A stretch of DNA of 64,000 bases from Closterium sp. NIES-65. Taxonomy: Eukaryota; Streptophyta; Zygnematophyceae; Desmidiales; Closteriaceae. The stretch is taken from assembly GCA_948144175.1 (NCBI GenBank), contig CANXME010002307.1, positions 2,191,001-2,255,000 on the forward strand, written 5' to 3'. A program made the translations under genes and the position numbers. Shown in pieces: positions 1 through 64,000 of the stretch. A model generated the notes under the pieces. The model had not been told where the DNA came from, searched no databases, and was given only the letters and a program-made list of their open reading frames with translations. Each line of letters starts with the position of its first letter. The first letter of the stretch is position 1.

Positions 1-295
1 CAGGGGAGGCGGGGGAGCCGCGTCAGGGGAGGCGGCAGGGCCGCGTCAGGGGAGGCGGCGGGGCCGCGTCAAACAGGCGGCGGGGCCGCGTCAGGGGAGG
101 CGGCGGAGCCGCGTCAGGGGAGGCGGCGGGGCCGCGTCAGGGGAGGCGGCGGAGCCGCGTCAGGGGAGGCGGCGGGGCCGCGTCAGGGGAGGCGGCGGGG
201 CCGCATCAAACAGGCGGCGGGGCCGCGATCAGGAGAGGTGGCGGGGCCGCGTCTGAGGGACAGCGGGGCCGCGAGGGAAAAGGCGACCCGAGGGG
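1..295 (-). repeat. Leader minisatellite of the left-edge B element
   Basis: Tandem units of about 22-23 bp (GGGGCCGCGTCAGGGGAGGC and variants), the reverse complement of the units at 6400-6720 in element B. Non-coding leader between PBS and gag. Short reading frames across it are compositional artefacts. Confidence 0.8.
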
Positions 296-377
296 GTCGC
301 TAAAAAAAGGCGCGCCTCGGGGCGCGCTTCGGTGGGCCCTAAAAAAACGGTCCTAAGGCAGGACCCGCTCTATACCA

Positions 378-506
378 TGTGAAGTAAAGAAAACAGGAAT
401 GAAATGACTAAGGAAAGATTGGGTACAAATACAACCCTAGAAACCCTGTACCCCATACGTGCTACCCCACTATAGCCTACAGCAACTATGTCATATAAAT
501 CTGACA
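378..506 (-). repeat. 5' LTR of the left-edge B-family element
   Basis: 129 bp, starting TGTCAG and ending TTCACA on the minus strand. It carries the LTR core shared by all copia families here (GTAGGCTATAGTGGGGTA, here with one or two substitutions). Confidence 0.85.
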
Positions 507-600
507 GACCACACACCCGCCACCCCCATACTCGCCACCCCCTACTCGCCACTCCCCAAACCCTAACTCAGGCAGGGCGGGATGGCGGGTAGGGAGGTTA

Positions 601-636
<36 letters not shown>

Positions 637-1333
637 CTCGCCCCCCTCCCCAGGTAAGGGGAGCCGCGACGGGCGACGGGAAAAGGGGGGGGCCGCAGGC
701 GGGGCCGGGGCCGGGACGAGCGGCGCACGGGCGGTGTGGGGCCGGGACAGCGGCGCACGGGCGGCGACGGGCCGGGGCTGGTGGCGCACGGGCTGCGACG
801 GGCCGGGGCAGCTGCGCGGGGCCGGGGCAGCGGCGCACGGGCGGCGACGGGCCGGGGCAGCTGCGCACGGGCGTCGACGAGCCGGGGCAGCGGCGCACGG
901 GCGTCGACGGGCCGGCGCGCGGGTCCCCGTCGCCCGTCGCAGCGCCTCCCGAGGGCGACGCGCCGAGCGACGAGGCAGAAGCCCGCCGCGCGCCTCGGGG
1001 CGCACAGCGGGCAGAGAACCGCCGCGCGCCTCGGGGCGCACGGCGAGCAGAAAACCGCCGCGCGCCTCGGGGCGCACGGCGGGAAGAAAAACTGCCGCAC
1101 GCCACGGGGCGTGCGGCACAGAGAGTAGCAGTAGTAGTTGCAGAGGAAGCAACGAGGTGGTGAGCCACCCACAGGATCGATCCAAGAGGATCGACCTGCT
1201 CTGATACCATGACAAAATTAGAAGAAAGAAGAGGGGTTTGACTAGCAAGAATGGGGATACAAATAGCAAACCCTAACAGGGTTGTACTCGCTATAGAGCA
1301 CCCCACTACAGGCTAGATGAGAACATTCTGACA
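507..1333 (-). mobile_element. Non-autonomous LTR element C1 (5' part), minus strand
   Basis: On the minus strand the 124-bp LTR (1210-1333) is followed by a PBS (about 1192-1209, TGGTATCAGAGCAGGTCG) and a GC-rich interior with a poly-G run at 603-636 (plus strand). The same interior landmarks occur in C2 at 38535-40140: the CCACACACCC block, a GGGCGGGATGGCGGGTAGGGA block, and long G runs. No gag or pol homology is visible. The rest of C1 lies left of the B-family insertion and outside the window. Confidence 0.75.
1210..1333 (-). repeat. 5' LTR of element C1
   Basis: 124 bp, TGTCAGAATGTTC start and ...TTGTCA end on the minus strand. It is clearly related to the 137-bp LTRs of C2, with small indels between the two. 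Confidence 0.8.
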
Positions 1334-1704
1334 CCTTGGTTTGTCTTGGCCTCTGCTGTTTTGGAGTTCGCTTTATTGTTTCACATTCTCGTCACAAATT
1401 TCGTCGTTCGTCACCCAATCCCATCCCTGCAAACCCAACCAAGTATTAAACGCTTGGAAATTGGAGACGCGAGCATTAAGGACTCGGATCAAGCCAAATG
1501 TAGCAGAAGTCTGGCAACCGTTTTCCAGACAACAAGGCGAAGTCCTAGAAATGCAGTTTATCAACTGTTTACTATTTTCCTTTGCATGTGTGTTAGGCGA
1601 AATATATATGCGTGCATGTGCTTGGTTGTAATCAATCCTTTGGTGAATGAAAATTGCTCTATCGACGTATTGACGTGAGGAGCTTTTCTGCACACGCACC
1701 TATC
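1334..1704. other. Unassigned sequence between elements C1 and A
   Basis: About 370 bp of lower GC content than the flanking elements, with no repeat structure, no protein family that I recognise and no splice-supported gene. It continues on the far side of element A at 16382, so it is probably the pre-insertion host sequence. The bases CTATC at 1700-1704 are the left target-site copy for element A. Confidence 0.5.
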
Positions 1705-1836
1705 TATCAGAACATTATAGCTTACTTATTTGTGTAGGCTATAGTGGGGTATCCCATAGGGGGTACAACCCAATTAGGGTTTCCTATATGTACTCACTTC
1801 ATTCATAGTCATTTCATTCTCGTTCTCATTTTCACA
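1705..1836 (+). repeat. 5' LTR of element A
   Basis: 132 bp. Starts TATCAG instead of TGTCAG (one substitution in the terminal dinucleotide) and ends TTCACA. PBS follows directly at 1837-1853. Confidence 0.9.
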
Positions 1837-1919
1837 TGGTATCAGAGCAGGTCCCCTCCTAGGGACTGTTCCTAGGTCCCACCGAAGCGCGCCCCGAGTC
1901 GCGCCCCCCTTTTTTTTTA

Positions 1920-2700
1920 GCGACCCGTCGTGTCGCCCCCCCTAGCGGCCCGTCGCGCCGCCCTTACGGTCGCGCCGAACCACCTTAGCGGCGGTGGCGC
2001 GCCGCCCTTGCAGCGGCCTGTCGCGCCGCCCTACCTCGCGGCCCCGCCGCCCCATCGCGCGGCCTCGCCGCCCTACTCCTACGGCCCCGCCGCCCTAAGT
2101 CGCGGCCCCGCCGCCCTACACCGACGGCTCCGCCGCCCTACTTATGCGGCCCCGCCGCCCTACTCCTGCGGCCCCGCCGCCCTACGTCGCGGCCCCGCCG
2201 CCCTACCTTTTGACGGCCCCGCCGCCCTACGTCGCGGCCCCGCCGCCCTACACTGACGGCCCCGCCGCCCTACCTTTCGACGGCCCCGCCGCCCTACGTC
2301 GCGGCCACGCCGCCCTTCTCGACGGCCCCGCCGTCCTACTTCACGGCCCCGCCGCCCTCCTCAGCGGCCCAGCCGCCCTTCTTGACGGCCCTGCCGCCCT
2401 ACTCCCGCGGCCCCGCCGATCTACCTGCGGCCCACCCGCCGCCCTACATGCGGCACGCCTGCCGCCCTAACTGCGGCCCACCCGCCGCCCTACCTACGAC
2501 CGCCGCGCCGCCCTGAACCAGCGCCGCCGACCCGCCCAGCAGCCGAGCCGCTGAGCCGCCGAGCCACCCAACAGCCGAGCAGCCGAGCCGCCGAGCCGCC
2601 CAGCAGCCGAGCCGCCCAGCACCCGAGCAGCCGAGCCGCCGAGCCGCCCAGCAGCCGAGCCGCCCATCAGCCGAGCCGCCGGCCTCAGAGCTGCCCTACT
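1920..2700 (+). repeat. Leader minisatellite of element A
   Basis: Non-coding leader between PBS and gag. The first part is an irregular array of GCGGCCCCGCCGCCCTAC-like units. From about 2520 it changes to a GAGCCGCC/CAGCAGCC array. Every complete copia leader in the window shows this two-part design. Confidence 0.75.
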
Positions 2701-2797
2701 TCCAGACCGCCCCTTCTGCCCAGTCTGGTGAGCACAGCGCCCTGTTTTCACTGCACTGCCCTCACCCTACTGTTTGCACTGCTAGGCGTCTGTCGTC

Positions 2798-5700
2798 ATG
2801 GCTACCCCTAGTGTCCTCGCTTTTGACGCTGAGGGTAGGGCCATTGACTTTGAGGTCTAGATAGATGACATGCAGCTGTTCTTACAGTGCAATAGGGCAG
2901 ACGGCCTCTCTCTCTTTGACCTTACCTCTGGCGCTTCCCCTGCCCCTGCTGCTGATGCTGACCCTACTGTTCGCTCCCACTGGGCCACGCGCGATGCTGC
3001 TGCACGTCTTGCTGTGCGTCGCCACCTCCCTACCTCTGAGCGTGCGCACTTTAGTTAGTACAAGAGTGCTCAGACCTTGTACGACGCTGTAGTTGCGCGC
3101 TACTCCTCCCCTGCCACTGCTGCACTGAGCCGCCTCATGCTACCCTTCCTCTTCCCTGACCTTGCCGCCTTTCCCACTGTCGCTGATCTCATTACGCACC
3201 TCCGCACTAGTGACACCCGCTACCGCGCTGCGCTTCCTGCTGACTTCTGCGCCAAGAACCCCCCCCCCATGTACATCACTCTCTACTTTCTAGTCACCCG
3301 TCTCCCTGACTCCCTTCGTGTAGTCCGGGACCACTTCCTCGCGGTCTGTCCCACCACTCTCACAGTCGACAGCCTAGAGAAGGCCTTCCTAGCGGCGGAG
3401 AAGAGCATCGTCGCTGTAGGAGCCTCTCGAGGTGACCCCCGCGCCCCCATCTTTGAGTGGTGTTCTCCTTCCCCTCTCTTGCCCTCTGTCGCCTCTGCCG
3501 CTGCGGCCAACTTCGTTGGTCTTGAGTCGGTCGGTGCGGCGTCTGCCCCTAGCGGGAGACGCCGCCCTGGCAAGGGCAAGGGGGGCAAGGGAGCGGGTGG
3601 GGCTAGCACGGGCGGTGGCGGTGGAGGTGGAGGCGGCGGAGGGAGTGGGGGTGGCGGTGGAGGAGGTGGCGGGGGTGGGGGTGCTAGTGGCAGCGGTGGA
3701 GGCGGAGGCAGCGTCGGCGGCGGCGGTACAGGCAGGGTTGGCGGCGGTGGCGGAGGTGGAGGAGGTGGGGGTGGAGGTGGTGGAGGTGGTCGGAGTGGCA
3801 CTTCACAGTGGAGCGGCACTGGGGGTGGTCAACGCCAGCAGCAGCAGCAGCGTTCTCACGACGTCCCCACCCCTCAGCAGCTCCGTGAGTGGTACACGCA
3901 GCGTCAGCGTGGTGGGGGTCTTGGTCCCTGCAGCTACGTCTTTAGCACTGGCGACCGCGCGGGTGAGCAATGTGGGGGTGCCCACCCCACCCAGCGCTGT
4001 TTTGGCCGCCTGACAGACGCTTGGCGTCAGCAGTTTCCGGAGGCCACGGAGATCCCCCGCTGGGGAGAGCTGTCTAGGGCTGGCGTAGCTATCTTTGATC
4101 TTGACTTTGATGCTATCCTTGCTGCCATGTATGCTGTGACTATTAGTGATGAGGGTGCATGTTACCGGTGTTTTCCGCCCGACCCGGGCATTGAGACTGC
4201 TGCTCTAGGTACTGGTGAGGCTGCTGCCCTAGGTGCTTGCGACGCTGCTGCTCTAAGTGGTAGTGTGTCTGCGTCCTCAGGTACTGGTAAGTCTGCGCTC
4301 TCAGGTACTACGTCGGCTTCGGCCTCCCACACCTTCACCCTTGACTCTGGGGCGTCTCGCTCCTTCTTTCGGGATCGCACCACACTCACGCCGCTTAGTC
4401 GGCCGGTTGCGGTTTCCCTGGCTGACCCCTCAGGGGGTCCTGTCTTGTCTCACTTCTCCACTGTCCTCCCGTGTCCGGCGGCTCCCTCTGGCACCCTGTC
4501 TGGTCTCTACCTCCCCTCGTTCTCTACAAACTTGGTGAGTGGTGCTGACCTACAGGATGCGGGAGTCCACCAGTTCACCCCTGCTCGTCAGCGGGTGACG
4601 CACTGCACAGAGGCTAGCACAGGTCGACACCTGGCTACGTTTACCCGTCAGCGAGGGTCGAGACTGTACACACTGACCACTGCGTCTCCCCCAGTTACTG
4701 AGTCTGGTAGGGTCCCTGCGTCTGGTTAGGTGTTTGCTGCAGCGTCCAAGTCTGGTCCTGAGTCTGCCCCCTGTTCGTGTCGTCTCCTATCTCACGAGAC
4801 TCTCCTCTGGCACCACCGCCTTGGTCACCCCTCTCTACTTCGGCTCAGAGGCATGGCCTCCCGTCTTCTTGTTTCTGGTCTCCCCCGGTCCCTCCCTCCC
4901 CTTCCTCAGGGCTCTGGCCCTACCTGTGTCCTCTGTGTCAAGGGGCGTCAGCGTGCTGCCCCTCACTCCTCCCAGTTTCCTCCGACCGAGGCCCCGTTGC
5001 AGACGCTTCACATGGATGTGTAGGGCCCCGCCTGCGTCCGTGGACATGGTCACGAGCGCTACTTCCTGCTTGTTGTTGACGACTACTCGCGTTACACCAC
5101 AGTCTTCCCCTTGCGCAGCAAGGGTGATGTCACTGAGGTGCTGATCGACTGGATCCGCGCAGCTCGTCTCCAGCTCAGGCAGAGCTTTGGCTCGGACTTT
5201 CCTGTTCTGCGTCTGCACTAGGACAGAGGCGGAGAGTTCTCCTCTAGCCTTCTGCGAGCCTACTGTCGTGCGCGATGCATCCGTCAGACCTTCACACTTC
5301 CGGACTCACCGCAGCAAAATGGGATTGCAGAGCGCCGCATTGGCATGGTCATGGACGTCGCTCGTACGTCTATGATGCATGCGGCTGCCCCCCATTTTTT
5401 GTGGCCGTTTGCGATGAGGTACGCAGCGCACCAGCTCAACCTTCACCCCAGGGTCTCCAGGCCGTAGACCTCCCCAGCCCTGCTATGGACGGGGAAGGTT
5501 GGCGATGCGTCGGCGTTCCGGGTCTGGGGATCTCGGGCGTTTGTCCGCGACTTGTCTGCGGACAAGCTGTCCCCTCGCGCTGCTCCCTGCGTCTTCCTGG
5601 GGTTCCCCCCCGACGCCCCTGGGTGGCAGTTCTACCACCCCACCTCTCGACGTGTTCTGTCCTCCCAGGACGTCACGTTCGACGAGTCGTTACCCTACTA

Positions 5701-6151
5701 CCGCCTCTTCCCCTACCGCACTCCATCCCTCCCCCCACCCCCGCTCTTCTTGGTATCAGGTCCCCCCCTGGTAGACCCCCTTCCCCCTCAGGGTCATGCC
5801 CCTTCAGGTGTGTCCCAGGTAGACGCGGTCGAGCCTGTCGAGGTCACTAGTGACTCTGGTGCTGCTGCGGGTGCTGAGACTGGTGGTGGTGAGCCTGGGG
5901 GTGCTGCGACCGGGGGTGCTGAGCCTGGGGGTGCTGAGCCTGGGGGTGCTGAGCCGGGGGGTGCTGAGCCTGGGGGTGCTGAGACTGGAGGTGCTCCGCC
6001 TGGAGGTGCTTTGCCTGGGGGTGCTGAGTTTGGAGGTTCTTCGCCTGGAGGTTCTCCGGGTGCTTCATCTCGCCGAGAGCCACTCTCCCCATAGGAGCTC
6101 CGTGAGTGGTTTGCCCGGCGCTGGAGGCGTGCTGCTGGTGCTGGAGGTTCT
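2798..6151 (+). pseudogene. Element A gag-pol, N-terminal part (gag, protease, integrase)
   Basis: The start ATG at 2798 aligns with element B (MATPSVLAFDAEGR). In order it shows the gag domain, a glycine-rich tract (about 3600-3800), a Cys/His motif (about 3930-3990), the protease motif DSGAS (about 4339), the HHCC integrase finger and the DDE core, then GGAEPGGA-type repeats (about 5880-6060). Seven in-frame stops are present at 2858, 3056, 4727, 5021, 5219, 5465 and 6092, but I see no frameshift. At least five of the seven fit single C:G to T:A changes (CAG or TGG to TAG). The gene is interrupted by element B at 6152. Confidence 0.9.
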
Positions 6152-6280
6152 TGTCAGATTTATATGATATAGTTTCTGTAGGCTATAGTGGGGTAGCACA
6201 TATGGGGTACAGGGTTTCTACGGTTGTATTTGTACCCAATCTTCCATAGTCATTTCATTCCTGTTTTTCCTTGCTTCACA
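6152..6280 (+). repeat. 5' LTR of element B
   Basis: 129 bp, TGTCAG...TTCACA. It should carry the Pol II promoter; the GCTATAG within the conserved core is a TATA-like candidate only. Confidence 0.93.
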
Positions 6281-6300
6281 TGGTATAGAGCGGGTCCTGC
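6281..6300 (+). other. Primer-binding site of element B
   Basis: TGGTATAGAGCGGGTCCTGC directly follows the LTR. Plant-type copia PBSs read TGGTATCAGAGC, complementary to the initiator-Met tRNA 3' end; here one C is missing. The neighbouring families keep the full form (1837) or other one-base variants (20170, 63047). Confidence 0.8.
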
Positions 6301-6379
6301 CTTAGGACCGTTTTTTTTAGGGCCCACCGAAGCGCGCCCCGAGGCGCGCCTTTTTTTTAGCGACCCCTCGGGTCGCCTT

Positions 6380-7215
6380 TTCCCTCGCGGCCCCGCTGTC
6401 CCTCAGACGCGGCCCCGCCACCTCTCCTGATCGCGGCCCCGCCGCCTGTTTGACGCGGCCCCGCCGCCTCCCCTGACGCGGCCCCGCCGCCTCCCCTGAC
6501 GCGGCTCCGCCGCCTCCCCTGACGCGGCCCCGCCGCCTGGTTGACGCGGCCCCGCCGCCTCCCCTGACGCGGCCCCGCCGCCTCCTCTGACGCGGCTCCG
6601 CTGCCTCCCCTGACGCGGCACCGCCGCCTCCCCTGACGCGGCTCCGCCGCCTCCCCTGACGCGGCCCTGCCGCCTCCCCTGACGCGGCTCCGCCGCCTCC
6701 CCTGCCGGCCCGCCGCTGCTCCTTCCGGCCCGCCACTGCACCTGCCGGCCCGCCGCCTCTGACGGCCTCGCCGCTGCACCTGCCGGCCCGCCACTGCACC
6801 CTACGGCCCGCCGCTGCACCCTACGGCCCGCCGCTGCACCCTACGGCCCGCCGCCTGCACCTGCCGGCCCGCCGCTGCACCTGCCGGCCCGCCGCTGCAC
6901 CTGCCGGCTCGCCGCTGCACCTGCCGGCCCGCCACTGCACCGGTCAACCCGCCGCTGCACCTGACGGCCCCGCCCCTGGATCTCCTGGCCGAGCCGCCCC
7001 AGCAGCCGAACCGCCCGTGAGCCGAGCCGCCTGATGCCGAGCCGCCCGGGACCCGAGCCGCCCTGCCGCCGAGCCGCCCGGGAGCCGAGCCGCCCTGCAC
7101 CCGAGCCGCCCAGCCGCCGAGCCGCCCGGGAGCCGAGCCGCCCTGCGCCCGAGCCGCCCAGCAGCCGAGCCGCCCTGCACCCGAGCCGCCAGGTCGCTGA
7201 GCCGCCTTTCTGCAT
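6380..7215 (+). repeat. Leader minisatellite of element B
   Basis: Three successive arrays: GCGGCCCCGCCGCCTCCCCT-type units (6400-6710), GGCCCGCCGCTGCACCTGCC-type units (6710-6970), and GAGCCGCCCGGGAGCC-type units (6985-7200). Strongly strand-asymmetric (C-rich on the sense strand). No conserved coding content. Confidence 0.8.
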
Positions 7216-7305
7216 ACCTACACGACCTGCCCTGCCTGGTGAGCACAGTCCCACTGACACTGCGAGCTCTTTCCCTGCTGCTTGCACTGCGTCGCTGTCG
7301 TCGCC

Positions 7306-10300
7306 ATGGCTACCCCTAGTGTCCTAGCTTTTGACGCTGAGGGTCGCGCCATTGATTTTGAGGTCTGGTTAGACAACCTGCAGCTGTTCTTACAGTGCGA
7401 CAGGGCTGACGACCTTTCTCTCTTTGATCTCACCTCTGGCGCCTCTCCTGCTCCTGCTGCTGATGCTGATCCCGCTGTCCGCTCTAAGTGGGCCACCCGC
7501 GATGCTGCTGCACGTCTTGCTGTGCGTCGCCACCTCCCTACCTCTGAGCATGCGCACTTCAGTCAGTACAAGAGTGCTCAGACCTTGTACGACGCTGTAG
7601 TTGCGCGCTACTCCTCCCCTGCCACTGCTGCACTGAGCCGTCTCATGCTTCCCTACCTCTTTCCTGACCTCTCTGCCTTTCCCACTGTAGCTGACCTCAT
7701 TACGCACCTCCGCACTAGTGACACTCGCTACCGCGCCGCCCTTCCTGCTGAGTTCTGCGCTAAGAACCCCCCCCCCATGTACATCGCTCTCTACTACGTA
7801 GTCGCGCGCCTCCCTGACTCCCTTCGCGTCGTCAGGGACCACTTTCTCGCAGTCTGTCCCACCACCCTCACCGTCGACCTCCTCGAGAAGGCCCTCCTTG
7901 CAGCGGAGAAGAGCATAGTCGCTGTAGGTGCTTCTCGTGGTGACCCTCGCACCCCCATCTTTGAGGGGTGCTCTCCTTCCCCCTTGCTGCCCTCTGTTGC
8001 CTCTGCTGCTGCTGCCGACCTGCTTGGTCTTGAGTCGGTCGGCGCGGCGTCTGCCCCTAGTGGGAGACGTCGCTCCAGCAAGGGCAAGGGGAGCAAGGGC
8101 GCGGGTGGAGCAGGAGGGGGCGGTGGCGGTGGCGGCGGTGGCGGCGGAGGGAGTGGGGGTGGCGGCGTGACTAGTGGCGGGGGTGGTGGTGATGGTGGTG
8201 GCAGCAGCGGCGGAGACGGTGGTGGTGGTGCCAGCGGTGGTGGTGGAGGCAGTGGCGGAGGTGGAGGCGGTGGAGGCGGCAGCGGAGGAGGTAGTGGTGG
8301 TGGAGGAGGTGGAGCTGGTCGGGGTGGTACCCAGCAGCGTAGCGGCGGTGGTGGTGGCCAGCGCTCGCGGGACATCCCTTCGCCTCAGCAGCTTCGTGAG
8401 TGGTACGCTGGGCGTCAGAGGGGTGGGGGTACTGGTCCCTGCACCTACGCTCTTCGTTCCGGCGACCGCGCGGGTGAGCAGTGTGGGGGTGCCCACGCCA
8501 CCCAGCGCTGCTTTGGCCGCCTGACGGACGCCTGGCGTCAGCAGTTCCCTGGGGCTAGTGAGATCCCTCGCTGGGATGAGCTTCTCAGGGCTGGTGTAGC
8601 GATCTTTGAACTTGATTTTGATGCTATCCTTACTGCTATGTATGTTGTGGATTATAGTGAGGAGAATGAGGGTTACCGTTGTTTCCAGCCCGACCCGGGC
8701 ATTGGTACTGCTGCGCTAGGTGCTTGTGAGGCTGCTGCTCCAGGTGCCAGTGCGTCTGCGCTCTCAGGTACTGGTGAGACTGCGCTCTCAGGTACTGCGT
8801 CGTCCTCGTCCTCCCTCACTTTCACACTTGACTCCGGAGCTTCTCGCTCCTTCTTTCGAGACCGCACTACCCTTACGCCGCTCGGCCGGCCGGTTGCAGT
8901 CTCCCTTGCTGACCCCTCTGGGGGTCCTGTCCTGTCTCACTTCTCCACTGTCCTCCCGTGTCCGGCTGCCCCTTCGGGCACCCTGTCGGGTCTGTACCTT
9001 CCCTCGTTCTCTACGAACTTGGTGAGTGGAGCGGACCTGCAGGATGTGGGTGTTCACCAGTTCACTCCTGCGAGTCAGCGGGTGACCCACTGCACGGAGG
9101 CACGCAACCGACACCTGGCCACGTTCTCGCGTCGGCCGGGGTCGAGTCTCTACACCCTGACCGTTGAGTCTCCTCCTGTCCCTGCGTCTGGTCAGGTGGC
9201 TGCGTCGGGTCAGGTACTTGCTGCTGCGTCCCGGTCAGGTCCTGAGTCTGCCCCTTGTTCCTGTCGCCTCCTGTCTCACGAGACTCTCCTGTGGCACCAC
9301 CGTCTTGGCCACCCCTCCTTGCCCCGTCTTCGGAGCATGGCTTCCCGTGTCCTTGTCTCTGGTCTTCCCCAGTCTCTCCCTCCTCTCCCCTCCGGGCCAG
9401 GACCTTCCTGTGTCCCCTGTGTCGAGGGTCGCCTCCGGGCTACTCCTCACTCCTCCCACTTCCCCCTGACAGAGGCTCCCCTGCAGACACTTCACATGGA
9501 TGTGTGGGGCCCAGCCCCCGTCCGTGGGCAGGGTTACGAGCGCTACTTCCTGTTGGTGGTTGACGACTACTCGCGTTACACCACAGTCCTCCCCTTGCGC
9601 AGCAAGGTTGAGGTCACTGAGGTGCTGATCGACTGGATCTGCGAGGCTCGTCTCCAGCTCAGGAAGAGCTTGGGCTCGGACTTTCCTGTTCTGCGTCTGC
9701 ACTCTGACAGAGGCGGAGAGTTCTCTTCTCGCCTTCTGCGAGACTACTGTCGTGCACGGGGGATCCGCCAGACCTTCACGCTTCCGGACTCACCACAGCA
9801 AAATGGGATTGCTGAGCGCCGCATTGGCATGGTCATGGATGTCGCTCGTACGTCCATGATGCATGCGGCTGCCCCCCATTTTCTGTGGCCGTTTGCGGTG
9901 AGGTACGCGGCGCATCAGCTCAACCTTCACCCCCGGGTCTCTCGGCCTGCGATGTCCCCAGCCTTGCTGTGGACGGGGAAGGTTGGCGATGCGTCTGTGT
10001 TCCGTGTCTGGGGATCTCGGGCGTTTGTCCGCGACTTGTCTGCGGACAAGCTGTCCCCTCGTGCTGCTCCCTGTGTCTTCCTTGGCTTCCCCACTGACGC
10101 CCCAGGGTGGCAGTTTTACCACCCCTCCTCTCGTCGTGTTCTGTCCTCCCAGGTCGTCACGTTCGACGAGTCAGTCCCCTTCTACCGTCTCTTCCCCTAC
10201 CGCACTCCTTCCCCCCCCCCTCCCCCGGACTTCCTTGTGCCGGTTCCCCCCCCGGTAGACCCCCTCCCCCCTCAGGTTCCTGCCCCCTCAGGTGTGTCCC

Positions 10301-13170
10301 AGGTAGACGCCGTTGACCCGGTCAAGGTTACTGGTGACTCTGGTGCTGCTGCGGGTGCTGAGCCTGGGGGTGCTAACTCTGGGGGTGCTGTGCGTGGGGG
10401 TGCTGAGCCTGGGGGTGCTACTGCTGGGGGTGCTGGGCCTGAGGGTACTAGTGCGGAGGGTGCGGAGCCTGGGGGTGCTGAGCCGGGGGGTGCTGTGCCT
10501 GGAGGTGCTGGGTCTGGGGGTGCTGGGTCGGGAGCTGCTGAGCCTGGGGGTGCTGAGCTGGGAGCTGCTGGGCCTGGGGGTGCTGCGTCTGGAGCTGCTG
10601 AGCCTGGGGTTTCTCCTGCTGCTGCGTCTCGCCGGGATCCCCTCTCTCCACAGGAGCTGCGCGAGTGGTTCGCTCGCCGCTGGAGGCGTGCTGCTGAGTC
10701 TGGAGGTGCTGCTGGAGCTGGAGCGGGAGCTTCTTCGACCGTCGAGGGTGCGGGTGCTGCCGGTCCCGGAGCTGCTGGACCTGCGGGTCCTCCCGGAGCT
10801 GGAGCTGCTGCGGGCGCTGGTGCTGAGCCTACTTCTGTTGGTCCTGCCGCTGGAGGTGTGGGTGGCGCTGGTGCGATCGCTGAGGGTGCTGGTGCTGTCC
10901 CTGCTGCGTCTGGAGCTGCCGCGCAGCCTCGGCCGTACTTCGTTCCGCTCCTGCAGCAGGTTCTTGGTCCTTCTCCTCCAGTAGAGGGTCCACCGCCTGT
11001 CCAGTCGCAGTCCCTCCTGGAGCCTTCCTCTCCACTGCCTGCTCCCTCTCCTTACACTGGTCCTACTGGAGGTCTTGCTGAGCGTCGTGAGCCTGCGTCT
11101 CGTCCCACGTCGCCTGTTCGCACTGCTCGCGCTAGTGGTCGCAGTTCGCGTCAGCGTCCTCCTCCTGTCCCTGGCACGCACCGGATGTCTTTGCGTCCGT
11201 CCACTGCTCCTCTGCGTGCCCCTTTGCCTTCTCCTCCTGAGTCTTCTCTTCCTGCGCTTGCCGACCCTGCGTCGGACTCTCTTCGTGCTGCGAGTCCAAC
11301 TGTCACGCGTCTGCTTGCTACTGTCGTCACTGACCCCTCTTTTGAGTCCACTGCTGCGTCTGCTCTACTCGCTGAGCTCGTCGACTTTGCTGCTCGCTGT
11401 CGTCTCGACTACGCTGCTGGTCTTGTTGCTGAGTCTGCGTCTGTCTGTCCTCCGTCCGTCGGGGGTGAGTGTGCTCTTCGCACGGACGTCCTAGAGGACA
11501 GGCAGGAGGAGTTACAGTGTCTAGCGACTGCTTCACCTCATCTCGCGTCTGTACTGCTTGCCACTGAGGGAGACCCGGATGCACTAGACATCCCGACTCC
11601 GCGTTCTTACGCGGAGGCCGTAGAGGGTCCCTACTCCTCTCAATGGCAGGCAGCTATGGATGCAGAGATGGCTTCCTGGAAGTCCACAGGCACCTACGTT
11701 GACGCGGTTCCCCCTCCTGGGGCGAACATAGTCAGAGGCATGTGGATCTTCAGGGTGAAGCGGCCGCCGGGCTCTCCACCTGTCTTCAAGGCACGGTACG
11801 TTGCTCGTGGCTTCAGTCAGCGGCAGGGAGTTGACTACTTTCATACCTTCTCTCCCACCCCGAAGATGACTACTCTTCGGGTGCTGCTGCACATAGCCGC
11901 TCAGCGCGACTACGAGCTTCACTCTCTCGACTTCAGCACTGCGTTCTTGCAGGGTAGCCTGCACGAGGAGATCTGGCTTCGCCGTCCACCTGGCTTCACT
12001 AAGACTTTCCCTCCTGGCACCCAGTGGAGTCTCCGACGGCCAGTCTACGGTCTCCGCCAGGCACCGCGTGAGTGGCACGACACACTGAGGACTACGCTTG
12101 CGGCTCTTGGGTTTGCTCCTTCTACTGCTGACCCGTCGCTGTTTCTTCGCACCGACACTTCCCTGCCGCCGTTCTACATCCTCGTGTACGTCGACGACTT
12201 GGTCTTTGCCACAGCGGACACTGCTGGACTCGCCTACGTGAAGTCCGAGCTGCTGAAGAGACACACGTGCACTGACCTGGGTGAACTGCGCAGCTACCTT
12301 GGCTTGCAGATCACTCGGGACAGAACACGCCGCACCATTACCTTGACTCAGTCACACATGGTGCAGCAGGTCCTTCAGCGCTTCGGCTTCACGTACTCCT
12401 CGCCTCAGGCCACTCCTCTGCCTACTCGCCACTCACTCTCAGCTCTGCCTTCGGATGAGTCCGTAGAGTCGAGTGGTCCGTATGCAGAGCTTGTTGGCTG
12501 CCTCATGTACCTGATGACCTGCACACGACCTGACCTTGCATACCCTCTTAGCATTCTTGCTCGCTATGTTGCTCCTGGGAGACACAGACCAGAGCACATG
12601 GCTGCAGCGAAGAGGGTATTGCGCTACCTGTGCAGCACGTCGGGCATGGGGCTAGTGCTTGGAGGGCGGAGTCCAGTGGTCCTTACCGGCCACGCGGACG
12701 CTTCTTGGGCTGACGACCAGGCTACGCAGCGGTCGTCACAGGGTTACACCTTCAGCCTTGGTTCCGGCTCTGTCTCGTGGCGGTCTACTCGCTCGTCTTC
12801 GGTTCTCGGCTCCAGTTGTGAGGCTGAGATCTACGCCGGGGCCATGGCTGCACAGGAGCTTCGCTGGCTCACCTACCTGCTGACTGACCTTGGAGAGCTG
12901 CCTCGTTCTCCTCCAGTGCTGTACGTAGACAACAAGGCCATGCTGGCCTTGTGTCGAGAGCAGCGCTTGGAGCACAGAACGAAGCACATTGCTCTCCGCT
13001 ACTTCCTTGCTCGTGAGCTGCAGCAGCGTGGTCAGTTGCGACTTGCGTACGTGGCCTCTGAGGCCAACACTGCTGATGTCTTCACCAAGGCACTCGCGCC
13101 TTGTGACCATCAGCGCTTTTGCACCCAGCTGGGTCTTGTGCCTGTCTTGCCTCACTTGCTCTCCTCTTGA
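7306..13170 (+). CDS. Intact copia gag-pol polyprotein (element B)
   Basis: A 1954-residue ORF. The ATG at 7306 is chosen because MATPSVLAFDAEGR is the conserved start in every copy here; upstream in-frame codons are non-ATG. Order: gag domain (about 1-265); glycine-rich tract (about 268-345); atypical Cys/His motif C379-X13-C393-X3-H397-X4-C402; aspartic protease with D509 in DSGAS; HHCC finger from about H664; integrase D732, D801, E837 (35-residue D-E spacing, as in copia). Then GGA-EPGG repeats and an Ala/Gly-rich linker (about 1000-1200); RT with YVDD at 1628-1631; RNase H with acidic residues near 1798, about 1838 and 1875. The expected function is copying RNA to cDNA in virus-like particles and integrating it. 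No stop or frameshift was found. The integrase-RT order places it in Ty1/copia rather than gypsy. Confidence 0.95.
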   Translation: MATPSVLAFDAEGRAIDFEVWLDNLQLFLQCDRADDLSLFDLTSGASPAPAADADPAVRSKWATRDAAARLAVRRHLPTSEHAHFSQYKSAQTLYDAVVARYSSPATAALSRLMLPYLFPDLSAFPTVADLITHLRTSDTRYRAALPAEFCAKNPPPMYIALYYVVARLPDSLRVVRDHFLAVCPTTLTVDLLEKALLAAEKSIVAVGASRGDPRTPIFEGCSPSPLLPSVASAAAADLLGLESVGAASAPSGRRRSSKGKGSKGAGGAGGGGGGGGGGGGGSGGGGVTSGGGGGDGGGSSGGDGGGGASGGGGGSGGGGGGGGGSGGGSGGGGGGAGRGGTQQRSGGGGGQRSRDIPSPQQLREWYAGRQRGGGTGPCTYALRSGDRAGEQCGGAHATQRCFGRLTDAWRQQFPGASEIPRWDELLRAGVAIFELDFDAILTAMYVVDYSEENEGYRCFQPDPGIGTAALGACEAAAPGASASALSGTGETALSGTASSSSSLTFTLDSGASRSFFRDRTTLTPLGRPVAVSLADPSGGPVLSHFSTVLPCPAAPSGTLSGLYLPSFSTNLVSGADLQDVGVHQFTPASQRVTHCTEARNRHLATFSRRPGSSLYTLTVESPPVPASGQVAASGQVLAAASRSGPESAPCSCRLLSHETLLWHHRLGHPSLPRLRSMASRVLVSGLPQSLPPLPSGPGPSCVPCVEGRLRATPHSSHFPLTEAPLQTLHMDVWGPAPVRGQGYERYFLLVVDDYSRYTTVLPLRSKVEVTEVLIDWICEARLQLRKSLGSDFPVLRLHSDRGGEFSSRLLRDYCRARGIRQTFTLPDSPQQNGIAERRIGMVMDVARTSMMHAAAPHFLWPFAVRYAAHQLNLHPRVSRPAMSPALLWTGKVGDASVFRVWGSRAFVRDLSADKLSPRAAPCVFLGFPTDAPGWQFYHPSSRRVLSSQVVTFDESVPFYRLFPYRTPSPPPPPDFLVPVPPPVDPLPPQVPAPSGVSQVDAVDPVKVTGDSGAAAGAEPGGANSGGAVRGGAEPGGATAGGAGPEGTSAEGAEPGGAEPGGAVPGGAGSGGAGSGAAEPGGAELGAAGPGGAASGAAEPGVSPAAASRRDPLSPQELREWFARRWRRAAESGGAAGAGAGASSTVEGAGAAGPGAAGPAGPPGAGAAAGAGAEPTSVGPAAGGVGGAGAIAEGAGAVPAASGAAAQPRPYFVPLLQQVLGPSPPVEGPPPVQSQSLLEPSSPLPAPSPYTGPTGGLAERREPASRPTSPVRTARASGRSSRQRPPPVPGTHRMSLRPSTAPLRAPLPSPPESSLPALADPASDSLRAASPTVTRLLATVVTDPSFESTAASALLAELVDFAARCRLDYAAGLVAESASVCPPSVGGECALRTDVLEDRQEELQCLATASPHLASVLLATEGDPDALDIPTPRSYAEAVEGPYSSQWQAAMDAEMASWKSTGTYVDAVPPPGANIVRGMWIFRVKRPPGSPPVFKARYVARGFSQRQGVDYFHTFSPTPKMTTLRVLLHIAAQRDYELHSLDFSTAFLQGSLHEEIWLRRPPGFTKTFPPGTQWSLRRPVYGLRQAPREWHDTLRTTLAALGFAPSTADPSLFLRTDTSLPPFYILVYVDDLVFATADTAGLAYVKSELLKRHTCTDLGELRSYLGLQITRDRTRRTITLTQSHMVQQVLQRFGFTYSSPQATPLPTRHSLSALPSDESVESSGPYAELVGCLMYLMTCTRPDLAYPLSILARYVAPGRHRPEHMAAAKRVLRYLCSTSGMGLVLGGRSPVVLTGHADASWADDQATQRSSQGYTFSLGSGSVSWRSTRSSSVLGSSCEAEIYAGAMAAQELRWLTYLLTDLGELPRSPPVLYVDNKAMLALCREQRLEHRTKHIALRYFLARELQQRGQLRLAYVASEANTADVFTKALAPCDHQRFCTQLGLVPVLPHLLSS

Positions 13171-13383
13171 CTTCACTTGTACTGTGACATATATATATAC
13201 CTGCTCTTGCTTGTCTAGTTCTATATATATATGTCTGTACTCCTGCATGTGAACTGGCCTCTGGCCCTGCTCTTGTGCTCGGACTGTGTGGTGACGTTGT
13301 GATCCACTCTGAGCTTGCTCTGCTTTGCTTTACCTGAGTGGTCTTGTGACCCCTTGTTCTCCCCCACTTTGCCTATGGGGGTG

Positions 13384-13512
13384 TGTCAGATTTATATGAT
13401 ATAGTTTCTGTAGGCTATAGTGGGGTAGCACATATGGGGTACAGGGTTTCTAGGGTTGTATTTGTACCCAATCTTCCATAGTCATTTCATTCCTGTTTTT
13501 CCTTGCTTCACA
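13384..13512 (+). repeat. 3' LTR of element B
   Basis: 129 bp, one mismatch to the 5' LTR. Preceded by the polypurine tract ending GGGGGTG. Confidence 0.93.
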
Positions 13513-13517
13513 GTTCT

Positions 13518-16079
13518 TCGGCTGCTGAGGGTGCTGCTGTCGCGGGTCCCGGAGGTGCTCGTACTGGGAGTACTGGAGCTGCTGGGCCTGCGGGTTCGAC
13601 TGGAGCTGGTGCTGCTGCGGGCGTTGGTGCTGAGCCTACTGCTCGCGGTCCTGCCGGGGGTACTAGTGGTGCTGCTGGAGATTCTGGAGATACTAGAGGT
13701 GCTACAGGAGCGGGTGCTCCTGCTGGGGGTACTGGTGCTGTCCCTGCTGTGTCTGGCGTCGCCGCGCGACCTCGACCGTACTTCGTTCCGCTCCTGCAGC
13801 AAGTTCTTGGTCTTCCACCTTCTACTGGTTCTCCTCCTTCCTTAGAGGGTCCACAGCCTGTCCCGTCCCAGTCACAGCTACAGCCTGCCTCCCCCTTGCC
13901 TGCTCCTTCTCCCTACGCTGGTCCTACTTGAGGTCTTACTGAGCGTCGTGAGCCTGCGTCTCGTCCTGCGTCGCCTGTTCGTACTGCACGCGCTAGTGGT
14001 CGCAGTTCGCGTCAGCGTCCTCCTCCTGTCCCTGGCACGCACCGGATGTTACTACGTCCGTCTACTGCTCCTCTGCGTGCCCCTTTACCTTCTCCTCTTG
14101 AGTCCTCTCTTCCTGATCTTGCCGACCCGGAGTCAGACTCTCTTCGTGCTGCCAGTCCTACTGTCACGCGTTTCCTTGCTACTGTCGTCACTGACCCTTC
14201 TTTCGAGTCTTTTGCTACGTCTGACCTCGTTACTGAGCTCGTCGACTTTGCTGTTCGCTGTCGCCTAGACTACGCTGCTAGTCTTGTCGCTGAGTCTGAG
14301 TCTGTCTGTCCTCCGTCTGTCGGGGGTGAGTGTGCCCTTGGCACGGACGTCCTCAAGGACAGGCAGGAGGAGTTCCAGTGCCTGACAGCCGCTTCACCGC
14401 ATCTCTTGTCCGTACTGCTTACCCCTGAGGGAGACCCGGATGCACTTGACATCCCGACTCCGCGCTCTTACGCGGAGGCGATAGAGGGTCCCTACTCCTC
14501 TCAGTGGCAGGCAGCTATGGATGCAGAGATGGCTTCCTGGAAGTCCACGGGCACCTACGTTGACGCTCTCCCCCCTCCTGGGGCGAACATCGTCAGTGGC
14601 ATGTGGATCTTCAGGGTGAAGCCGCCACCCGGTTCTCCGCTTGTCTTCAAGGCGCGTTACGTGGCTTTTGGCTTCAGTCAGCGGATGGGGGTTGACTACT
14701 TTCAGACCTTCTCACCCACCCTGAAGATGACCACTCTTCGGGTACTACTGCACGTTGCTGCTCACCGTGACTACGAGCTGCACTCTCTCGACTTCAGCAC
14801 TGCTTTCTTGCAGGGCAGCCTGCACGAGGAGATCTGGCTGCGCCGTCCACCTGGCTTGACTGGGTCTTTCCCTCCTGGTACCCAGTGGAGTCTCCGCCGT
14901 CCAGTCTACGGTCTCCGCCAGGCGCCCCGTGAGTGGCACGACACACTGAGGACTACGCTTGCGGCTCTTGGGTTTGCTCCTTCTACTGCCGACCCGTCGC
15001 TATTTCTGCGCACTGACACTTCTTTGCCGTTGTTCTACATCCTCGTGTATGTCGACAACTTGGTCTTTGCCACTGCTGACACTGCTGGACTCGCCTACGT
15101 GAAGTCTGAGCTGCAGAAGAGACACACGTGCACTGACCTGGGTGAACTGCGCAGCTACCTTGGCCTGCAGATCACCCGGGACAGAGCGCGCCGCACCATT
15201 ACCCTGACTCAGTCACACATGGTGCAGCAGGTCCTTCAACGCTTCGGCTTCACGTACTCCTCGCCTCAGGCCACTCCTCTGCCTACTCGCCACTCGCTCT
15301 CAGCTCTGCCTTCGGATGAGTCCGTAGAGTCGAGTGGCCCGTATCCAGAGCTTGTTGGCTGCCTCATGTACCTGATGACCTGCACTCGACCTGACCTTGC
15401 ATACCCTCTTAGCATTCTCGCACGCTATGTTGCTCCTGGGAGACACCGACCAGAGCACATGGCTGCAGCGAAGAGGGTGTTGCGCTACTTGTGCAGTACG
15501 TCGGGCATGGGGCTAGTGCTTGGAGGGCGGAGTCCATTGGTCGTCACTGGGCACGCGGACGCTTCTTGGGCTGACGACCAGGCTACGCAGCGGTCGTCAC
15601 AGGGTTACACTTTCAGTCTTGGTTCCGGCTCTGTTTCGTGGCGGGCTACCCGCTCGTCTTCTGTTCTCGGCTCTTGTTGTGTGGCTGAGATCTACGCCGG
15701 GGCTATGGCTGCCCAGGAGCTTCGCTGGCTCACCTACCTGCTGACCGACCTTGGAGAGCCACCTCGTTCTCCTCCAGTCCTGTACGTAGACAACAAGGCT
15801 ATGCTGGCCTTGTGTCGAGAGCAGTGACTGGAGCACAGGACAAAGCACATTGCTTTCCGCTACTTTCTTGCTCGTGAGCTACAGCAGCGAGGACAGTTGC
15901 GGCTTGCGTACGTGGCCTCTGAGGCCAACACTGCTGATGTTTTCACCAAGGCACTTGCGCCTTCTGATCATCAGCGCTTCTGTACTCAGTTGGGTCTTGT
16001 GCCTGTCTTGCCTCACTTGCTCACTTCCTGGCCTTTCTTGTACTGTCATATATATATACTCTTGCTCTTGCTTGCTTAG
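13518..16079 (+). pseudogene. Element A gag-pol, C-terminal part (RT, RNase H)
   Basis: Continues in the same reading frame as 2798-6151 once element B and the duplicated GTTCT are removed. Stops lie at 13929 and 15825. The RT active-site box reads YVDN instead of YVDD (GAC to AAC at 15057-15059), so the second catalytic aspartate is lost. In RNase H the catalytic-acid block CEAEIYA reads CVAEIYA. The normal stop codon is also gone, so the frame runs on to 16079. No frameshift is seen; decay is by base substitution. Confidence 0.88.
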
Positions 16080-16244
16080 CCTCTTGTATATCTATATATA
16101 TGATCTTGCATGTGAACTGGCCTTTTGGCCTTTGAACTTGTGCTCGGAATGTGTGGTGACTTTGTGATCCACCCTGAGCTTTGCCTTGCTTTGTTTGACT
16201 GGTCTTGTGACCCCTTGTTCTCCCCCACTTTGCCTATGGGGGTG

Positions 16245-16376
16245 TGTCAGAACATTATAGCTTACTTATTTGTGTAGGCTATAGTGAGGTATCCCATAGG
16301 GGGTACAACCCAATTAGGGTTTCCTATATGTACTCACTTCATTCAGAGTCATTTCATTCTCGTTCTCATTTTCACA
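16245..16376 (+). repeat. 3' LTR of element A
   Basis: 132 bp, TGTCAG...TTCACA, preceded by the polypurine tract in CTATGGGGGTG. Confidence 0.92.
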
Positions 16377-17263
16377 GTATCGTTCGTCAACGCTGCGCAA
16401 TTGAGCTTGGGAATGCTCTTAGTGCACACGACCATTTTCACACTTGGGAAAATCCCTCTACAAACACGGACCCTTGGTTAGGGGCTGGCTTTGCCAGGCA
16501 CCCGAGGACCCTTGGAGGTGACCACGTGGGGACTACCTATAGTGTGTTAAAGGTGTGCTTAAGGGGGTCTATATCCCAATAGTAGTCAACACGTACATGT
16601 CATCCGGTAACGGCAGCTTTTACAGATAGACATATAGGAGTGGAGACACCCTAAACCCTGTTGAGATACACAGGGGTGCCATTAACTGAAGGCCAGTGCC
16701 CTAGATATCAGGATTTTTACGCTGATTTAGCGTCCATTCAGACTTTTTTTTTTTTGCCAGGTCTGAACTGTAAGTTTTTTTTTTATGTACCTTCTCTGAT
16801 TTTCCATAGTTTTTTTTATTGTAGTGGATGTATTTTCAGACAAATTGTAGGGGTGTATGCTGAGCCTCAGCCTTGTTTCGGGGGTGCACTCTGAAACGGG
16901 TACTGCAGGGGTCCGCCATCCTGGCGGCGTGTTTGCACTAACACCGTCAATCACGGGGGGGAAACAAAAAATTTCCCGAGCGCGGCACCGCACAGTCGCG
17001 TTGGGCCAGGAATGCTGTAATCTGGCTCAATTCCAGCCAATCGCGGCAACACAGCAGGCAGTGTTGGCAAGATTCCTTGCCAGCGCATAGCTCGCAGCGC
17101 GCTGCACCCGAACAACACCACAACCATCCACCCCCCTCCACCGTCTACCTTGCCAACGCATAGCTCCCAGCGCGCTGCAGCTCTCACGTCACCACATCCA
17201 TCCATCCCACTCACCCCACCTTCCCTGCACCCACGACCAGGTGCCGTGCATGCAGTGACCAGC
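16377..17263 (+). other. Host sequence upstream of the hAT-like gene
   Basis: No supported gene. It holds T-rich runs (16745-16755, 16776-16786, 16810-16817) and a C/A-rich stretch just upstream of 17264 that may be 5' UTR or promoter of the hAT-like gene. I could not find convincing hAT terminal inverted repeats here matching the 3' side. Confidence 0.4.
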
Positions 17264-17624
17264 ATGGAGATGAGCCGTCCAAATACGAGGACCTCTCATG
17301 TTCCTCATCGTCGCCCTTCGTGGGGGTCACTCCGTGCCCTGTCTCTCTCGCTTCATTCAATTTCTTCGCCAGATACTAGTGCTGGAACCCTTGTTTCAGA
17401 TTCTCCATCCTCGTCATCGCAAAACCCATGCTCGGCAGACTCAATGGCAGCCACAGACGCTGCCGCCGAATCGCCCGACGATGATGACGAGACAGATCGG
17501 TGGCCTGCTTCAGACGCTTTGACCGGCCTGGACTTTCTTAGATCATTCTTACCAACGCATGTTCCATCGAATATTCCACCTTCGCAACCTAGCTCTAGCC
17601 GTCCTCCAGTTTTCGTGCAACCTG

Positions 17625-18233
17625 TGTCAAAATCCCAACCACTAGACCATTGGGATAAAAGGGCTTGTTTCAGAAGCGGGTCAGTGCGCCCATAACCCCC
17701 CAGGCGAACGCGCCTGTAACCCTCTCCAGGATCAATCGGGCATCCACAGTGCAGATCTACTGACACCCCCCCACACAGGGAGGCCCAGGACTAAGCACAG
17801 CGGCAACGGCCTACATGTGCATACACCGGGAATCGAACCCGAGACCGCTCTAATACCATGTCAGAATCCCAACCACTAGACCATTGGGATAAAAGGACTT
17901 GTTTCAGTAGCGGGTCAGTGCGCCCATAACCCCCCAGGCAAACGCGCCTGTAACCCCCCCTAGGATCGATCGGGGATCTCACAGTGTAGCTCTACTGACA
18001 CCCCCCCACACTGGGAGGCCCAGGACTGAGCACAGTGGCAACGGCCAACATGTGCATACACCGGGATTCGAACCCGAGACCGCTCTGACACCATGTCAGA
18101 ATCCCAACCACTAGACCATTGGGATAAAAGGGCTTGTTAAGTAGCGGGTCAGTGCGCCCATAACCCCCCACGTGAACGCGCCTGTAACCCTCTCCAGGAT
18201 CAATCGGGCATCCACAGTGCAGATCTACTGACA
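17625..18233 (-). mobile_element. Tandem TRIM-like element (LTR-int-LTR-int-LTR), minus strand
   Basis: Three near-identical terminal repeats (17625-17765, 17859-18000, 18094-18233; 140-142 bp) are separated by two 93-bp interiors. A perfect ACCTG duplication flanks the whole unit (17620-17624 and 18234-18238). On the minus strand each repeat begins TGTCAGTAG and ends CTGACA. Interiors start with TGGTGTCAGAGC or TGGTATTAGAGC, an iMet-type PBS, and end in a polypurine tract GTGTGGGGGGGTG. It encodes nothing. Tandem organisation is known for TRIM retrotransposons. The repeat end plus PBS also forms a tRNA-like sequence (listed separately), so a tRNA-derived SINE tandem is the main alternative; the identical repeats at both ends and the 5-bp duplication favour the LTR interpretation. 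Confidence 0.82.
18061..18126 (-). promoter_or_regulatory. tRNA-like segment with Pol III A and B boxes spanning the LTR/PBS junction
   Basis: On the minus strand, TGGTCTAGTGG (A-box consensus, tRNA-Glu-like) lies in the LTR end and GGTTCGAATCC (B-box consensus) lies just after the PBS. They are about 33 bp apart, a normal tRNA spacing. Between them TCTGA/TCAGA can pair around a 7-nt loop. The T arm can form, but no matching acceptor 3' strand is seen, so this is not a functional tRNA gene. A second copy lies at 17827-17892 and an A-box-only copy near 17645. Confidence 0.65.
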
Positions 18234-20038
18234 ACCTGAACCCCTGCCCACGGCCGTCACTGAACCAGTCACAGTTGCGCCACATTCTGTGCCCCATGAG
18301 GCGTCCCCTGAAGCTCCGTCCCGTCCCGCACCACTGAAGAAGCTGCGGTACCGACACACTACGTTTCCGTGGGCAGCTCCTCCTCCTCCGTCGACCGTTG
18401 AAGCTCCCGCGAGAGTCGAATCTCCCATGCAAGGCAGCTCGAAGCCCACCGACAAGTCTGACTCCGACAAGTTGGAGTTGAAATACGAAGAAGCTCACTT
18501 TCGTTTTAAAACAAATTGGTCTATCGATTACGAGTGGCTTATTCTAACCAAAACATCTTCCGGTGTGCCGAGTTTTAAGTGCACTATATGCGTGGAGTTT
18601 GCAGGACTTACACGCAAGTGTGGACGGGGTGGTGAGGGCGCGACCGGCATGCAGACGCAGGCCTTCAAGAAGCATGAAGACACGGTGAAGCATCGTTTTG
18701 CACTGAAGCGGCAGGAGGACCTCCTCTAGAAGTATGGCCATCAGCGGCGCGTCGACCTACATCCGAAAGCGTAGGACAAGGAGATGTTGCAGATCTTGGC
18801 GCTAGTGGAGTCGCTGTACTTCATGAGCTCATGCAACGAGCCCATGAACGCTTGGATTCAGCTTGTGCGCTACCTGGCGAAGAAGAAGGTGCCCGGGTTT
18901 CCAGAGCACGGCTACGGCACGTACTACAATAGGTAAGTTTCTTGCGGTTGTGTCCACCGAGTCCGTGGTTTCCTCTATTACACTGTGTCTAACTGCCTGT
19001 GTATTTATTCCTGCACAGGTACGGCTTCGGGGAATTAACACAGGCAATTTCAACATGGCTCCAAACAACACAACTAGATCACCTTCTGACAAGCCCCTTT
19101 ATCGGGATCACTCTGGACGAGAGCACAGACCGGCGGCGCGGCAAACACATGATCGTGTTTGCAACCTTTCTGCGCGACAAACAAGTTGTGACTGAGTTCT
19201 TTGCTCACCTCACGGTTGAGAAAGTTGATGCTGCATCTCTGTGTAGTTTGCTGCTTTCCCACATCAGGGCTATCGGCGTGGACCTCCGCCGTATTTCGGG
19301 AGTGAGCACGGATGGTGCGATGGTGATGGTGGGGACCCACAACGGTGTGGTTGCTCGACTTCGGATGCTCATCCCCAACTTAATTTCGTTCCACTGCATT
19401 GCTCACATGTGCGTTGCTGTTTTTTTGTTTGTTTAGTCGTTTTACAGTAATATGCGATGCTAATCCTGTTTGTTTGTACGTGTTGCAGGGAGGCTTTGGC
19501 TGCCAAAGCCGCTGCAGAGGCTATACCCACTTTCAACATGGTCGACGACGTCATCCGCGCCGTCGCTGAGTACCTGGGGCGATCATCACCGTGGCATCAA
19601 CGGTTCATGGAGCCACTAGAGGTATTTACCTCCACCAACCTCGAGGTGCAAGGGATCCACAAGGTGCGGTGGCTTTCAAGGGGTACTGCGGTCGCCCGCT
19701 TCGTCGAGGTCCTCCCAGCCATCATGGTGATGCTGTCAGAGTGGAAGGACCAGACGATGTACGAGCTCGTCACGTCCTACCGGCTTCAGTTCCTGCTTCG
19801 GTTCCTGACGGACGTTCTGGACCTCCTCAATATCCTCTCAAAGGGTTTCCAGCATCGTGAGGTAAGAAAGTTGAGTACATTGTGTTTTTTTTCTTTTAAC
19901 CAGAAACCGTGCTCTAACAAAAACTTCTTTTTGATGTGGCAGCTCGACTACCCATTGGTGCACACACAGATTGTGCGCACAACATCTCTCCTGGAGAGTC
20001 GGTACATCGACTGCGAAGAACACTTTGGCGGCGGGCCT

Positions 20039-20169
20039 TGTCAGAACATATAGCTTGTGCTTATTGTGTAGGCTATAGTGGGGTAGCCCATAAGGGGTAC
20101 AACCCAATTAGGGTTAGTACTTGTACTCCGTTCATTCATAGTTCATTCATTCTCGTTCTCACTTTCTCA
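20039..20169 (+). repeat. 5' LTR of element J
   Basis: 131 bp, TGTCAGAACATATAG start and TTTCTCA end. Confidence 0.9.
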
Positions 20170-20259
20170 TGGTATCGAGCAGGTTCCCTCGTGGGAACTG
20201 TTCCTAGGGCCCACCGATCCTTTTTTTTTTGCCCCTGCCCGAAGCGCGCCTAGGGTCGC

Positions 20260-21160
20260 GCCCTTCTTAGCGGCTCGTCGCGTCGCCCTTAGCGGTCGTC
20301 GCGTTGCCCTTAGCGGCCCGTCGCGTCGCCCTTAGCGGCCCGTCGCGCCGCCCTTACGGCCGCGTCGCGCAGCCCTAACGGCCGCGTCGCGCCGCCCTTT
20401 CACAAGCGGCCCATCGCAGCCCTTCTCACGGCTCCGCCGTCCCGTTACACGGCCCCGCCGCCCTCTCCTGCGGCCCGCCGCCCTCAACTGCGGCCCCGCC
20501 GCCCTCAACTACGGCCCCGCCGCCCTCAACTGCTGCGGCCTCGCCGCCCTCAACTGCGGCCCCGCCGCCCTTCTCTGCGGCCCCGCCGCCCTCTGCTGCG
20601 GCCCCGCCGCTCTCACCTGCGGCCCCGCCGCTTTCACCTGCGGCCCCGCCGCTTTCACCTTCGGCCCCGCCGCTTTCACCTGCGGCCCCGCCGCTTTCAC
20701 CTGCGGCCCCGCCGCTTTCACCTGCGGCCCCGCCGCTCTCGTTGGCGGCCCCGCCCCTCTCACCGGCGGCCGCGCCGCTCTCACTTGCGACCCCACCGCT
20801 CTCATCTGCGGCCCCGTCACCTGCTGCAACGCCGCCCGCCACCCGGGCTGCCCGACCCGCCCCACCCAGCCGAGCAGCCGACCGCCGCGCCGCCCTGCAG
20901 CAGCACCGCCAAGCCGCCCGGGCAACCGAGCAGCCAGACAGCCGAGCCGCGGAGCCGCCCAGCAGCCGAGCCGCCCTGCAGCCGAGCCGCCCAGCAGTCG
21001 AGCCGCCCTACAGCCGAGCCGCCCAGCAGCCGAGCCGCCGTACAGTCGAGCCGCCGGGCCGCCGAGCCGCACTGCAGCCGAGCCGCCCAGCCGCCCAGTA
21101 GTCGAGCCGCCGAGCTGCCGAGCCGCCCTACTGCCGAGCCGCCCAAGCTGCCCTGTCCGG
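20260..21160 (+). repeat. Leader minisatellite of element J
   Basis: GCGGCCCCGCCGC(C/T)(C/T)TCACCT-like units (about 20440-20830), then a CAGCAGCCGAGCCGCC array (about 20860-21150). Same two-part design as A, B, E and H but with different unit sequence. Confidence 0.75.
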
Positions 21161-21226
21161 TGACCACAGTGCCTCTTTTACTAAACTGCCCTCACCCTAC
21201 TGTTGCACTGCTAGTCTACTTTGGTC

Positions 21227-24200
21227 ATGGCTACCCCTAGTGTCCTCGCTTTTGACGCTGAGGGTCGGGCCATTGACTTTGCCGTCTGGGTAGATGACCT
21301 GCAGCTGTTCTTACAGTGCGATAGGGCAGACGGTCTCTCTCTCTTTGACCTTACCTCTGGCGCCTCTCCTGCCCCTGCTGCTGATGCTGACGCCACTGTT
21401 CGCTCCCAGTGGGCCACGCGCGACGCTACTGCACGTCTTGCTGTGCGTCGCCACCTCCCTACCTCCGAGCGTGCGCACTTTAGTTAGTACAAGAGTGCTC
21501 AGACCTTGTACGACGCTGTAGTTGCACGCTGCGCTTCCTGCTGACTTCTGCGCCAAGAAACCCCCCCCCATGTACATCACTCTCTACTACATAGTCACTC
21601 GCCTCCCTGACTCCCTTCGCGTAGTCAGGGACCACTTCCTCTCGGTCTGTCCCACCACTCTCACTATTGACCTCCTCGAGAAGTCCCTCCTAGCGGCCGA
21701 GAAGAGCATAGACGCTGTAGGGGCCTCTCGTGGTGACCCGCGCACCCCCATCTTTGAGGGGTGCTCCCCCTCCCACCTTTTGCCCTCTGTTGCCTCTGCT
21801 GCTACGGCCGACCTCGTTGGTCTTGAGTCGGTCGGTGCGGCGTCTGCCCCTAGCGGGAGACGCCGCTCTGGCAAGGGCAAGGGGGGCAAAGGCGTTGGAG
21901 GAGCGAGCGGGAGCGGTGGAGGTGGAGGTGGAGGCAGCGGGGGGAGTGGGGGTGGCGGTGGGAGTGGAGGTGGGGGAGGAGGTGTCGGTGGCGGCAGTGG
22001 AGGCGGAGGCGGCGGCGGCGGTGGTGGTGGGAGCGGAGGTGGCGGAGGTGGCGGCGGTGGAGGCGGCGGCGGAGGCAGCAGTGGTAGCGGAGGTGGCGGA
22101 GGCGGCGGAGGCGGCGGGGGTGGCGGTGGAGCTGGTCGCGGGTCTACACAAAGGAGTGATTCCGGTGGTGGCCCGCGCCAGCAGCAGCAGCGCGGTCGTG
22201 AGACCCTGCCCCTCAGCAGCTCTGTGAGTGGTACACTGCACGCCAGTGGGGTGGGGTTTTTGGTCCGTGCACCTACGTCCTGCGCACCGGCGACCGTGCG
22301 GGTGAGCAGTGTGGGGGTGCGCACCCCACCCAGTGCTGCTTTGGCCGCCTGACGGACGCGTGGCGTCGCCAGTTCCCGGAGGCCACAGAGATCCCTCGCT
22401 GGGGCGAGCTGTCTAGGGCGGGAGTTGCTATCTATGATCTTGATTTTGATGCTATTTTTCCGCCATGTATGCTGTGTGAATTAGTGATGAGGGTGACTGT
22501 TACCGGTGTTTCCCGCCCGATCCAGGCATTGAGACTGCTGCTCTAGGTACTGGTGAGGCGGCTGCCCCAGATGCTTGCGACGCTGCTGCTCTAGGTACTG
22601 GTGAGGCTGCTGCCCTAGGTGCTTGTGACGATGCTGCTCTAGGTGCTAGTGCGTCTGCGTCCTCAGGTACTGGTGAGTCTGCGCTCTCAGGTACTGCGTC
22701 GGCTTCGGCCTCCCTCACCTTCACCCTTCACTCTGGGGCTTCTCGCTCTTTCTTTCGGGACCGCACCACACTCACGCCGCTTAGTCGGCCAGTTGCGGTG
22801 TCTCTGGCTGACCCCTCTGGGGGTCCTGTCCTGTCTCACTTCTCAACGGTCCTCCCGTGTCCGGCGGCTCCCGATGGCACCCTGTCTGATCTCTACCTCC
22901 CCTCGTTCTCTACGAAATTGGTGAGTGGTGCTGACCTACAGGATGGGGGAGTACACGAGTTCACTCCTGCGCATCAGCGGGTGACGCACTGCAAAGAGGC
23001 TAGCACAGGCCGTCACTTGGCTAAGTTTACACGTCAGCCGGGGTCGAGCCTGTACACACTGACCACCACGTCTCCTCCAGTTGCTGAGTCTGGTAGGGTA
23101 GCTGCGTCGGGTCAGGTGTTTGCTGCAGCGTCCAGGTCTGGTCCTGAGTCTGCCCCCTGTTCGTGTCATCTCCTGTCTCACGAGACTCTCCTCTGGCACC
23201 ACCGCCTTGGTCACCCCTCTCTGCTTCGTCTCAGAGGCATGGCCTCCCGTCTTCTTGTTTCTGGATTCCCCCGGTCCCTCCCTCCCCTTCCTCCGAGGCT
23301 TGGCCCTACCTCTGTCCCCTGTGTCGAGGGGCGCCAGCGGGCTGCCCCTCACTCCTCCCAGTTTCCTCCGACAGAGGCCCCACTGAGAACGCTTCACATG
23401 GACGTGTGGGGCCCAGCCCGTGTCCGTGGACATGGTCACGAGCGCTACTGACTGCTCGTTGTTCACGACTACTTGCGTTACAATGCGGTCTTCCCCTTGC
23501 GCAGCAAGGGTGATGTCACTGAGGTGCTGATCGACTGGATCCGCGCAGCTCGTCTCCAGCTTTGTTTCGGACTTTCCTGTTCTGCGTCTGCACTTGGATA
23601 GAGGCAGAGAGTTTTCCTCTGGCCTTCTGAGAGCCTACTGTCGCGCACGAGGCATCCGTCTGGCCTTCACGCTTCCGGACTCTCCGCAGCAAAATGGGAT
23701 CGCTGAGCGCCGCATTGGCATGGTCATGGACGTCGCTCGTACGTCTATGATGCATGCGGCTGCCCCCCATTTTCTGTGCCGTTTGCGGTGAGGTACGCGG
23801 CGCATCACATCAACCTTCACCCCAGGGTCTCCAGGCCGGAGACCTCCCCAGCCTTGCTGTGGACGGGGAAGGTTGGCGATGCGTCTGCGTTCCGGTTCTG
23901 GGGATCTCGGGCGTTTGTGCGCGACTTGTCTGCGGATAAGCTGTCCCCTCGTGCTGCTCCTTGCGTCTTCCTAGGGTTCCCCCCTGACGCGCCTGGGTGG
24001 CAGTTCTACCACCCCACCTCTCGCTGTGTTCTGTCCTTCCAGGACGTCACGTTTGACGAGTCGGTCCCCTACTACCGCCTCTTCCCCTACCGCACTCCAT
24101 CCCTCCCCCCCCCTCCGCTCTTCCTTGTACCAGGTCCCCCCCCGGTAGACCCCCTCCCCCCTCAGGGTCCTGCTCCTTCTGCTGGTCCTCCTCCCTCTTT

Positions 24201-25268
24201 AGCGTGTCCACAGCCTGTCCCCTTACAGTTACAGTTGCAGCCTACCTCCCCTTTGCCTGCTCCTTCTCCCTACACTGGTCCTACTGGAGGTCTTGCTGAG
24301 CGTCGTGAGCCTGCGTCTCGCCTTGCGTCGCCGGTTCGTACTACTCGCACTAGTGGTCGCGGTTCGCGTCCTCCTCCTGTCCCTAGCACGCACCGGATGT
24401 CTCTGCGTCTGTCCACTGCTCCTCTGTGTGCCCCTTTGCCTTCTCCTCCTAAGTCCTCTCTTCCTGCTCTTGCCGACCCGGAGTCGGACTCTCTTCGTGC
24501 TACCAGGCCACTCCTCTGCCTACTCGCCACTCGCTCTCAGCTCTGCCTTCGGATGAGTCCGTAGAGTCGAGTGGCCCGTACCCAGAGCTTGTTGGCTGCC
24601 TCATGTACCTGATGACCTGCACACGACCTGACCTTGCATACCCTCTTAGCATTCTTGCACGCTATGTTGCTCCTGGGAGACACCGACCAGTGCACATGGC
24701 TGCAGCGAAGAGGGTGTTGCGCTACTTGTGCAGTACGTCGGGCATGGGGCTAGTGCTTGGAGGGCGGAGTCCAGTGGTCCTCACTGGACACGCGGACGCT
24801 TCTTGGGCTGACGACCAGGCTACGCAGCGGTCGTCACAGGGTTACACATTCAGCCTTGGTTCCGGCTGTGTTTCGTGGCGGGCTACTTGCTCGTCTTCTG
24901 TTCTCGGCTCCAGTTGTGAGGCTGAGATCTACGCAAGGGCCATGGCTGCACAGGAGCTTTGCTGGCTCACCTACCTGCTGACCGACCTTGGAGAGCCGCC
25001 TTGTTCTCCTCAAGTCCTGTACGTAGACAACAAGGCCATGCTGGCCTTGTGTCGAGAGCAGAGACTGGAGCACAGAACAAAGCACATTGCTCTTCGTTAC
25101 TTTCTTGCTCGTGAGCTACAGCAGCGTGGTCAGTTGCGGCTTGCGTACGTGGCCTCTGAGGCCAACACTGCTGATGTCTTCACCAAGGCCCTTGCGCCTT
25201 GTGATCATCAGCGCTTCTGCACGCAACTGGGTCTTGTTCCTGTCTTGCCTCACTTACTCTCCTCTTGA
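21227..25268 (+). pseudogene. Element J gag-pol remnant lacking the RT core
   Basis: Starts MATPSVLAFDAEGR at 21227. A TAG at codon 87 (21485) sits at the same codon as the TAG at 3056 in element A. A deletion of about 150 bp follows at about 21530. A frameshift after the glycine tract (about 22207) and damage around 23450-23570 disrupt the Cys/His motif and integrase. The integrase-RT linker repeats are absent (junction about 24180). At about 24502 the sequence jumps from the pre-RT region straight to the segment after YVDD, removing about 1.1 kb relative to B, including the RT catalytic centre. RNase H (24603-25268) is open. It could only move in trans. Confidence 0.88.
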
Positions 25269-25478
25269 CCTTGCTTGTACTGTTACATATATATAATCCT
25301 GCTCTTGCTTGTCTAGTCTTTTATATATATGTACTCCTGCATGTGAACTGGCCTTGTGGCCTTGAACTTGTGCTCGGAATGTGTGGTGACTTTGTGATCC
25401 ACCCTGAGCTTGCTTTGCTTTGCTTTGCTTGACTGGTCTTGTGACCCCTTGTTCTCCCCCACTCTGCCTATGGGGGTG

Positions 25479-25609
25479 TGTCAGAACATATAGCTTGTGC
25501 ATATTGTGTAGGCTCTAGTGGGGTAGCCCATAAGGGGTACAACCCAATTAGGGTTAGTACTTGTACTCCGTTCATTCATAGTTCATTCATTCTCGTTTTC
25601 ACTTTCGCA
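25479..25609 (+). repeat. 3' LTR of element J
   Basis: 131 bp, TGTCAGAACATATAG start and TTTCGCA end. Confidence 0.9.
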
Positions 25610-26503
25610 GGCCTAACGAGCGGCTTCATCAATTCATCGAGAAGCATGGGCTGAAGGGGACACCAGAGATGGTGGTGGAAGGCGCGTCGTCGGATGGGAG
25701 TCTCAACCTCTTCAAGATCACCCTTCACAAGCGCCGAGTGGGGAACTATCTCGGGGCGGGCCATCACGATGCGTGTGTGGCGCTTTGCACCGACTTTGCC
25801 GAGGGCCTCGTCGAGGAGCTTCAGTCTAAGCTTGGATTCCTCGACTCTCTTTCTGGCGTTCGGCTTTTCATACCTGACGAGTGGCGTCCGAATTGGGAGA
25901 GGAGCGCACGGCAGGCACAGTGCCTTGAGTGGCTGTTGTCGCTAGTCACTCTGTTCCGCGTCGACGACTGCGACGAGATTTTGCCAGGTCTGTTAATGAT
26001 GTGATGCTCGTTTATTTGTTGGCTAAACCGTCCCGTACTAATTTCTCGCCATGTCTTATGTTGCAGGCATTGACAAGAAGCGTGCCGTGAAGGAGCTGCG
26101 AACTTAGTGCCCAGTCCTGGCCAGAGCTCCTAAGAGTGAGCGCAAGTTCAACACGGGATTGACTGCAATCCTCAAGACACCTGACTGGGAGCAAGCCTGC
26201 CCCAACCTCGTCATACTCTGGGTGGCGATTGCAGTGCTGCCTCTCAGCACCGTCGAGTGCAAGAGGGGATTCTCTCGCCAGAATCTCATCAATACGTGGC
26301 AGAGGGGTAGTTTAAAAGAATGTAGGCTCAGTGACTTGCTGTGTATGTCTATGCTAGACTATGAGCTGGCACAACTACAAGAAGCGCTGGCCAGTGATGG
26401 CACCTGCTGCAAGGCACAGGGAGCCCCAGAGAGTTGGGAAGGAGGCTGCAGAGGAGCTAGTAGTTCAACCGACAGCTGTAGAGTCACATGTGATAGAATC
26501 TGA

Positions 26504-27079
26504 CTCAGATAGTTGAAATGTTTTTAGGCGCAGTATACAAAACCGGCAGCCTTTAAACTTAGGGCGTGTTCCTACAGCCCCTTATCAGGTGACCTCTTGT
26601 CAGACTTGTGCTGTTCAATGCAATTCAACACGATCGAATTTTATTATGCGCGTTTCAGTGCGGTGCGACGCGAATCTGACAAGAGGTTCACCTGATAAGA
26701 GGCCTTAGGAACACGCCCTTAGTGTAACTCTGAACTTTCAGCCAAAAAAAACTAGTGTTGTCTGAACTTTCAGACTCAAAATCGCATGCAACTCTGACTG
26801 ACAGAGTTTAGACGAGGGTCCACTCTGACCCATCAGCGTGTCCTAAAATGAATCTTGGGCCCTGCTGAAGGCAGTCACTGATTTTCCCATGCGCCAGATG
26901 GTCGGTCTCTCAGAGGTGTTCCATCCCATCCTATCATGCACCTCCAAAGCGGGGAATTCCTAAACAACGGTCCCTCCCTCCGTTTATGGCAATAGGGAAG
27001 TGCATGGATAGAGAGGGGTCAAACCTTCTTGACCCACTCCATGAACGTCAGGTTGCAAGGCTCAAGCGGGCCAGCAGCA
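26504..27079. other. Intergenic, contains the MITE at 26562
   Basis: Between the hAT-like gene and the 3' end of the DnaJ-like gene (minus). Apart from the MITE it holds a short duplicated motif CTGAACTTTCAG (about 26735 and 26764). No gene is supported; the right part probably includes the DnaJ 3' UTR. Confidence 0.4.
26562..26718. mobile_element. Tourist-like MITE (PIF/Harbinger type)
   Basis: 157 bp with terminal inverted repeats of about 40 bp. Both ends start GGGCGTGTTCCTA inward, and CTCTTGTCAGA is the inner end of each arm. Flanked by TTA on both sides (26559-26561, 26719-26721). A 3-bp TTA duplication with a GGG-type end is characteristic of PIF/Harbinger MITEs. No coding capacity. 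Confidence 0.82.
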
Positions 27080-29007
27080 TCAGCTGTTGGCAGACACCTC
27101 GCTGGGCATTGCCACGCCCTCCACCTGCTGCTCTCGCCTCCTTGCTGCACCCCACGACTCGCCCCCCTCACTGCGCGCCTGCCAGCGCTGTGTGCGGGAG
27201 TGTCTGAGCCCTGCCAGCTGTGAGTGCCACTGCTGCCGCCACGCCGCCTTCACCTCCAGCTGTTGCGGGGGGCATGGGATACGGCGCATTGGGATTGGGA
27301 TTGCAGCGCCAATGCTGCGCGGGGCTGTGGACGGCACTGTGATGCAGGCCGTGAGCATGGGGCAAGAGTGATGCAGGCAAGCAGGAGAACGGGCTGGCAG
27401 TGCAAAACGGGTGGAGAGGGAAGCAGTGAAGGATGACGTGCATGCTGCGCACACCACCTCACACTGTCAGCCACAGCGCACAGCATGGACAGGAGCGTGC
27501 TGGGGATGGCCGCTGCACGCATGGCAGCACTGCCACCTCGACCTGCCATGCTTGCACTACGCATCACCCACCCACCCTCCCACCCTCCCTCCCTCCCTCC
27601 CTCCCTCCCTCCCTCCCTCCCTCCCTCCCTCCCTCCCTCCCTCCCTCCCTCCCTCCTCCCTCCCTCCCTCCCTCCCTCCCTCCCTCCCTCCCTCCTCCTC
27701 CCTCCTCCCTCCCTCCCTCCCTCCCTCCCTCCTCCCTCCTCCCTCCCTCCCTCCCTCCCTCCCTCCCTCCCTCCCTCCCTCCCTCCCTCCCTCCCTCCCT
27801 CCCTCCCTCCCTCCCTCCTCCCTCCCTCCCTCCCTCCTCCCTCCCTCCCTCCCTCCCTCCCTCCCTCCCTCCTCCCTCCCTCCCTCCCTCCCTCCCTCCC
27901 TCCCTCCCTCCCTCCCTCCCTCCCTCCCTCCCTCCCTCCCTCCCTCCCTCCCTCCCTCCCTCCCTCCCTCCCTCCCTCCCTCCCTCCCTCCCTCCCTCCT
28001 CCCTCCCTCCCTCCCTCCCTCCCTCCCTCCCTCCCTCCCTCCTCCCTCCCTCCCTCCCTCCCTCCCTCCCTCCCTCCCTCCCTCCCTCCCTCCCTCCCTC
28101 CCTCCCTCCCTCCCTCCCTCCCTCCCTCCCTCCCTCCCCCCCCTCCCTCCCCCCCTCCCTCCCTCCCTCCCTCCCTCCCTCCCTCGCTCGCTCCCTCGCT
28201 CCCTCGCTCCCCTCCCTCCCTCCCCTCCCTCCCCTCCCTCCCCTCCCTCCCTTCCCTCCCTCCCTCCCTCTCTCTGCCGCCCATCTGCGTGAGCGCCACT
28301 TGCCTCACCTGCTCCTCCACGCCGTCCCACATCGCCTGCCCCATCCACGGCCGCCGCATCCCGTGCCGCCACCGCGTCGCCGTCCTCATGCCCAAGGCCC
28401 CATGCCGTGCGCCCGCCACCAGCGGGTGCAGCAGCTCCCAGTCGTACCGCGCGCGCTGCTGCGGGTTCGACAGCACGTCGTACGCGCGCTGCACGGCGAT
28501 GAACCGCCGCGTGCTCTCCGCCTCGCTCAGCCCCGCCGCGCGACTGTCAGGGTGGTAGCGCCGCGCCTCGCGCCGGTACGCCACCTTGATGTCGTGCATG
28601 GACGCGTCGCGCCGCGCCAATCCCAGCACGTCGTACAGCGTCGTGCCCGCAGCGGCAAGCCCTTCCGCCCACTCCGCTGGCACCCCGCCGCGCGGGTCAG
28701 ATGCAGACGCGCGGGGTGCACGAAAGGTCCCCGTGGTGGGGCGCGCGGGGATACACAGCAGTCGGAGAAAGGGCGCGCCGCCAGGCGGACGAATAGGCAG
28801 TGTGGGTGCGACGGCGAGGCGGCAGGGACACGGCAATTGATGAGGGCGAAGGGAGACGAGACGAGTCGGAGAGAAGGCTGGCCATAGAGCATTGGAGGGC
28901 GCGCGCGCGCACACATGCAGTGCGGTGGTGGGGAAGAGAGACTGCGACGAGGAAGGCGGGAGAGGAGGGAGAGGGCACTGCGGCGAGCAATGCCCTCTCA
29001 GCGCCAT
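27080..29007 (-). CDS. DnaJ (J-domain) protein, probably plastid-targeted, DnaJ20-like
   Basis: Two exons: 28309-29007 and 27080-27259, joined in phase 0 through a GT-AG intron (donor CAG/GTGAGG, acceptor CAACAG). Predicted 292 residues from the ATG at 29007. The N-terminal ~105 residues are Ser/Pro/Arg-rich and poor in acidic residues, like a chloroplast transit peptide. The J domain is about 123-190 with TLYDVLGL, the essential HPD at 152-154, and [20 protein letters not shown]. Exon 2 gives [13 protein letters not shown] and SWGAARRR, which resemble the C-terminal tail of plant DnaJ20-type proteins. J domains stimulate Hsp70 ATPase activity; a stromal Hsp70 partner is inferred. The gene lies head-to-tail 3' of the GT92-like gene. 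Another J-protein subfamily is possible. Confidence 0.82.
27583..28271. repeat. CCCT/CCCTCC microsatellite in the DnaJ intron
   Basis: Almost 700 bp of CCCT units with occasional CCTC slips, fading into CCCTCGCT and CCCCTCCCT variants at the right end. On the gene's sense strand it is a pure GGGA/GGGAGG tract. All long reading frames over it are artefacts. The array fills about two thirds of the 1049-bp intron. Confidence 0.95.
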
Positions 29008-29544
29008 GGCCTGAAATGCGAGGGAAGTGCACGACACTTGACAGGGTGGAGAGCAGCAGCTACTGCAACTTGCGGCGGGTATACCATTCCCTGCCAGGCG
29101 CTAGACTGGTGTGTCTGCATATGCTGCTCCCGCACCCGTCCTGCTCTCTGTGAACTGTTAACCACAGCACTCAGAGTGCAACTTCAGTGGCATCATTTGC
29201 TCGATCCATGGAGCTTGTACGGTAAAAGTTGTAGATACCTGAGAATGCTTATCCTGCTCCTACACCAGCAGCCTCCAAAATGAGGGATACTCACGACTGC
29301 CTCAAATTGGACACAGGCGGACATCCAGCTAGTCTGTTCAGTAATTACTATCTTGCTACTCGCACCCACCCTATCTCCCGCACGTGTGGCGACAAGCAGA
29401 CGGGACTCCATGGATGCGCGTGCGAAGCATAAGTAAGCTTGGAACCTCGGCCCCATGGCCGAACATCACCACATTTGTTTCAAGCACCACGACAGCATCC
29501 CCCTCCCCCCCTGCCACTCCAAACACCCCCAGGCATTGACGGTG
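29008..29544. other. Intergenic between the DnaJ-like and GT92-like genes
   Basis: About 540 bp with no repeat or gene that I can support. It must contain the promoter/5' UTR of the DnaJ-like gene (minus strand, right of 29007) and the 3' UTR of the GT92-like gene (left of 29545). Confidence 0.5.
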
Positions 29545-32500
29545 TCATTGCGAGTCGTCGAGGCGCATGCGCTCCGCCAGCTTGGCAAGGCCGGTGTCGC
29601 GCGTCCACGCAGGGGGGATCCAGTCGCCGTCCTTGACGAGCTTGCCGCACGGCTCCAGCGCTTGCACGGGAAGGTCGGGGAAGCGCCCCAGGCGCACCTC
29701 CTCTGTGTCCAGATGCGTGCCGCCCGCCCGTGGCTCCAGCACACGGTGCTCCTGACAGCAAGGGACACCCACGGGGCACACATGGGTGAGCGGCGTGCAG
29801 GGGGCGAGGGGGTGAGTGGGACATGGGGAGGCAGCGGTAGCAATGCACGTTGGCCTAAGGTGGCGCCAACACACAGCACCTCACATGTCCTTCACACCCC
29901 TTGTGGTGCAAATGAAAGCAGGCAGGAGGCAATCTCACGTGAGTCGTATTAGATGAGAGTACCACAGCACATGAAACCATGCCTCAATCACTCTGCAACC
30001 CAACCAATGCCATGCACGCATGCAGCAGTGCAGCGCGAGCGGCAAGGCATGAGGGCATACCGCAATCATGGATGTTTTGCGCGGGTCCACCATGTACTTG
30101 CGGCTACCCTCGTTGCCCAGGCACAGGTTGCGGTTGGTGTGCAGGGTGGTGTTGGAGCACGTGGGGTGCGGGTCGCAGAACACCATGCGCTCCACCTCCC
30201 ACCCATTGAACTCCTCACCCTCGGGTGGCGCCGCACACCGCTCCGTGAAGTATCGCACTGACCCCACCGTCAGGAACGTGGACCGCTGGGGGACAACGGG
30301 GGTGGGGGGGGGGCACGCGCATGCCAATTGTGGCACCATGGGGCAACAGGCGTGAGCGGTGGGGCACAGTGAAGTGAGCGGGGAAAGCAGTGCGGGCTAC
30401 AAACTTGATGTGGGGGTAGGAAGCGGTTGTGTGGGGTGTTTGAAGAAGCACCTTGTGCTTGTGGAGCGTGGCGTGGATGGAGTGCGGTGGTGCCGTGACA
30501 TAGAGGTACTCGTCCACGTCCAGGAACAGCGCCCACCGCGCTGTCGTGCGCGCAAAGTAAAGACAGTCGTGCGCCGCTAGCAGCTGCGCTCCCATAGGGA
30601 AGGGCGTGCAGGTGGGGGAGGGAAGAGAGGTGCAGGGAGAGGGAGAAGGGAGGTGATGGGGACGAGTCATGCGTGGGATTTGGGGCAATGGTTAGGGAAG
30701 CAACATAGCGCAAAAATGAAGAGTACACATGGACCTGCACGAGACAAATGCATCGGCCCCAACCCAAGCACAGGTGTGCAAAAGCAATGAGCGCATGCGG
30801 CGTGGGACGGGGCAGACCTGGCCGTGCATGAAGGGGTCGTGCTTGGCGGCCATGCGCATGTCGAGCACAGCCAGCAGGCGCTCGTTGACAAACGACTCGG
30901 CCACGCCCAGGAAGTCGTCCGTGACGCCCCCCGCGTCGTAGAGCTGGAAGAAGTCGATGCGGTGCACCTTGCGGTGGAACTCCACCCACTGGTACAGGCG
31001 CAGCGTGTCGTACTCGCGCTGCAGCGGCGGCGAGCAGTACATCACGTCGTACACCAGCGTCTCCTCCGCCTGCCACCCGCCATCAGGGGTGCGTGCGCGA
31101 GGGAGAGGGGCAGATGGAGAGACTAGTACAAGTCAGGAAGGAGAGACGGGTGAAAGGTGTGTGGGAGCGACGAGGAGCAGTGGATGGAGTGGTATGTGAT
31201 GGGAGCGCAATGGTGTTAGCATGCGCGCAGGAGGGCCCAAGTGTGAGAGGCGTGATGATGCTGCTGCGTTGCACCAGTGCATGCAGTTGGGTGTGCAGGG
31301 GGGGGCGGGGGCGACTGACAGCGAACTTGAGCTTGTAGCCGGGGTTGGCGTCCTCCTCGTACACAAGCAGCTCCGCGCCGTTCACACTCATGCGCAGGGC
31401 ACCGCCCGTACGCAGGTTGGCCTCCTCCTCCAGGATGCAGAACAGCAGCGCCGCCAACTCCTGGCCCTTGCCACGACTCTTGATCACCGCTGGCCCCAGC
31501 GCCATCTCCGCCACGCGCTTCACCGACACGCGCCCCGCCAGCCGCGACCCCTTCTTCGTGCGCCACCTGCACAACCCCCCGCGCCGCCCAGGGGTTGGAA
31601 CAGGGGCGGTGGGTTGCACATGGATGTTTGGAAGAGGTGGAGCATGGCAGGAGATAGTGTGGCGTGACGAGGCACAACGGCCAGCATGCGGGACAGCCCG
31701 TCCCAGCACCAGAGGTCCCCTGCTGCCATGTGCTCTGCACTGGTCCCGCGACAGAACCTGGCACACAGGGGGTGGTGTGGTGTATCTCCAACCGCATTCC
31801 TCGTCCAAGTCACAACACCCATAAGGAGTGGCCAGCCATTCCGGTTGCATGCATGCACATCTCACCAGCAGTCAAGGTCGGTGAGCGTGCGGTTGGGGCG
31901 GATGTTGCCAATGGCCACAAACGTGTCCATGGTGCTGCGATAGCCGCTGAACAGCAGAAAGTCCATCTGCACAGGTCACACGCACCACAGGCAGCACACT
32001 CACTCACACACACACGACACACTCACTCGCACACACACGACACACTCACTCGCACACACACGACAAACTCACTCGCACACACACAACACACTCACTCGCA
32101 CACACACGACACTCACTCACACACACCACACTCACTCACACACACACGACACAATCACTCACACACACACGACACAATCACTCGCACACACACGACACAA
32201 TCACTCGCACACACACATGGACAGAACCACGCCCACTCACACGAATACACATGCGCGCGCGCATACACACACCCAAGACCAGACGCAGGGCCCGAGGGCA
32301 GACGAAGAAACAGAGAGTGCATGTGAGGTGGCAGAGGGGAGAAACGTGGAGAGTTGGACAGGAACACAAGCGACAGGGGGGACAGGAGTGAGAGCAGCGA
32401 GGCATGTGAGAGCAGCGAGGCATGTGGTGGCACCTTGCGTGGTGGCTTCTTGTCTTGTGTGACTGGCCTTCCACCATCTCCAGCATCGCCACTCTCGCCC

Positions 32501-32566
32501 ACTTCCTTCTGCTGCTCCTCCTGCCCGCCCTCCTCTTGCTGCTGCTGCTGCTCTTGCTGCTGCTCC

Positions 32567-32597
<31 letters not shown>

Positions 32598-34570
32598 CAC
32601 CCCCCCCACCTTGTGTCCCTCCCCCCTGCTCTTGCACCTGCTGCTGCACCTGCTGGGCTGGTTGCTGCTGCACTTGCTGCTGCTCTTGGGGCTGTGTCTG
32701 CTCCACAGGAGCGGGGGGCGGGGGAGAGGGAGGGGGATCAGCAGGGGGTGGGGAGGCCGTGCCAGTGAGCCACGGCAGCAGCCCACCTGCGCGCCACCCC
32801 GTTGTTGCAGGGCTGTTGCTGCCCACGCCCACGCCCATACCCATGCCTGCACCCCCGCCTGTGCTTGCGCCTCCCCCTGGCAGCATCTGCATGCGACCTG
32901 CTGCTGCTGCCGGGGGTGACAGCATGTACCCGCGTTCCCCACCCCACGCGCCCCCCCCTCCCACCCCCCCCACACGCCATGGCTCCACCACCCCAACTCC
33001 CCCCGCCCCCCTTGACCCTGTGCCCCACGCCCCTGCCACTGTCCCCTCTCTCCGCCCACTATCTCCCCACTGCGCCCCTGTGCCCGCCCCCTTGCCGTAA
33101 TACCCCCCTGCCCCTGCGCCCTGCTCCCCATAGGTCCCCCCTCCTTGCGCCCATCTGCCCCTGTCACCCACCTGCCACCCCGCCTGGCCCCCACTGCTGC
33201 GCTGCGACCACAGCCCCGCCCCACCTGCGCCCGCCCCTGCTGCCCACGAGCGCTCTTCCCCACCGCGCTGCTGCTGGGACCGCCACCTGCTGTCCTCTGC
33301 GCCCTCCCCCTCACCCCCCTTGCGCCCATACCCATCTCCACGCTGCCACAGCCTGTCCCTCCCCACTGCCCCTTTAAACCCCTCCCCTTCCTCCCCGTAC
33401 TCCCCCCTGCCCTCATGCCCCCGTCTGCGCCCACCTTCCTCTGTTTTCTTGGACCGCAGGGCCCAAGCACCCCCACGCCCCCGTTCGCCCTCCCCCTCCT
33501 CTTCCTCCTCGTCCTCCTCGTCCTCCTCGCCTCGCCGTCTCCTGTCCTTGCGCGTGCCCTGCTGCTCCTCGTCCGCCCTCGCGCCCACCTTGCCCCTCGC
33601 CCTGCCCCTCGCCTTGCCCTTGCGCCGCAGCGACGAGTCAGTCGCGTGCAATGCACTGACCGGGGAAACACGGGGCAGTTGGGTCGGGGGCGACAGGGGA
33701 AAGGAAGCGGAAAGGGGTGAAAGCAAGGCATGACATGTGGTATGAGGCATGCGGGTACAAGGAGGGTAGGCTATGACATAGCACAGTCACGGCATGCATG
33801 GCAGTAGGACAGCATGGCAGGTTGTTCCGTAATCGCCTCCCCCTCACCCTGCTCGCCGCCCTGCCACTGCCTTCCTGCTGCCTCTCCTCGTCGCGCCCCC
33901 TGCTCGCCTGCCCGTGTCCTCCTCCTCGCGCTCCTCCTCGTCCGCTTCCTCCTCATCCTCCTCCTCCTCGTACTCGTCCTCCTCGTCCCCCGACCTCTCC
34001 CATGCGCCCCGCGCCTTCTTCCCGCCCTTGCCACGGCCCTTCTTCTTCCGCGCCGCCCATGCGCCATGCCCTCGCGCCACTGCTCTCCCCTTCACACCCT
34101 CCTCCTCCGCCTCTTCCGCCTCCTCGCCCTCCTCGCTCTCCGCCCCAACACTACGACCCCCCCTCGCTGTCCGCCGCGCCCTCACCGCCCCCTCCCTGCC
34201 CACCTCCCCAACCCCCTGCGCCTGCCCGCCACTCGCCAAGCCCGCTGCCACCACCACAGGCGCGGGCGGAAGGGGAGGTGGAGGGGAGGGGGCCGGGGGA
34301 GGTGGGGAGGGCGGCGGGGATGTGGCTGGAGGGGAAGGGGGCGGAAGGGAAGGGGGTGGCGAGGCGGGGGGGGGAGGGGAGATAGTGGGCGGGCGGATGG
34401 ATGGGGGCGAGGGGAGTCCGAGGGAGGACGATGCGGAGGAGGCGGCAGACGGCAGGCGGATCTCAGCATCGGCGCCAGTCGCGGCACCCATGGCCGCGGT
34501 AGAGGCGTCTAGAGTCTTGTCCACGTGGCAGGATATGTCGCTGCGGTTCACACGCAGCACGAGGAGAGAT

Positions 34571-34645
<75 letters not shown>

Positions 34646-35427
34646 GGGGGAGAGAGAGGGGGGGTGGAGAGAGGGGGGGAAGGATGGACGAGGTTAGAAA
34701 GCGGAACGGGAAGGACATGGCGAGGTGGTGCGCGACACAGCAACGAGGGCGGCACGGCAACGCAGCCGTGGCGCGGCAGGGAGGAGCCAGACGCACGGCC
34801 CATGCGTGCGCAGTGGGAGGCGTGGCAGCAGCGTGAGGGCCGTGCGCAAGCCGTCGCCCTTCCACCCCATGCTCGCGCCTCTCGCTTCTTCTCACCCCTC
34901 AACCGCTCCACCAAGCCAAATGTCCGCCACCGTTGCAACGCGCCACCCGCCCGCATGAGACCAGGCCCGGCCGCCCGCCTGGCTGAGCTGGCGGTACGCG
35001 CGGTACGCTGGGTGCGGCGAGCAGTGGCCTCGCCTCGTTGGGCGCTACCGGCGGCATCGCCGCGACGGCACCACCGACACGCGCGCTGGCGATGGCCGAT
35101 GACTCGTCTCCGCTGGAACGACGGCGCCGCGAGCAGCACGCGAGGCCGTGACAGGCCGCGTCGCTCACATGCAAATGCGGAGCGCGCAGGTGGACGTGGT
35201 GAGCGGGAGCGTGGGTGGGGGGCGATGGCGGGCGCGCACCTGTAGAGCATGCTGACGATGATGATGTTGGTGATGGTCAACACGATGATCGGCAGCTGGT
35301 GGTACATCCACGCCGGCGACTTGCCGCCGCCGCCACCGCTCGATGCGCCGCCGCCAGTGCTGCTGCTGGTGCTGCCTCGGCCGCGGTACGCACTTCGCGA
35401 CGACAATGCGGCCGTCACCCGAGCCAT
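29545..35427 (-). CDS. GT92 (DUF23)-like glycosyltransferase, nine exons, type II membrane protein
   Basis: Exons (minus): 35240-35427, 33848-34540, 32434-33655, 31866-31966, 31320-31566, 30818-31069, 30452-30583, 30061-30285, 29545-29751. All introns fit GT-AG and all phases agree, giving 1088 residues. One transmembrane helix (about 44-61) follows a short N-terminus, as in Golgi type II transferases. Residues about 63-700 are low complexity: Pro-rich, acidic Glu/Asp runs, Gly-rich, then Gln-rich. The catalytic part (about 700-1088) has CWWRTKKGSR, LRLYQWVEFHRKVHRIDFFQ, LYDAGG, and a DxD in LFLDVDEYLYV (D923, D925). Plant GT92 members include galactan galactosyltransferases; the substrate here is unknown. 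The least certain donor is exon 5 (GTCAGT). Start chosen as the first Met before the helix. Confidence 0.8.
31985..32215. repeat. CA-rich minisatellite in GT92 intron 3
   Basis: Repeats of ACACACACGACACACTCACT(C)GC type across about 230 bp within the intron 31967-32433. On the gene's sense strand it is a GTGTGTGTGAGTGAGT array placed just upstream of exon 4. Confidence 0.9.
32500..32720 (-). repeat. Poly-Gln coding repeat in GT92 exon 3
   Basis: CTG/CAG-type trinucleotide run encoding Gln-rich blocks (QQQQQQQQQQEQQQEQ-like) near the C-terminal end of the low-complexity stem. In frame with exon 3. Confidence 0.8.
34571..34641. repeat. (GA)n microsatellite = polypyrimidine tract of GT92 intron 1
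   Basis: About 70 bp of perfect GA. On the sense (minus) strand it reads (CT)n ending about 30 bp before the exon 2 acceptor AACCGCAG at 34541. Confidence 0.9.
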
Positions 35428-36348
35428 GGCTGCACGCGCGACGCACCGCTATGCACGGTTCCTACACGCGGTGGAGAGGCGGCGAGTCGATCCGTGTGAC
35501 GGGAGGTGGCATGCGCCCGTCACATCTTGACGGCGAGCGCGCGGATCCACATGCGCGACGAATGCGGCATCACGGACGCGACGGTGAAGGACACGTTGGG
35601 GCGTGGGAGTGAGGAGATTGGGGGGACGGAGAAGGAGGGGGCTGTCGATGGTGCGAATGTCAGCAGGTGAATCGCAGCTGGTCTGGTCTGTTAGGCTTAG
35701 TGGCCTGGGAATGCGGACACGCTTTCAAGCCTAAGTTACGCGTGTTGAAGTCAAGATGATTGGTTCGTTGAGATGAGAAATGTGAGGGGAGCAATGCTGT
35801 GGAGTGAAAGGGCAGCAACAGGGCAGATTGAAGATGCCCCACCACCACCGCCGTCCCTCCATGACCTCTCGTACTCTCGCTGCCCTTCGTTTGCAGGGTG
35901 AGCTTGGGGTGGTTACCATAAGCCTTGAGCTTTCGTCTGCCATATGAGTAGGTGGCGGACCCACCAGGTTTGACAGCTTCATCAGTGCTGCTGAACGCTG
36001 ATGGGTGGGTGAGCCTGCCAGGATGTTGGGGGGTTTGGGTTGGCTTGAGGTGACGTACAGCACCGGCTGGGAGTTGTCCCTGAGCGTACGCTTTACTGCT
36101 CGTACGCTTTACCATTAATGAACGTCTTGGGCTACGAGAATTGTTATAAGCTGTTCAACAGAGTTGTGCGGAATAACCAATATCGAAGTTGTGACAATAT
36201 TTATGAATGGCCCAGGATCATTTAACGAGTTACCCTAACTAGGCGAGGAACCTTGGGAACGTAGGTTGGGTGCAGATTGGGCAATGGAAACCCGAAGGCG
36301 ACGCGAGGTACCTTTGGTGTCGATGAAATTGGCCGAATGTGCACTTCC
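35428..36348. other. Upstream region of the GT92-like gene; no gene supported
   Basis: About 920 bp with 5' UTR/promoter of the GT92-like gene on its left. A minus-strand frame of 151 residues (35660-36115) is open but has no family resemblance and no splice support, so I do not call it a gene. The right end is the target of the copia D LTR at 36349. Confidence 0.4.
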
Positions 36349-36481
36349 TGTCAAGGTATATGTTTACTGTTATCTAGGCTGTAGTGGGTTTAGCCTTAGG
36401 GGGTACATTAAGTTGCTCGACACTTCATTGTATCCCCCTCATTGCCCTAATCCACATCATTCCTTCCTACCTATCTCAACA
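36349..36481 (+). repeat. 5' LTR of element D
   Basis: 133 bp; TG...CA ends; diverged member of the copia LTR set in this window. Confidence 0.75.
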
Positions 36482-37603
36482 TGGTATTAAAAGCTAGGAC
36501 GTTCCTAGCCTAGGACCTAAAAGTTTAAGGGCCCACCGTTAGTTTACTGCTCGTCGTGCGCCCCTAGGGCGCGATCGTTTTTTCTGTCCGTGGCGCGCCA
36601 CTAGACCTGCCCGCCAGAATCGTCCTGCCCCGCACGTGCACTGCCCTGCGCCTAGCGCTCGAGCTGACCATCGAGCTGCCCTGCCCCGCCCGCGATCGCG
36701 CTGCCCTGCGCCCTACCAGCGACCCGCACCCGCGCTACCTTGCCCTGCCCTGCCCTGCCGCGCGCAGCCCGTACCGCTCATGCGCAGCCCGCCGCGCAGC
36801 CAGTACAGCCCGCGCGCCGCCCGCGCGCACCCTGTACAGCCCGCGCGCAGCCCCTGCACCCTGCGCCAGGCCCGCGCGCAGCCCGTACGACCCGCGCCAG
36901 GCCCGCGCGCACCTGCTCTGCCGCGCGCGCACCTGCTCTGCCGCGCGCGCACCTGCACTGCTCCTGCGCTTCGCCGGCGCACTTCCCTGCTGCCCTGCTC
37001 TTGCTGCACTACTGCCTTGCTGCCCTGCTGTTACTGCAATAGTGCCCTGCTGCGCTGCTGCTGCTATTAAGTTGCTGCTGCCGCCTGCGCTGCTGCTGCT
37101 GTTAAGCTGCTGCTGCCGCCTGCGCTGCTGCTGCTGTTAAGCTACTGCTGCCGCCTGCGCTGCTGCTGCTGCTGCACTGCTGCTATTGCCCTGCGCTGCG
37201 CTGTTGCTCTGCACGCGCGGCTGTCCTGCCCTGCTCCGCGCTGTTGCCCTGCACGCGCGGCTGCCGTGCCTTTGCTGTTGCACGGCTGCTAACCTGCTGC
37301 TGCTGCTCGAGCCGCCCAGTTGAGCCAAGCCGCTCCGTGCATTAGTGCTGCCCTGCCCCCTGCACTCGTGCTGCTGCTGCTGCTGCTGCTACTAGGCTGC
37401 TGCTGCCACCTGTGTTGCTACTGCTGCGCTGCTCCTACTGCTCAGCTGCTGCTGCTGCTAGGCTGCTACTGCCGCCTGCACTGCTGCTACCACCTGTGCT
37501 GCTGCTGCTGCGCTGCTGCTGCTGCCGCTGTTGCCGCCTGCGCTGCTGCTACTGCTGCGTTGCTGCTACTGCTCAGCTGCTACTGCTGCTAGGCTGCTGC
37601 TGC
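36349..37603 (+). mobile_element. Copia-like element D, 5' LTR and leader only
   Basis: A 133-bp LTR (36349-36481, TGTCAAGG...CTCAACA) with the shared core in diverged form (GGCTGTAGTGGG) is followed by TGGTATTAAAAGC, a PBS differing from the iMet type. The leader then has a CGCGCAGCC array (about 36730-36950) and a CTGCTGCTG/TTAAGCTGCTG array (about 37040-37600). No gag-pol or 3' LTR follows; at 37604 the sequence switches to gypsy-associated repeat R1. Confidence 0.75.
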
Positions 37604-37721
37604 CTGTCGGAAGATGGTAGCCTCCACCTCCTGCACCTGCATGCCTCACTTGTTCCTTCTCTTGCCCCTGACTTCCTGGGGATGATTTGATTGTTGCTTA
37701 GGTACTTCCTGTCTCTGCACT
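37604..37721. repeat. Repeat R1 (copy of R2 at 38078-38195)
   Basis: About 118 bp, starting CTGTCGGAAGATGG and ending CTCTGCACT. Matches 38078-38195 with roughly a dozen differences by eye. R2 is part of gypsy F's 3' non-coding region; R1 lies beyond the left LTR-like copy. Confidence 0.8.
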
Positions 37722-37996
37722 AGAAAACTGAGCTAGGGTTTCGTGAGTCCACACGAGTAACTCGGCTGACTGCCTGCTTGGAGTGGCTCCTCGGTAGCAA
37801 AACGGCTTCTGAGACATTAGCTAACATGTGAGGAAACAAACAAGCAAGCAGGCCTTCCATGCCTGCGGTTTCCGTTGCACTTAGCCACAGTGTTCCCGCT
37901 AGGCTCGGCGTCGCTCCTGTTTCTGGCATCGCGTATGCTTTGGCGGGTGTTCCCCGCCTCATCCTCTCTACTGGGCTCACTCATTATTTTCCTACA
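37722..37996 (-). repeat. Left (3') LTR-like copy of gypsy element F
   Basis: Matches 60024-60336 with a gap of about 30 bp (the CCTAAGTAGGACCACGC region of the right copy is missing here). On the minus strand it begins TGTAGGAAAATAATGAG. Its outer end is degraded (TTTTCTAG instead of TTTTCTACA). No convincing target duplication was found. Confidence 0.7.
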
Positions 37997-38077
37997 GTAC
38001 TCTAATTCTGTTACGCAAGTTCATATGGCTACCTAGGTGCTATCTACCATTATCCAGCCTTATTAATTGCGTGACAG

Positions 38078-38195
38078 CTGTCAGAAGATGGCAGCCTCCA
38101 CCTCCTGTACCTGCATGCCTCACTTGTTCCTTCTCTTGCCCTTGACTTCCCGGGGGTGATCTGATTGTTGCTTAGGTACTTCTTGTCTCTGCACT
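38078..38195. repeat. Repeat R2 (gypsy F 3' non-coding region)
   Basis: Starts CTGTCAGAAGATGG and ends CTCTGCACT, directly left of the CTTGC duplicated by element E. It is contiguous with the gypsy F coding end at 53955 once E is removed. Confidence 0.75.
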
Positions 38196-38198
38196 TGC

Positions 38199-38323
38199 TG
38201 TCAAACTTATATGCTATAGTCTGTGTAGGCTGTAGTGAGGTAGACTATATGGAGTACAACATTTCTAGGTTTTCCTACTTGTACCCACCTCTTTCTTAGT
38301 TCATTCATTCCTCATTCTTCACA
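38199..38323 (+). repeat. 5' LTR of element E
   Basis: 125 bp, TGTCAAAC...TTCACA. Confidence 0.9.
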
Positions 38324-38534
38324 TGGTATAGAGCAGGTTCCCTCGTGGGAACGCTTCTCAGGGCCCACCACTGAACTCGATTTTTTCTCCTGCCCGAGGC
38401 GCGCCCCGTCGGCCGCCCTCACGTCGCGCTCCCTTAGCGCCCCCTCGTGCCCCACCCTTAGCGGCCCCGTCGCCGCCCTTTGCGGCCCCGTCGCCGCCCC
38501 TCTAGGCCCCTCACGGCCCCTTCGCGGCCCCGTC

Positions 38535-38671
38535 TGTGAGAATTGAACGAGAATGAATGAGAATGAAGGAGGGGTTTCACTAGCAGCAATGAGGATACAT
38601 ATAGCAAACCCTAGATTGGTTGTACTCGCTATAGAGCACCCCACTACAGGCTAGAGAATAACATTCTGACA
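38535..38671 (-). repeat. 3' LTR of element C2
   Basis: 137 bp; on the minus strand starts TGTCAGAATG. Confidence 0.88.
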
Positions 38672-40003
38672 CACCCCCATAGCCAAAGTGGGGTGTAATC
38701 AGCACAATGAGCAAGCAGGCATAGAGCAGGAGTTCACAATAGGTAAGTAAAGCTAGAGCTAATCACAGAGGGCAAGTGGGGAGGAGGAGAGACTGTGGGA
38801 GAGAGAAGATGGGAGGCGACTGCTGACGCTGCAGACACACAGACGAGCTGCTGGCTCAGTGGCTACCGAAGCAAAGGCCCGGACTATAGGAGTAACTGGC
38901 TCCGCGGCTAAAAGTAAAGGCAGACGAGCAACTGACCCACAGGCGACTGGCGACTACCGGAGATTGTAGCCTCCGGACTGCTGGTGCTGCTGACGACAAG
39001 ACTGCTGCCTCCACGCAACCTCTCCCAGCTGCCCAACGCCCCTCTCACACACCCCCTGCTCAAACCCTAACCCTACACCCACAGCACCCCCGTAAACCCT
39101 AAACCCCAGACGCCCACACATCCACCTCCCTCAAAACCCTAGCTCCACTCCCATAGTACCCCCCTTAAACCCTAAACCCCAGGCTCCCACACATCCACCC
39201 CCCTCAGCGACAGCTGCAGCAGTGGGAGACGAAGGAGGAGGAGGAGCAGGGGAGACCACACACCCGTCACCCCCTTCTTGCCACCCCCAAACCCTAACAC
39301 AGGGCAGGGCGGGATGGCGGGTAGGGAGGGGGGGGGGGGGGGGGGGGCGACGCGCGGCCTCCCAGGGCGCCAAAGCAGGCGGCAGAAGGGGCGACGCTCG
39401 CCCCCCCCCCCCCCCAGGCGGCCCTCTCAGGTCGCCTCGACAGGCGACGGGAAAAGGGGGGGGGGGGGGGGGTGCACGTGCCCCCGGTGCGCCGCGGCTG
39501 GCGGCGGGGCATGGCCGGGGCGGGGCCGGGGCCGCTGTAGGCGGCGACGGGGCCGAGGAAGGGCGGCGACGGGGCCGCTGAAGGGCGGCGACGAGGCCGC
39601 TGAAGGGCGGCGACGGGGCCGCTGAAGGGGCGGCGACAGGGCCGCGGAAGGGCGGCGACGGGGCCGCTGAAGGGCGGCGACGGGGCCGCTGAAGGGCGGC
39701 GACGGGGCCGCTGAAGGGGCGGCGACGGGGCCGCGGAAGGGCGGCGACAGGGCCGCTAAAGGGCGGCGACGGGGCCGCTGTAAGGGGCGGCGACGGGGCC
39801 GCGGAAAGGGCGGCGTCGGGGCCGCGAGGGGGCCGCAAGGGGCCTGGAAGGGCGGCAACGGGGCCGCGAAGGGGCCGCGAGGGGCTAGGAAGGGCGGCAA
39901 CGGGGCCGCTAAGAGAAGCGCGAGGGGCACGCCACGGGGCGTGCCGAGCACAGAGTAGCAGCGGAAGCAGTTGGGTCCTAGGATCGGAACCACTCTGATA
40001 ACA

Positions 40004-40140
40004 TGTGAGAATTGAACGAGAATGAATGAGAATGAAGGAGGGGTTTCACTAGCAGCAATGAGGATACATATAGCAAACCTTAGATGGGTTGTACTCGCTA
40101 TAGAGCACCCCACTACAGGCTAGAGAATAACATTCTGACA
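40004..40140 (-). repeat. 5' LTR of element C2
   Basis: 137 bp; PBS lies immediately left (39987-40003). Confidence 0.88.
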
Positions 40141-40860
40141 CCGTCGCCGCCCCTCTAGGCCCCGTCGCCGCCCCTAGCGGCCCCGTCGCCGCCCCTCTAG
40201 GCCCCTCGCGGCCCCTTCGCGGCCCCGTCGCCGCCCCTAGCGGCCCCGTCGTCGCCCCTCTAGGCCCCTCGCGGCCCCTTCGCGGCCCCGTCGCCGCCCC
40301 TAGCGGCCCCGTCGCCGCACCTCTAGGCCCCTCACAGCCCCTTCGCGGCCCCGTCGCCGCCCCTCTCGGCCCCGTCGCCGCCCCTCTAGGCCCCTCGCGG
40401 CCCCTCTACGGCCTCGTCGCCGCCCCTATCGGCCCCGACGCCGCCCCTAGCGGCCCCGTCGCCGCCCTTCACGGCCAACTCGCCGCCCCTAGCGGCCCCG
40501 TCGCCGCCCTTCGCGGCCCCGTCGCCGCCCCTAGCGGCCCTGTCGCCGCCCTTCGCGACCCCATCGCTGCCCTCTAGCGGCCCCATCGCCACCCTTCTCG
40601 GCCCCTTCAGCCGCCCAGCAGCCGAGCCGCCAAGCCGCCGAGCCGCCCAGCAGCCGAGCCGCCCAGAAGCCGAGCCACCGAGCCGCCGAGCCGCCGAGCC
40701 GCCCAGCAGCCGAGCCGCCCAGCAGCCGAGCCACCGAGCTACCGAGCCGACGAGCCGCCGAGCCGCCGAGCAGCCGAGCCGCCGAGCAGCCGAGCCGCCC
40801 AGCAGCCGAGCCGCCCAGCCCCCGAGCCGCCGAGCCGCCGTCGAGCCGCTACTATTCCTA
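40141..40860 (+). repeat. Leader minisatellite of element E
   Basis: CGGCCCCGTCGCCGCCCCTAG-like units (40141-40600), then a CAGCAGCCGAGCCGCC array (40610-40840). C2 split this array near its start; the same unit type continues at 38450-38534. Confidence 0.78.
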
Positions 40861-40924
40861 CCGACGAGCACCAGCCCTACCCGCCCGGACTGGTGAGAGC
40901 ACTCCCTGCTAGACTACTGCTGTC

Positions 40925-41573
40925 ATGGCTACCCCCAGTGTCCTTACCTTTAATGCTGAGGGTCGTGCTGTTAACTTTGAGGTCTGGGTCGATGACCTCC
41001 AGCTCTTCCTCCAGTGCGATAGGGCAGACGGACTCTCCCTGTTTGATCTCACCTCTGGTGCTTCTCCTGCCCCGCCTGCTACTGCTGACAGCACTGTTCG
41101 CTCACAGTGGGCCACACGCGATGCTGCTGCCCGTCTTGCTGTGCGTTGCCACTTACCGACCGCTGAGCGTGCGCACTTTAGTCAGTACAAGAGTGCTAAG
41201 ACCTTGTACGACGCTGTAGATGCACGCTACTCTTCCCCTGCCACTACTGCTCTTAGCCGCTTCATGCTGCCGTACCTCTTCCCTGACCTTGCTGCCTTTC
41301 CCACAGTCGCTGACCTCATTATGCACCTTCGCACTAGTGACACTCGCTACCGCGCTACGCTTCTTGTTGAGTTCTGTGCCAAGAACCCCCCCCCCCCCCC
41401 CTGTACATCACCCTCTACTACATAGTCACCCGGCTCCCTGACTCCCTTCGCTTAGTCCGGGACCACTTCCTCTCAGTTTGCCCCACCACACTCACCGTTG
41501 ACCTCCTCGAGAAGCGCCTCTTAGCAGTAGAGAAGAGCATAGTCGCTGTAGGAGCCTCTCGTGGTGACCCTCG
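40925..41573 (+). pseudogene. Element E gag, 5' part
   Basis: ATG at 40925 in the conserved MATPSVL context. The gag domain is open to about 41385, where a run of about 17 C residues (family members have 7-8) shifts the frame. The sequence continues recognisably as gag until element I interrupts it at 41574. Confidence 0.85.
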
Positions 41574-41704
41574 TGAGAAAAATGAAACGAGAATGAATGA
41601 ACTATGAATGAACTGAGTACAAGTACTAACCCTAATTGGGTTGTACCCCTTATGGGCTACCCCACTATGGCCTACACAATAAGCACAAGCTATATGTTCT
41701 GACA
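41574..41704 (-). repeat. 3' LTR of element I
   Basis: 131 bp; minus strand TGTCAGAACATATAG...TTTTTCTCA. Confidence 0.9.
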
Positions 41705-41917
41705 CACCCCCATAGGCAAAGTGGGGGAGAACAAGGGGTCACAAGACCAGTCAAGCAAAGCAAAGCAAAGCAAGCTCAGGGTGGATCACAAAGTCACCAC
41801 ACATTCCGAGCACAAGTTCAAGGCCACAAGGCCAGTTCACTTGCAGGAGTACATATATATATAAGGCTAGACAAGCAAGAGCAGGTATATATATATGTAA
41901 CAGTACAAGCAAGGTCA

Positions 41918-44900
41918 AGAGGTGAGCAAGTGAGGCAAGACAGGTACAAGACCCAGCTGGGTGCAGAAGCGCTGATGATCACAAGGCGCAAGTGCCTTGG
42001 TGAAGACATCAGCAGTATTGGCACGTACGCAAGCCGCAACTGACCACGCTGCTGTAGCTCACGAGCAAGGAAGTAGCAAAGAGCAATGTGCTTTGTTCTG
42101 TGCTTCAGTCTCTGCTCTTGACACAAGGCCAGCATGGCCTTGTTGTCTACGTACAGGACTGGAGGAGAACGAGGCGACTCTCCAAGGTCGGTCAGCAGGT
42201 AGGTGAGCCAGCGAAGCTCCTGTGCAGCCATGGCCCCGGCGTAGATCTCAGCCTCACAACTGGAGCCGAGAACAGAAGACGAGCGAGTAGCCCGCCACGA
42301 AACAGAGCCGGAACTAAGGCTGAAGGTGTAACACTATGACGACCGCTGCGTAGCTTGGTCGTCAACCCAAGAAGCGTCCGCGTGCCCAGTGAGGACTACT
42401 GGACACCCCCCTCCAAGCACTAGCCCCATGCCCAACGTACTTCACAAGTAGCGCAACACCCTCTTCGCTGCAGCCATGTGCTCTAGTCGGTGTCTCCCAG
42501 GAGCAACATAGCGTGCGAGAATGCTAAGAGGGTATGCAAGGTCAGGTCGTGTGCAGGTCATCAAGTACATGAGGCAGCCAACAAGCTCTGGATACGGGCC
42601 ACTCGACTCTACACACTCATCCAAAGGCAGAGCTGAGAGCGAGTGGCGAGTAGGCAGAGGAGTGGCCTGAGGCGAGGAGTACGTGAAGCCGAAGCGCTGA
42701 AGGACCTGCTGCACCATGTGTGACTGAGTCAGGGTAATGGTGCGGCGTGCTCTGTCCCGGGTGATCTGCAAGCCAAGGTAGCTGCGCAGTTCACCCAGGT
42801 CTGTGCACGTGTGTCTCTTCTGCAGCTCGGACTTCACGTAGGCGAGTCCAGCAGTGTCGGCTGTGGCAAAGACCAAGTCGTCGACGTACACGAGGATGTA
42901 GAACGGCGGCAGAGAGGTGTCGGTGCGTAGAAACAGCGACGAGTCAGCAGTAGAGGGAGCAAACCCAAGAGCCGCAAGTGTAGTCATCAGTGTGTCGTGC
43001 CACTCGCGCGGTGCCTGACGGAGACCGTAGACTGGATGTCGGAGGCTCCACTGGGTGCCAGGAGGGAAAGTCCCTGTGAAGCCAGGTGGGCGGCGCAGCC
43101 AGATCTCCTCGTGCAGGCTGCCCTGCAAGAAAGCTGTGCTGAAGTCGAGAGAGTGCAGCTCGTAGTCACGGTGAGCAGCAACGTGCAGCAGTACCCGAAG
43201 AGTGGTCATCTTCGGGGTGGGAGAGAAGGTCTGAAAGTAGTCAACTCCCTGCCGCTGACTGAAGCCACGAGCCACGTAACGCGCCTTGAAGACAGGCGGA
43301 GAACCCGGCGGCCCCTTCACCCTGAAGGTCCACATGCCACTGACGATGTTCGCCCCATGAGGGGGGACAGCGTCAACGTAGGTGCCTGTGGACTTCTAGG
43401 AAGCCATATCTGCATCCATAGCTGCCTGCCACTGAGAAGAGTAGGGAGCCTCTATCGCCTCCGCGTAAGAGCGCGGAGTCGGGATGTAAAGTGCATCCAG
43501 GTCTCCCTCAGGGGTAAGCAGGACGGACACGAGATGAGGTGAAGCAGCGTCCAAGCAGTGGAACTCCTCCTGCCTGTCCTTAAGGACGTCCGTGCCAAGG
43601 GCACACTCACCCCTGACGGACGGAGGACAGACGGACTGAGACTCAGCGACAAGACTAGCAGCGTAGTCTAGGCGACAGCGAGCAGCAAAGTCGACGAGCT
43701 CAGCAACTAGGGCAGACGCAGTAGTGGACTCGAAAGAAGGGTCAGTGACGACAGTAGCCAGGAGTCGCGTGACAGGAGGAATGGCAGCACGAAGAGAGTC
43801 AGACTTAGGGTCGGCAAGTGCAGGAAGAGAGGACTCAGGAGGAGAAGGCAAAGGGGCACGCAGAGGAGCAGTGGACGGACGCAGAGACATCCTGTGCGTG
43901 CCAGGGACAGGAGGAGGACGCTGACGCAAACCACGACCACTAGCGCGAGCAGCACGGACAAGCAACGCAGGGCGAGACGCAGGCTCACGACGCTTAGTAA
44001 GACCTCCAGTAGGACCAGTGTAGGGAGAAGGAGCAGGCAAAGGGGAGGTAGGCTGCAACTGTAACTGTGACGGGACTGGGTGTGGACACTCTAAAGAAGG
44101 AGGAGGACGAGTAGAAGGCGGAAGACCAAGAACCTTTTGCAGGAGTGGAACGAAGTACGGTCGAGGCTGCGCGGCGACGCCAGTCACAGCAGGTACAGCA
44201 CCAGTACCCCCAGCAGGAGCACCCGCTCCAGCTGCACCACCAGCAGCGGCAGAACCTCCAGCAGTACCAAGAGTACCCGCAGCAGGACCGCCAGCAGTAG
44301 TCTCAGCTCCAACACCCTCAGCAGCACCAGCTCCAGTCGAACCCGCAGGCCCAGCAGCTCCAGTACTCCCAGTATGAGCACGGCCAGGGTCCGCGACAGC
44401 AGCACCCTCAGTAGCCGAAGAACCTCCAGCACTAGCAGCACGCCTCCAACGTCGTGCAAACCACTCGCGCAGCTCCCGTGGAGAGAGTGGCTCCCGCACA
44501 GACGAAGCACCCGGAGAATCTCCAGTCTCAGCACCCCCAGGCTCAAAACACCCAGGCTCAGCACCCCCAGGCTCAGCACCCCAGGCTCAGCATCCCCAGG
44601 CGCAGCACCCCCAGACGCAGCACCCCCAGGCTCAGCACCCCTAGTCTCAGTACACCCAGGCTCTGCACCCCCAGGCTCAGCACCCCAAGTCGTAGCACCC
44701 CCAGGCTCAGCACCCCCAGGCTCAGCACCCCCAGAGTCAGCACCCCCCGGCTCAGCACCCTCAGCAGCACCAGAGTCACCAGTGACCTCGACAGGCTCGA
44801 CTGCGTCTACATGGGACACACCTGAAGGGGACGGACCCTGAGGGGGGAGGGGGTCTACCGGAGGGGGACCTGGTACAAGGAAGAGCGGCGGCGGGGGGAG

Positions 44901-47856
44901 GGACGGAGTGCGGTAGGGGAAGAGGCGGTAGTAGGGGACCGACTCGTCAAACGTGACGTCCTGGGAGGACAGAACACGGCGAGAGGTGGGGTGGTAGAGC
45001 TGCCACCCAGGCGCGTCAGGGGGGAACCCCAGGAAGACGCAATGAGCAGCACGAGGGGACAGCTTGTCCGCAGACAAGTTGCGGACAAACGCCCGAGTTC
45101 CCCAGACCCGGAACGCTGACGCATCGCCAACCTTCCCCGTCCACAGCAAGGCTGGGGAGGTCTCCGGCCTGGAGACCCTTGGGTGTAGGTTGATCTGATG
45201 CGCCGCGTACCTCACCGCAAACGGCCACAGAAAATGGGGAGCAGCCGCATGCATCATAGACGTACGAGCTACGTCCATGACCATGCCAATGCGGCGCTCA
45301 GCAATCCCATTTTTCTGCGGGGAGTCTGGAAGCGTTAAGGTCTGACGGATTCCTCGTGCGCGACAGTAGGCTCTCAGAAGGCCAGAAGAAAACTCTCCGC
45401 CTCAGTCCGAGTGCAGACGCAGAACAGGAAAGTCCGAGTCAAAGCTCTGCCTGAGCTGGAGACGAGCTGCGCAGATCCAGTCGATCAGCACCTCAGTGAC
45501 ATCACCCTTGCTGCGCAAGGGGAAGACTGCGGTGTAACGCGAGTATTCGTCAACAACGAGGAGGAAGTAGCGCTCGTGACCCGGTCCACGGACGCGGGCT
45601 GGGCCCCACACGTCCATGTGAAGCGTCTGCAACGGGGCCGCTGTCGGAGGAAACTGGGAGGAGTGAGGGGCAGCCCGCTGGCGCCCCTCGACACAGGGGA
45701 CACAGGTAGGGCCAGGGCCCTGAGGAAGGGGAGGAAGGGATCGGGGGAGACCAGGAACAAGAAGACGGGAGGCCATGCCTCTGAGCCGAAGTAGAGAGGG
45801 GTGACCAAGGCGGTGGTGCCAGAGGAGAGTCTCGTGAGACAGGAGACGACACGAATAGGGGGCAGACTCAGGACCAGACCTGGACACTGCAGCAAACACC
45901 TGACCCGACGCAGCTACCCTACCAGATGCAGCAACTGGAGGAGACGGAGTGGTCAGTGTGTACAGGCTCGACCCCGGCTGACGGGTAAACGTGGCCAGGT
46001 GTCGGCCTGTGCTAGCCTCTGTACAGTGCGTCACCCGCTGACGCGCAGGAGTGAACTGGTGTACTCCCCCATCCTGTAGGTCAGCACCACTCACCAGGTT
46101 CGTAGAGAACGAGGGGAGGTAGAGACCAGACAGGGTGCCCGAGGGAGCCGCCGGACATGGGAGGACAGTGGAGAAGTGAGACAGGACAGGACCCCCAGAG
46201 GGGTCAGCCAGAGACACCGCAACAGGCGGACTAAGCGGCGTGAGTGTGGTGCGGTCCCGAAAGAAGGAGCGAGAAGCCCTAGAGTCAAGGGTGAAGGTGA
46301 GGGAGGCCGAAGCCGACGCAGTACCTGAGAGCGCAGACTCACCAGTACCTGAGGGCGCAGACGCACTAGAGCAGCAGCGTCGCAAGCACCTAGGGCAGCA
46401 GCCTCACCATTACCTAGAGCAGCAGTCTCAATGCCCGGATCAGGCGGGAAACACCGGTAACAGTCACCCTCATCACTAATAGACACAGCATACATGGCAG
46501 AAAGGATAGCATCAACATCAAGATCATAGATGGCAACTTCCGCCCTAGACAGCTCGCCCCAGCGAGGGATCTCTGTGGCCTCCGGGAACTGGTGACGCCA
46601 CGCGTCATCAAGCGGCCAAAGCAGCGCTGGGTGGGGTGCGCACCCCCACACTGCTCACCCGCACGGTCGCCGGTGCGCAGGACGTAGGTGCACGCACCAA
46701 AACCCCCACCACGCTGGCGTGCAGTGTACCACTCTCGGAGCTGCTGAGGGGACAGGGTCTCACGATCGCGCTGCTGCTGCTGGCGCGGACCACCACCGGA
46801 GCCACTCCTCTGCGTAGACCCGCGACCAGCTCCACCGCCACCCCCGCCGCCTCCTCCGCCTCCGCCGCCTCCGCTACTACCGCCGCCTCCGCCGCCTCCT
46901 CCACCGCCACCACCTCCGCCACCTCCGCTCCCACCGCCACTGCCGCCGCCGCCTCCACCTCCACTGCCGCCACCGACACCTCTACCCCCACCTCCACTCC
47001 CACCACCACCCCCACTCCCCCCGCCGCCTCCACCTCCACCTCCACCGCCCCCGCTCGCTCCTTCAGCGCCCCTGCCCCCCTTGCCCTTGCTAGAGCGGCG
47101 TCTCCCGCTAGGGGTAGACGCCGCACCGACCGACTCAAGACCAAGGAGGTCGGCCGCAGCAGCAGAGGCAACGGAGGGCAGAAGGGGGGAGGGGGAACAC
47201 CCCTCAAAGACGGGGGTGCGCGGGTCACCACGAGAGGCCCCTACAGCGACTATGCTCTTCTCGGTCGCTAGGAGGGACTTCTCGAGGAGGTCAACAGTGA
47301 GAGTGGTGGGACAGACTGAGAGGAAGTGGTCCCTGACTACGCGAATGGAGTCAGGGAGGCGAGTGACTAAGTAGTAGAGAGTGATGTACATGGGGGTGGG
47401 GTTCTTCGCGCAGAAGTCAGCAGGAAGCGCAGCGCGGTAGCGAGTGTCACTAGTGCGGAGGTGCGTAATGAGGTCAGCTTCTGTGGGAAAGGCAGCAAGG
47501 TCAGGGAAGAGGTACGGTAGCATGAGGCGGCTCAGTGCAGCAGTGGTAGGGGAAGAGTAGTGCGCAACTACAGCGTCGTACAAGGTCTGAGCACTCTTGT
47601 ACTGGTGCGCGCGCTCAGTGGTAGGGAGGTGGCGACGCACAGCAAGACGTGCAGGAGCATCGCGAGTGGCCCACTGTGAGCGAACGGTGGCGTCGGCATC
47701 GGCAGCAGGGGCAGGGGAAGCATCAAAGGTGAGGTCAAAGAGGGAGAGACCGTCTGCCCTATCGTCCTGTAGGAAAAGCTGCAGGTCATCTACCCAGACG
47801 TCAAAGTCAATGGCCCGACCCTCAGCGTCAAAAGTGAGAACACTGGGGGTAGCCAT
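41918..47856 (-). pseudogene. Element I gag-pol
   Basis: ATG at 47856 (MATPSVLTFDAEGR). Gag, glycine tract (about 46830-47060) and Cys/His motif are present. Frameshifts occur near 46620 and 46385. The protease motif reads DSRAS instead of DSGAS (46278-46280). TGA stops the integrase at 45402. A frameshift lies in the linker repeats (about 44590). TAG lies at about 43396 (TGG to TAG) before RT. RT keeps YVDD (about 42880) but is cut by TGA at 42442, and RNase H is frameshifted near 42020. It is functionally dead although the element's LTRs are almost identical. Confidence 0.88.
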
Positions 47857-47929
47857 GACAGGAGTAGACTAGCAGCGCTAACTGTAGAGCAGGGGCAGTG
47901 CGGTGACAGAGGCGCGGCGCTCACTAGAC

Positions 47930-48720
47930 TGGGCGGTTCGGGCAGCTTGGGCGGCTCGGCAGCAACTGCAGCTCGGCGGCACCAGCGGCTCGGCTCCTCA
48001 GCTGCTCAGGCGGCTCGGGCGGCTCGGGCGGCTCGGGCGGCTCGGGCGGCGCGGGCGGCTCGGGCGGCTCGGGCGGCTCCGGCGGTGTAGCGGCGCGGGC
48101 GGCTCGGCTGCGGAGGCGTGCGGGCGGGGCTGTAGGTAGGGCGGCGGGGCTGGGCCGATGGTAAGGCGACGGGGCCGGGGCCAGGCCGTAGGTAGGGCGA
48201 CGGGGCCGGGGCCGGGTCGTAGGTAGGGCGACGGGGCCGGGGCCGGGCCGTAGGTAGGGCGACGGGGCCTGGGCCGTGCCGTAGGTATGGCGACGGGGCC
48301 GGGTCGAAGGTAGGGCGACGGGGCCGGTGCGGAGGTAGGGCTACGGGGCCGGGGCCGGGTCTTAGGTAGGGCGACGGGGCCGGGGCCGGGTCGTAGGTAG
48401 GGCGACGGGGCCGGGTCGACAGTAGGGCGACGGGGCCGGTGCGCAGGTAGGGCGACGGGGCCGGGGCCGGGTCGTAGGTAGGGCAACGGGGCCGGGTCGA
48501 CGGTAGGGCGACGGGGCCGGTGCGCAGGTAGGGCGACGGGGCCGGGGCCGGGCCGCAAGTAGAGCGACGAGGCCGGGGTCGCAAGGGGGGGGCGACAGGG
48601 CCGGGGTCGCAGGTAGGGCGACGGGGCCGGGGCGCAGGTAGGGCGACGGGGCGGGGGCGCAGGTAGGGCGACGGGGCCGAGGCGCAGGAAGGGCGACGGG
48701 GCCGGGGCGCGGGTAGGGAA
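47930..48720 (-). repeat. Leader minisatellite of element I
   Basis: On the plus strand, GGTAGGGCGACGGGGCCGGG units (48130-48720) and a GGCGGCTCGGGC array (47935-48090); on the sense strand these are the CGGCCCCGTCGCCC and GAGCCGCC modules seen in the other leaders. Confidence 0.78.
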
Positions 48721-48823
48721 GGGGAGCGCGACTCGGGGTGCGCGCGCTGCGGGCAGAAAAATAAATTATTTCGAGTTGGTGGGCCCTAGGCACAGCTCCC
48801 ACGAGGGAACCTGCTCGATACCA

Positions 48824-48954
48824 TGAGAAAATTGAAACGAGAATGAATGAACTATGAATGAACTGAGTACAAGTACTAACCCTAATTGGGTTGTACCCCT
48901 TATGGGCTACCCCACTATGGCCTACACAATAAGCACAAGCTATATGTTCTGACA
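48824..48954 (-). repeat. 5' LTR of element I
   Basis: 131 bp; one A/T difference from the other LTR, near its inner end. Confidence 0.9.
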
Positions 48955-48959
48955 CCTGG

Positions 48960-51900
48960 CACCCCCGTCTTTGAGGGGTGTTCCCCCTCCCCCCTCTTGC
49001 CCTCTGTTGCATCTGCTGCTGCGGCCAACCTCGTTGGCTTCGAGTCGGTCGGCGCTGCGTTTGCCCCTAGCGGGAGACGCCGCACCGACAAGGGCAAGGG
49101 GGGCAAGGGTGCTGGAGGGGCTGGCGGGGGCGGTGGAGGTATTGGAGGCGGCAGTGGAGGGGGTGGGGGTGGTGGTGGGAGTGGTGGCGGGGGTGGAGGT
49201 GTCGGTGGCAGCAGTGGAGGCGGAGGAGGCGGCGGCGGTGGCGGAGGGAGCGGAGGCGGCGGTGGTGGCGGAGGCGGTGGAGGTGGCGGAGGCGGCGGCG
49301 GCAGCGGTGGAGCTGGTCGCAGCTCTACGCAGATGAGTGGTTCCGGTGGTGGTCCGCGCTAGCAGCAGTAGCGCAGTCGTGAGACCCCGTCCCCCCAGCA
49401 GCTTCGTGAGTGGTACGCTGGGCGTCAACGAGGTGGGGGTACTGGTCCCTGCACCTACGTCCTCCGTACCGGCGACCGCGCTGGTGAGAAGTGCGGGGGC
49501 CCGCACTCCACCCAGCGCTGCTTCGGCTGCCTGACGGACGCGTGGCGTCACCAGTTCCCTGACGCCACTGAGATCCCTCGCTAGGGAGAGCTGTCTACGG
49601 CGGGGGTTGCTATCTTTGATCCTGATTATGATGCTATTCTTGCTGCCATGTATGCTGTGTCTACTAGTGATGAGGGTGACTGTTACCTGTGTGTTTCGCC
49701 TGACCCGGGCATTGAGGCTGCTACTCTAGGTGCTGGTGAGGCTGCTGCTCTAGGTGCTAGTGCGTCTGCTGCCCCAAGTGCTGGTGAGTCTGCTCTCTCA
49801 GGTACCACGTCGGCTCACGCCTTACACACCTTCACCCTTGACTCGGGTGCTTCTCGCTCCTTCTTTCGAGACCGCACCACGCTTACGCCGCTTAGTCGGC
49901 CGGTTGCGGTCTCCCTGGCGGACCCCTGTGGGGGTCCTGTCCTTGCTCGCTTCTCCACTGTCTTACCGTGTCCGGCAGCCCCCTCTGGCACCCTGTCAGG
50001 TCTCTACCTCCCCTCGTTCTCTACGAACTTGGTGAGTGGAGCTGATCTACAGGATAGGTGGGTTGACCAGTTCACTCCTGCGAGTCAGCGGGTGACCCAC
50101 TGTACGTGTGCTCGGACGGGCCGACACTTGGCCACGTTTACCCGTCGGCCGGGGTCGAACCTGTACACACTGACTATTGAGTCTCCTCCGGTTGCTGAGT
50201 CTGGTCAGGTAGCTACGTCGAGTCAGGTGTTTTCTGCAGCGTCCAGGTCTGGTCGTGAGTCTGCTCCCTGCTCGTGTCATCTCCTGTCCCACCAGACTCT
50301 CCTTTGGCACCACCGCCTTGGTCACCCCTCCCTGCCTCGTCTCCGAGGCATGGCCTCCCGTGTCCTTGTCTCTGGTCTCCCCCAGTCCCTCCCTCCCCTA
50401 CCTCTGGGGCCTGCCCCTACCTGCCTTCCCTGCGTCGAGGGGCGGCAGCGCGCCGCCCCTCACTCCTCCGAGTTTCCTCCGACAGAGGCTCCGCTGCAGA
50501 CTCTTCACATGGACGTGTGGGGCCCCGCCGGCGTCCGTGGCCAGGGTCACGAGCGTTACTTCATGTTGGTGGTTGACGACTATTCGCATTACACCACGGT
50601 ATTCCCCTTGCGCAGCAAGGGTGACGTCACTGAGGTGTTGATCGACTGGATCCGCGCAGCTCGTCTCCAACTCAGAGAGAGTTTCGGCTCGGACTTTCCT
50701 GTTCTGCGTCTGCACTCTGACAGAGGCGGGGAGTTTTCCTCTGCCCGGCCGGGAGCCTTCTGTCGTGCACAGGGCATCCGCCAGACCTTCACGCTTCCGG
50801 CCTCTCCACAGCAAAATGGGATTGCTAAGCGCCGCATTGGCATGGTCATGGACGTCGCTCGTACGTCCATGATCCATGCGGCTGCCCCCCATTTTCTGTG
50901 GCCGTTTGCGGTTCAGTACGCAGCGCATCAGCTCAACCTTCAGCCCTGTGTCTCCTTGCTAGAGACCTCCCCCACCTTGCGGTGGACGGGGAAGGTTGGC
51001 GATGCGTCTGCGTTTCGGGTCTGGGGATCTCGGGCGTTTGTCCGCGACTTGTCTGCGGACAAGCTGTCCCCCCGTGCTGTTCCCTGCGTCTTCCTTGGCT
51101 TCCCCCCTGACGCGCCTGGATGGCAGTGTTACCACCCCACCTCGCGCCGTGTTCTGTCCTCCCAGGACGTCACCTTTGACGATTCGGTGCCTTACTACCG
51201 TCTCTTCCCCTACCGCACTGCGCCCCTCCCTCCATCGCCACTTTTCCTTGCGCCAGGTCCTCCCCCGGTAGACCCCCTCCCCCCTCAGGGTACTGCTGGA
51301 GCTGCTGGCAGTACTGGAGCTGCCGGTCCTGCTGGAGTAGGTGCTGCTGGAGCTGCTAGAGCTCGAGCTGCTGGGGGTGTTGGCGCTGGTGCTTTTGAGG
51401 GTGCTGGAGTTGGCGCTGCTGGAGCTGGAGGTGCTGCTGGCGCTGGTGCTGCCGCTGGGGGTACTGGTGCTGTCCGTGCTTTTTCTGGAGGTGCTGCACG
51501 GCCGTGGCCATACTTCGTTCCGCTCCTTGAGCAGGTTCTTGGTCGCCCGCCTTCTACTGGTCGTGCTCCTCCCTTAGAGTGTCCACAGCCTGTCCAGTCG
51601 CAGTCACAGTTACAGCCCGCCTCCCCCCTACCTGCTCCTTCTCCCTACGCTGGTCCTACTGGAGGTCTTGCTGAGCGTCGTGAGCCTGCGTCTTGTCCTG
51701 CGTCGCCTGTTCATGCTGCTCGCACTAGTAGTCGTGCTCCGCGTCCGCGTCCTCCTGCAGACCCAGGCACACACCATATGGCACTACGTCCTTTCTCTGC
51801 TCCTCTGCGTGTCCCGTTGCCGTCTCCTCCAGAGTCCTCTCTTCCTGTTCTTGCTGACCCAGAGTCTGACTCTCTTCGTGCTGCCAGTCCTACTGTCACG

Positions 51901-53627
51901 CGTCTCCTGGCTACTGTTGTCACTCACCCTTCCTTTGAGTCCACTGCTACGCCGGCCCTAGCTGCTGAGCTTGTCGACTTTGCTGCTCGCTCTCGTCTGG
52001 ACTACACTACTAGTCTTGTTGCTGAGTCTGAGTCTTTCTGTCCTCTGTTCGTCGGGGGTGGGTGTGCTCTTAGCCCGGACGTCCTTGAGGACAGGCAGGA
52101 GGAGTTCCAGTGTTTTGCTGCTGCTTTGCCTCATCTCGTGTCCATGCTGATTGCCCCTGAGGGAGACCCAGATGCACCAGACATCCCGACTCCTCGATCG
52201 TACGCTGAGGCGATCGAGGGTCCCTACTCCTCTCAGTGGCAGGCAGCCATGGACGCAGAGATGGCTTCATGGAAGTCCACAGGCACCTACGTCGACGAGG
52301 TTCCCCCATCTGGGGCGAACATCGTCAGTGGCATGTGGATTTTTCAGGGCGAACATCGTCAGTGGCATCTCTTGACTTCAGCACAGCTTTCCTGCAGGGC
52401 AGCCTTCACGAGGAGATCTGGCTGCGCCGCCCACCTGGCTTCACTGGGTCGTTTCCTCCTGGTACCCAGTGGAGCCTCCGGCGGCTAGTCTACGGTCTCC
52501 GCCAGGCGCCCCGTGAGTGGCACGACACACTTAGGACTACACTTTCGGCTCTTGAGTTTGCTCCTTCTACAGCCGACCCGTCGCTGTTTCTGCGCACCGA
52601 CACCTTTTTGCCGCCGTTCTACATCCTCGTGTACGTCGACGACTTGGTCTTTGCCACAGCTGACGCTGCTGGACTTGCCCACGTGAAGTCCGAGCTGCAG
52701 AAGAGACACACGTGCACAGACCTGGGTGAACTGCGCAGCTACCTTGGCTTGCAGATCACCCGGGACAGAGCACAGCGCACCATTACCCTGACTCAGTCAC
52801 ACATGGTGCAGCAGGTCCTTCAGCGCTTCGACTTCACGTACTCCTCGCCTCAGGCCACTCCTCTGTCTACTCGCCATTCGCTCTCCGCTCTGCCTTCGGA
52901 TGAGTCCGTAGAGCCGAGTGGCCCGTACCTAGAGCTTGTTGGCTGCCTCATGTACCTAATGACCTGCACACGACCTGACCTTGCATACCCTCTTAGCATC
53001 TTGGCACGCTATGTTGCTCCTGGGAGACACCGACTAGAGCACATGGCTGCAGCGAAGAGGGTGTTGCGCTACTTGTGCAGTACGTTGGGCATGCCCTCAC
53101 AGGTGCTACTTGGGCTTGGAGGGCGACGTCGAGTGGTCCTCACAGGTCACGCAGACACTTCTTGGGCTGACGACCAGGCTACGCAGCGGTCGTCACATGG
53201 TTACACCTTCAGCCTTGGTTCCGGCTCTATTTCGTGGCGGTTTACCCGCTCGTCTTCTGTTCTCGGCTCCAGCTGTGAGGCCGAGATCTACGCGGGGGCC
53301 ATGGCTGCACATGAGCTACGCTGGCTCACCTACTTGCTGACTGACCTAGGAGAGCCGCCTCGTTCTCCTCCAGTTCTGTACGTAGACAACAAGGCCATGC
53401 TGGCCTTGTGTCGGGAGCACAGACTGGAGCATAGAACGAAGCATATTGCTCTTCGCTACTTCCTTGCTCGTGAGCTGCAGCAGCGTGGTCAGCTGCGCCT
53501 TGCTTATGTGGCCTCTGAGGCCAACACTGCTGATATCTTTACCAAGGCACTTCAGCCTGGTGATCATCAGCGCTTCTGTACAATGCTAGGTCTTGTGCCT
53601 ACTTGGCCTCACTTGCTCATTTCTTGA
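48960..53627 (+). pseudogene. Element E gag (3' part) and pol
   Basis: Resumes the gag sequence after element I (glycine tract 49115-49320; Cys/His motif about 49450-49520). TAG stops at 49360, 49369 and 49582, then open from 49648 through protease (DSGAS) and integrase. In integrase the catalytic glutamate motif NGIAER reads NGIAKR (about 50825), so it should be inactive. The GGAEPGG repeats of the integrase-RT linker are missing. At 52335-52370 about 170 bp of RT are deleted and the junction carries a 21-bp duplicated filler. The rest, with YVDD and RNase H, is open to 53627. Confidence 0.88.
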
Positions 53628-53824
53628 CCTTGCTTGTACTGTGATCTTTCTATACCTGCACTTGCGTGTTTACCTTCGTATATGATCTTGCATGTGAACT
53701 GGCCTTGTGGCCTTGCTCTTGTGCTCGGACTGTGTGGTGACGTTGTGATCCACCCTGAGCTTGCTTTGCTTTGCTTGACTGGTTTTGTGACCTCTTGTTC
53801 TCCCCCACTTTGCCTATGGGGGTG

Positions 53825-53949
53825 TGTCAAACTTATATGCTATAGTCTGTGTAGGCTGTAGTGGGGTAGACTATATGGGGTACAACATTTCTAGGTTTTC
53901 CTACTTGTACCCACCTCTTTCCTAGTTCATTCATTCCTCATTCTTCACA
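53825..53949 (+). repeat. 3' LTR of element E
   Basis: 125 bp, three differences from the 5' LTR. Preceded by the polypurine tract ATGGGGGTG. Confidence 0.9.
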
Positions 53950-53967
53950 CTTGCCCCCTCCTTGGCC

Positions 53968-55197
53968 CCTCCTAGAGGTGTCGATGGATGCCCTAGAGAC
54001 CCTGCCCCCTCCTTTGTCAGGTTGCGCTTGTCGTCTTCGCTTGGCCGCGGCTACGTTGGTAATATGATCCCGCCTCTCTTCCCCCTTCTCGCTGACTAGC
54101 ACGATCACTCCCGAGTCTTTCACCTCCTTCACGCGCCATCGTACGGTTGTCAATCCGATGTCTAGCAGGTCCTTCTTTGCCTGCCTAAGATAGACTTCTC
54201 CTCCCTCTCGGACCTCCTTGTCCCTCTGCTTCGGTTGCCCTAGTCCCCTCTGGCGGTACCTCTGCACGTCCCTCAGTTGAGCTACGTGCAGGCTCTCCAA
54301 TGCAGCTGGCAGCAGTTCTCGCAGGTATTTTGCCCGTGCCTCTGCCACGGCCACCCACTTTTCCTCTATCCCGGTGGTGACTTTGTCACTCAGTAGTTTG
54401 GGTGCGTCAATGGGCAAGATAGGCTCTCGGCCGAGCAGCAAGTAGTAAGGTGACAGGTCTCGCAAGGCCGCCTGCTTGCTGAATTGGTATCCCGCAACCA
54501 CCCATGGTAACCTCAAATCCCAGTCCCTCTTATACTGCTCCTCATACGCTCTCAGACCCTTCTTCAGGGTCTGGACGAACCACTTCGTCAGACCATCGCT
54601 TTGTGGGTGATACCTGGATGTCTTCCGATGGGTAATCCTCGTGTTCTTGAGGAGCTGATCGAACACTCCTTGGAACTCAGTTCCTTGATCGGTTAGAACC
54701 TCTCCGCATGCGCTGAACCGCGTGAGGACCTGCTCCTCGAATGCCTCTGCTATCTTAGCCGAGTTCTTGCTCGGCAACGCTTTCACCTCCACCCATTTGA
54801 TCCTGTGTTCGATCATAATGAGTATGTACCGCTTGCCTCGCCTGCTCAGCGGCATCTCTCCCGCCAAGTCCAAGGACCATCGGAACCCCAGCCCTCGGAT
54901 CGGCAATGACTGGAACTCCCTTCTTCCGCGGTCTAACTCCGCTCGGTTTCTGCTGCACAGCTCGCACCCTTGCACCCACTCCCGCACTTGCTTCCGCATC
55001 CCCGCCCACCACCAGTTTGTGCCCACTAGCTGCTAAGTCCGGAGCTCGCCGTAGTACCCCAGCTGGCGGTGAACACGGGCGATGATGGCCTCCCGCTGGG
55101 ACGGCTCTGGCACTACCTTCCATCCGTCCTTGGTGTTCACTTGCAGCTGGTCTTGGTACCACCTGTAGTGAGCCCCTCTGGCGCGCACTCGTTCCGC
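53968..55197 (-). pseudogene. Gypsy F integrase
   Basis: Zinc-binding HHCC region (55000-55130; CELCSRNRA), interrupted by a stop at about 55035. Core: WSLDLAGEM, VLTDQGTEFQG, then SDGLTKWFVQTLKK where the catalytic Glu is replaced by Lys (54583-54585). The C-terminal part has a basic tail and a chromodomain-less region (VRWRVKEVKDSGVIVL). Loss of the third DDE residue makes it inactive. The stop lies near the E insertion point. Confidence 0.85.
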
Positions 55198-56578
55198 CTA
55201 CCCCTTCTTCCCCGTCTTCCCTTGCACCCAATCCAGCACCTCTCGATCGGCCCACACGTCTTCTGGCCCCTTCTCTCTCCCCTTCTTCGCTCCCTCCCTA
55301 TCAATCTGCCGCGCCATCGCCACTAGACAGGCCGTCTGTGACGCGGGTGCCGGGTTCCGCGACAGCCCGTCAACGTGCTGCATGCTCTTGCCGGTTCGGT
55401 GCTTAATGAAGAAATCGTACTCTTGTAACCTCATAGCCCACCTAGCGTTCCTTCCGGTGAGCGACTGATTAGTCATCAGCCATGTCAGTGGCTGGTGATC
55501 AGTAACCAAGGTAAAAGGGTGGCCCTGCAGATAGACTCTAATATGCGTAATAGCCCACACCGCTACCAATCCCTCCCCTTCATACGAGCTGTAGTTAGCC
55601 TCAGAAGGGTTACAGCTCCGACTCGCGAACGCTACCACCCGCTCCTCCCCTCGATGCTCTTGGCACAGGACAGCTCCCATCCCGGAGCTGCTCCAATCCG
55701 TGTAAAGCGTGAACGGCAGCGTGTCGAGCGCCTTCCCCTCCTCTTCTCCCCACTGCCACTGCTGCTCCTCCTTCAGCAGGCGGTTCAGGACAGCCGCGGT
55801 CTTGCTGAAGTTGGGCACGAACCGCCTGTAATATCCCAGGAACCCCAGGGCAGCTCTGAGCGTCATTCGGTTGGTGGGTGTTGGTACTCGATCGAGGACT
55901 TCCACCTTCGCCTCCTGCACTCCCAGCCGCTCGTCTCTGACCTCGAATCCGAGGTACTGCACGGTCTTGTTCCCGAATTTACACTTCTTTGGGTGGCACG
56001 TTAGGCCCGCCCCCTTGATTGCTTCCAGCGTTGCCCTGACGTCCTGCACGTGCTGCTCCTCGGAGGCGCTAAAAATGATGACGTCATCGATGTAGCAGGC
56101 CGCCGCGGGCACTCCTCGCAGTACGCTATAACACGACTAGTGCATTCCTGGTGCCAAAGGGCATGACCCTCCACTCGTACAGTCCGTCCGAGCCATGGAA
56201 TGCCGTCTTCCTGCAATCCTCGACCTTAATCGGTATCTGGTTGAACCCCTGCCGTAAGTCAAGCGTGGAGAAGACCACTGCCCCCTGCAGCTTGTCGAAG
56301 ATCTCCTCCGCGGACTGCATGGGATACCTGTCAGGCACCGTGACTTTGTTAAGCCCGCGGTAATCTCCGCACATTCTCTTCGCGGACACGTCTCCTGTGA
56401 TATCGGTCCTAGACGCCACCACGGTCGCTGCCGCGTACTCGCTTTCTGACCGTTGTATCAGCCCCGCTTCCAGCAGCTCGGCGCACTTTGCGGCACAGAT
56501 CTCCACGTCGCCCGGGCTCATCCTTCTCTTCCGATGGTACACGAGGACCTCACTGGTGAGCTGAATACGCATCTCCTA
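55198..56578 (-). pseudogene. Gypsy F reverse transcriptase and RNase H
   Basis: Starts after a TAG at 56576-56578. RT motifs: MCGDYRGLNKVTVPDRYP, STLDLRQGFNQIPI, WRVMPFGTRNA, then a frameshift with a small deletion at about 56120, then CYIDDVIIFS (YIDD retained) and LGFLGYYRRFVPNFS. A further deletion removes part of the RT-RNase H connection before FTLYTDWSSSGMGAVL (about 55715). RNase H continues with VVAFASRSCNPSEANYSSYE and TDHQPLTWL. Confidence 0.85.
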
Positions 56579-58276
56579 AACCGTACACCTCCCCAGTTCC
56601 TTCAGCGTAAAGGCGAACGTCTCCTTGTGCTGCTCCAGAACCTCCCGCAGGTCAGCCGCTACCTGTGCCCCCAACCCCGGACCTATCTCCCATGGGGTGC
56701 CTTCGTTGGCACTTCCTCCCTTCGTGCCTTCGGCCGCCCCTCCCTCTCCGATCTCGGCCGCGTCTCTCGCCTCCAGGGCCATGAAAGCACATCCTTCTCG
56801 TATACGCTCCTCTCTCCTGGCTTCGATCTGCGCCAGCTGGTGCCTCCTCCACGCAGCTTCCCTCCCCTCTCGGTAATACTCGCTCCCCTCTAGCTCTCTC
56901 TGCACCTCCTTCGTCTTCAGGTGCATGCGGATGGTCTCCAAAATCCAGGTCATGACGTTCAGGTCCATCGCCCTCCCAAGGGCCACCCTCCGCTGCGCCT
57001 CTGACACCTCGGGGTATGCCGTGGCTCCCCACCTGTGCCCCCTGTCCAGCTCTCGCTCGTTCGCACTGGGCTCCTCCCACTTCCGAGTGCGGGAGTCGTA
57101 TACCATTCCCGGGCCCGGCCCTACTCCTTCCATCACAAACCCCCTCGCATCGGCGAACGAGACCAGCGTTGGCCACGCCCTCCTTGGCTCGCCTGGCACG
57201 TTGCAAGGGTACTGGGTAGGGTGATCTTCTACGGTCATCGGCGAACGAGACCAGCGAGGGTGTGGCCTCTGCATCTGCGCCAAGGCATGCCTCAGGTAGG
57301 CCTCTGAAACTCCATTCTGCCAGTACCGGCGCGACCGATGGGCTCTAGACCCCAGCTGCGCGGCGTCAATGGGCACGCCCCTCCCCAGCTCCTCTGTTAT
57401 GTCTGCATACGCGCTGTGCACCAGCTCTCGGCGGTCGTCCGCCATGTCAGCGTTTTCCAGTATGAAGACGACTTCCCGCTCCCGCTTCTGGATCATTCTC
57501 AGCACCCGAGTCAGATCTCTGAAGGATGCCCCCCTTGGGTCCCCCATGCCTCGGCCCTCTCCCGCGCAAGAGTATCCTTGGCACTCCCATCCAGCCACGA
57601 CGAGGTCAATCGGCCCCCAAGCTTCCAGCTGCTGCTCCGTAATGTCCCTCACGTCGTGAACAGTCACCTCTTCCTCCAGCAGGATCGCCGTGATCAACAT
57701 CTGCTGGGGATACTCTTCCAGCAGCTTCAAGGCGTAGTTGCGCGCCATCTTCCTCACGACCGGGTCCTTCTCCACGTGCAGCCATCTCCCCACGAAGCAC
57801 CCCGCTTTCAGCGCCGCCGCTAGCCCAGTCCCGATGCCTCCGTAGAGCTCCAGGATGCACAGCGCGCCCTCCAGACACCAGGTACGGCATACCCTCTCTT
57901 TTAGGTCTATCGTCCGGCGCCCTCCTTCGTGCAGCTCGATCCGCCGCTGTCCCTCCTCGGCGTACTCTTGCCACGTCCAGTCATCCAACTCGTGCGTCAG
58001 ATCCGTCTCCTCCGCTCGGTACGCTGCTCGCGGTTCTTGTTTCACGAACTGTACCGGGAGGGTCCCCACTGAGCTCTCAAGATCCCAGTATTGCACTTGG
58101 AAAAGTACTTTTTCTTGCCACGTCCAAATGGTTGCCCCTACTTTATACAGAAGCTCCATCCCGACCAGGACGTCGTAGTCTTCTGACTGCGAGATCCCGC
58201 ACCTCAGGCGCAGACAGCACTCCTTCTCGGTTCCCGGCAGCAAAGTAATCTCCACGGGCAGCTTCGTGCTCAGCAT
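56579..58276 (-). CDS. C5-cytosine DNA methyltransferase domain within gypsy F pol
   Basis: A 566-codon open segment. Residues 1-80 look like the protease C-terminal part (YDVLVGMELL). Residues about 139-450 form a DNA (cytosine-5) methyltransferase: motif I ILELYGGIGTGLAA (141-154), motif II VEKDP, motif IV VVAGWECQGYS with candidate catalytic Cys232 (ECQ rather than PCQ), motif VI FILENADMAD (271-280), motif VIII AQLGSRAHRSRRYW (306-319), and motif X-like ALGRAMDLNVMTWIL (432-446). Residues about 520-566 enter the RT N-terminus (LREVLEQHKETFAFTLKEL). The methyltransferase is unbroken although the rest of the element is not. Methyltransferases captured by LTR retrotransposons have been reported in charophytes and dinoflagellates. 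The likely role is methylating element or host DNA. Listed as CDS because the frame is open; expression is doubtful. Confidence 0.85.
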
Positions 58277-58625
58277 CCACTTAGGCGCCCCCCCTTTCAG
58301 CGGTCATCAGCAGGATGCCGCGCTCCACTTGGCGCTCTGGGCGGTCCAGCTACAGCTGCTTCGCCAGCCCCTTTCCAATAAGAACGTTGTGGGCTCCAGT
58401 GTCGATGATCGCCTGAGACACCGGCAGGCCTCCCACCGTCAAGCTTCCCTTTTCAGCTATCAGCACGGAGGCTTGGCACACCAACCGCTCATTCGGGTGA
58501 CGCCTCATATCGCTACTGGTGCCGCTCTCCCTTCTTAGCGGCGCCCTCTCCCTCCGGCTCGTAGTGCTCGATTCCCGCCAAATCTCGGACCGGGAGCGTA
58601 GGTACGCCATGAACCCGCACTCCAC
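58277..58625 (-). pseudogene. Gypsy F aspartic protease fragment
   Basis: In a frame different from gag and from the downstream ORF, the sequence shows SQAIIDTGAHNVLIGKGL (about 58380-58435), a DTGA retropepsin motif. A stop at about 58350 and frameshifts on both sides separate it from its neighbours; the second half of the protease continues in the ORF starting at 58276. Confidence 0.75.
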
Positions 58626-60010
58626 ACCAACTCTTCCTCGGACAGCTCTTCCTCCGCTCTTTCCTCGATGGTTAGCATGGCCCGATTCTCGGGTTTAGCC
58701 AGCTTCTCGAGCTGGCCCTGCAGCCTCCGGATCTCTGCTTGCAATTCCTCTTTCGAGGGGTCTCCCACTCGGGCCTTCTTCTGATAGCAGTCCGCGGCAC
58801 GATGACCCTTCCTCCCGCAATGGTCGCAGATCGGAGCCGTCGGGCAGTCTCGCTTGAGATGACCCTGCTCCCCACACGAGTGACACCTCCGGGGGTCGCC
58901 TCGGTCGTGGGGGTCCTTCTCGAACTCTGGCAATGCCGCTGCAGCCCAGCCCGGCTTCGTCCGGGGGCGTTGGTCCCCGTCGTCGAGCTCCAGTAGCCGT
59001 TGGGCGTGCTCAGTACGTTTCGCTACGCCGTACACCTCCTTCAGGGTCACGTCTGTCCCTATGCCATACACGGCCGTCCTCATTACGGGCCTGAGGTCAT
59101 CGTCGAGCCCTCGTACGAACTTCTGCACCAATAGTCGCTCATCTCGCTTCTCCAGGTCTTCCGCCAGCTCTTGTAAGCGGTTATAGTAGGCCAGGAGCGA
59201 CTCCTCTTTACGTCGTCGAAAGTCCCGGAATTCCTCCAAGCGAGCATTCGTCTGCCCAACGAACTCGCGTTTTAGTAACTGAATGAACCTCGCCGTCGGA
59301 TTCTCGATGACGCCTTGGTCCAGCTCGTCTAGCACCTCCCCGCGCACCATCCGGTAAAACGTCTCATCTTCTCCCGCGAGCGTCGCCACCATCTTTCTGA
59401 AGAACTCTTACAGGTCGAAGCCGTCGCGCTCCCAGTAGTACTGCGCCGTCTCGAGCTGCATCACATAGTTCTTTAGAGTCGGCCCGACCCCTCGGATTCC
59501 AGTATACCGATCCGCCACCTCGACCTTCAGCAACGACGCGGAATTCCATCGGCGGGAGAGCGGAGGGTCAGGGTCTTCTCCTCGTACTCCCATCGCTGTC
59601 CGGCTCGGCACTAGTTCTCGGTTTCCTCGAGGGCTGAATCGCTCTTCCTTCACGTCTTGGTTCTACGGCCTAGGCGGAGAAGGGGCTCGCCCCGTCATCC
59701 CGGGCATCGTTAGCGGAAACGCACGTGATTCTCTAGCCCTCCACCGTTCGCGCGCTTCCCGCGCCCATCTCGAGTCAGGCGGGACAGTCCCCGGGTCCGA
59801 TGCAGCGGTTGTCTTCCCTCCGTCTGCCGTCCGTTCGCGCTGGTGTGGGGTGCAATAGGCGGGCGAGTCGGTCGCTCTAGGAGATAGTCCGCTCTTCTCC
59901 TCTGGTTTAATGCTACTAGCATGGGCGCGCCAACTAGGCGTCGCTTGAGACGTCTCCATGGTTTTGCGCACATAGCTATAGCCAGATCTCAGCTCTACAT
60001 TATCGTTCAT
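58535..60010 (-). pseudogene. Gypsy F gag with two CCHC zinc knuckles
   Basis: One reading frame from the ATG at 60010 to 58535, broken by TAG at 59663-59665 and TAA at 59408-59410. The capsid-like Retrotrans_gag region (about 58980-59390; RLEEFRDFRRRKEESLLAYY) is followed by two knuckles, CHSCGEQGHLKRDC and CDHCGRKGHRAADC (about 58790-58890). These bind RNA in particle assembly. Ends with a frameshift into the protease frame. Confidence 0.85.
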
Positions 60011-60023
60011 CTCCTTGCTTGTT

Positions 60024-60336
60024 TGTAGAAAAATGAGCTAGGGTTTCCTGAGTCCACACGAGTAACGCGGCTGACTGCCTGCTTGGAGTGGCTCCTCGGT
60101 AGCAAAACGACTTTTGAGTCATTAGCTAACATGTGAGGAAAGAAACAAGCAAGCAGGCCTTCCATGCCTGCGGTTTCCCTAAGTAGGACCACGCTTACCG
60201 TTGCTCTTGGTCCGTTGCACTTAGCCACAGTATTCCCGCTAGGCTCGGCGTCGCTCCTGTTTCTGGCATCGCGTATGCTTTGGCGGGTGTTCCCCGCCGC
60301 ATCCTCTCTACTGGGCTCACTCATTAATTTCCTACA
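60024..60336 (-). repeat. Right (5') LTR of gypsy F
   Basis: 313 bp; on the minus strand starts TGTAGGAAATTAATGAG and ends TTTTTCTACA. Copy at 37722-37996. It abuts sequence that leads into gypsy G's 5' end, so one of the two elements may have inserted into the other's LTR. An alternative is that 60024-60666 is one longer LTR belonging to G. Confidence 0.6.
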
Positions 60337-60849
60337 GTACAGTAAGGAAAATTCCTTTTCCTTACTTCGCGTCCCCGCTCAGCGCGTACACCACTGTAGC
60401 ACCACAGTCGGCACCGTTACCACTCGCATCCCTCGCATCGACAATCCTCCCGCCACCTTCGCACATCGCACCCCAACCTCACGGCTCAGCGGGTAACCCG
60501 CGCTCCAGGCCTCCGCTTTGACATTTCCCCAAACCTCAGTCCCAGGCCCGTCGCGCGACAACCACAGTCCATTACCGTTACCACTGTAGTTTCGCTATAT
60601 ATTCTTCGCTCGTTGTACTCTTGCTTCAATAGTGCAATTCTCGCTCACTCAATTGCACTCGTAACACTTGGTATTCAGAGCCTACGATCTCTTCTCGGAC
60701 CGTACCCACACTTTCGCTTCCCCACTATCTCAATTTTTTGGGGGGGGTAGACGTCTCTCAGCGACACATCACCGCCACTCGTAGTGCTCTCTCGTAAGCA
60801 CGCACGGCCACGACAGAGGCCCTCGCTGAGCTTGCCCGACACCCCCACC

Positions 60850-62028
60850 ATGGCCGAATTTACTCTCGCGACACTGACGCAGGAGCAACTCGACCATCTC
60901 GTGCGCCAAGTTGAAGAATCGGCGCTCGAAATTGCGACGCTCACGGCGGAACGTGACTCCGCGCGTCAGCAATCTACGGTGAATGCTCCGGCGCCACCAT
61001 ACACACCTGCAAATGCACCTGCACAATCGGAGGAGCCGATCGTCATTTCATCAGGCACACCAACACAGAACGACAGCGTGGGACAGCGCTCAGGCGCAGC
61101 CAGTGATGGCGCCGCCCAACTGATGCCGGGCATGGGGAGAAACAGGGTCGCACCAAGCCCGCGGGAGCCTCGTGAAGCCCGTCGGCATGTGGAGTTCACG
61201 GCAACAAGTGGCGATCAGGCCATCATGGCACCAATGCCACTCAAGCCGTAGCGCCCGCCCTGTTTTGACCCAAGTCAGCGTGGAGGCCCGACGATTCAGT
61301 CGTGGGTCTTCACGATGAACGTATTTTTCGACGCAAACTACGTCGAGTCGGACGCAGTGAAGATCAGATACGCCGTCTCGCTGCTCAGGGGCCCCGCCAT
61401 GGACTGGTGGCGAGTCATCGTGACGTCGCCACGCGCCTACGAGCCACCGTCGCAAGAGGAAGGGCCCACGGGTCCAGCCGTCACCTGGAGTTCATTTTGC
61501 GAAACCGCCCAGTACACCACGTGGGATGCGTGGTGCGCAAGGCTTCGGGCGCGCTTTGAGCCGATCGTGGCTTCTATTTCGGCGCGTCAGAGACTGCGTA
61601 CTTGGCGGCAGCTCGGGTCGATTCAAGACTACACGAGCGGTTTTCTCGCATTATGCGAGCAAGTTGGCTACATGCATGAGGCGGAGCAGGTGGACCGTTA
61701 CGTTGGAGGGCTGAAGCCGGACATCTCGCACGAGATCATGCTAGGCGGGCTCTCAAACTTCAACGAGATTCTCGCGCTCATCGAGAAAATCGACATTTTG
61801 CGCCGTCCGAGACCGGGGTCCTACTACGGACATCGCCCTCGGGGACCGATCGAGAATGCCACCGTACATGCCGTTGCGACGAATGCAGATGCCGCGCCGT
61901 TTAAAGGGCGCTGCTTTGCTTGCAATAGGCCGGGCCATTGCAAGAGTGAATGCCCAGAGGAGCTGAGGCGCCGTGGAGCAGAGCAGAGGAGGGAGTCTCC
62001 AAGGCAGGGAAACGCTAGCAGTCAGTAG
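60850..62028 (+). pseudogene. Gypsy G gag with one CCHC knuckle
   Basis: ATG at 60850 (MAEFTLATLTQEQLD). Predicted coiled coil near the N-terminus (about residues 1-40). A TAG at 61249-61251 interrupts the frame, which then stays open to 62028. The capsid-like part includes FFDANYVESDAVKIRYAVSL and LLRGPAMDWW; the zinc knuckle is CFACNRPGHCKSEC (about 61913). Confidence 0.85.
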
Positions 62029-62189
62029 GAATTGGGCCAACTACTGACGAGACTGCCTGCTCGCCCAACCCCACCGACCCTCACCGAGTCACAGTACCGA
62101 TTCATGCTATTGATCGGACTCGGACGAATAAGGAGGGTGCAGCGACGGATTGCCCAGTACTAATCCACGGGAAAATACAGGGAGCAACA

Positions 62190-62925
62190 GTGAAGATTTT
62201 TCTCGACGGAGGAGCAAGTCACAGTTTAGTTAATATCGCAACCGCACGAAAACTGCAACTGACACTTAGCCGTTGCTTACCTGAGATAGACGCACGCTTA
62301 GTCGATGGCAAGCCATTGGCCATACGGGAAAGGGTGGAGAGAGTCAAAGTACGCTACGGGAGAAATTTCGGATTTACAGCGCCAGTTCAGACTGACACAA
62401 CCCGAGCTCGACGAACTGAGGAAGCAGTTATATTACTTGTTAGAGAAGAAATTCATCCGACCGAGCTCGTCACCGTTTGCCGCACCAGTACTGTTCACGC
62501 CAAAAAAGACGGAGGGTTTTGCATGTGCATCGATTACCAAGTGCTCAACCGGGTAATAGTCAAGTCGCGGTACTCCATTCCCCGCGCCGACGAACTGATC
62601 GACCAACTGCGAACAGCACGGGTTTTTTTTCGAAAATAGATTTACGGGGAGGCTACCATCAGATTAGGGTCGAACCATCGGACTGCGCCAAAACAACTTT
62701 TCGGACTAGATACGGGTCATTCGAGTACACCATGATGCCCTTCGGGCTGACCAACACAACAGCAACATTTCAGATGACCATGAACGAGGCGTTTAGGCCA
62801 CTTTTAGATAAATGCGTGATAGTTTACCTCGACAACATCCTCGTCTACAGTCGCGACAAGCAGCAACACTTAGCAGATCTGGAAGCAGTATTTAAGATTT
62901 TAGATGAGCATCGGCTACTGACAAA
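62190..62925 (+). pseudogene. Gypsy G protease/RT fragment
   Basis: Protease motif FLDGGASHSLVN (DGGA for the usual DTGA), then RT pieces in three frames: LRKQLYYLLEKKFIRPS, KKDGGFCMCIDYQVLNRV, SKIDLRGGYHQIRVEP, TMMPFGLTNTTATFQ and IVYLDNILVYS. The active-site box is YLDN (AAC at 62834-62836) rather than YLDD. A T-run expansion (62621-62628) accounts for one frameshift. Cut off by copia H. Confidence 0.85.
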
Positions 62926-63046
62926 TGTCAAATTATAATGTTGTCTAGGCTTTAGTGGGGTAGCCCATATGGGGTAAACATTTCTAGGGTTGCATATTTG
63001 TATCACTTTCATTCCATAGTCATTCATTCTCGTTCTACTTTCCTCA
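62926..63046 (+). repeat. 5' LTR of element H
   Basis: 121 bp with the shared core in the form CTAGGCTTTAGTGGGGTAG. Confidence 0.85.
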
Positions 63047-63169
63047 TGGTATCGAGCAGGTTCCCGCGTGGGAACTGTGCCTAGGGCCCACCACATCGAT
63101 CTTTTTTTTTTTTCTTGCCCGAAGCGCGCTCAGCCCGAGTCGCGCTCCGGGCTCTCACCTCTTCGAGTC

Positions 63170-63840
63170 GCCCTTCTCAGCGGCCCCGCCGCCCTTCTCA
63201 GCGGCCCCGCCGCCCTTCGCTGCGGCCCCGCCGCCCCACATTGCGGCCCCGCCGCCCTTCTTCGCGGCCCTGCCGCCCTTCGCTGCAGCCGCGCCGCCCC
63301 TCGCAGCGGCCCCGCCGCCCTTCTTCGCGGCCTCGCCGCCCTTCGCTACGGCCCCGCCGCCTCACGTTGCGGCCCCGCCGCCCTTCGCTGCGGCCCCGCC
63401 GCCCGTCTCAACGGCCCCGCCGCCCTACTCAGCGGCCCCGCCGCCCTTCTACTGCGGCCCCGCCACCCTTCTCAGCGGCCCCGCCGCCCTTTACCAGCGG
63501 CCATGCCGCCCCTTCACTTCGGCCCCGCCGCCCCTTTCACCAGCGGCCCTGCCGCCCTACACCGCCCGCGCCGCCCGAGCCGCCCGAACCGCCCGAGCCG
63601 CCCGAGCCGCCCGACCTGCCCGAGCCGCCCGAGCCGCCCGAGCCGCAAGACTCTCCCGAGCCGCCCGAGCCGCCCGACCAGCCCGAGCCACCCGAGCCGC
63701 CCGAGCCGCCCGACCCGCCCGAGCCGCCTGAGCCGCCTGAGGAGCCGAGCCGCTGGTGCCGCGGAGCCGCAATTGCTGCTGAGCCGTCCGAGCAGCCGTG
63801 TTGCCGTGTTGCTGTGCTACTAAGCTGCCCGAACCGCCCT
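63170..63840 (+). repeat. Leader minisatellite of element H
   Basis: CAGCGGCCCCGCCGCCCTTC-like units (63170-63560), then a GAGCCGCCCGAGCCGCC array (63565-63740). Same two-part plan as other copia leaders. Confidence 0.8.
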
Positions 63841-63913
63841 GTCTGGTGAGAGCAGCGCTTCTATCACTGCACTGCCCCTGTCCTACAGATGGTACTACTA
63901 GTCTACTGTTGTC

Positions 63914-64000
63914 ATGGCTACCCCTAGTGTCCTCGCGTTTGACGCTGAGGGTCGAGCCATTGACTTTGAGGTCTGGGTCGACGACCTGCAGCTATTCTTA
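63914..64000 (+). CDS. Element H gag-pol, first 29 codons (partial)
   Basis: Begins MATPSVLAFDAEGRAIDFEV and then VWVDDLQLF, the conserved copia gag N-terminus of this window, open to the edge. Nothing can be said about the rest. Confidence 0.85.
   Translation, partial: MATPSVLAFDAEGRAIDFEVWVDDLQLFL

What the first reader, a model, noticed from the sequence alone, without database searches (positions are those of the whole stretch)
56579..58276. DNA cytosine methyltransferase embedded between protease and RT of a gypsy retrotransposon
Seen: motifs I, II, IV, VI, VIII and X-like of a C5-MTase in order, in one open frame on the minus strand, between retropepsin and RT segments. The frame is intact while the flanking gag, RT, RNase H and integrase are riddled with stops, frameshifts and a lost DDE residue. 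The motif IV box is ECQ, not the usual PCQ, but keeps the cysteine. Known: capture of DNMTs by LTR and DIRS retrotransposons has been described in charophytes and dinoflagellates (de Mendoza and colleagues, 2018, from memory). Inference: the enzyme may let the element methylate its own cDNA. The unbroken frame could reflect co-option, recent death of the other parts, or chance.
Basis: partly seen in the sequence, partly recalled or inferred. Interest (0 to 1): 0.92.

Follow-up and report, generated by a model that had tools for sequence, protein, structure and literature searches.

The report
DNMT3-carrying gypsy retrotransposon in a green alga
A jumping gene of an alga carries its own DNA-methylating enzyme; the copy found here is a decayed relic, but relatives keep the enzyme under selection, with an unusual change right beside its active-site cysteine.

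Summary
The frame at 56576-58303 (minus strand) contains a canonical-order C5 cytosine methyltransferase of the DNMT3 type, between retropepsin and reverse transcriptase of a Ty3/gypsy element. The host is inferred to be Closterium, a streptophyte alga. The kind is known: KnitGypsy-Dnmt3 of Klebsormidium (PMC5890265). The window copy is a relic: a nested copia splits it, gag, protease, RT and integrase are broken, and the open MTase frame itself lacks 27 nt. Substitution counts give no sign that the MTase alone was preserved, so co-option is not supported. The family looks alive: 12 of 76 scored copies have a stop-free match in a frame of 2000 aa or more, and the MTase has median Ka/Ks 0.06, like RT. 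New here: motif IV is ECQ, not PCQ, in 27 of 28 readable Closterium proteins and 43 of 45 own-genome loci inspected, fixed under purifying selection. Related MTases occur in liverwort, Haematococcus and metagenome proteins in two architectures; P, E and S interchange at least seven times on the tree. Function (methylating its own cDNA or daughter copies) is inferred, not shown.

The parts
60026..60340 (-). repeat A1 of the element (its first ~76 nt are missing)
   Evidence: aligned to A2: 10 substitutions in 280 nt plus one 35-nt gap
58535..59407 (-). gag with CCHC knuckles (broken)
   Evidence: Pfam zf-CCHC and Retrotrans_gag; lesions
58350..58694 (-). retropepsin, N-terminal part in another frame
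   Evidence: Pfam Asp_protease_2, weak, below its cut-off
57893..58303 (-). C-terminal half of protease and tether, in frame with the MTase
   Evidence: alignment to gag-PR-MT relatives
56915..57892 (-). DNMT3-type C5 methyltransferase domain, motif IV WECQ, 27 nt missing after motif VIII
57581..57586 (-). motif IV Glu-Cys codons (Pro replaced by Glu; cysteine kept)
   Evidence: family survey
56576..56914 (-). linker to RT, ends in a TAG stop where relatives read on
55198..56575 (-). reverse transcriptase and RNase H (14-nt deletion in RT)
   Evidence: Pfam RVT_1, RT_RNaseH
53938..55032 (-). integrase (stops, frameshifts, DDE glutamate lost)
   Evidence: Pfam rve, Integrase_H2C2
53950..53963 (-). 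polypurine tract at the end of the body
38199..53949 (+). nested copia insertion splitting the element; LTRs 122/125 identical, target duplication CTTGC
38079..38195 (-). repeat B1
   Evidence: 8 substitutions in 117 nt to B2
38073..38082 (.). palindrome GACAGCTGTC at the B1|A2 junction
   Evidence: same in L031 and L032
37721..38076 (-). repeat A2
37605..37721 (-). repeat B2, ends in GACA

Best explanation
This is a dead copy of a living family of Ty3/gypsy elements in Closterium whose polyprotein runs gag-CCHC-protease-DNMT3-type methyltransferase-RT-RNase H-integrase. Shown: domain order, DNMT3 fold (predicted model), purifying selection on the MTase in little-damaged copies, A-body-B-A-B repeats, 4-bp target duplications, and decay of the window copy. 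Inferred: the MTase is packed with the cDNA next to RT and methylates cytosines of the element's new cDNA, or of the daughter insertion, so that incoming DNA carries a host-like mark. The Glu in motif IV is tolerated or tuned in an enzyme that still works.
Against: No activity is shown. KnitGypsy-Dnmt3 gave no methylation in yeast, which its authors call inconclusive. The family has no marked CpG depletion (o/e 0.82-0.92 for three element bodies or ORFs against 0.79 for the whole window, 0.70 for the copia and 1.11 for another gypsy there), so no footprint of heavy self-methylation. Proline before the catalytic cysteine is otherwise near-universal in C5-MTases (recalled), and its loss could weaken the enzyme.
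Confidence: 0.6

Rival explanations
1. The MTase was co-opted: the window copy's frame was kept by selection for the host while the rest of the element decayed.
For: No stop or frameshift in 1.73 kb; 1 of 85 columns that are invariant or have one exception departed, about 4 expected if neutral at 2.3% (own arithmetic). With 14 lesions at random on 6 kb this one segment is spared in 0.8% of draws, with 8 in 6.8%.
Against: A lesion-free gap of that size anywhere is common (55% with 8 lesions, 13% with 14); expected stops only 1.8. N:S 13:9 in the MTase is not lower than 39:48 elsewhere. RNase H is spared too. A 27-nt loss hits a stretch kept by 17 of 21 other rows. L004 has an open MTase stretch without the catalytic cysteine.
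Confidence: 0.05
2. The ECQ MTase no longer methylates DNA; it is kept as a nucleic-acid or SAM-binding part of the polyprotein, or acts on RNA.
For: Loss of the motif IV proline in 28 of 28 readable Closterium proteins, 27 with E and one with S; P, E and S interchange at least 7 times on the tree.
Against: Cysteine and glutamine of motif IV are invariant in the 22-row alignment A1; motif VI glutamate and motif VIII are nearly invariant; Ka/Ks 0.06.
Confidence: 0.2
3. The MTase acts outward: it methylates host or competitor element DNA, silencing rivals or damping the element's own copy number.
For: Side effects on host methylation and a slowing of transposition are raised for this kind of element in PMC5890265 (section 11).
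Against: No methylome of this alga was available; nothing here points outward.
Confidence: 0.12
4. Chance motif resemblance, no methyltransferase.
For: None found.
Confidence: 0.005

Closest known systems
KnitGypsy-Dnmt3 (Klebsormidium nitens), PMC5890265
   Same: DNMT3-type MTase inside the Pol ORF of a gypsy element, DIRS-like order of repeats with gypsy domains, MTase under purifying selection (Ka/Ks < 0.2)
   Different: Here in Closterium, with Pro replaced by Glu in motif IV; exact MTase position and motif letters of the Klebsormidium element could not be compared (figure and supplement not held)
SymbioDIRS-Dnmt3 (Symbiodinium), PMC5890265
   Same: DNMT3 in the Pol polyprotein with RT; A-body-B-A-B repeats
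   Different: Tyrosine recombinase elements; here a DDE integrase and 4-bp target duplications
DNMT3A/DNMT3B catalytic domain (PDB 6u91, 6w89)
   Same: Fold and motif order, motif X match
   Different: No PWWP or ADD domain reported by Pfam; PCN in DNMT3 (alignment), ECQ here; about 22% identity
Masc1/RID (fungi), PMC6709928 (passages)
   Same: A C5-MTase family with a fixed change in a catalytic triad (EQT for ENV)
   Different: There the change is in motif VI, here in motif IV; host genes, not transposon genes

Membership tests
DNMT3-type C5 methyltransferase | canonical (not rearranged) motif order with motif X at the C-terminal end | tested here: met
DNMT3-type C5 methyltransferase | closer to DNMT3 than to DRM, DNMT2 or bacterial MTases | tested here: met
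DNMT3-type C5 methyltransferase | Pro-Cys in motif IV | tested here: not met
   Glu-Cys in the window; relatives in the same tree carry P, E or S. The cysteine is kept
Ty3/gypsy retrotransposon | gag, PR, RT, RNase H, DDE integrase in that order | tested here: met
   longer polyproteins
Ty3/gypsy retrotransposon | plain LTRs at both ends | tested here: not met
   A-body-B-A-B instead, 3 of 3 elements examined, window copy with part of A1 missing
KnitGypsy-Dnmt3 kind | DNMT3 in gypsy Pol plus DIRS-like repeats | tested here: met
   definition from the paper's text and legend
KnitGypsy-Dnmt3 kind | common descent with the Klebsormidium element | not tested
   no protein named Klebsormidium among the hits
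DIRS elements | tyrosine recombinase instead of DDE integrase | tested here: not met
   rve integrase, 4-bp target duplications

The most novel reading that the evidence does not exclude
Retroelement DNMT3s form a green-lineage-wide radiation in two gypsy architectures (PR-MT-RT in streptophytes; RT-RH-MT-IN-PHD including Haematococcus) in which the near-invariant proline of the catalytic PC motif has been replaced by Glu repeatedly, and fixed in Closterium, as an adaptation to an unusual substrate such as nascent or circular retro-cDNA.
Probability: 0.25. Interest if true: 0.8.

Novelty: new variant of a known kind. Interest (0 to 1): 0.62.

Why it matters
It turns a curiosity known from Klebsormidium and dinoflagellates into a wider, selected gene of green-lineage retrotransposons, and offers natural replicates of a change beside the catalytic cysteine of C5-MTases. 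That makes two open questions testable: what a self-encoded DNMT does for a retrotransposon whose host uses methylation to silence it, and how much of the PC loop chemistry is really required.

Tried and rejected
Co-option of the window copy: rejected on N:S counts, the 27-nt loss and lesion simulations, though the lesion-free frame plus few changes at conserved columns leave a weak hint for it.

CpG depletion as a footprint of self-methylation: none marked. Viral origin: 61 IMG/VR loci matched, 61 of 61 with WPCQ in the pattern found, matches partial and at 25-46% identity; not followed further.

Single origin of ECQ: 27 E rows held as one clade are rejected (AU p 1e-83); the test assumes that the group was named before the tree was seen, which is not quite so here. 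An RT-only tree did not resolve the two architectures; RT+RNase H+IN did, 14 against 6 rows, support 100/100.

Host DNMT genes in the own genome: the PF00145 search scored 123 of 901 candidates; 15 of 15 loci fetched from its top were ECQ copies. No conclusion on host DNMT3 or MET1. Counts of ECQ against PCQ over the whole genome and a DNMT1-RFD search did not complete.

Plain repeat search of 52-62.5 kb found nothing, because the 3' repeats lie beyond the nested copia.

Full report

HOST. Of 35 proteins found with the window ORF, 26 are named Closterium. The window lies in an 874-Mb assembly without a name; the contig length 769,901 is shared by C1639 and by the contig of P0011, named Closterium sp. 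NIES-65, so that strain is my guess, from this one coincidence.

THE ELEMENT. Upstream are gag/CCHC and protease, downstream RT, RNase H and integrase. In L031 and L032 all of these are one frame of about 2120 aa. These two elements have the repeats A-body-B-A-B: L031 A 371/371 and B 206/206 identical, L032 A 99.7% and B 98.5%; ends TGTC...GACA; target duplications ACTT and CTTC (ends and target duplications read by eye). A polypurine stretch lies just before B1, and the B1|A2 junction is the palindrome GACAGCTGTC. So a copy made by ordinary LTR-type reverse transcription would have 'BA' as its LTR, and the integrated form looks like a two-LTR circle opened at the palindrome inside one LTR; this mechanism is my inference. 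The paper on Klebsormidium states a DIRS-like repeat order for KnitGypsy-Dnmt3.

The window copy has the same plan but is split by a copia element (38199-53949, LTRs 122/125 identical, target duplication CTTGC). Its B1, A2 and B2 lie at 38195-37605, its partial A1 at 60340-60026. A1/A2 differ at 10 of 280 sites plus one 35-nt gap, B1/B2 at 8 of 117, about 2.3% per lineage since insertion.

IS THE OPEN FRAME MEANINGFUL? Against L032's frame: gag 2 stops and 3 frameshift gaps, PR 1 and 1, MTase and linker 0, RT 1 stop and a 14-nt deletion, RNase H 0, IN 4 stops and 4 gaps (some gaps may be alignment noise). At 2.3%, 1.8 stops are expected in the frame (P of none 0.17); a clean stretch this long somewhere is found in 55% of draws with 8 lesions and 13% with 14, while this particular stretch is spared in 6.8% and 0.8%. 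Changes specific to the window, polarised with L002 as sister and seven outgroup rows: MTase 13 N: 9 S, all other segments together 39 N: 48 S. In favour of preservation, only 1 of 85 nearly invariant Closterium columns has changed, where about 4 would be expected (own arithmetic). Against it, the frame lacks 9 residues after motif VIII that 17 of the 21 other rows of A1 keep (939 vs 966 nt in L002). P0002, the row nearest to the window in A1, lacks them too, so the loss may be older than the insertion, or P0002 may be a spliced gene model. Also, L004 keeps a stop-free MTase stretch with Arg in place of the catalytic cysteine. I conclude recent death and chance, not co-option.

IS THE FAMILY FUNCTIONAL? 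The own-genome search scored 76 of 1995 candidates: 32 have no stop in the matched stretch and 12 of these lie in a frame of 2000 aa or more. Of the 30 loci fetched, 17 had at most one stop in 4.7 kb; six representatives gave 15 pairs. Median Ka/Ks: tether 0.035 (12 pairs), MTase 0.061 (14), RT 0.064 (15), gag/PR 0.098 (12), linker 0.141 (15); pairs with L028 are near saturation for Ks, and pairs without a computable Ks were left out. The MTase is thus as constrained as the RT.

MOTIF IV. The letter before the catalytic cysteine was readable in 28 of 38 Closterium-named proteins: E in 27, S in 1 (P0013) (recounted). In the own genome 28 of 30 loci of the first search show WECQ; L004 shows WERQ and in L005 the stretch could not be read. 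All 15 loci fetched from the top of the PF00145 search show it; by their coordinates the two sets do not overlap. So 43 of 45. Outside Closterium, in the first two searches 60 of 81 proteins were readable: 55 P, 4 E, 1 S; in the third, 14 of 17: 9 E, 5 P. In the aligned column of 91 rows: 51 P, 36 E, 2 S, 2 gaps (one of the P rows is the DNMT3A outgroup). On the careful tree (64 rows; DNMT3A and four poor or long rows dropped) at least 7 changes are needed, and one clade of all E rows is rejected. I recall no other C5-MTase family with Glu there; the one search on motif IV and proline returned 3 papers, of which I read passages of one (PMC6709928), which describes a change in motif VI of fungal RID.

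DISTRIBUTION. Two architectures appear among longer proteins: CCHC-(protease)-MT-RT-RH-IN (Closterium; P0116 and P0118, unnamed; protease itself was matched only in P0111, P0117 and P0128, and by Pfam in P0048), and RT-RH-MT-IN with a C-terminal PHD finger (Haematococcus lacustris P0130 and unnamed or metagenome proteins; PHD pattern in 17 of 21, some of the rest being truncated). Marchantia polymorpha P0058 and Calypogeia fissa P0047 end after the MTase; Pfam finds only DNA_methylase in them, protease-like sequence upstream is my reading by eye, and their RT was not seen. RT+RNase H+IN separates 14 rows of the second kind from 6 of the first with support 100/100; the MTase tree groups the second kind at 99/95, together with four proteins of unknown architecture. 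One capture or two cannot be decided without host DNMT3 sequences.

KNOWN AND NEW. DNMT3 in a charophyte gypsy with DIRS-like repeats is published (PMC5890265: outline, passages, sections 9 and 11 read). A 2025 survey of eukaryotic DNMTs (PMC12344493, passages) notes DNMT3 members embedded in retrotransposons, 'LTR Copia and DIRS', citing the same report. PMC6338049, on accessory domains of retrotransposons, was seen only in a listing. A search for Closterium with retrotransposon and DNA methyltransferase found 0 papers in the held library; searches with Marchantia (9 papers listed) and with green alga and polyprotein (12 of 14 listed) showed none that describes the Closterium elements by title or start of abstract, and of those papers I read passages of PMC12344493 and PMC6453930 and, as said, PMC5890265. 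So the kind is known; what is new, as far as these searches go, is the Closterium family, the fixed ECQ under purifying selection, and the second architecture.

HOW IT PROBABLY WORKS. The MTase is translated inside Gag-Pol, next to RT, and is thus packed with the cDNA it could methylate; SymbioDIRS-Dnmt3 enzymes do methylate CG de novo in yeast, while the KnitGypsy enzyme gave no result. No CpG loss marks the family. Methylation of cDNA or daughter copies remains inference.

Noticed in passing
L031 and L032; window 38073-38082: Integrated copies look like two-LTR circles opened at the palindrome GACAGCTGTC inside a 'BA' LTR (polypurine tract before B1, 4-bp target duplications): a DDE-integrase gypsy with permuted ends.
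   Followed up: partly
P0130 (Haematococcus lacustris), P0120-P0136: A second architecture RT-RNase H-DNMT-integrase, mostly with a C-terminal PHD finger, in a chlorophyte and in unnamed or metagenome proteins.
   Followed up: partly
P0058 (MARPO_0008s0049), P0047: Marchantia and Calypogeia proteins with a retroelement-type DNMT3, annotated as hypothetical or unnamed proteins; may be mistaken for host DNMT3.
   Followed up: no
L004 (C233): A copy with a stop-free MTase stretch in which the catalytic cysteine is replaced by arginine (WERQ).
   Followed up: partly
window 38199-53949: A copia element (LTRs 125 nt) inserted in the DNMT-gypsy, 15.7 kb long, probably through further nested insertions.
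   Followed up: partly
window 57148-57168 and 57236-57256: A 21-nt direct repeat inside the MTase frame lies close to the place of the 27-nt loss; may reflect template switching.
   Followed up: no
L002 and L003: Two loci on different contigs 98.7% identical over 4.7 kb of mostly element sequence; recent relatives, segmental duplicates or haplotigs.
   Followed up: no
window 63000-63850: GC-rich low-complexity stretch coding runs of proline-, arginine- or alanine-rich peptides in several frames, beside another gypsy.
   Followed up: no
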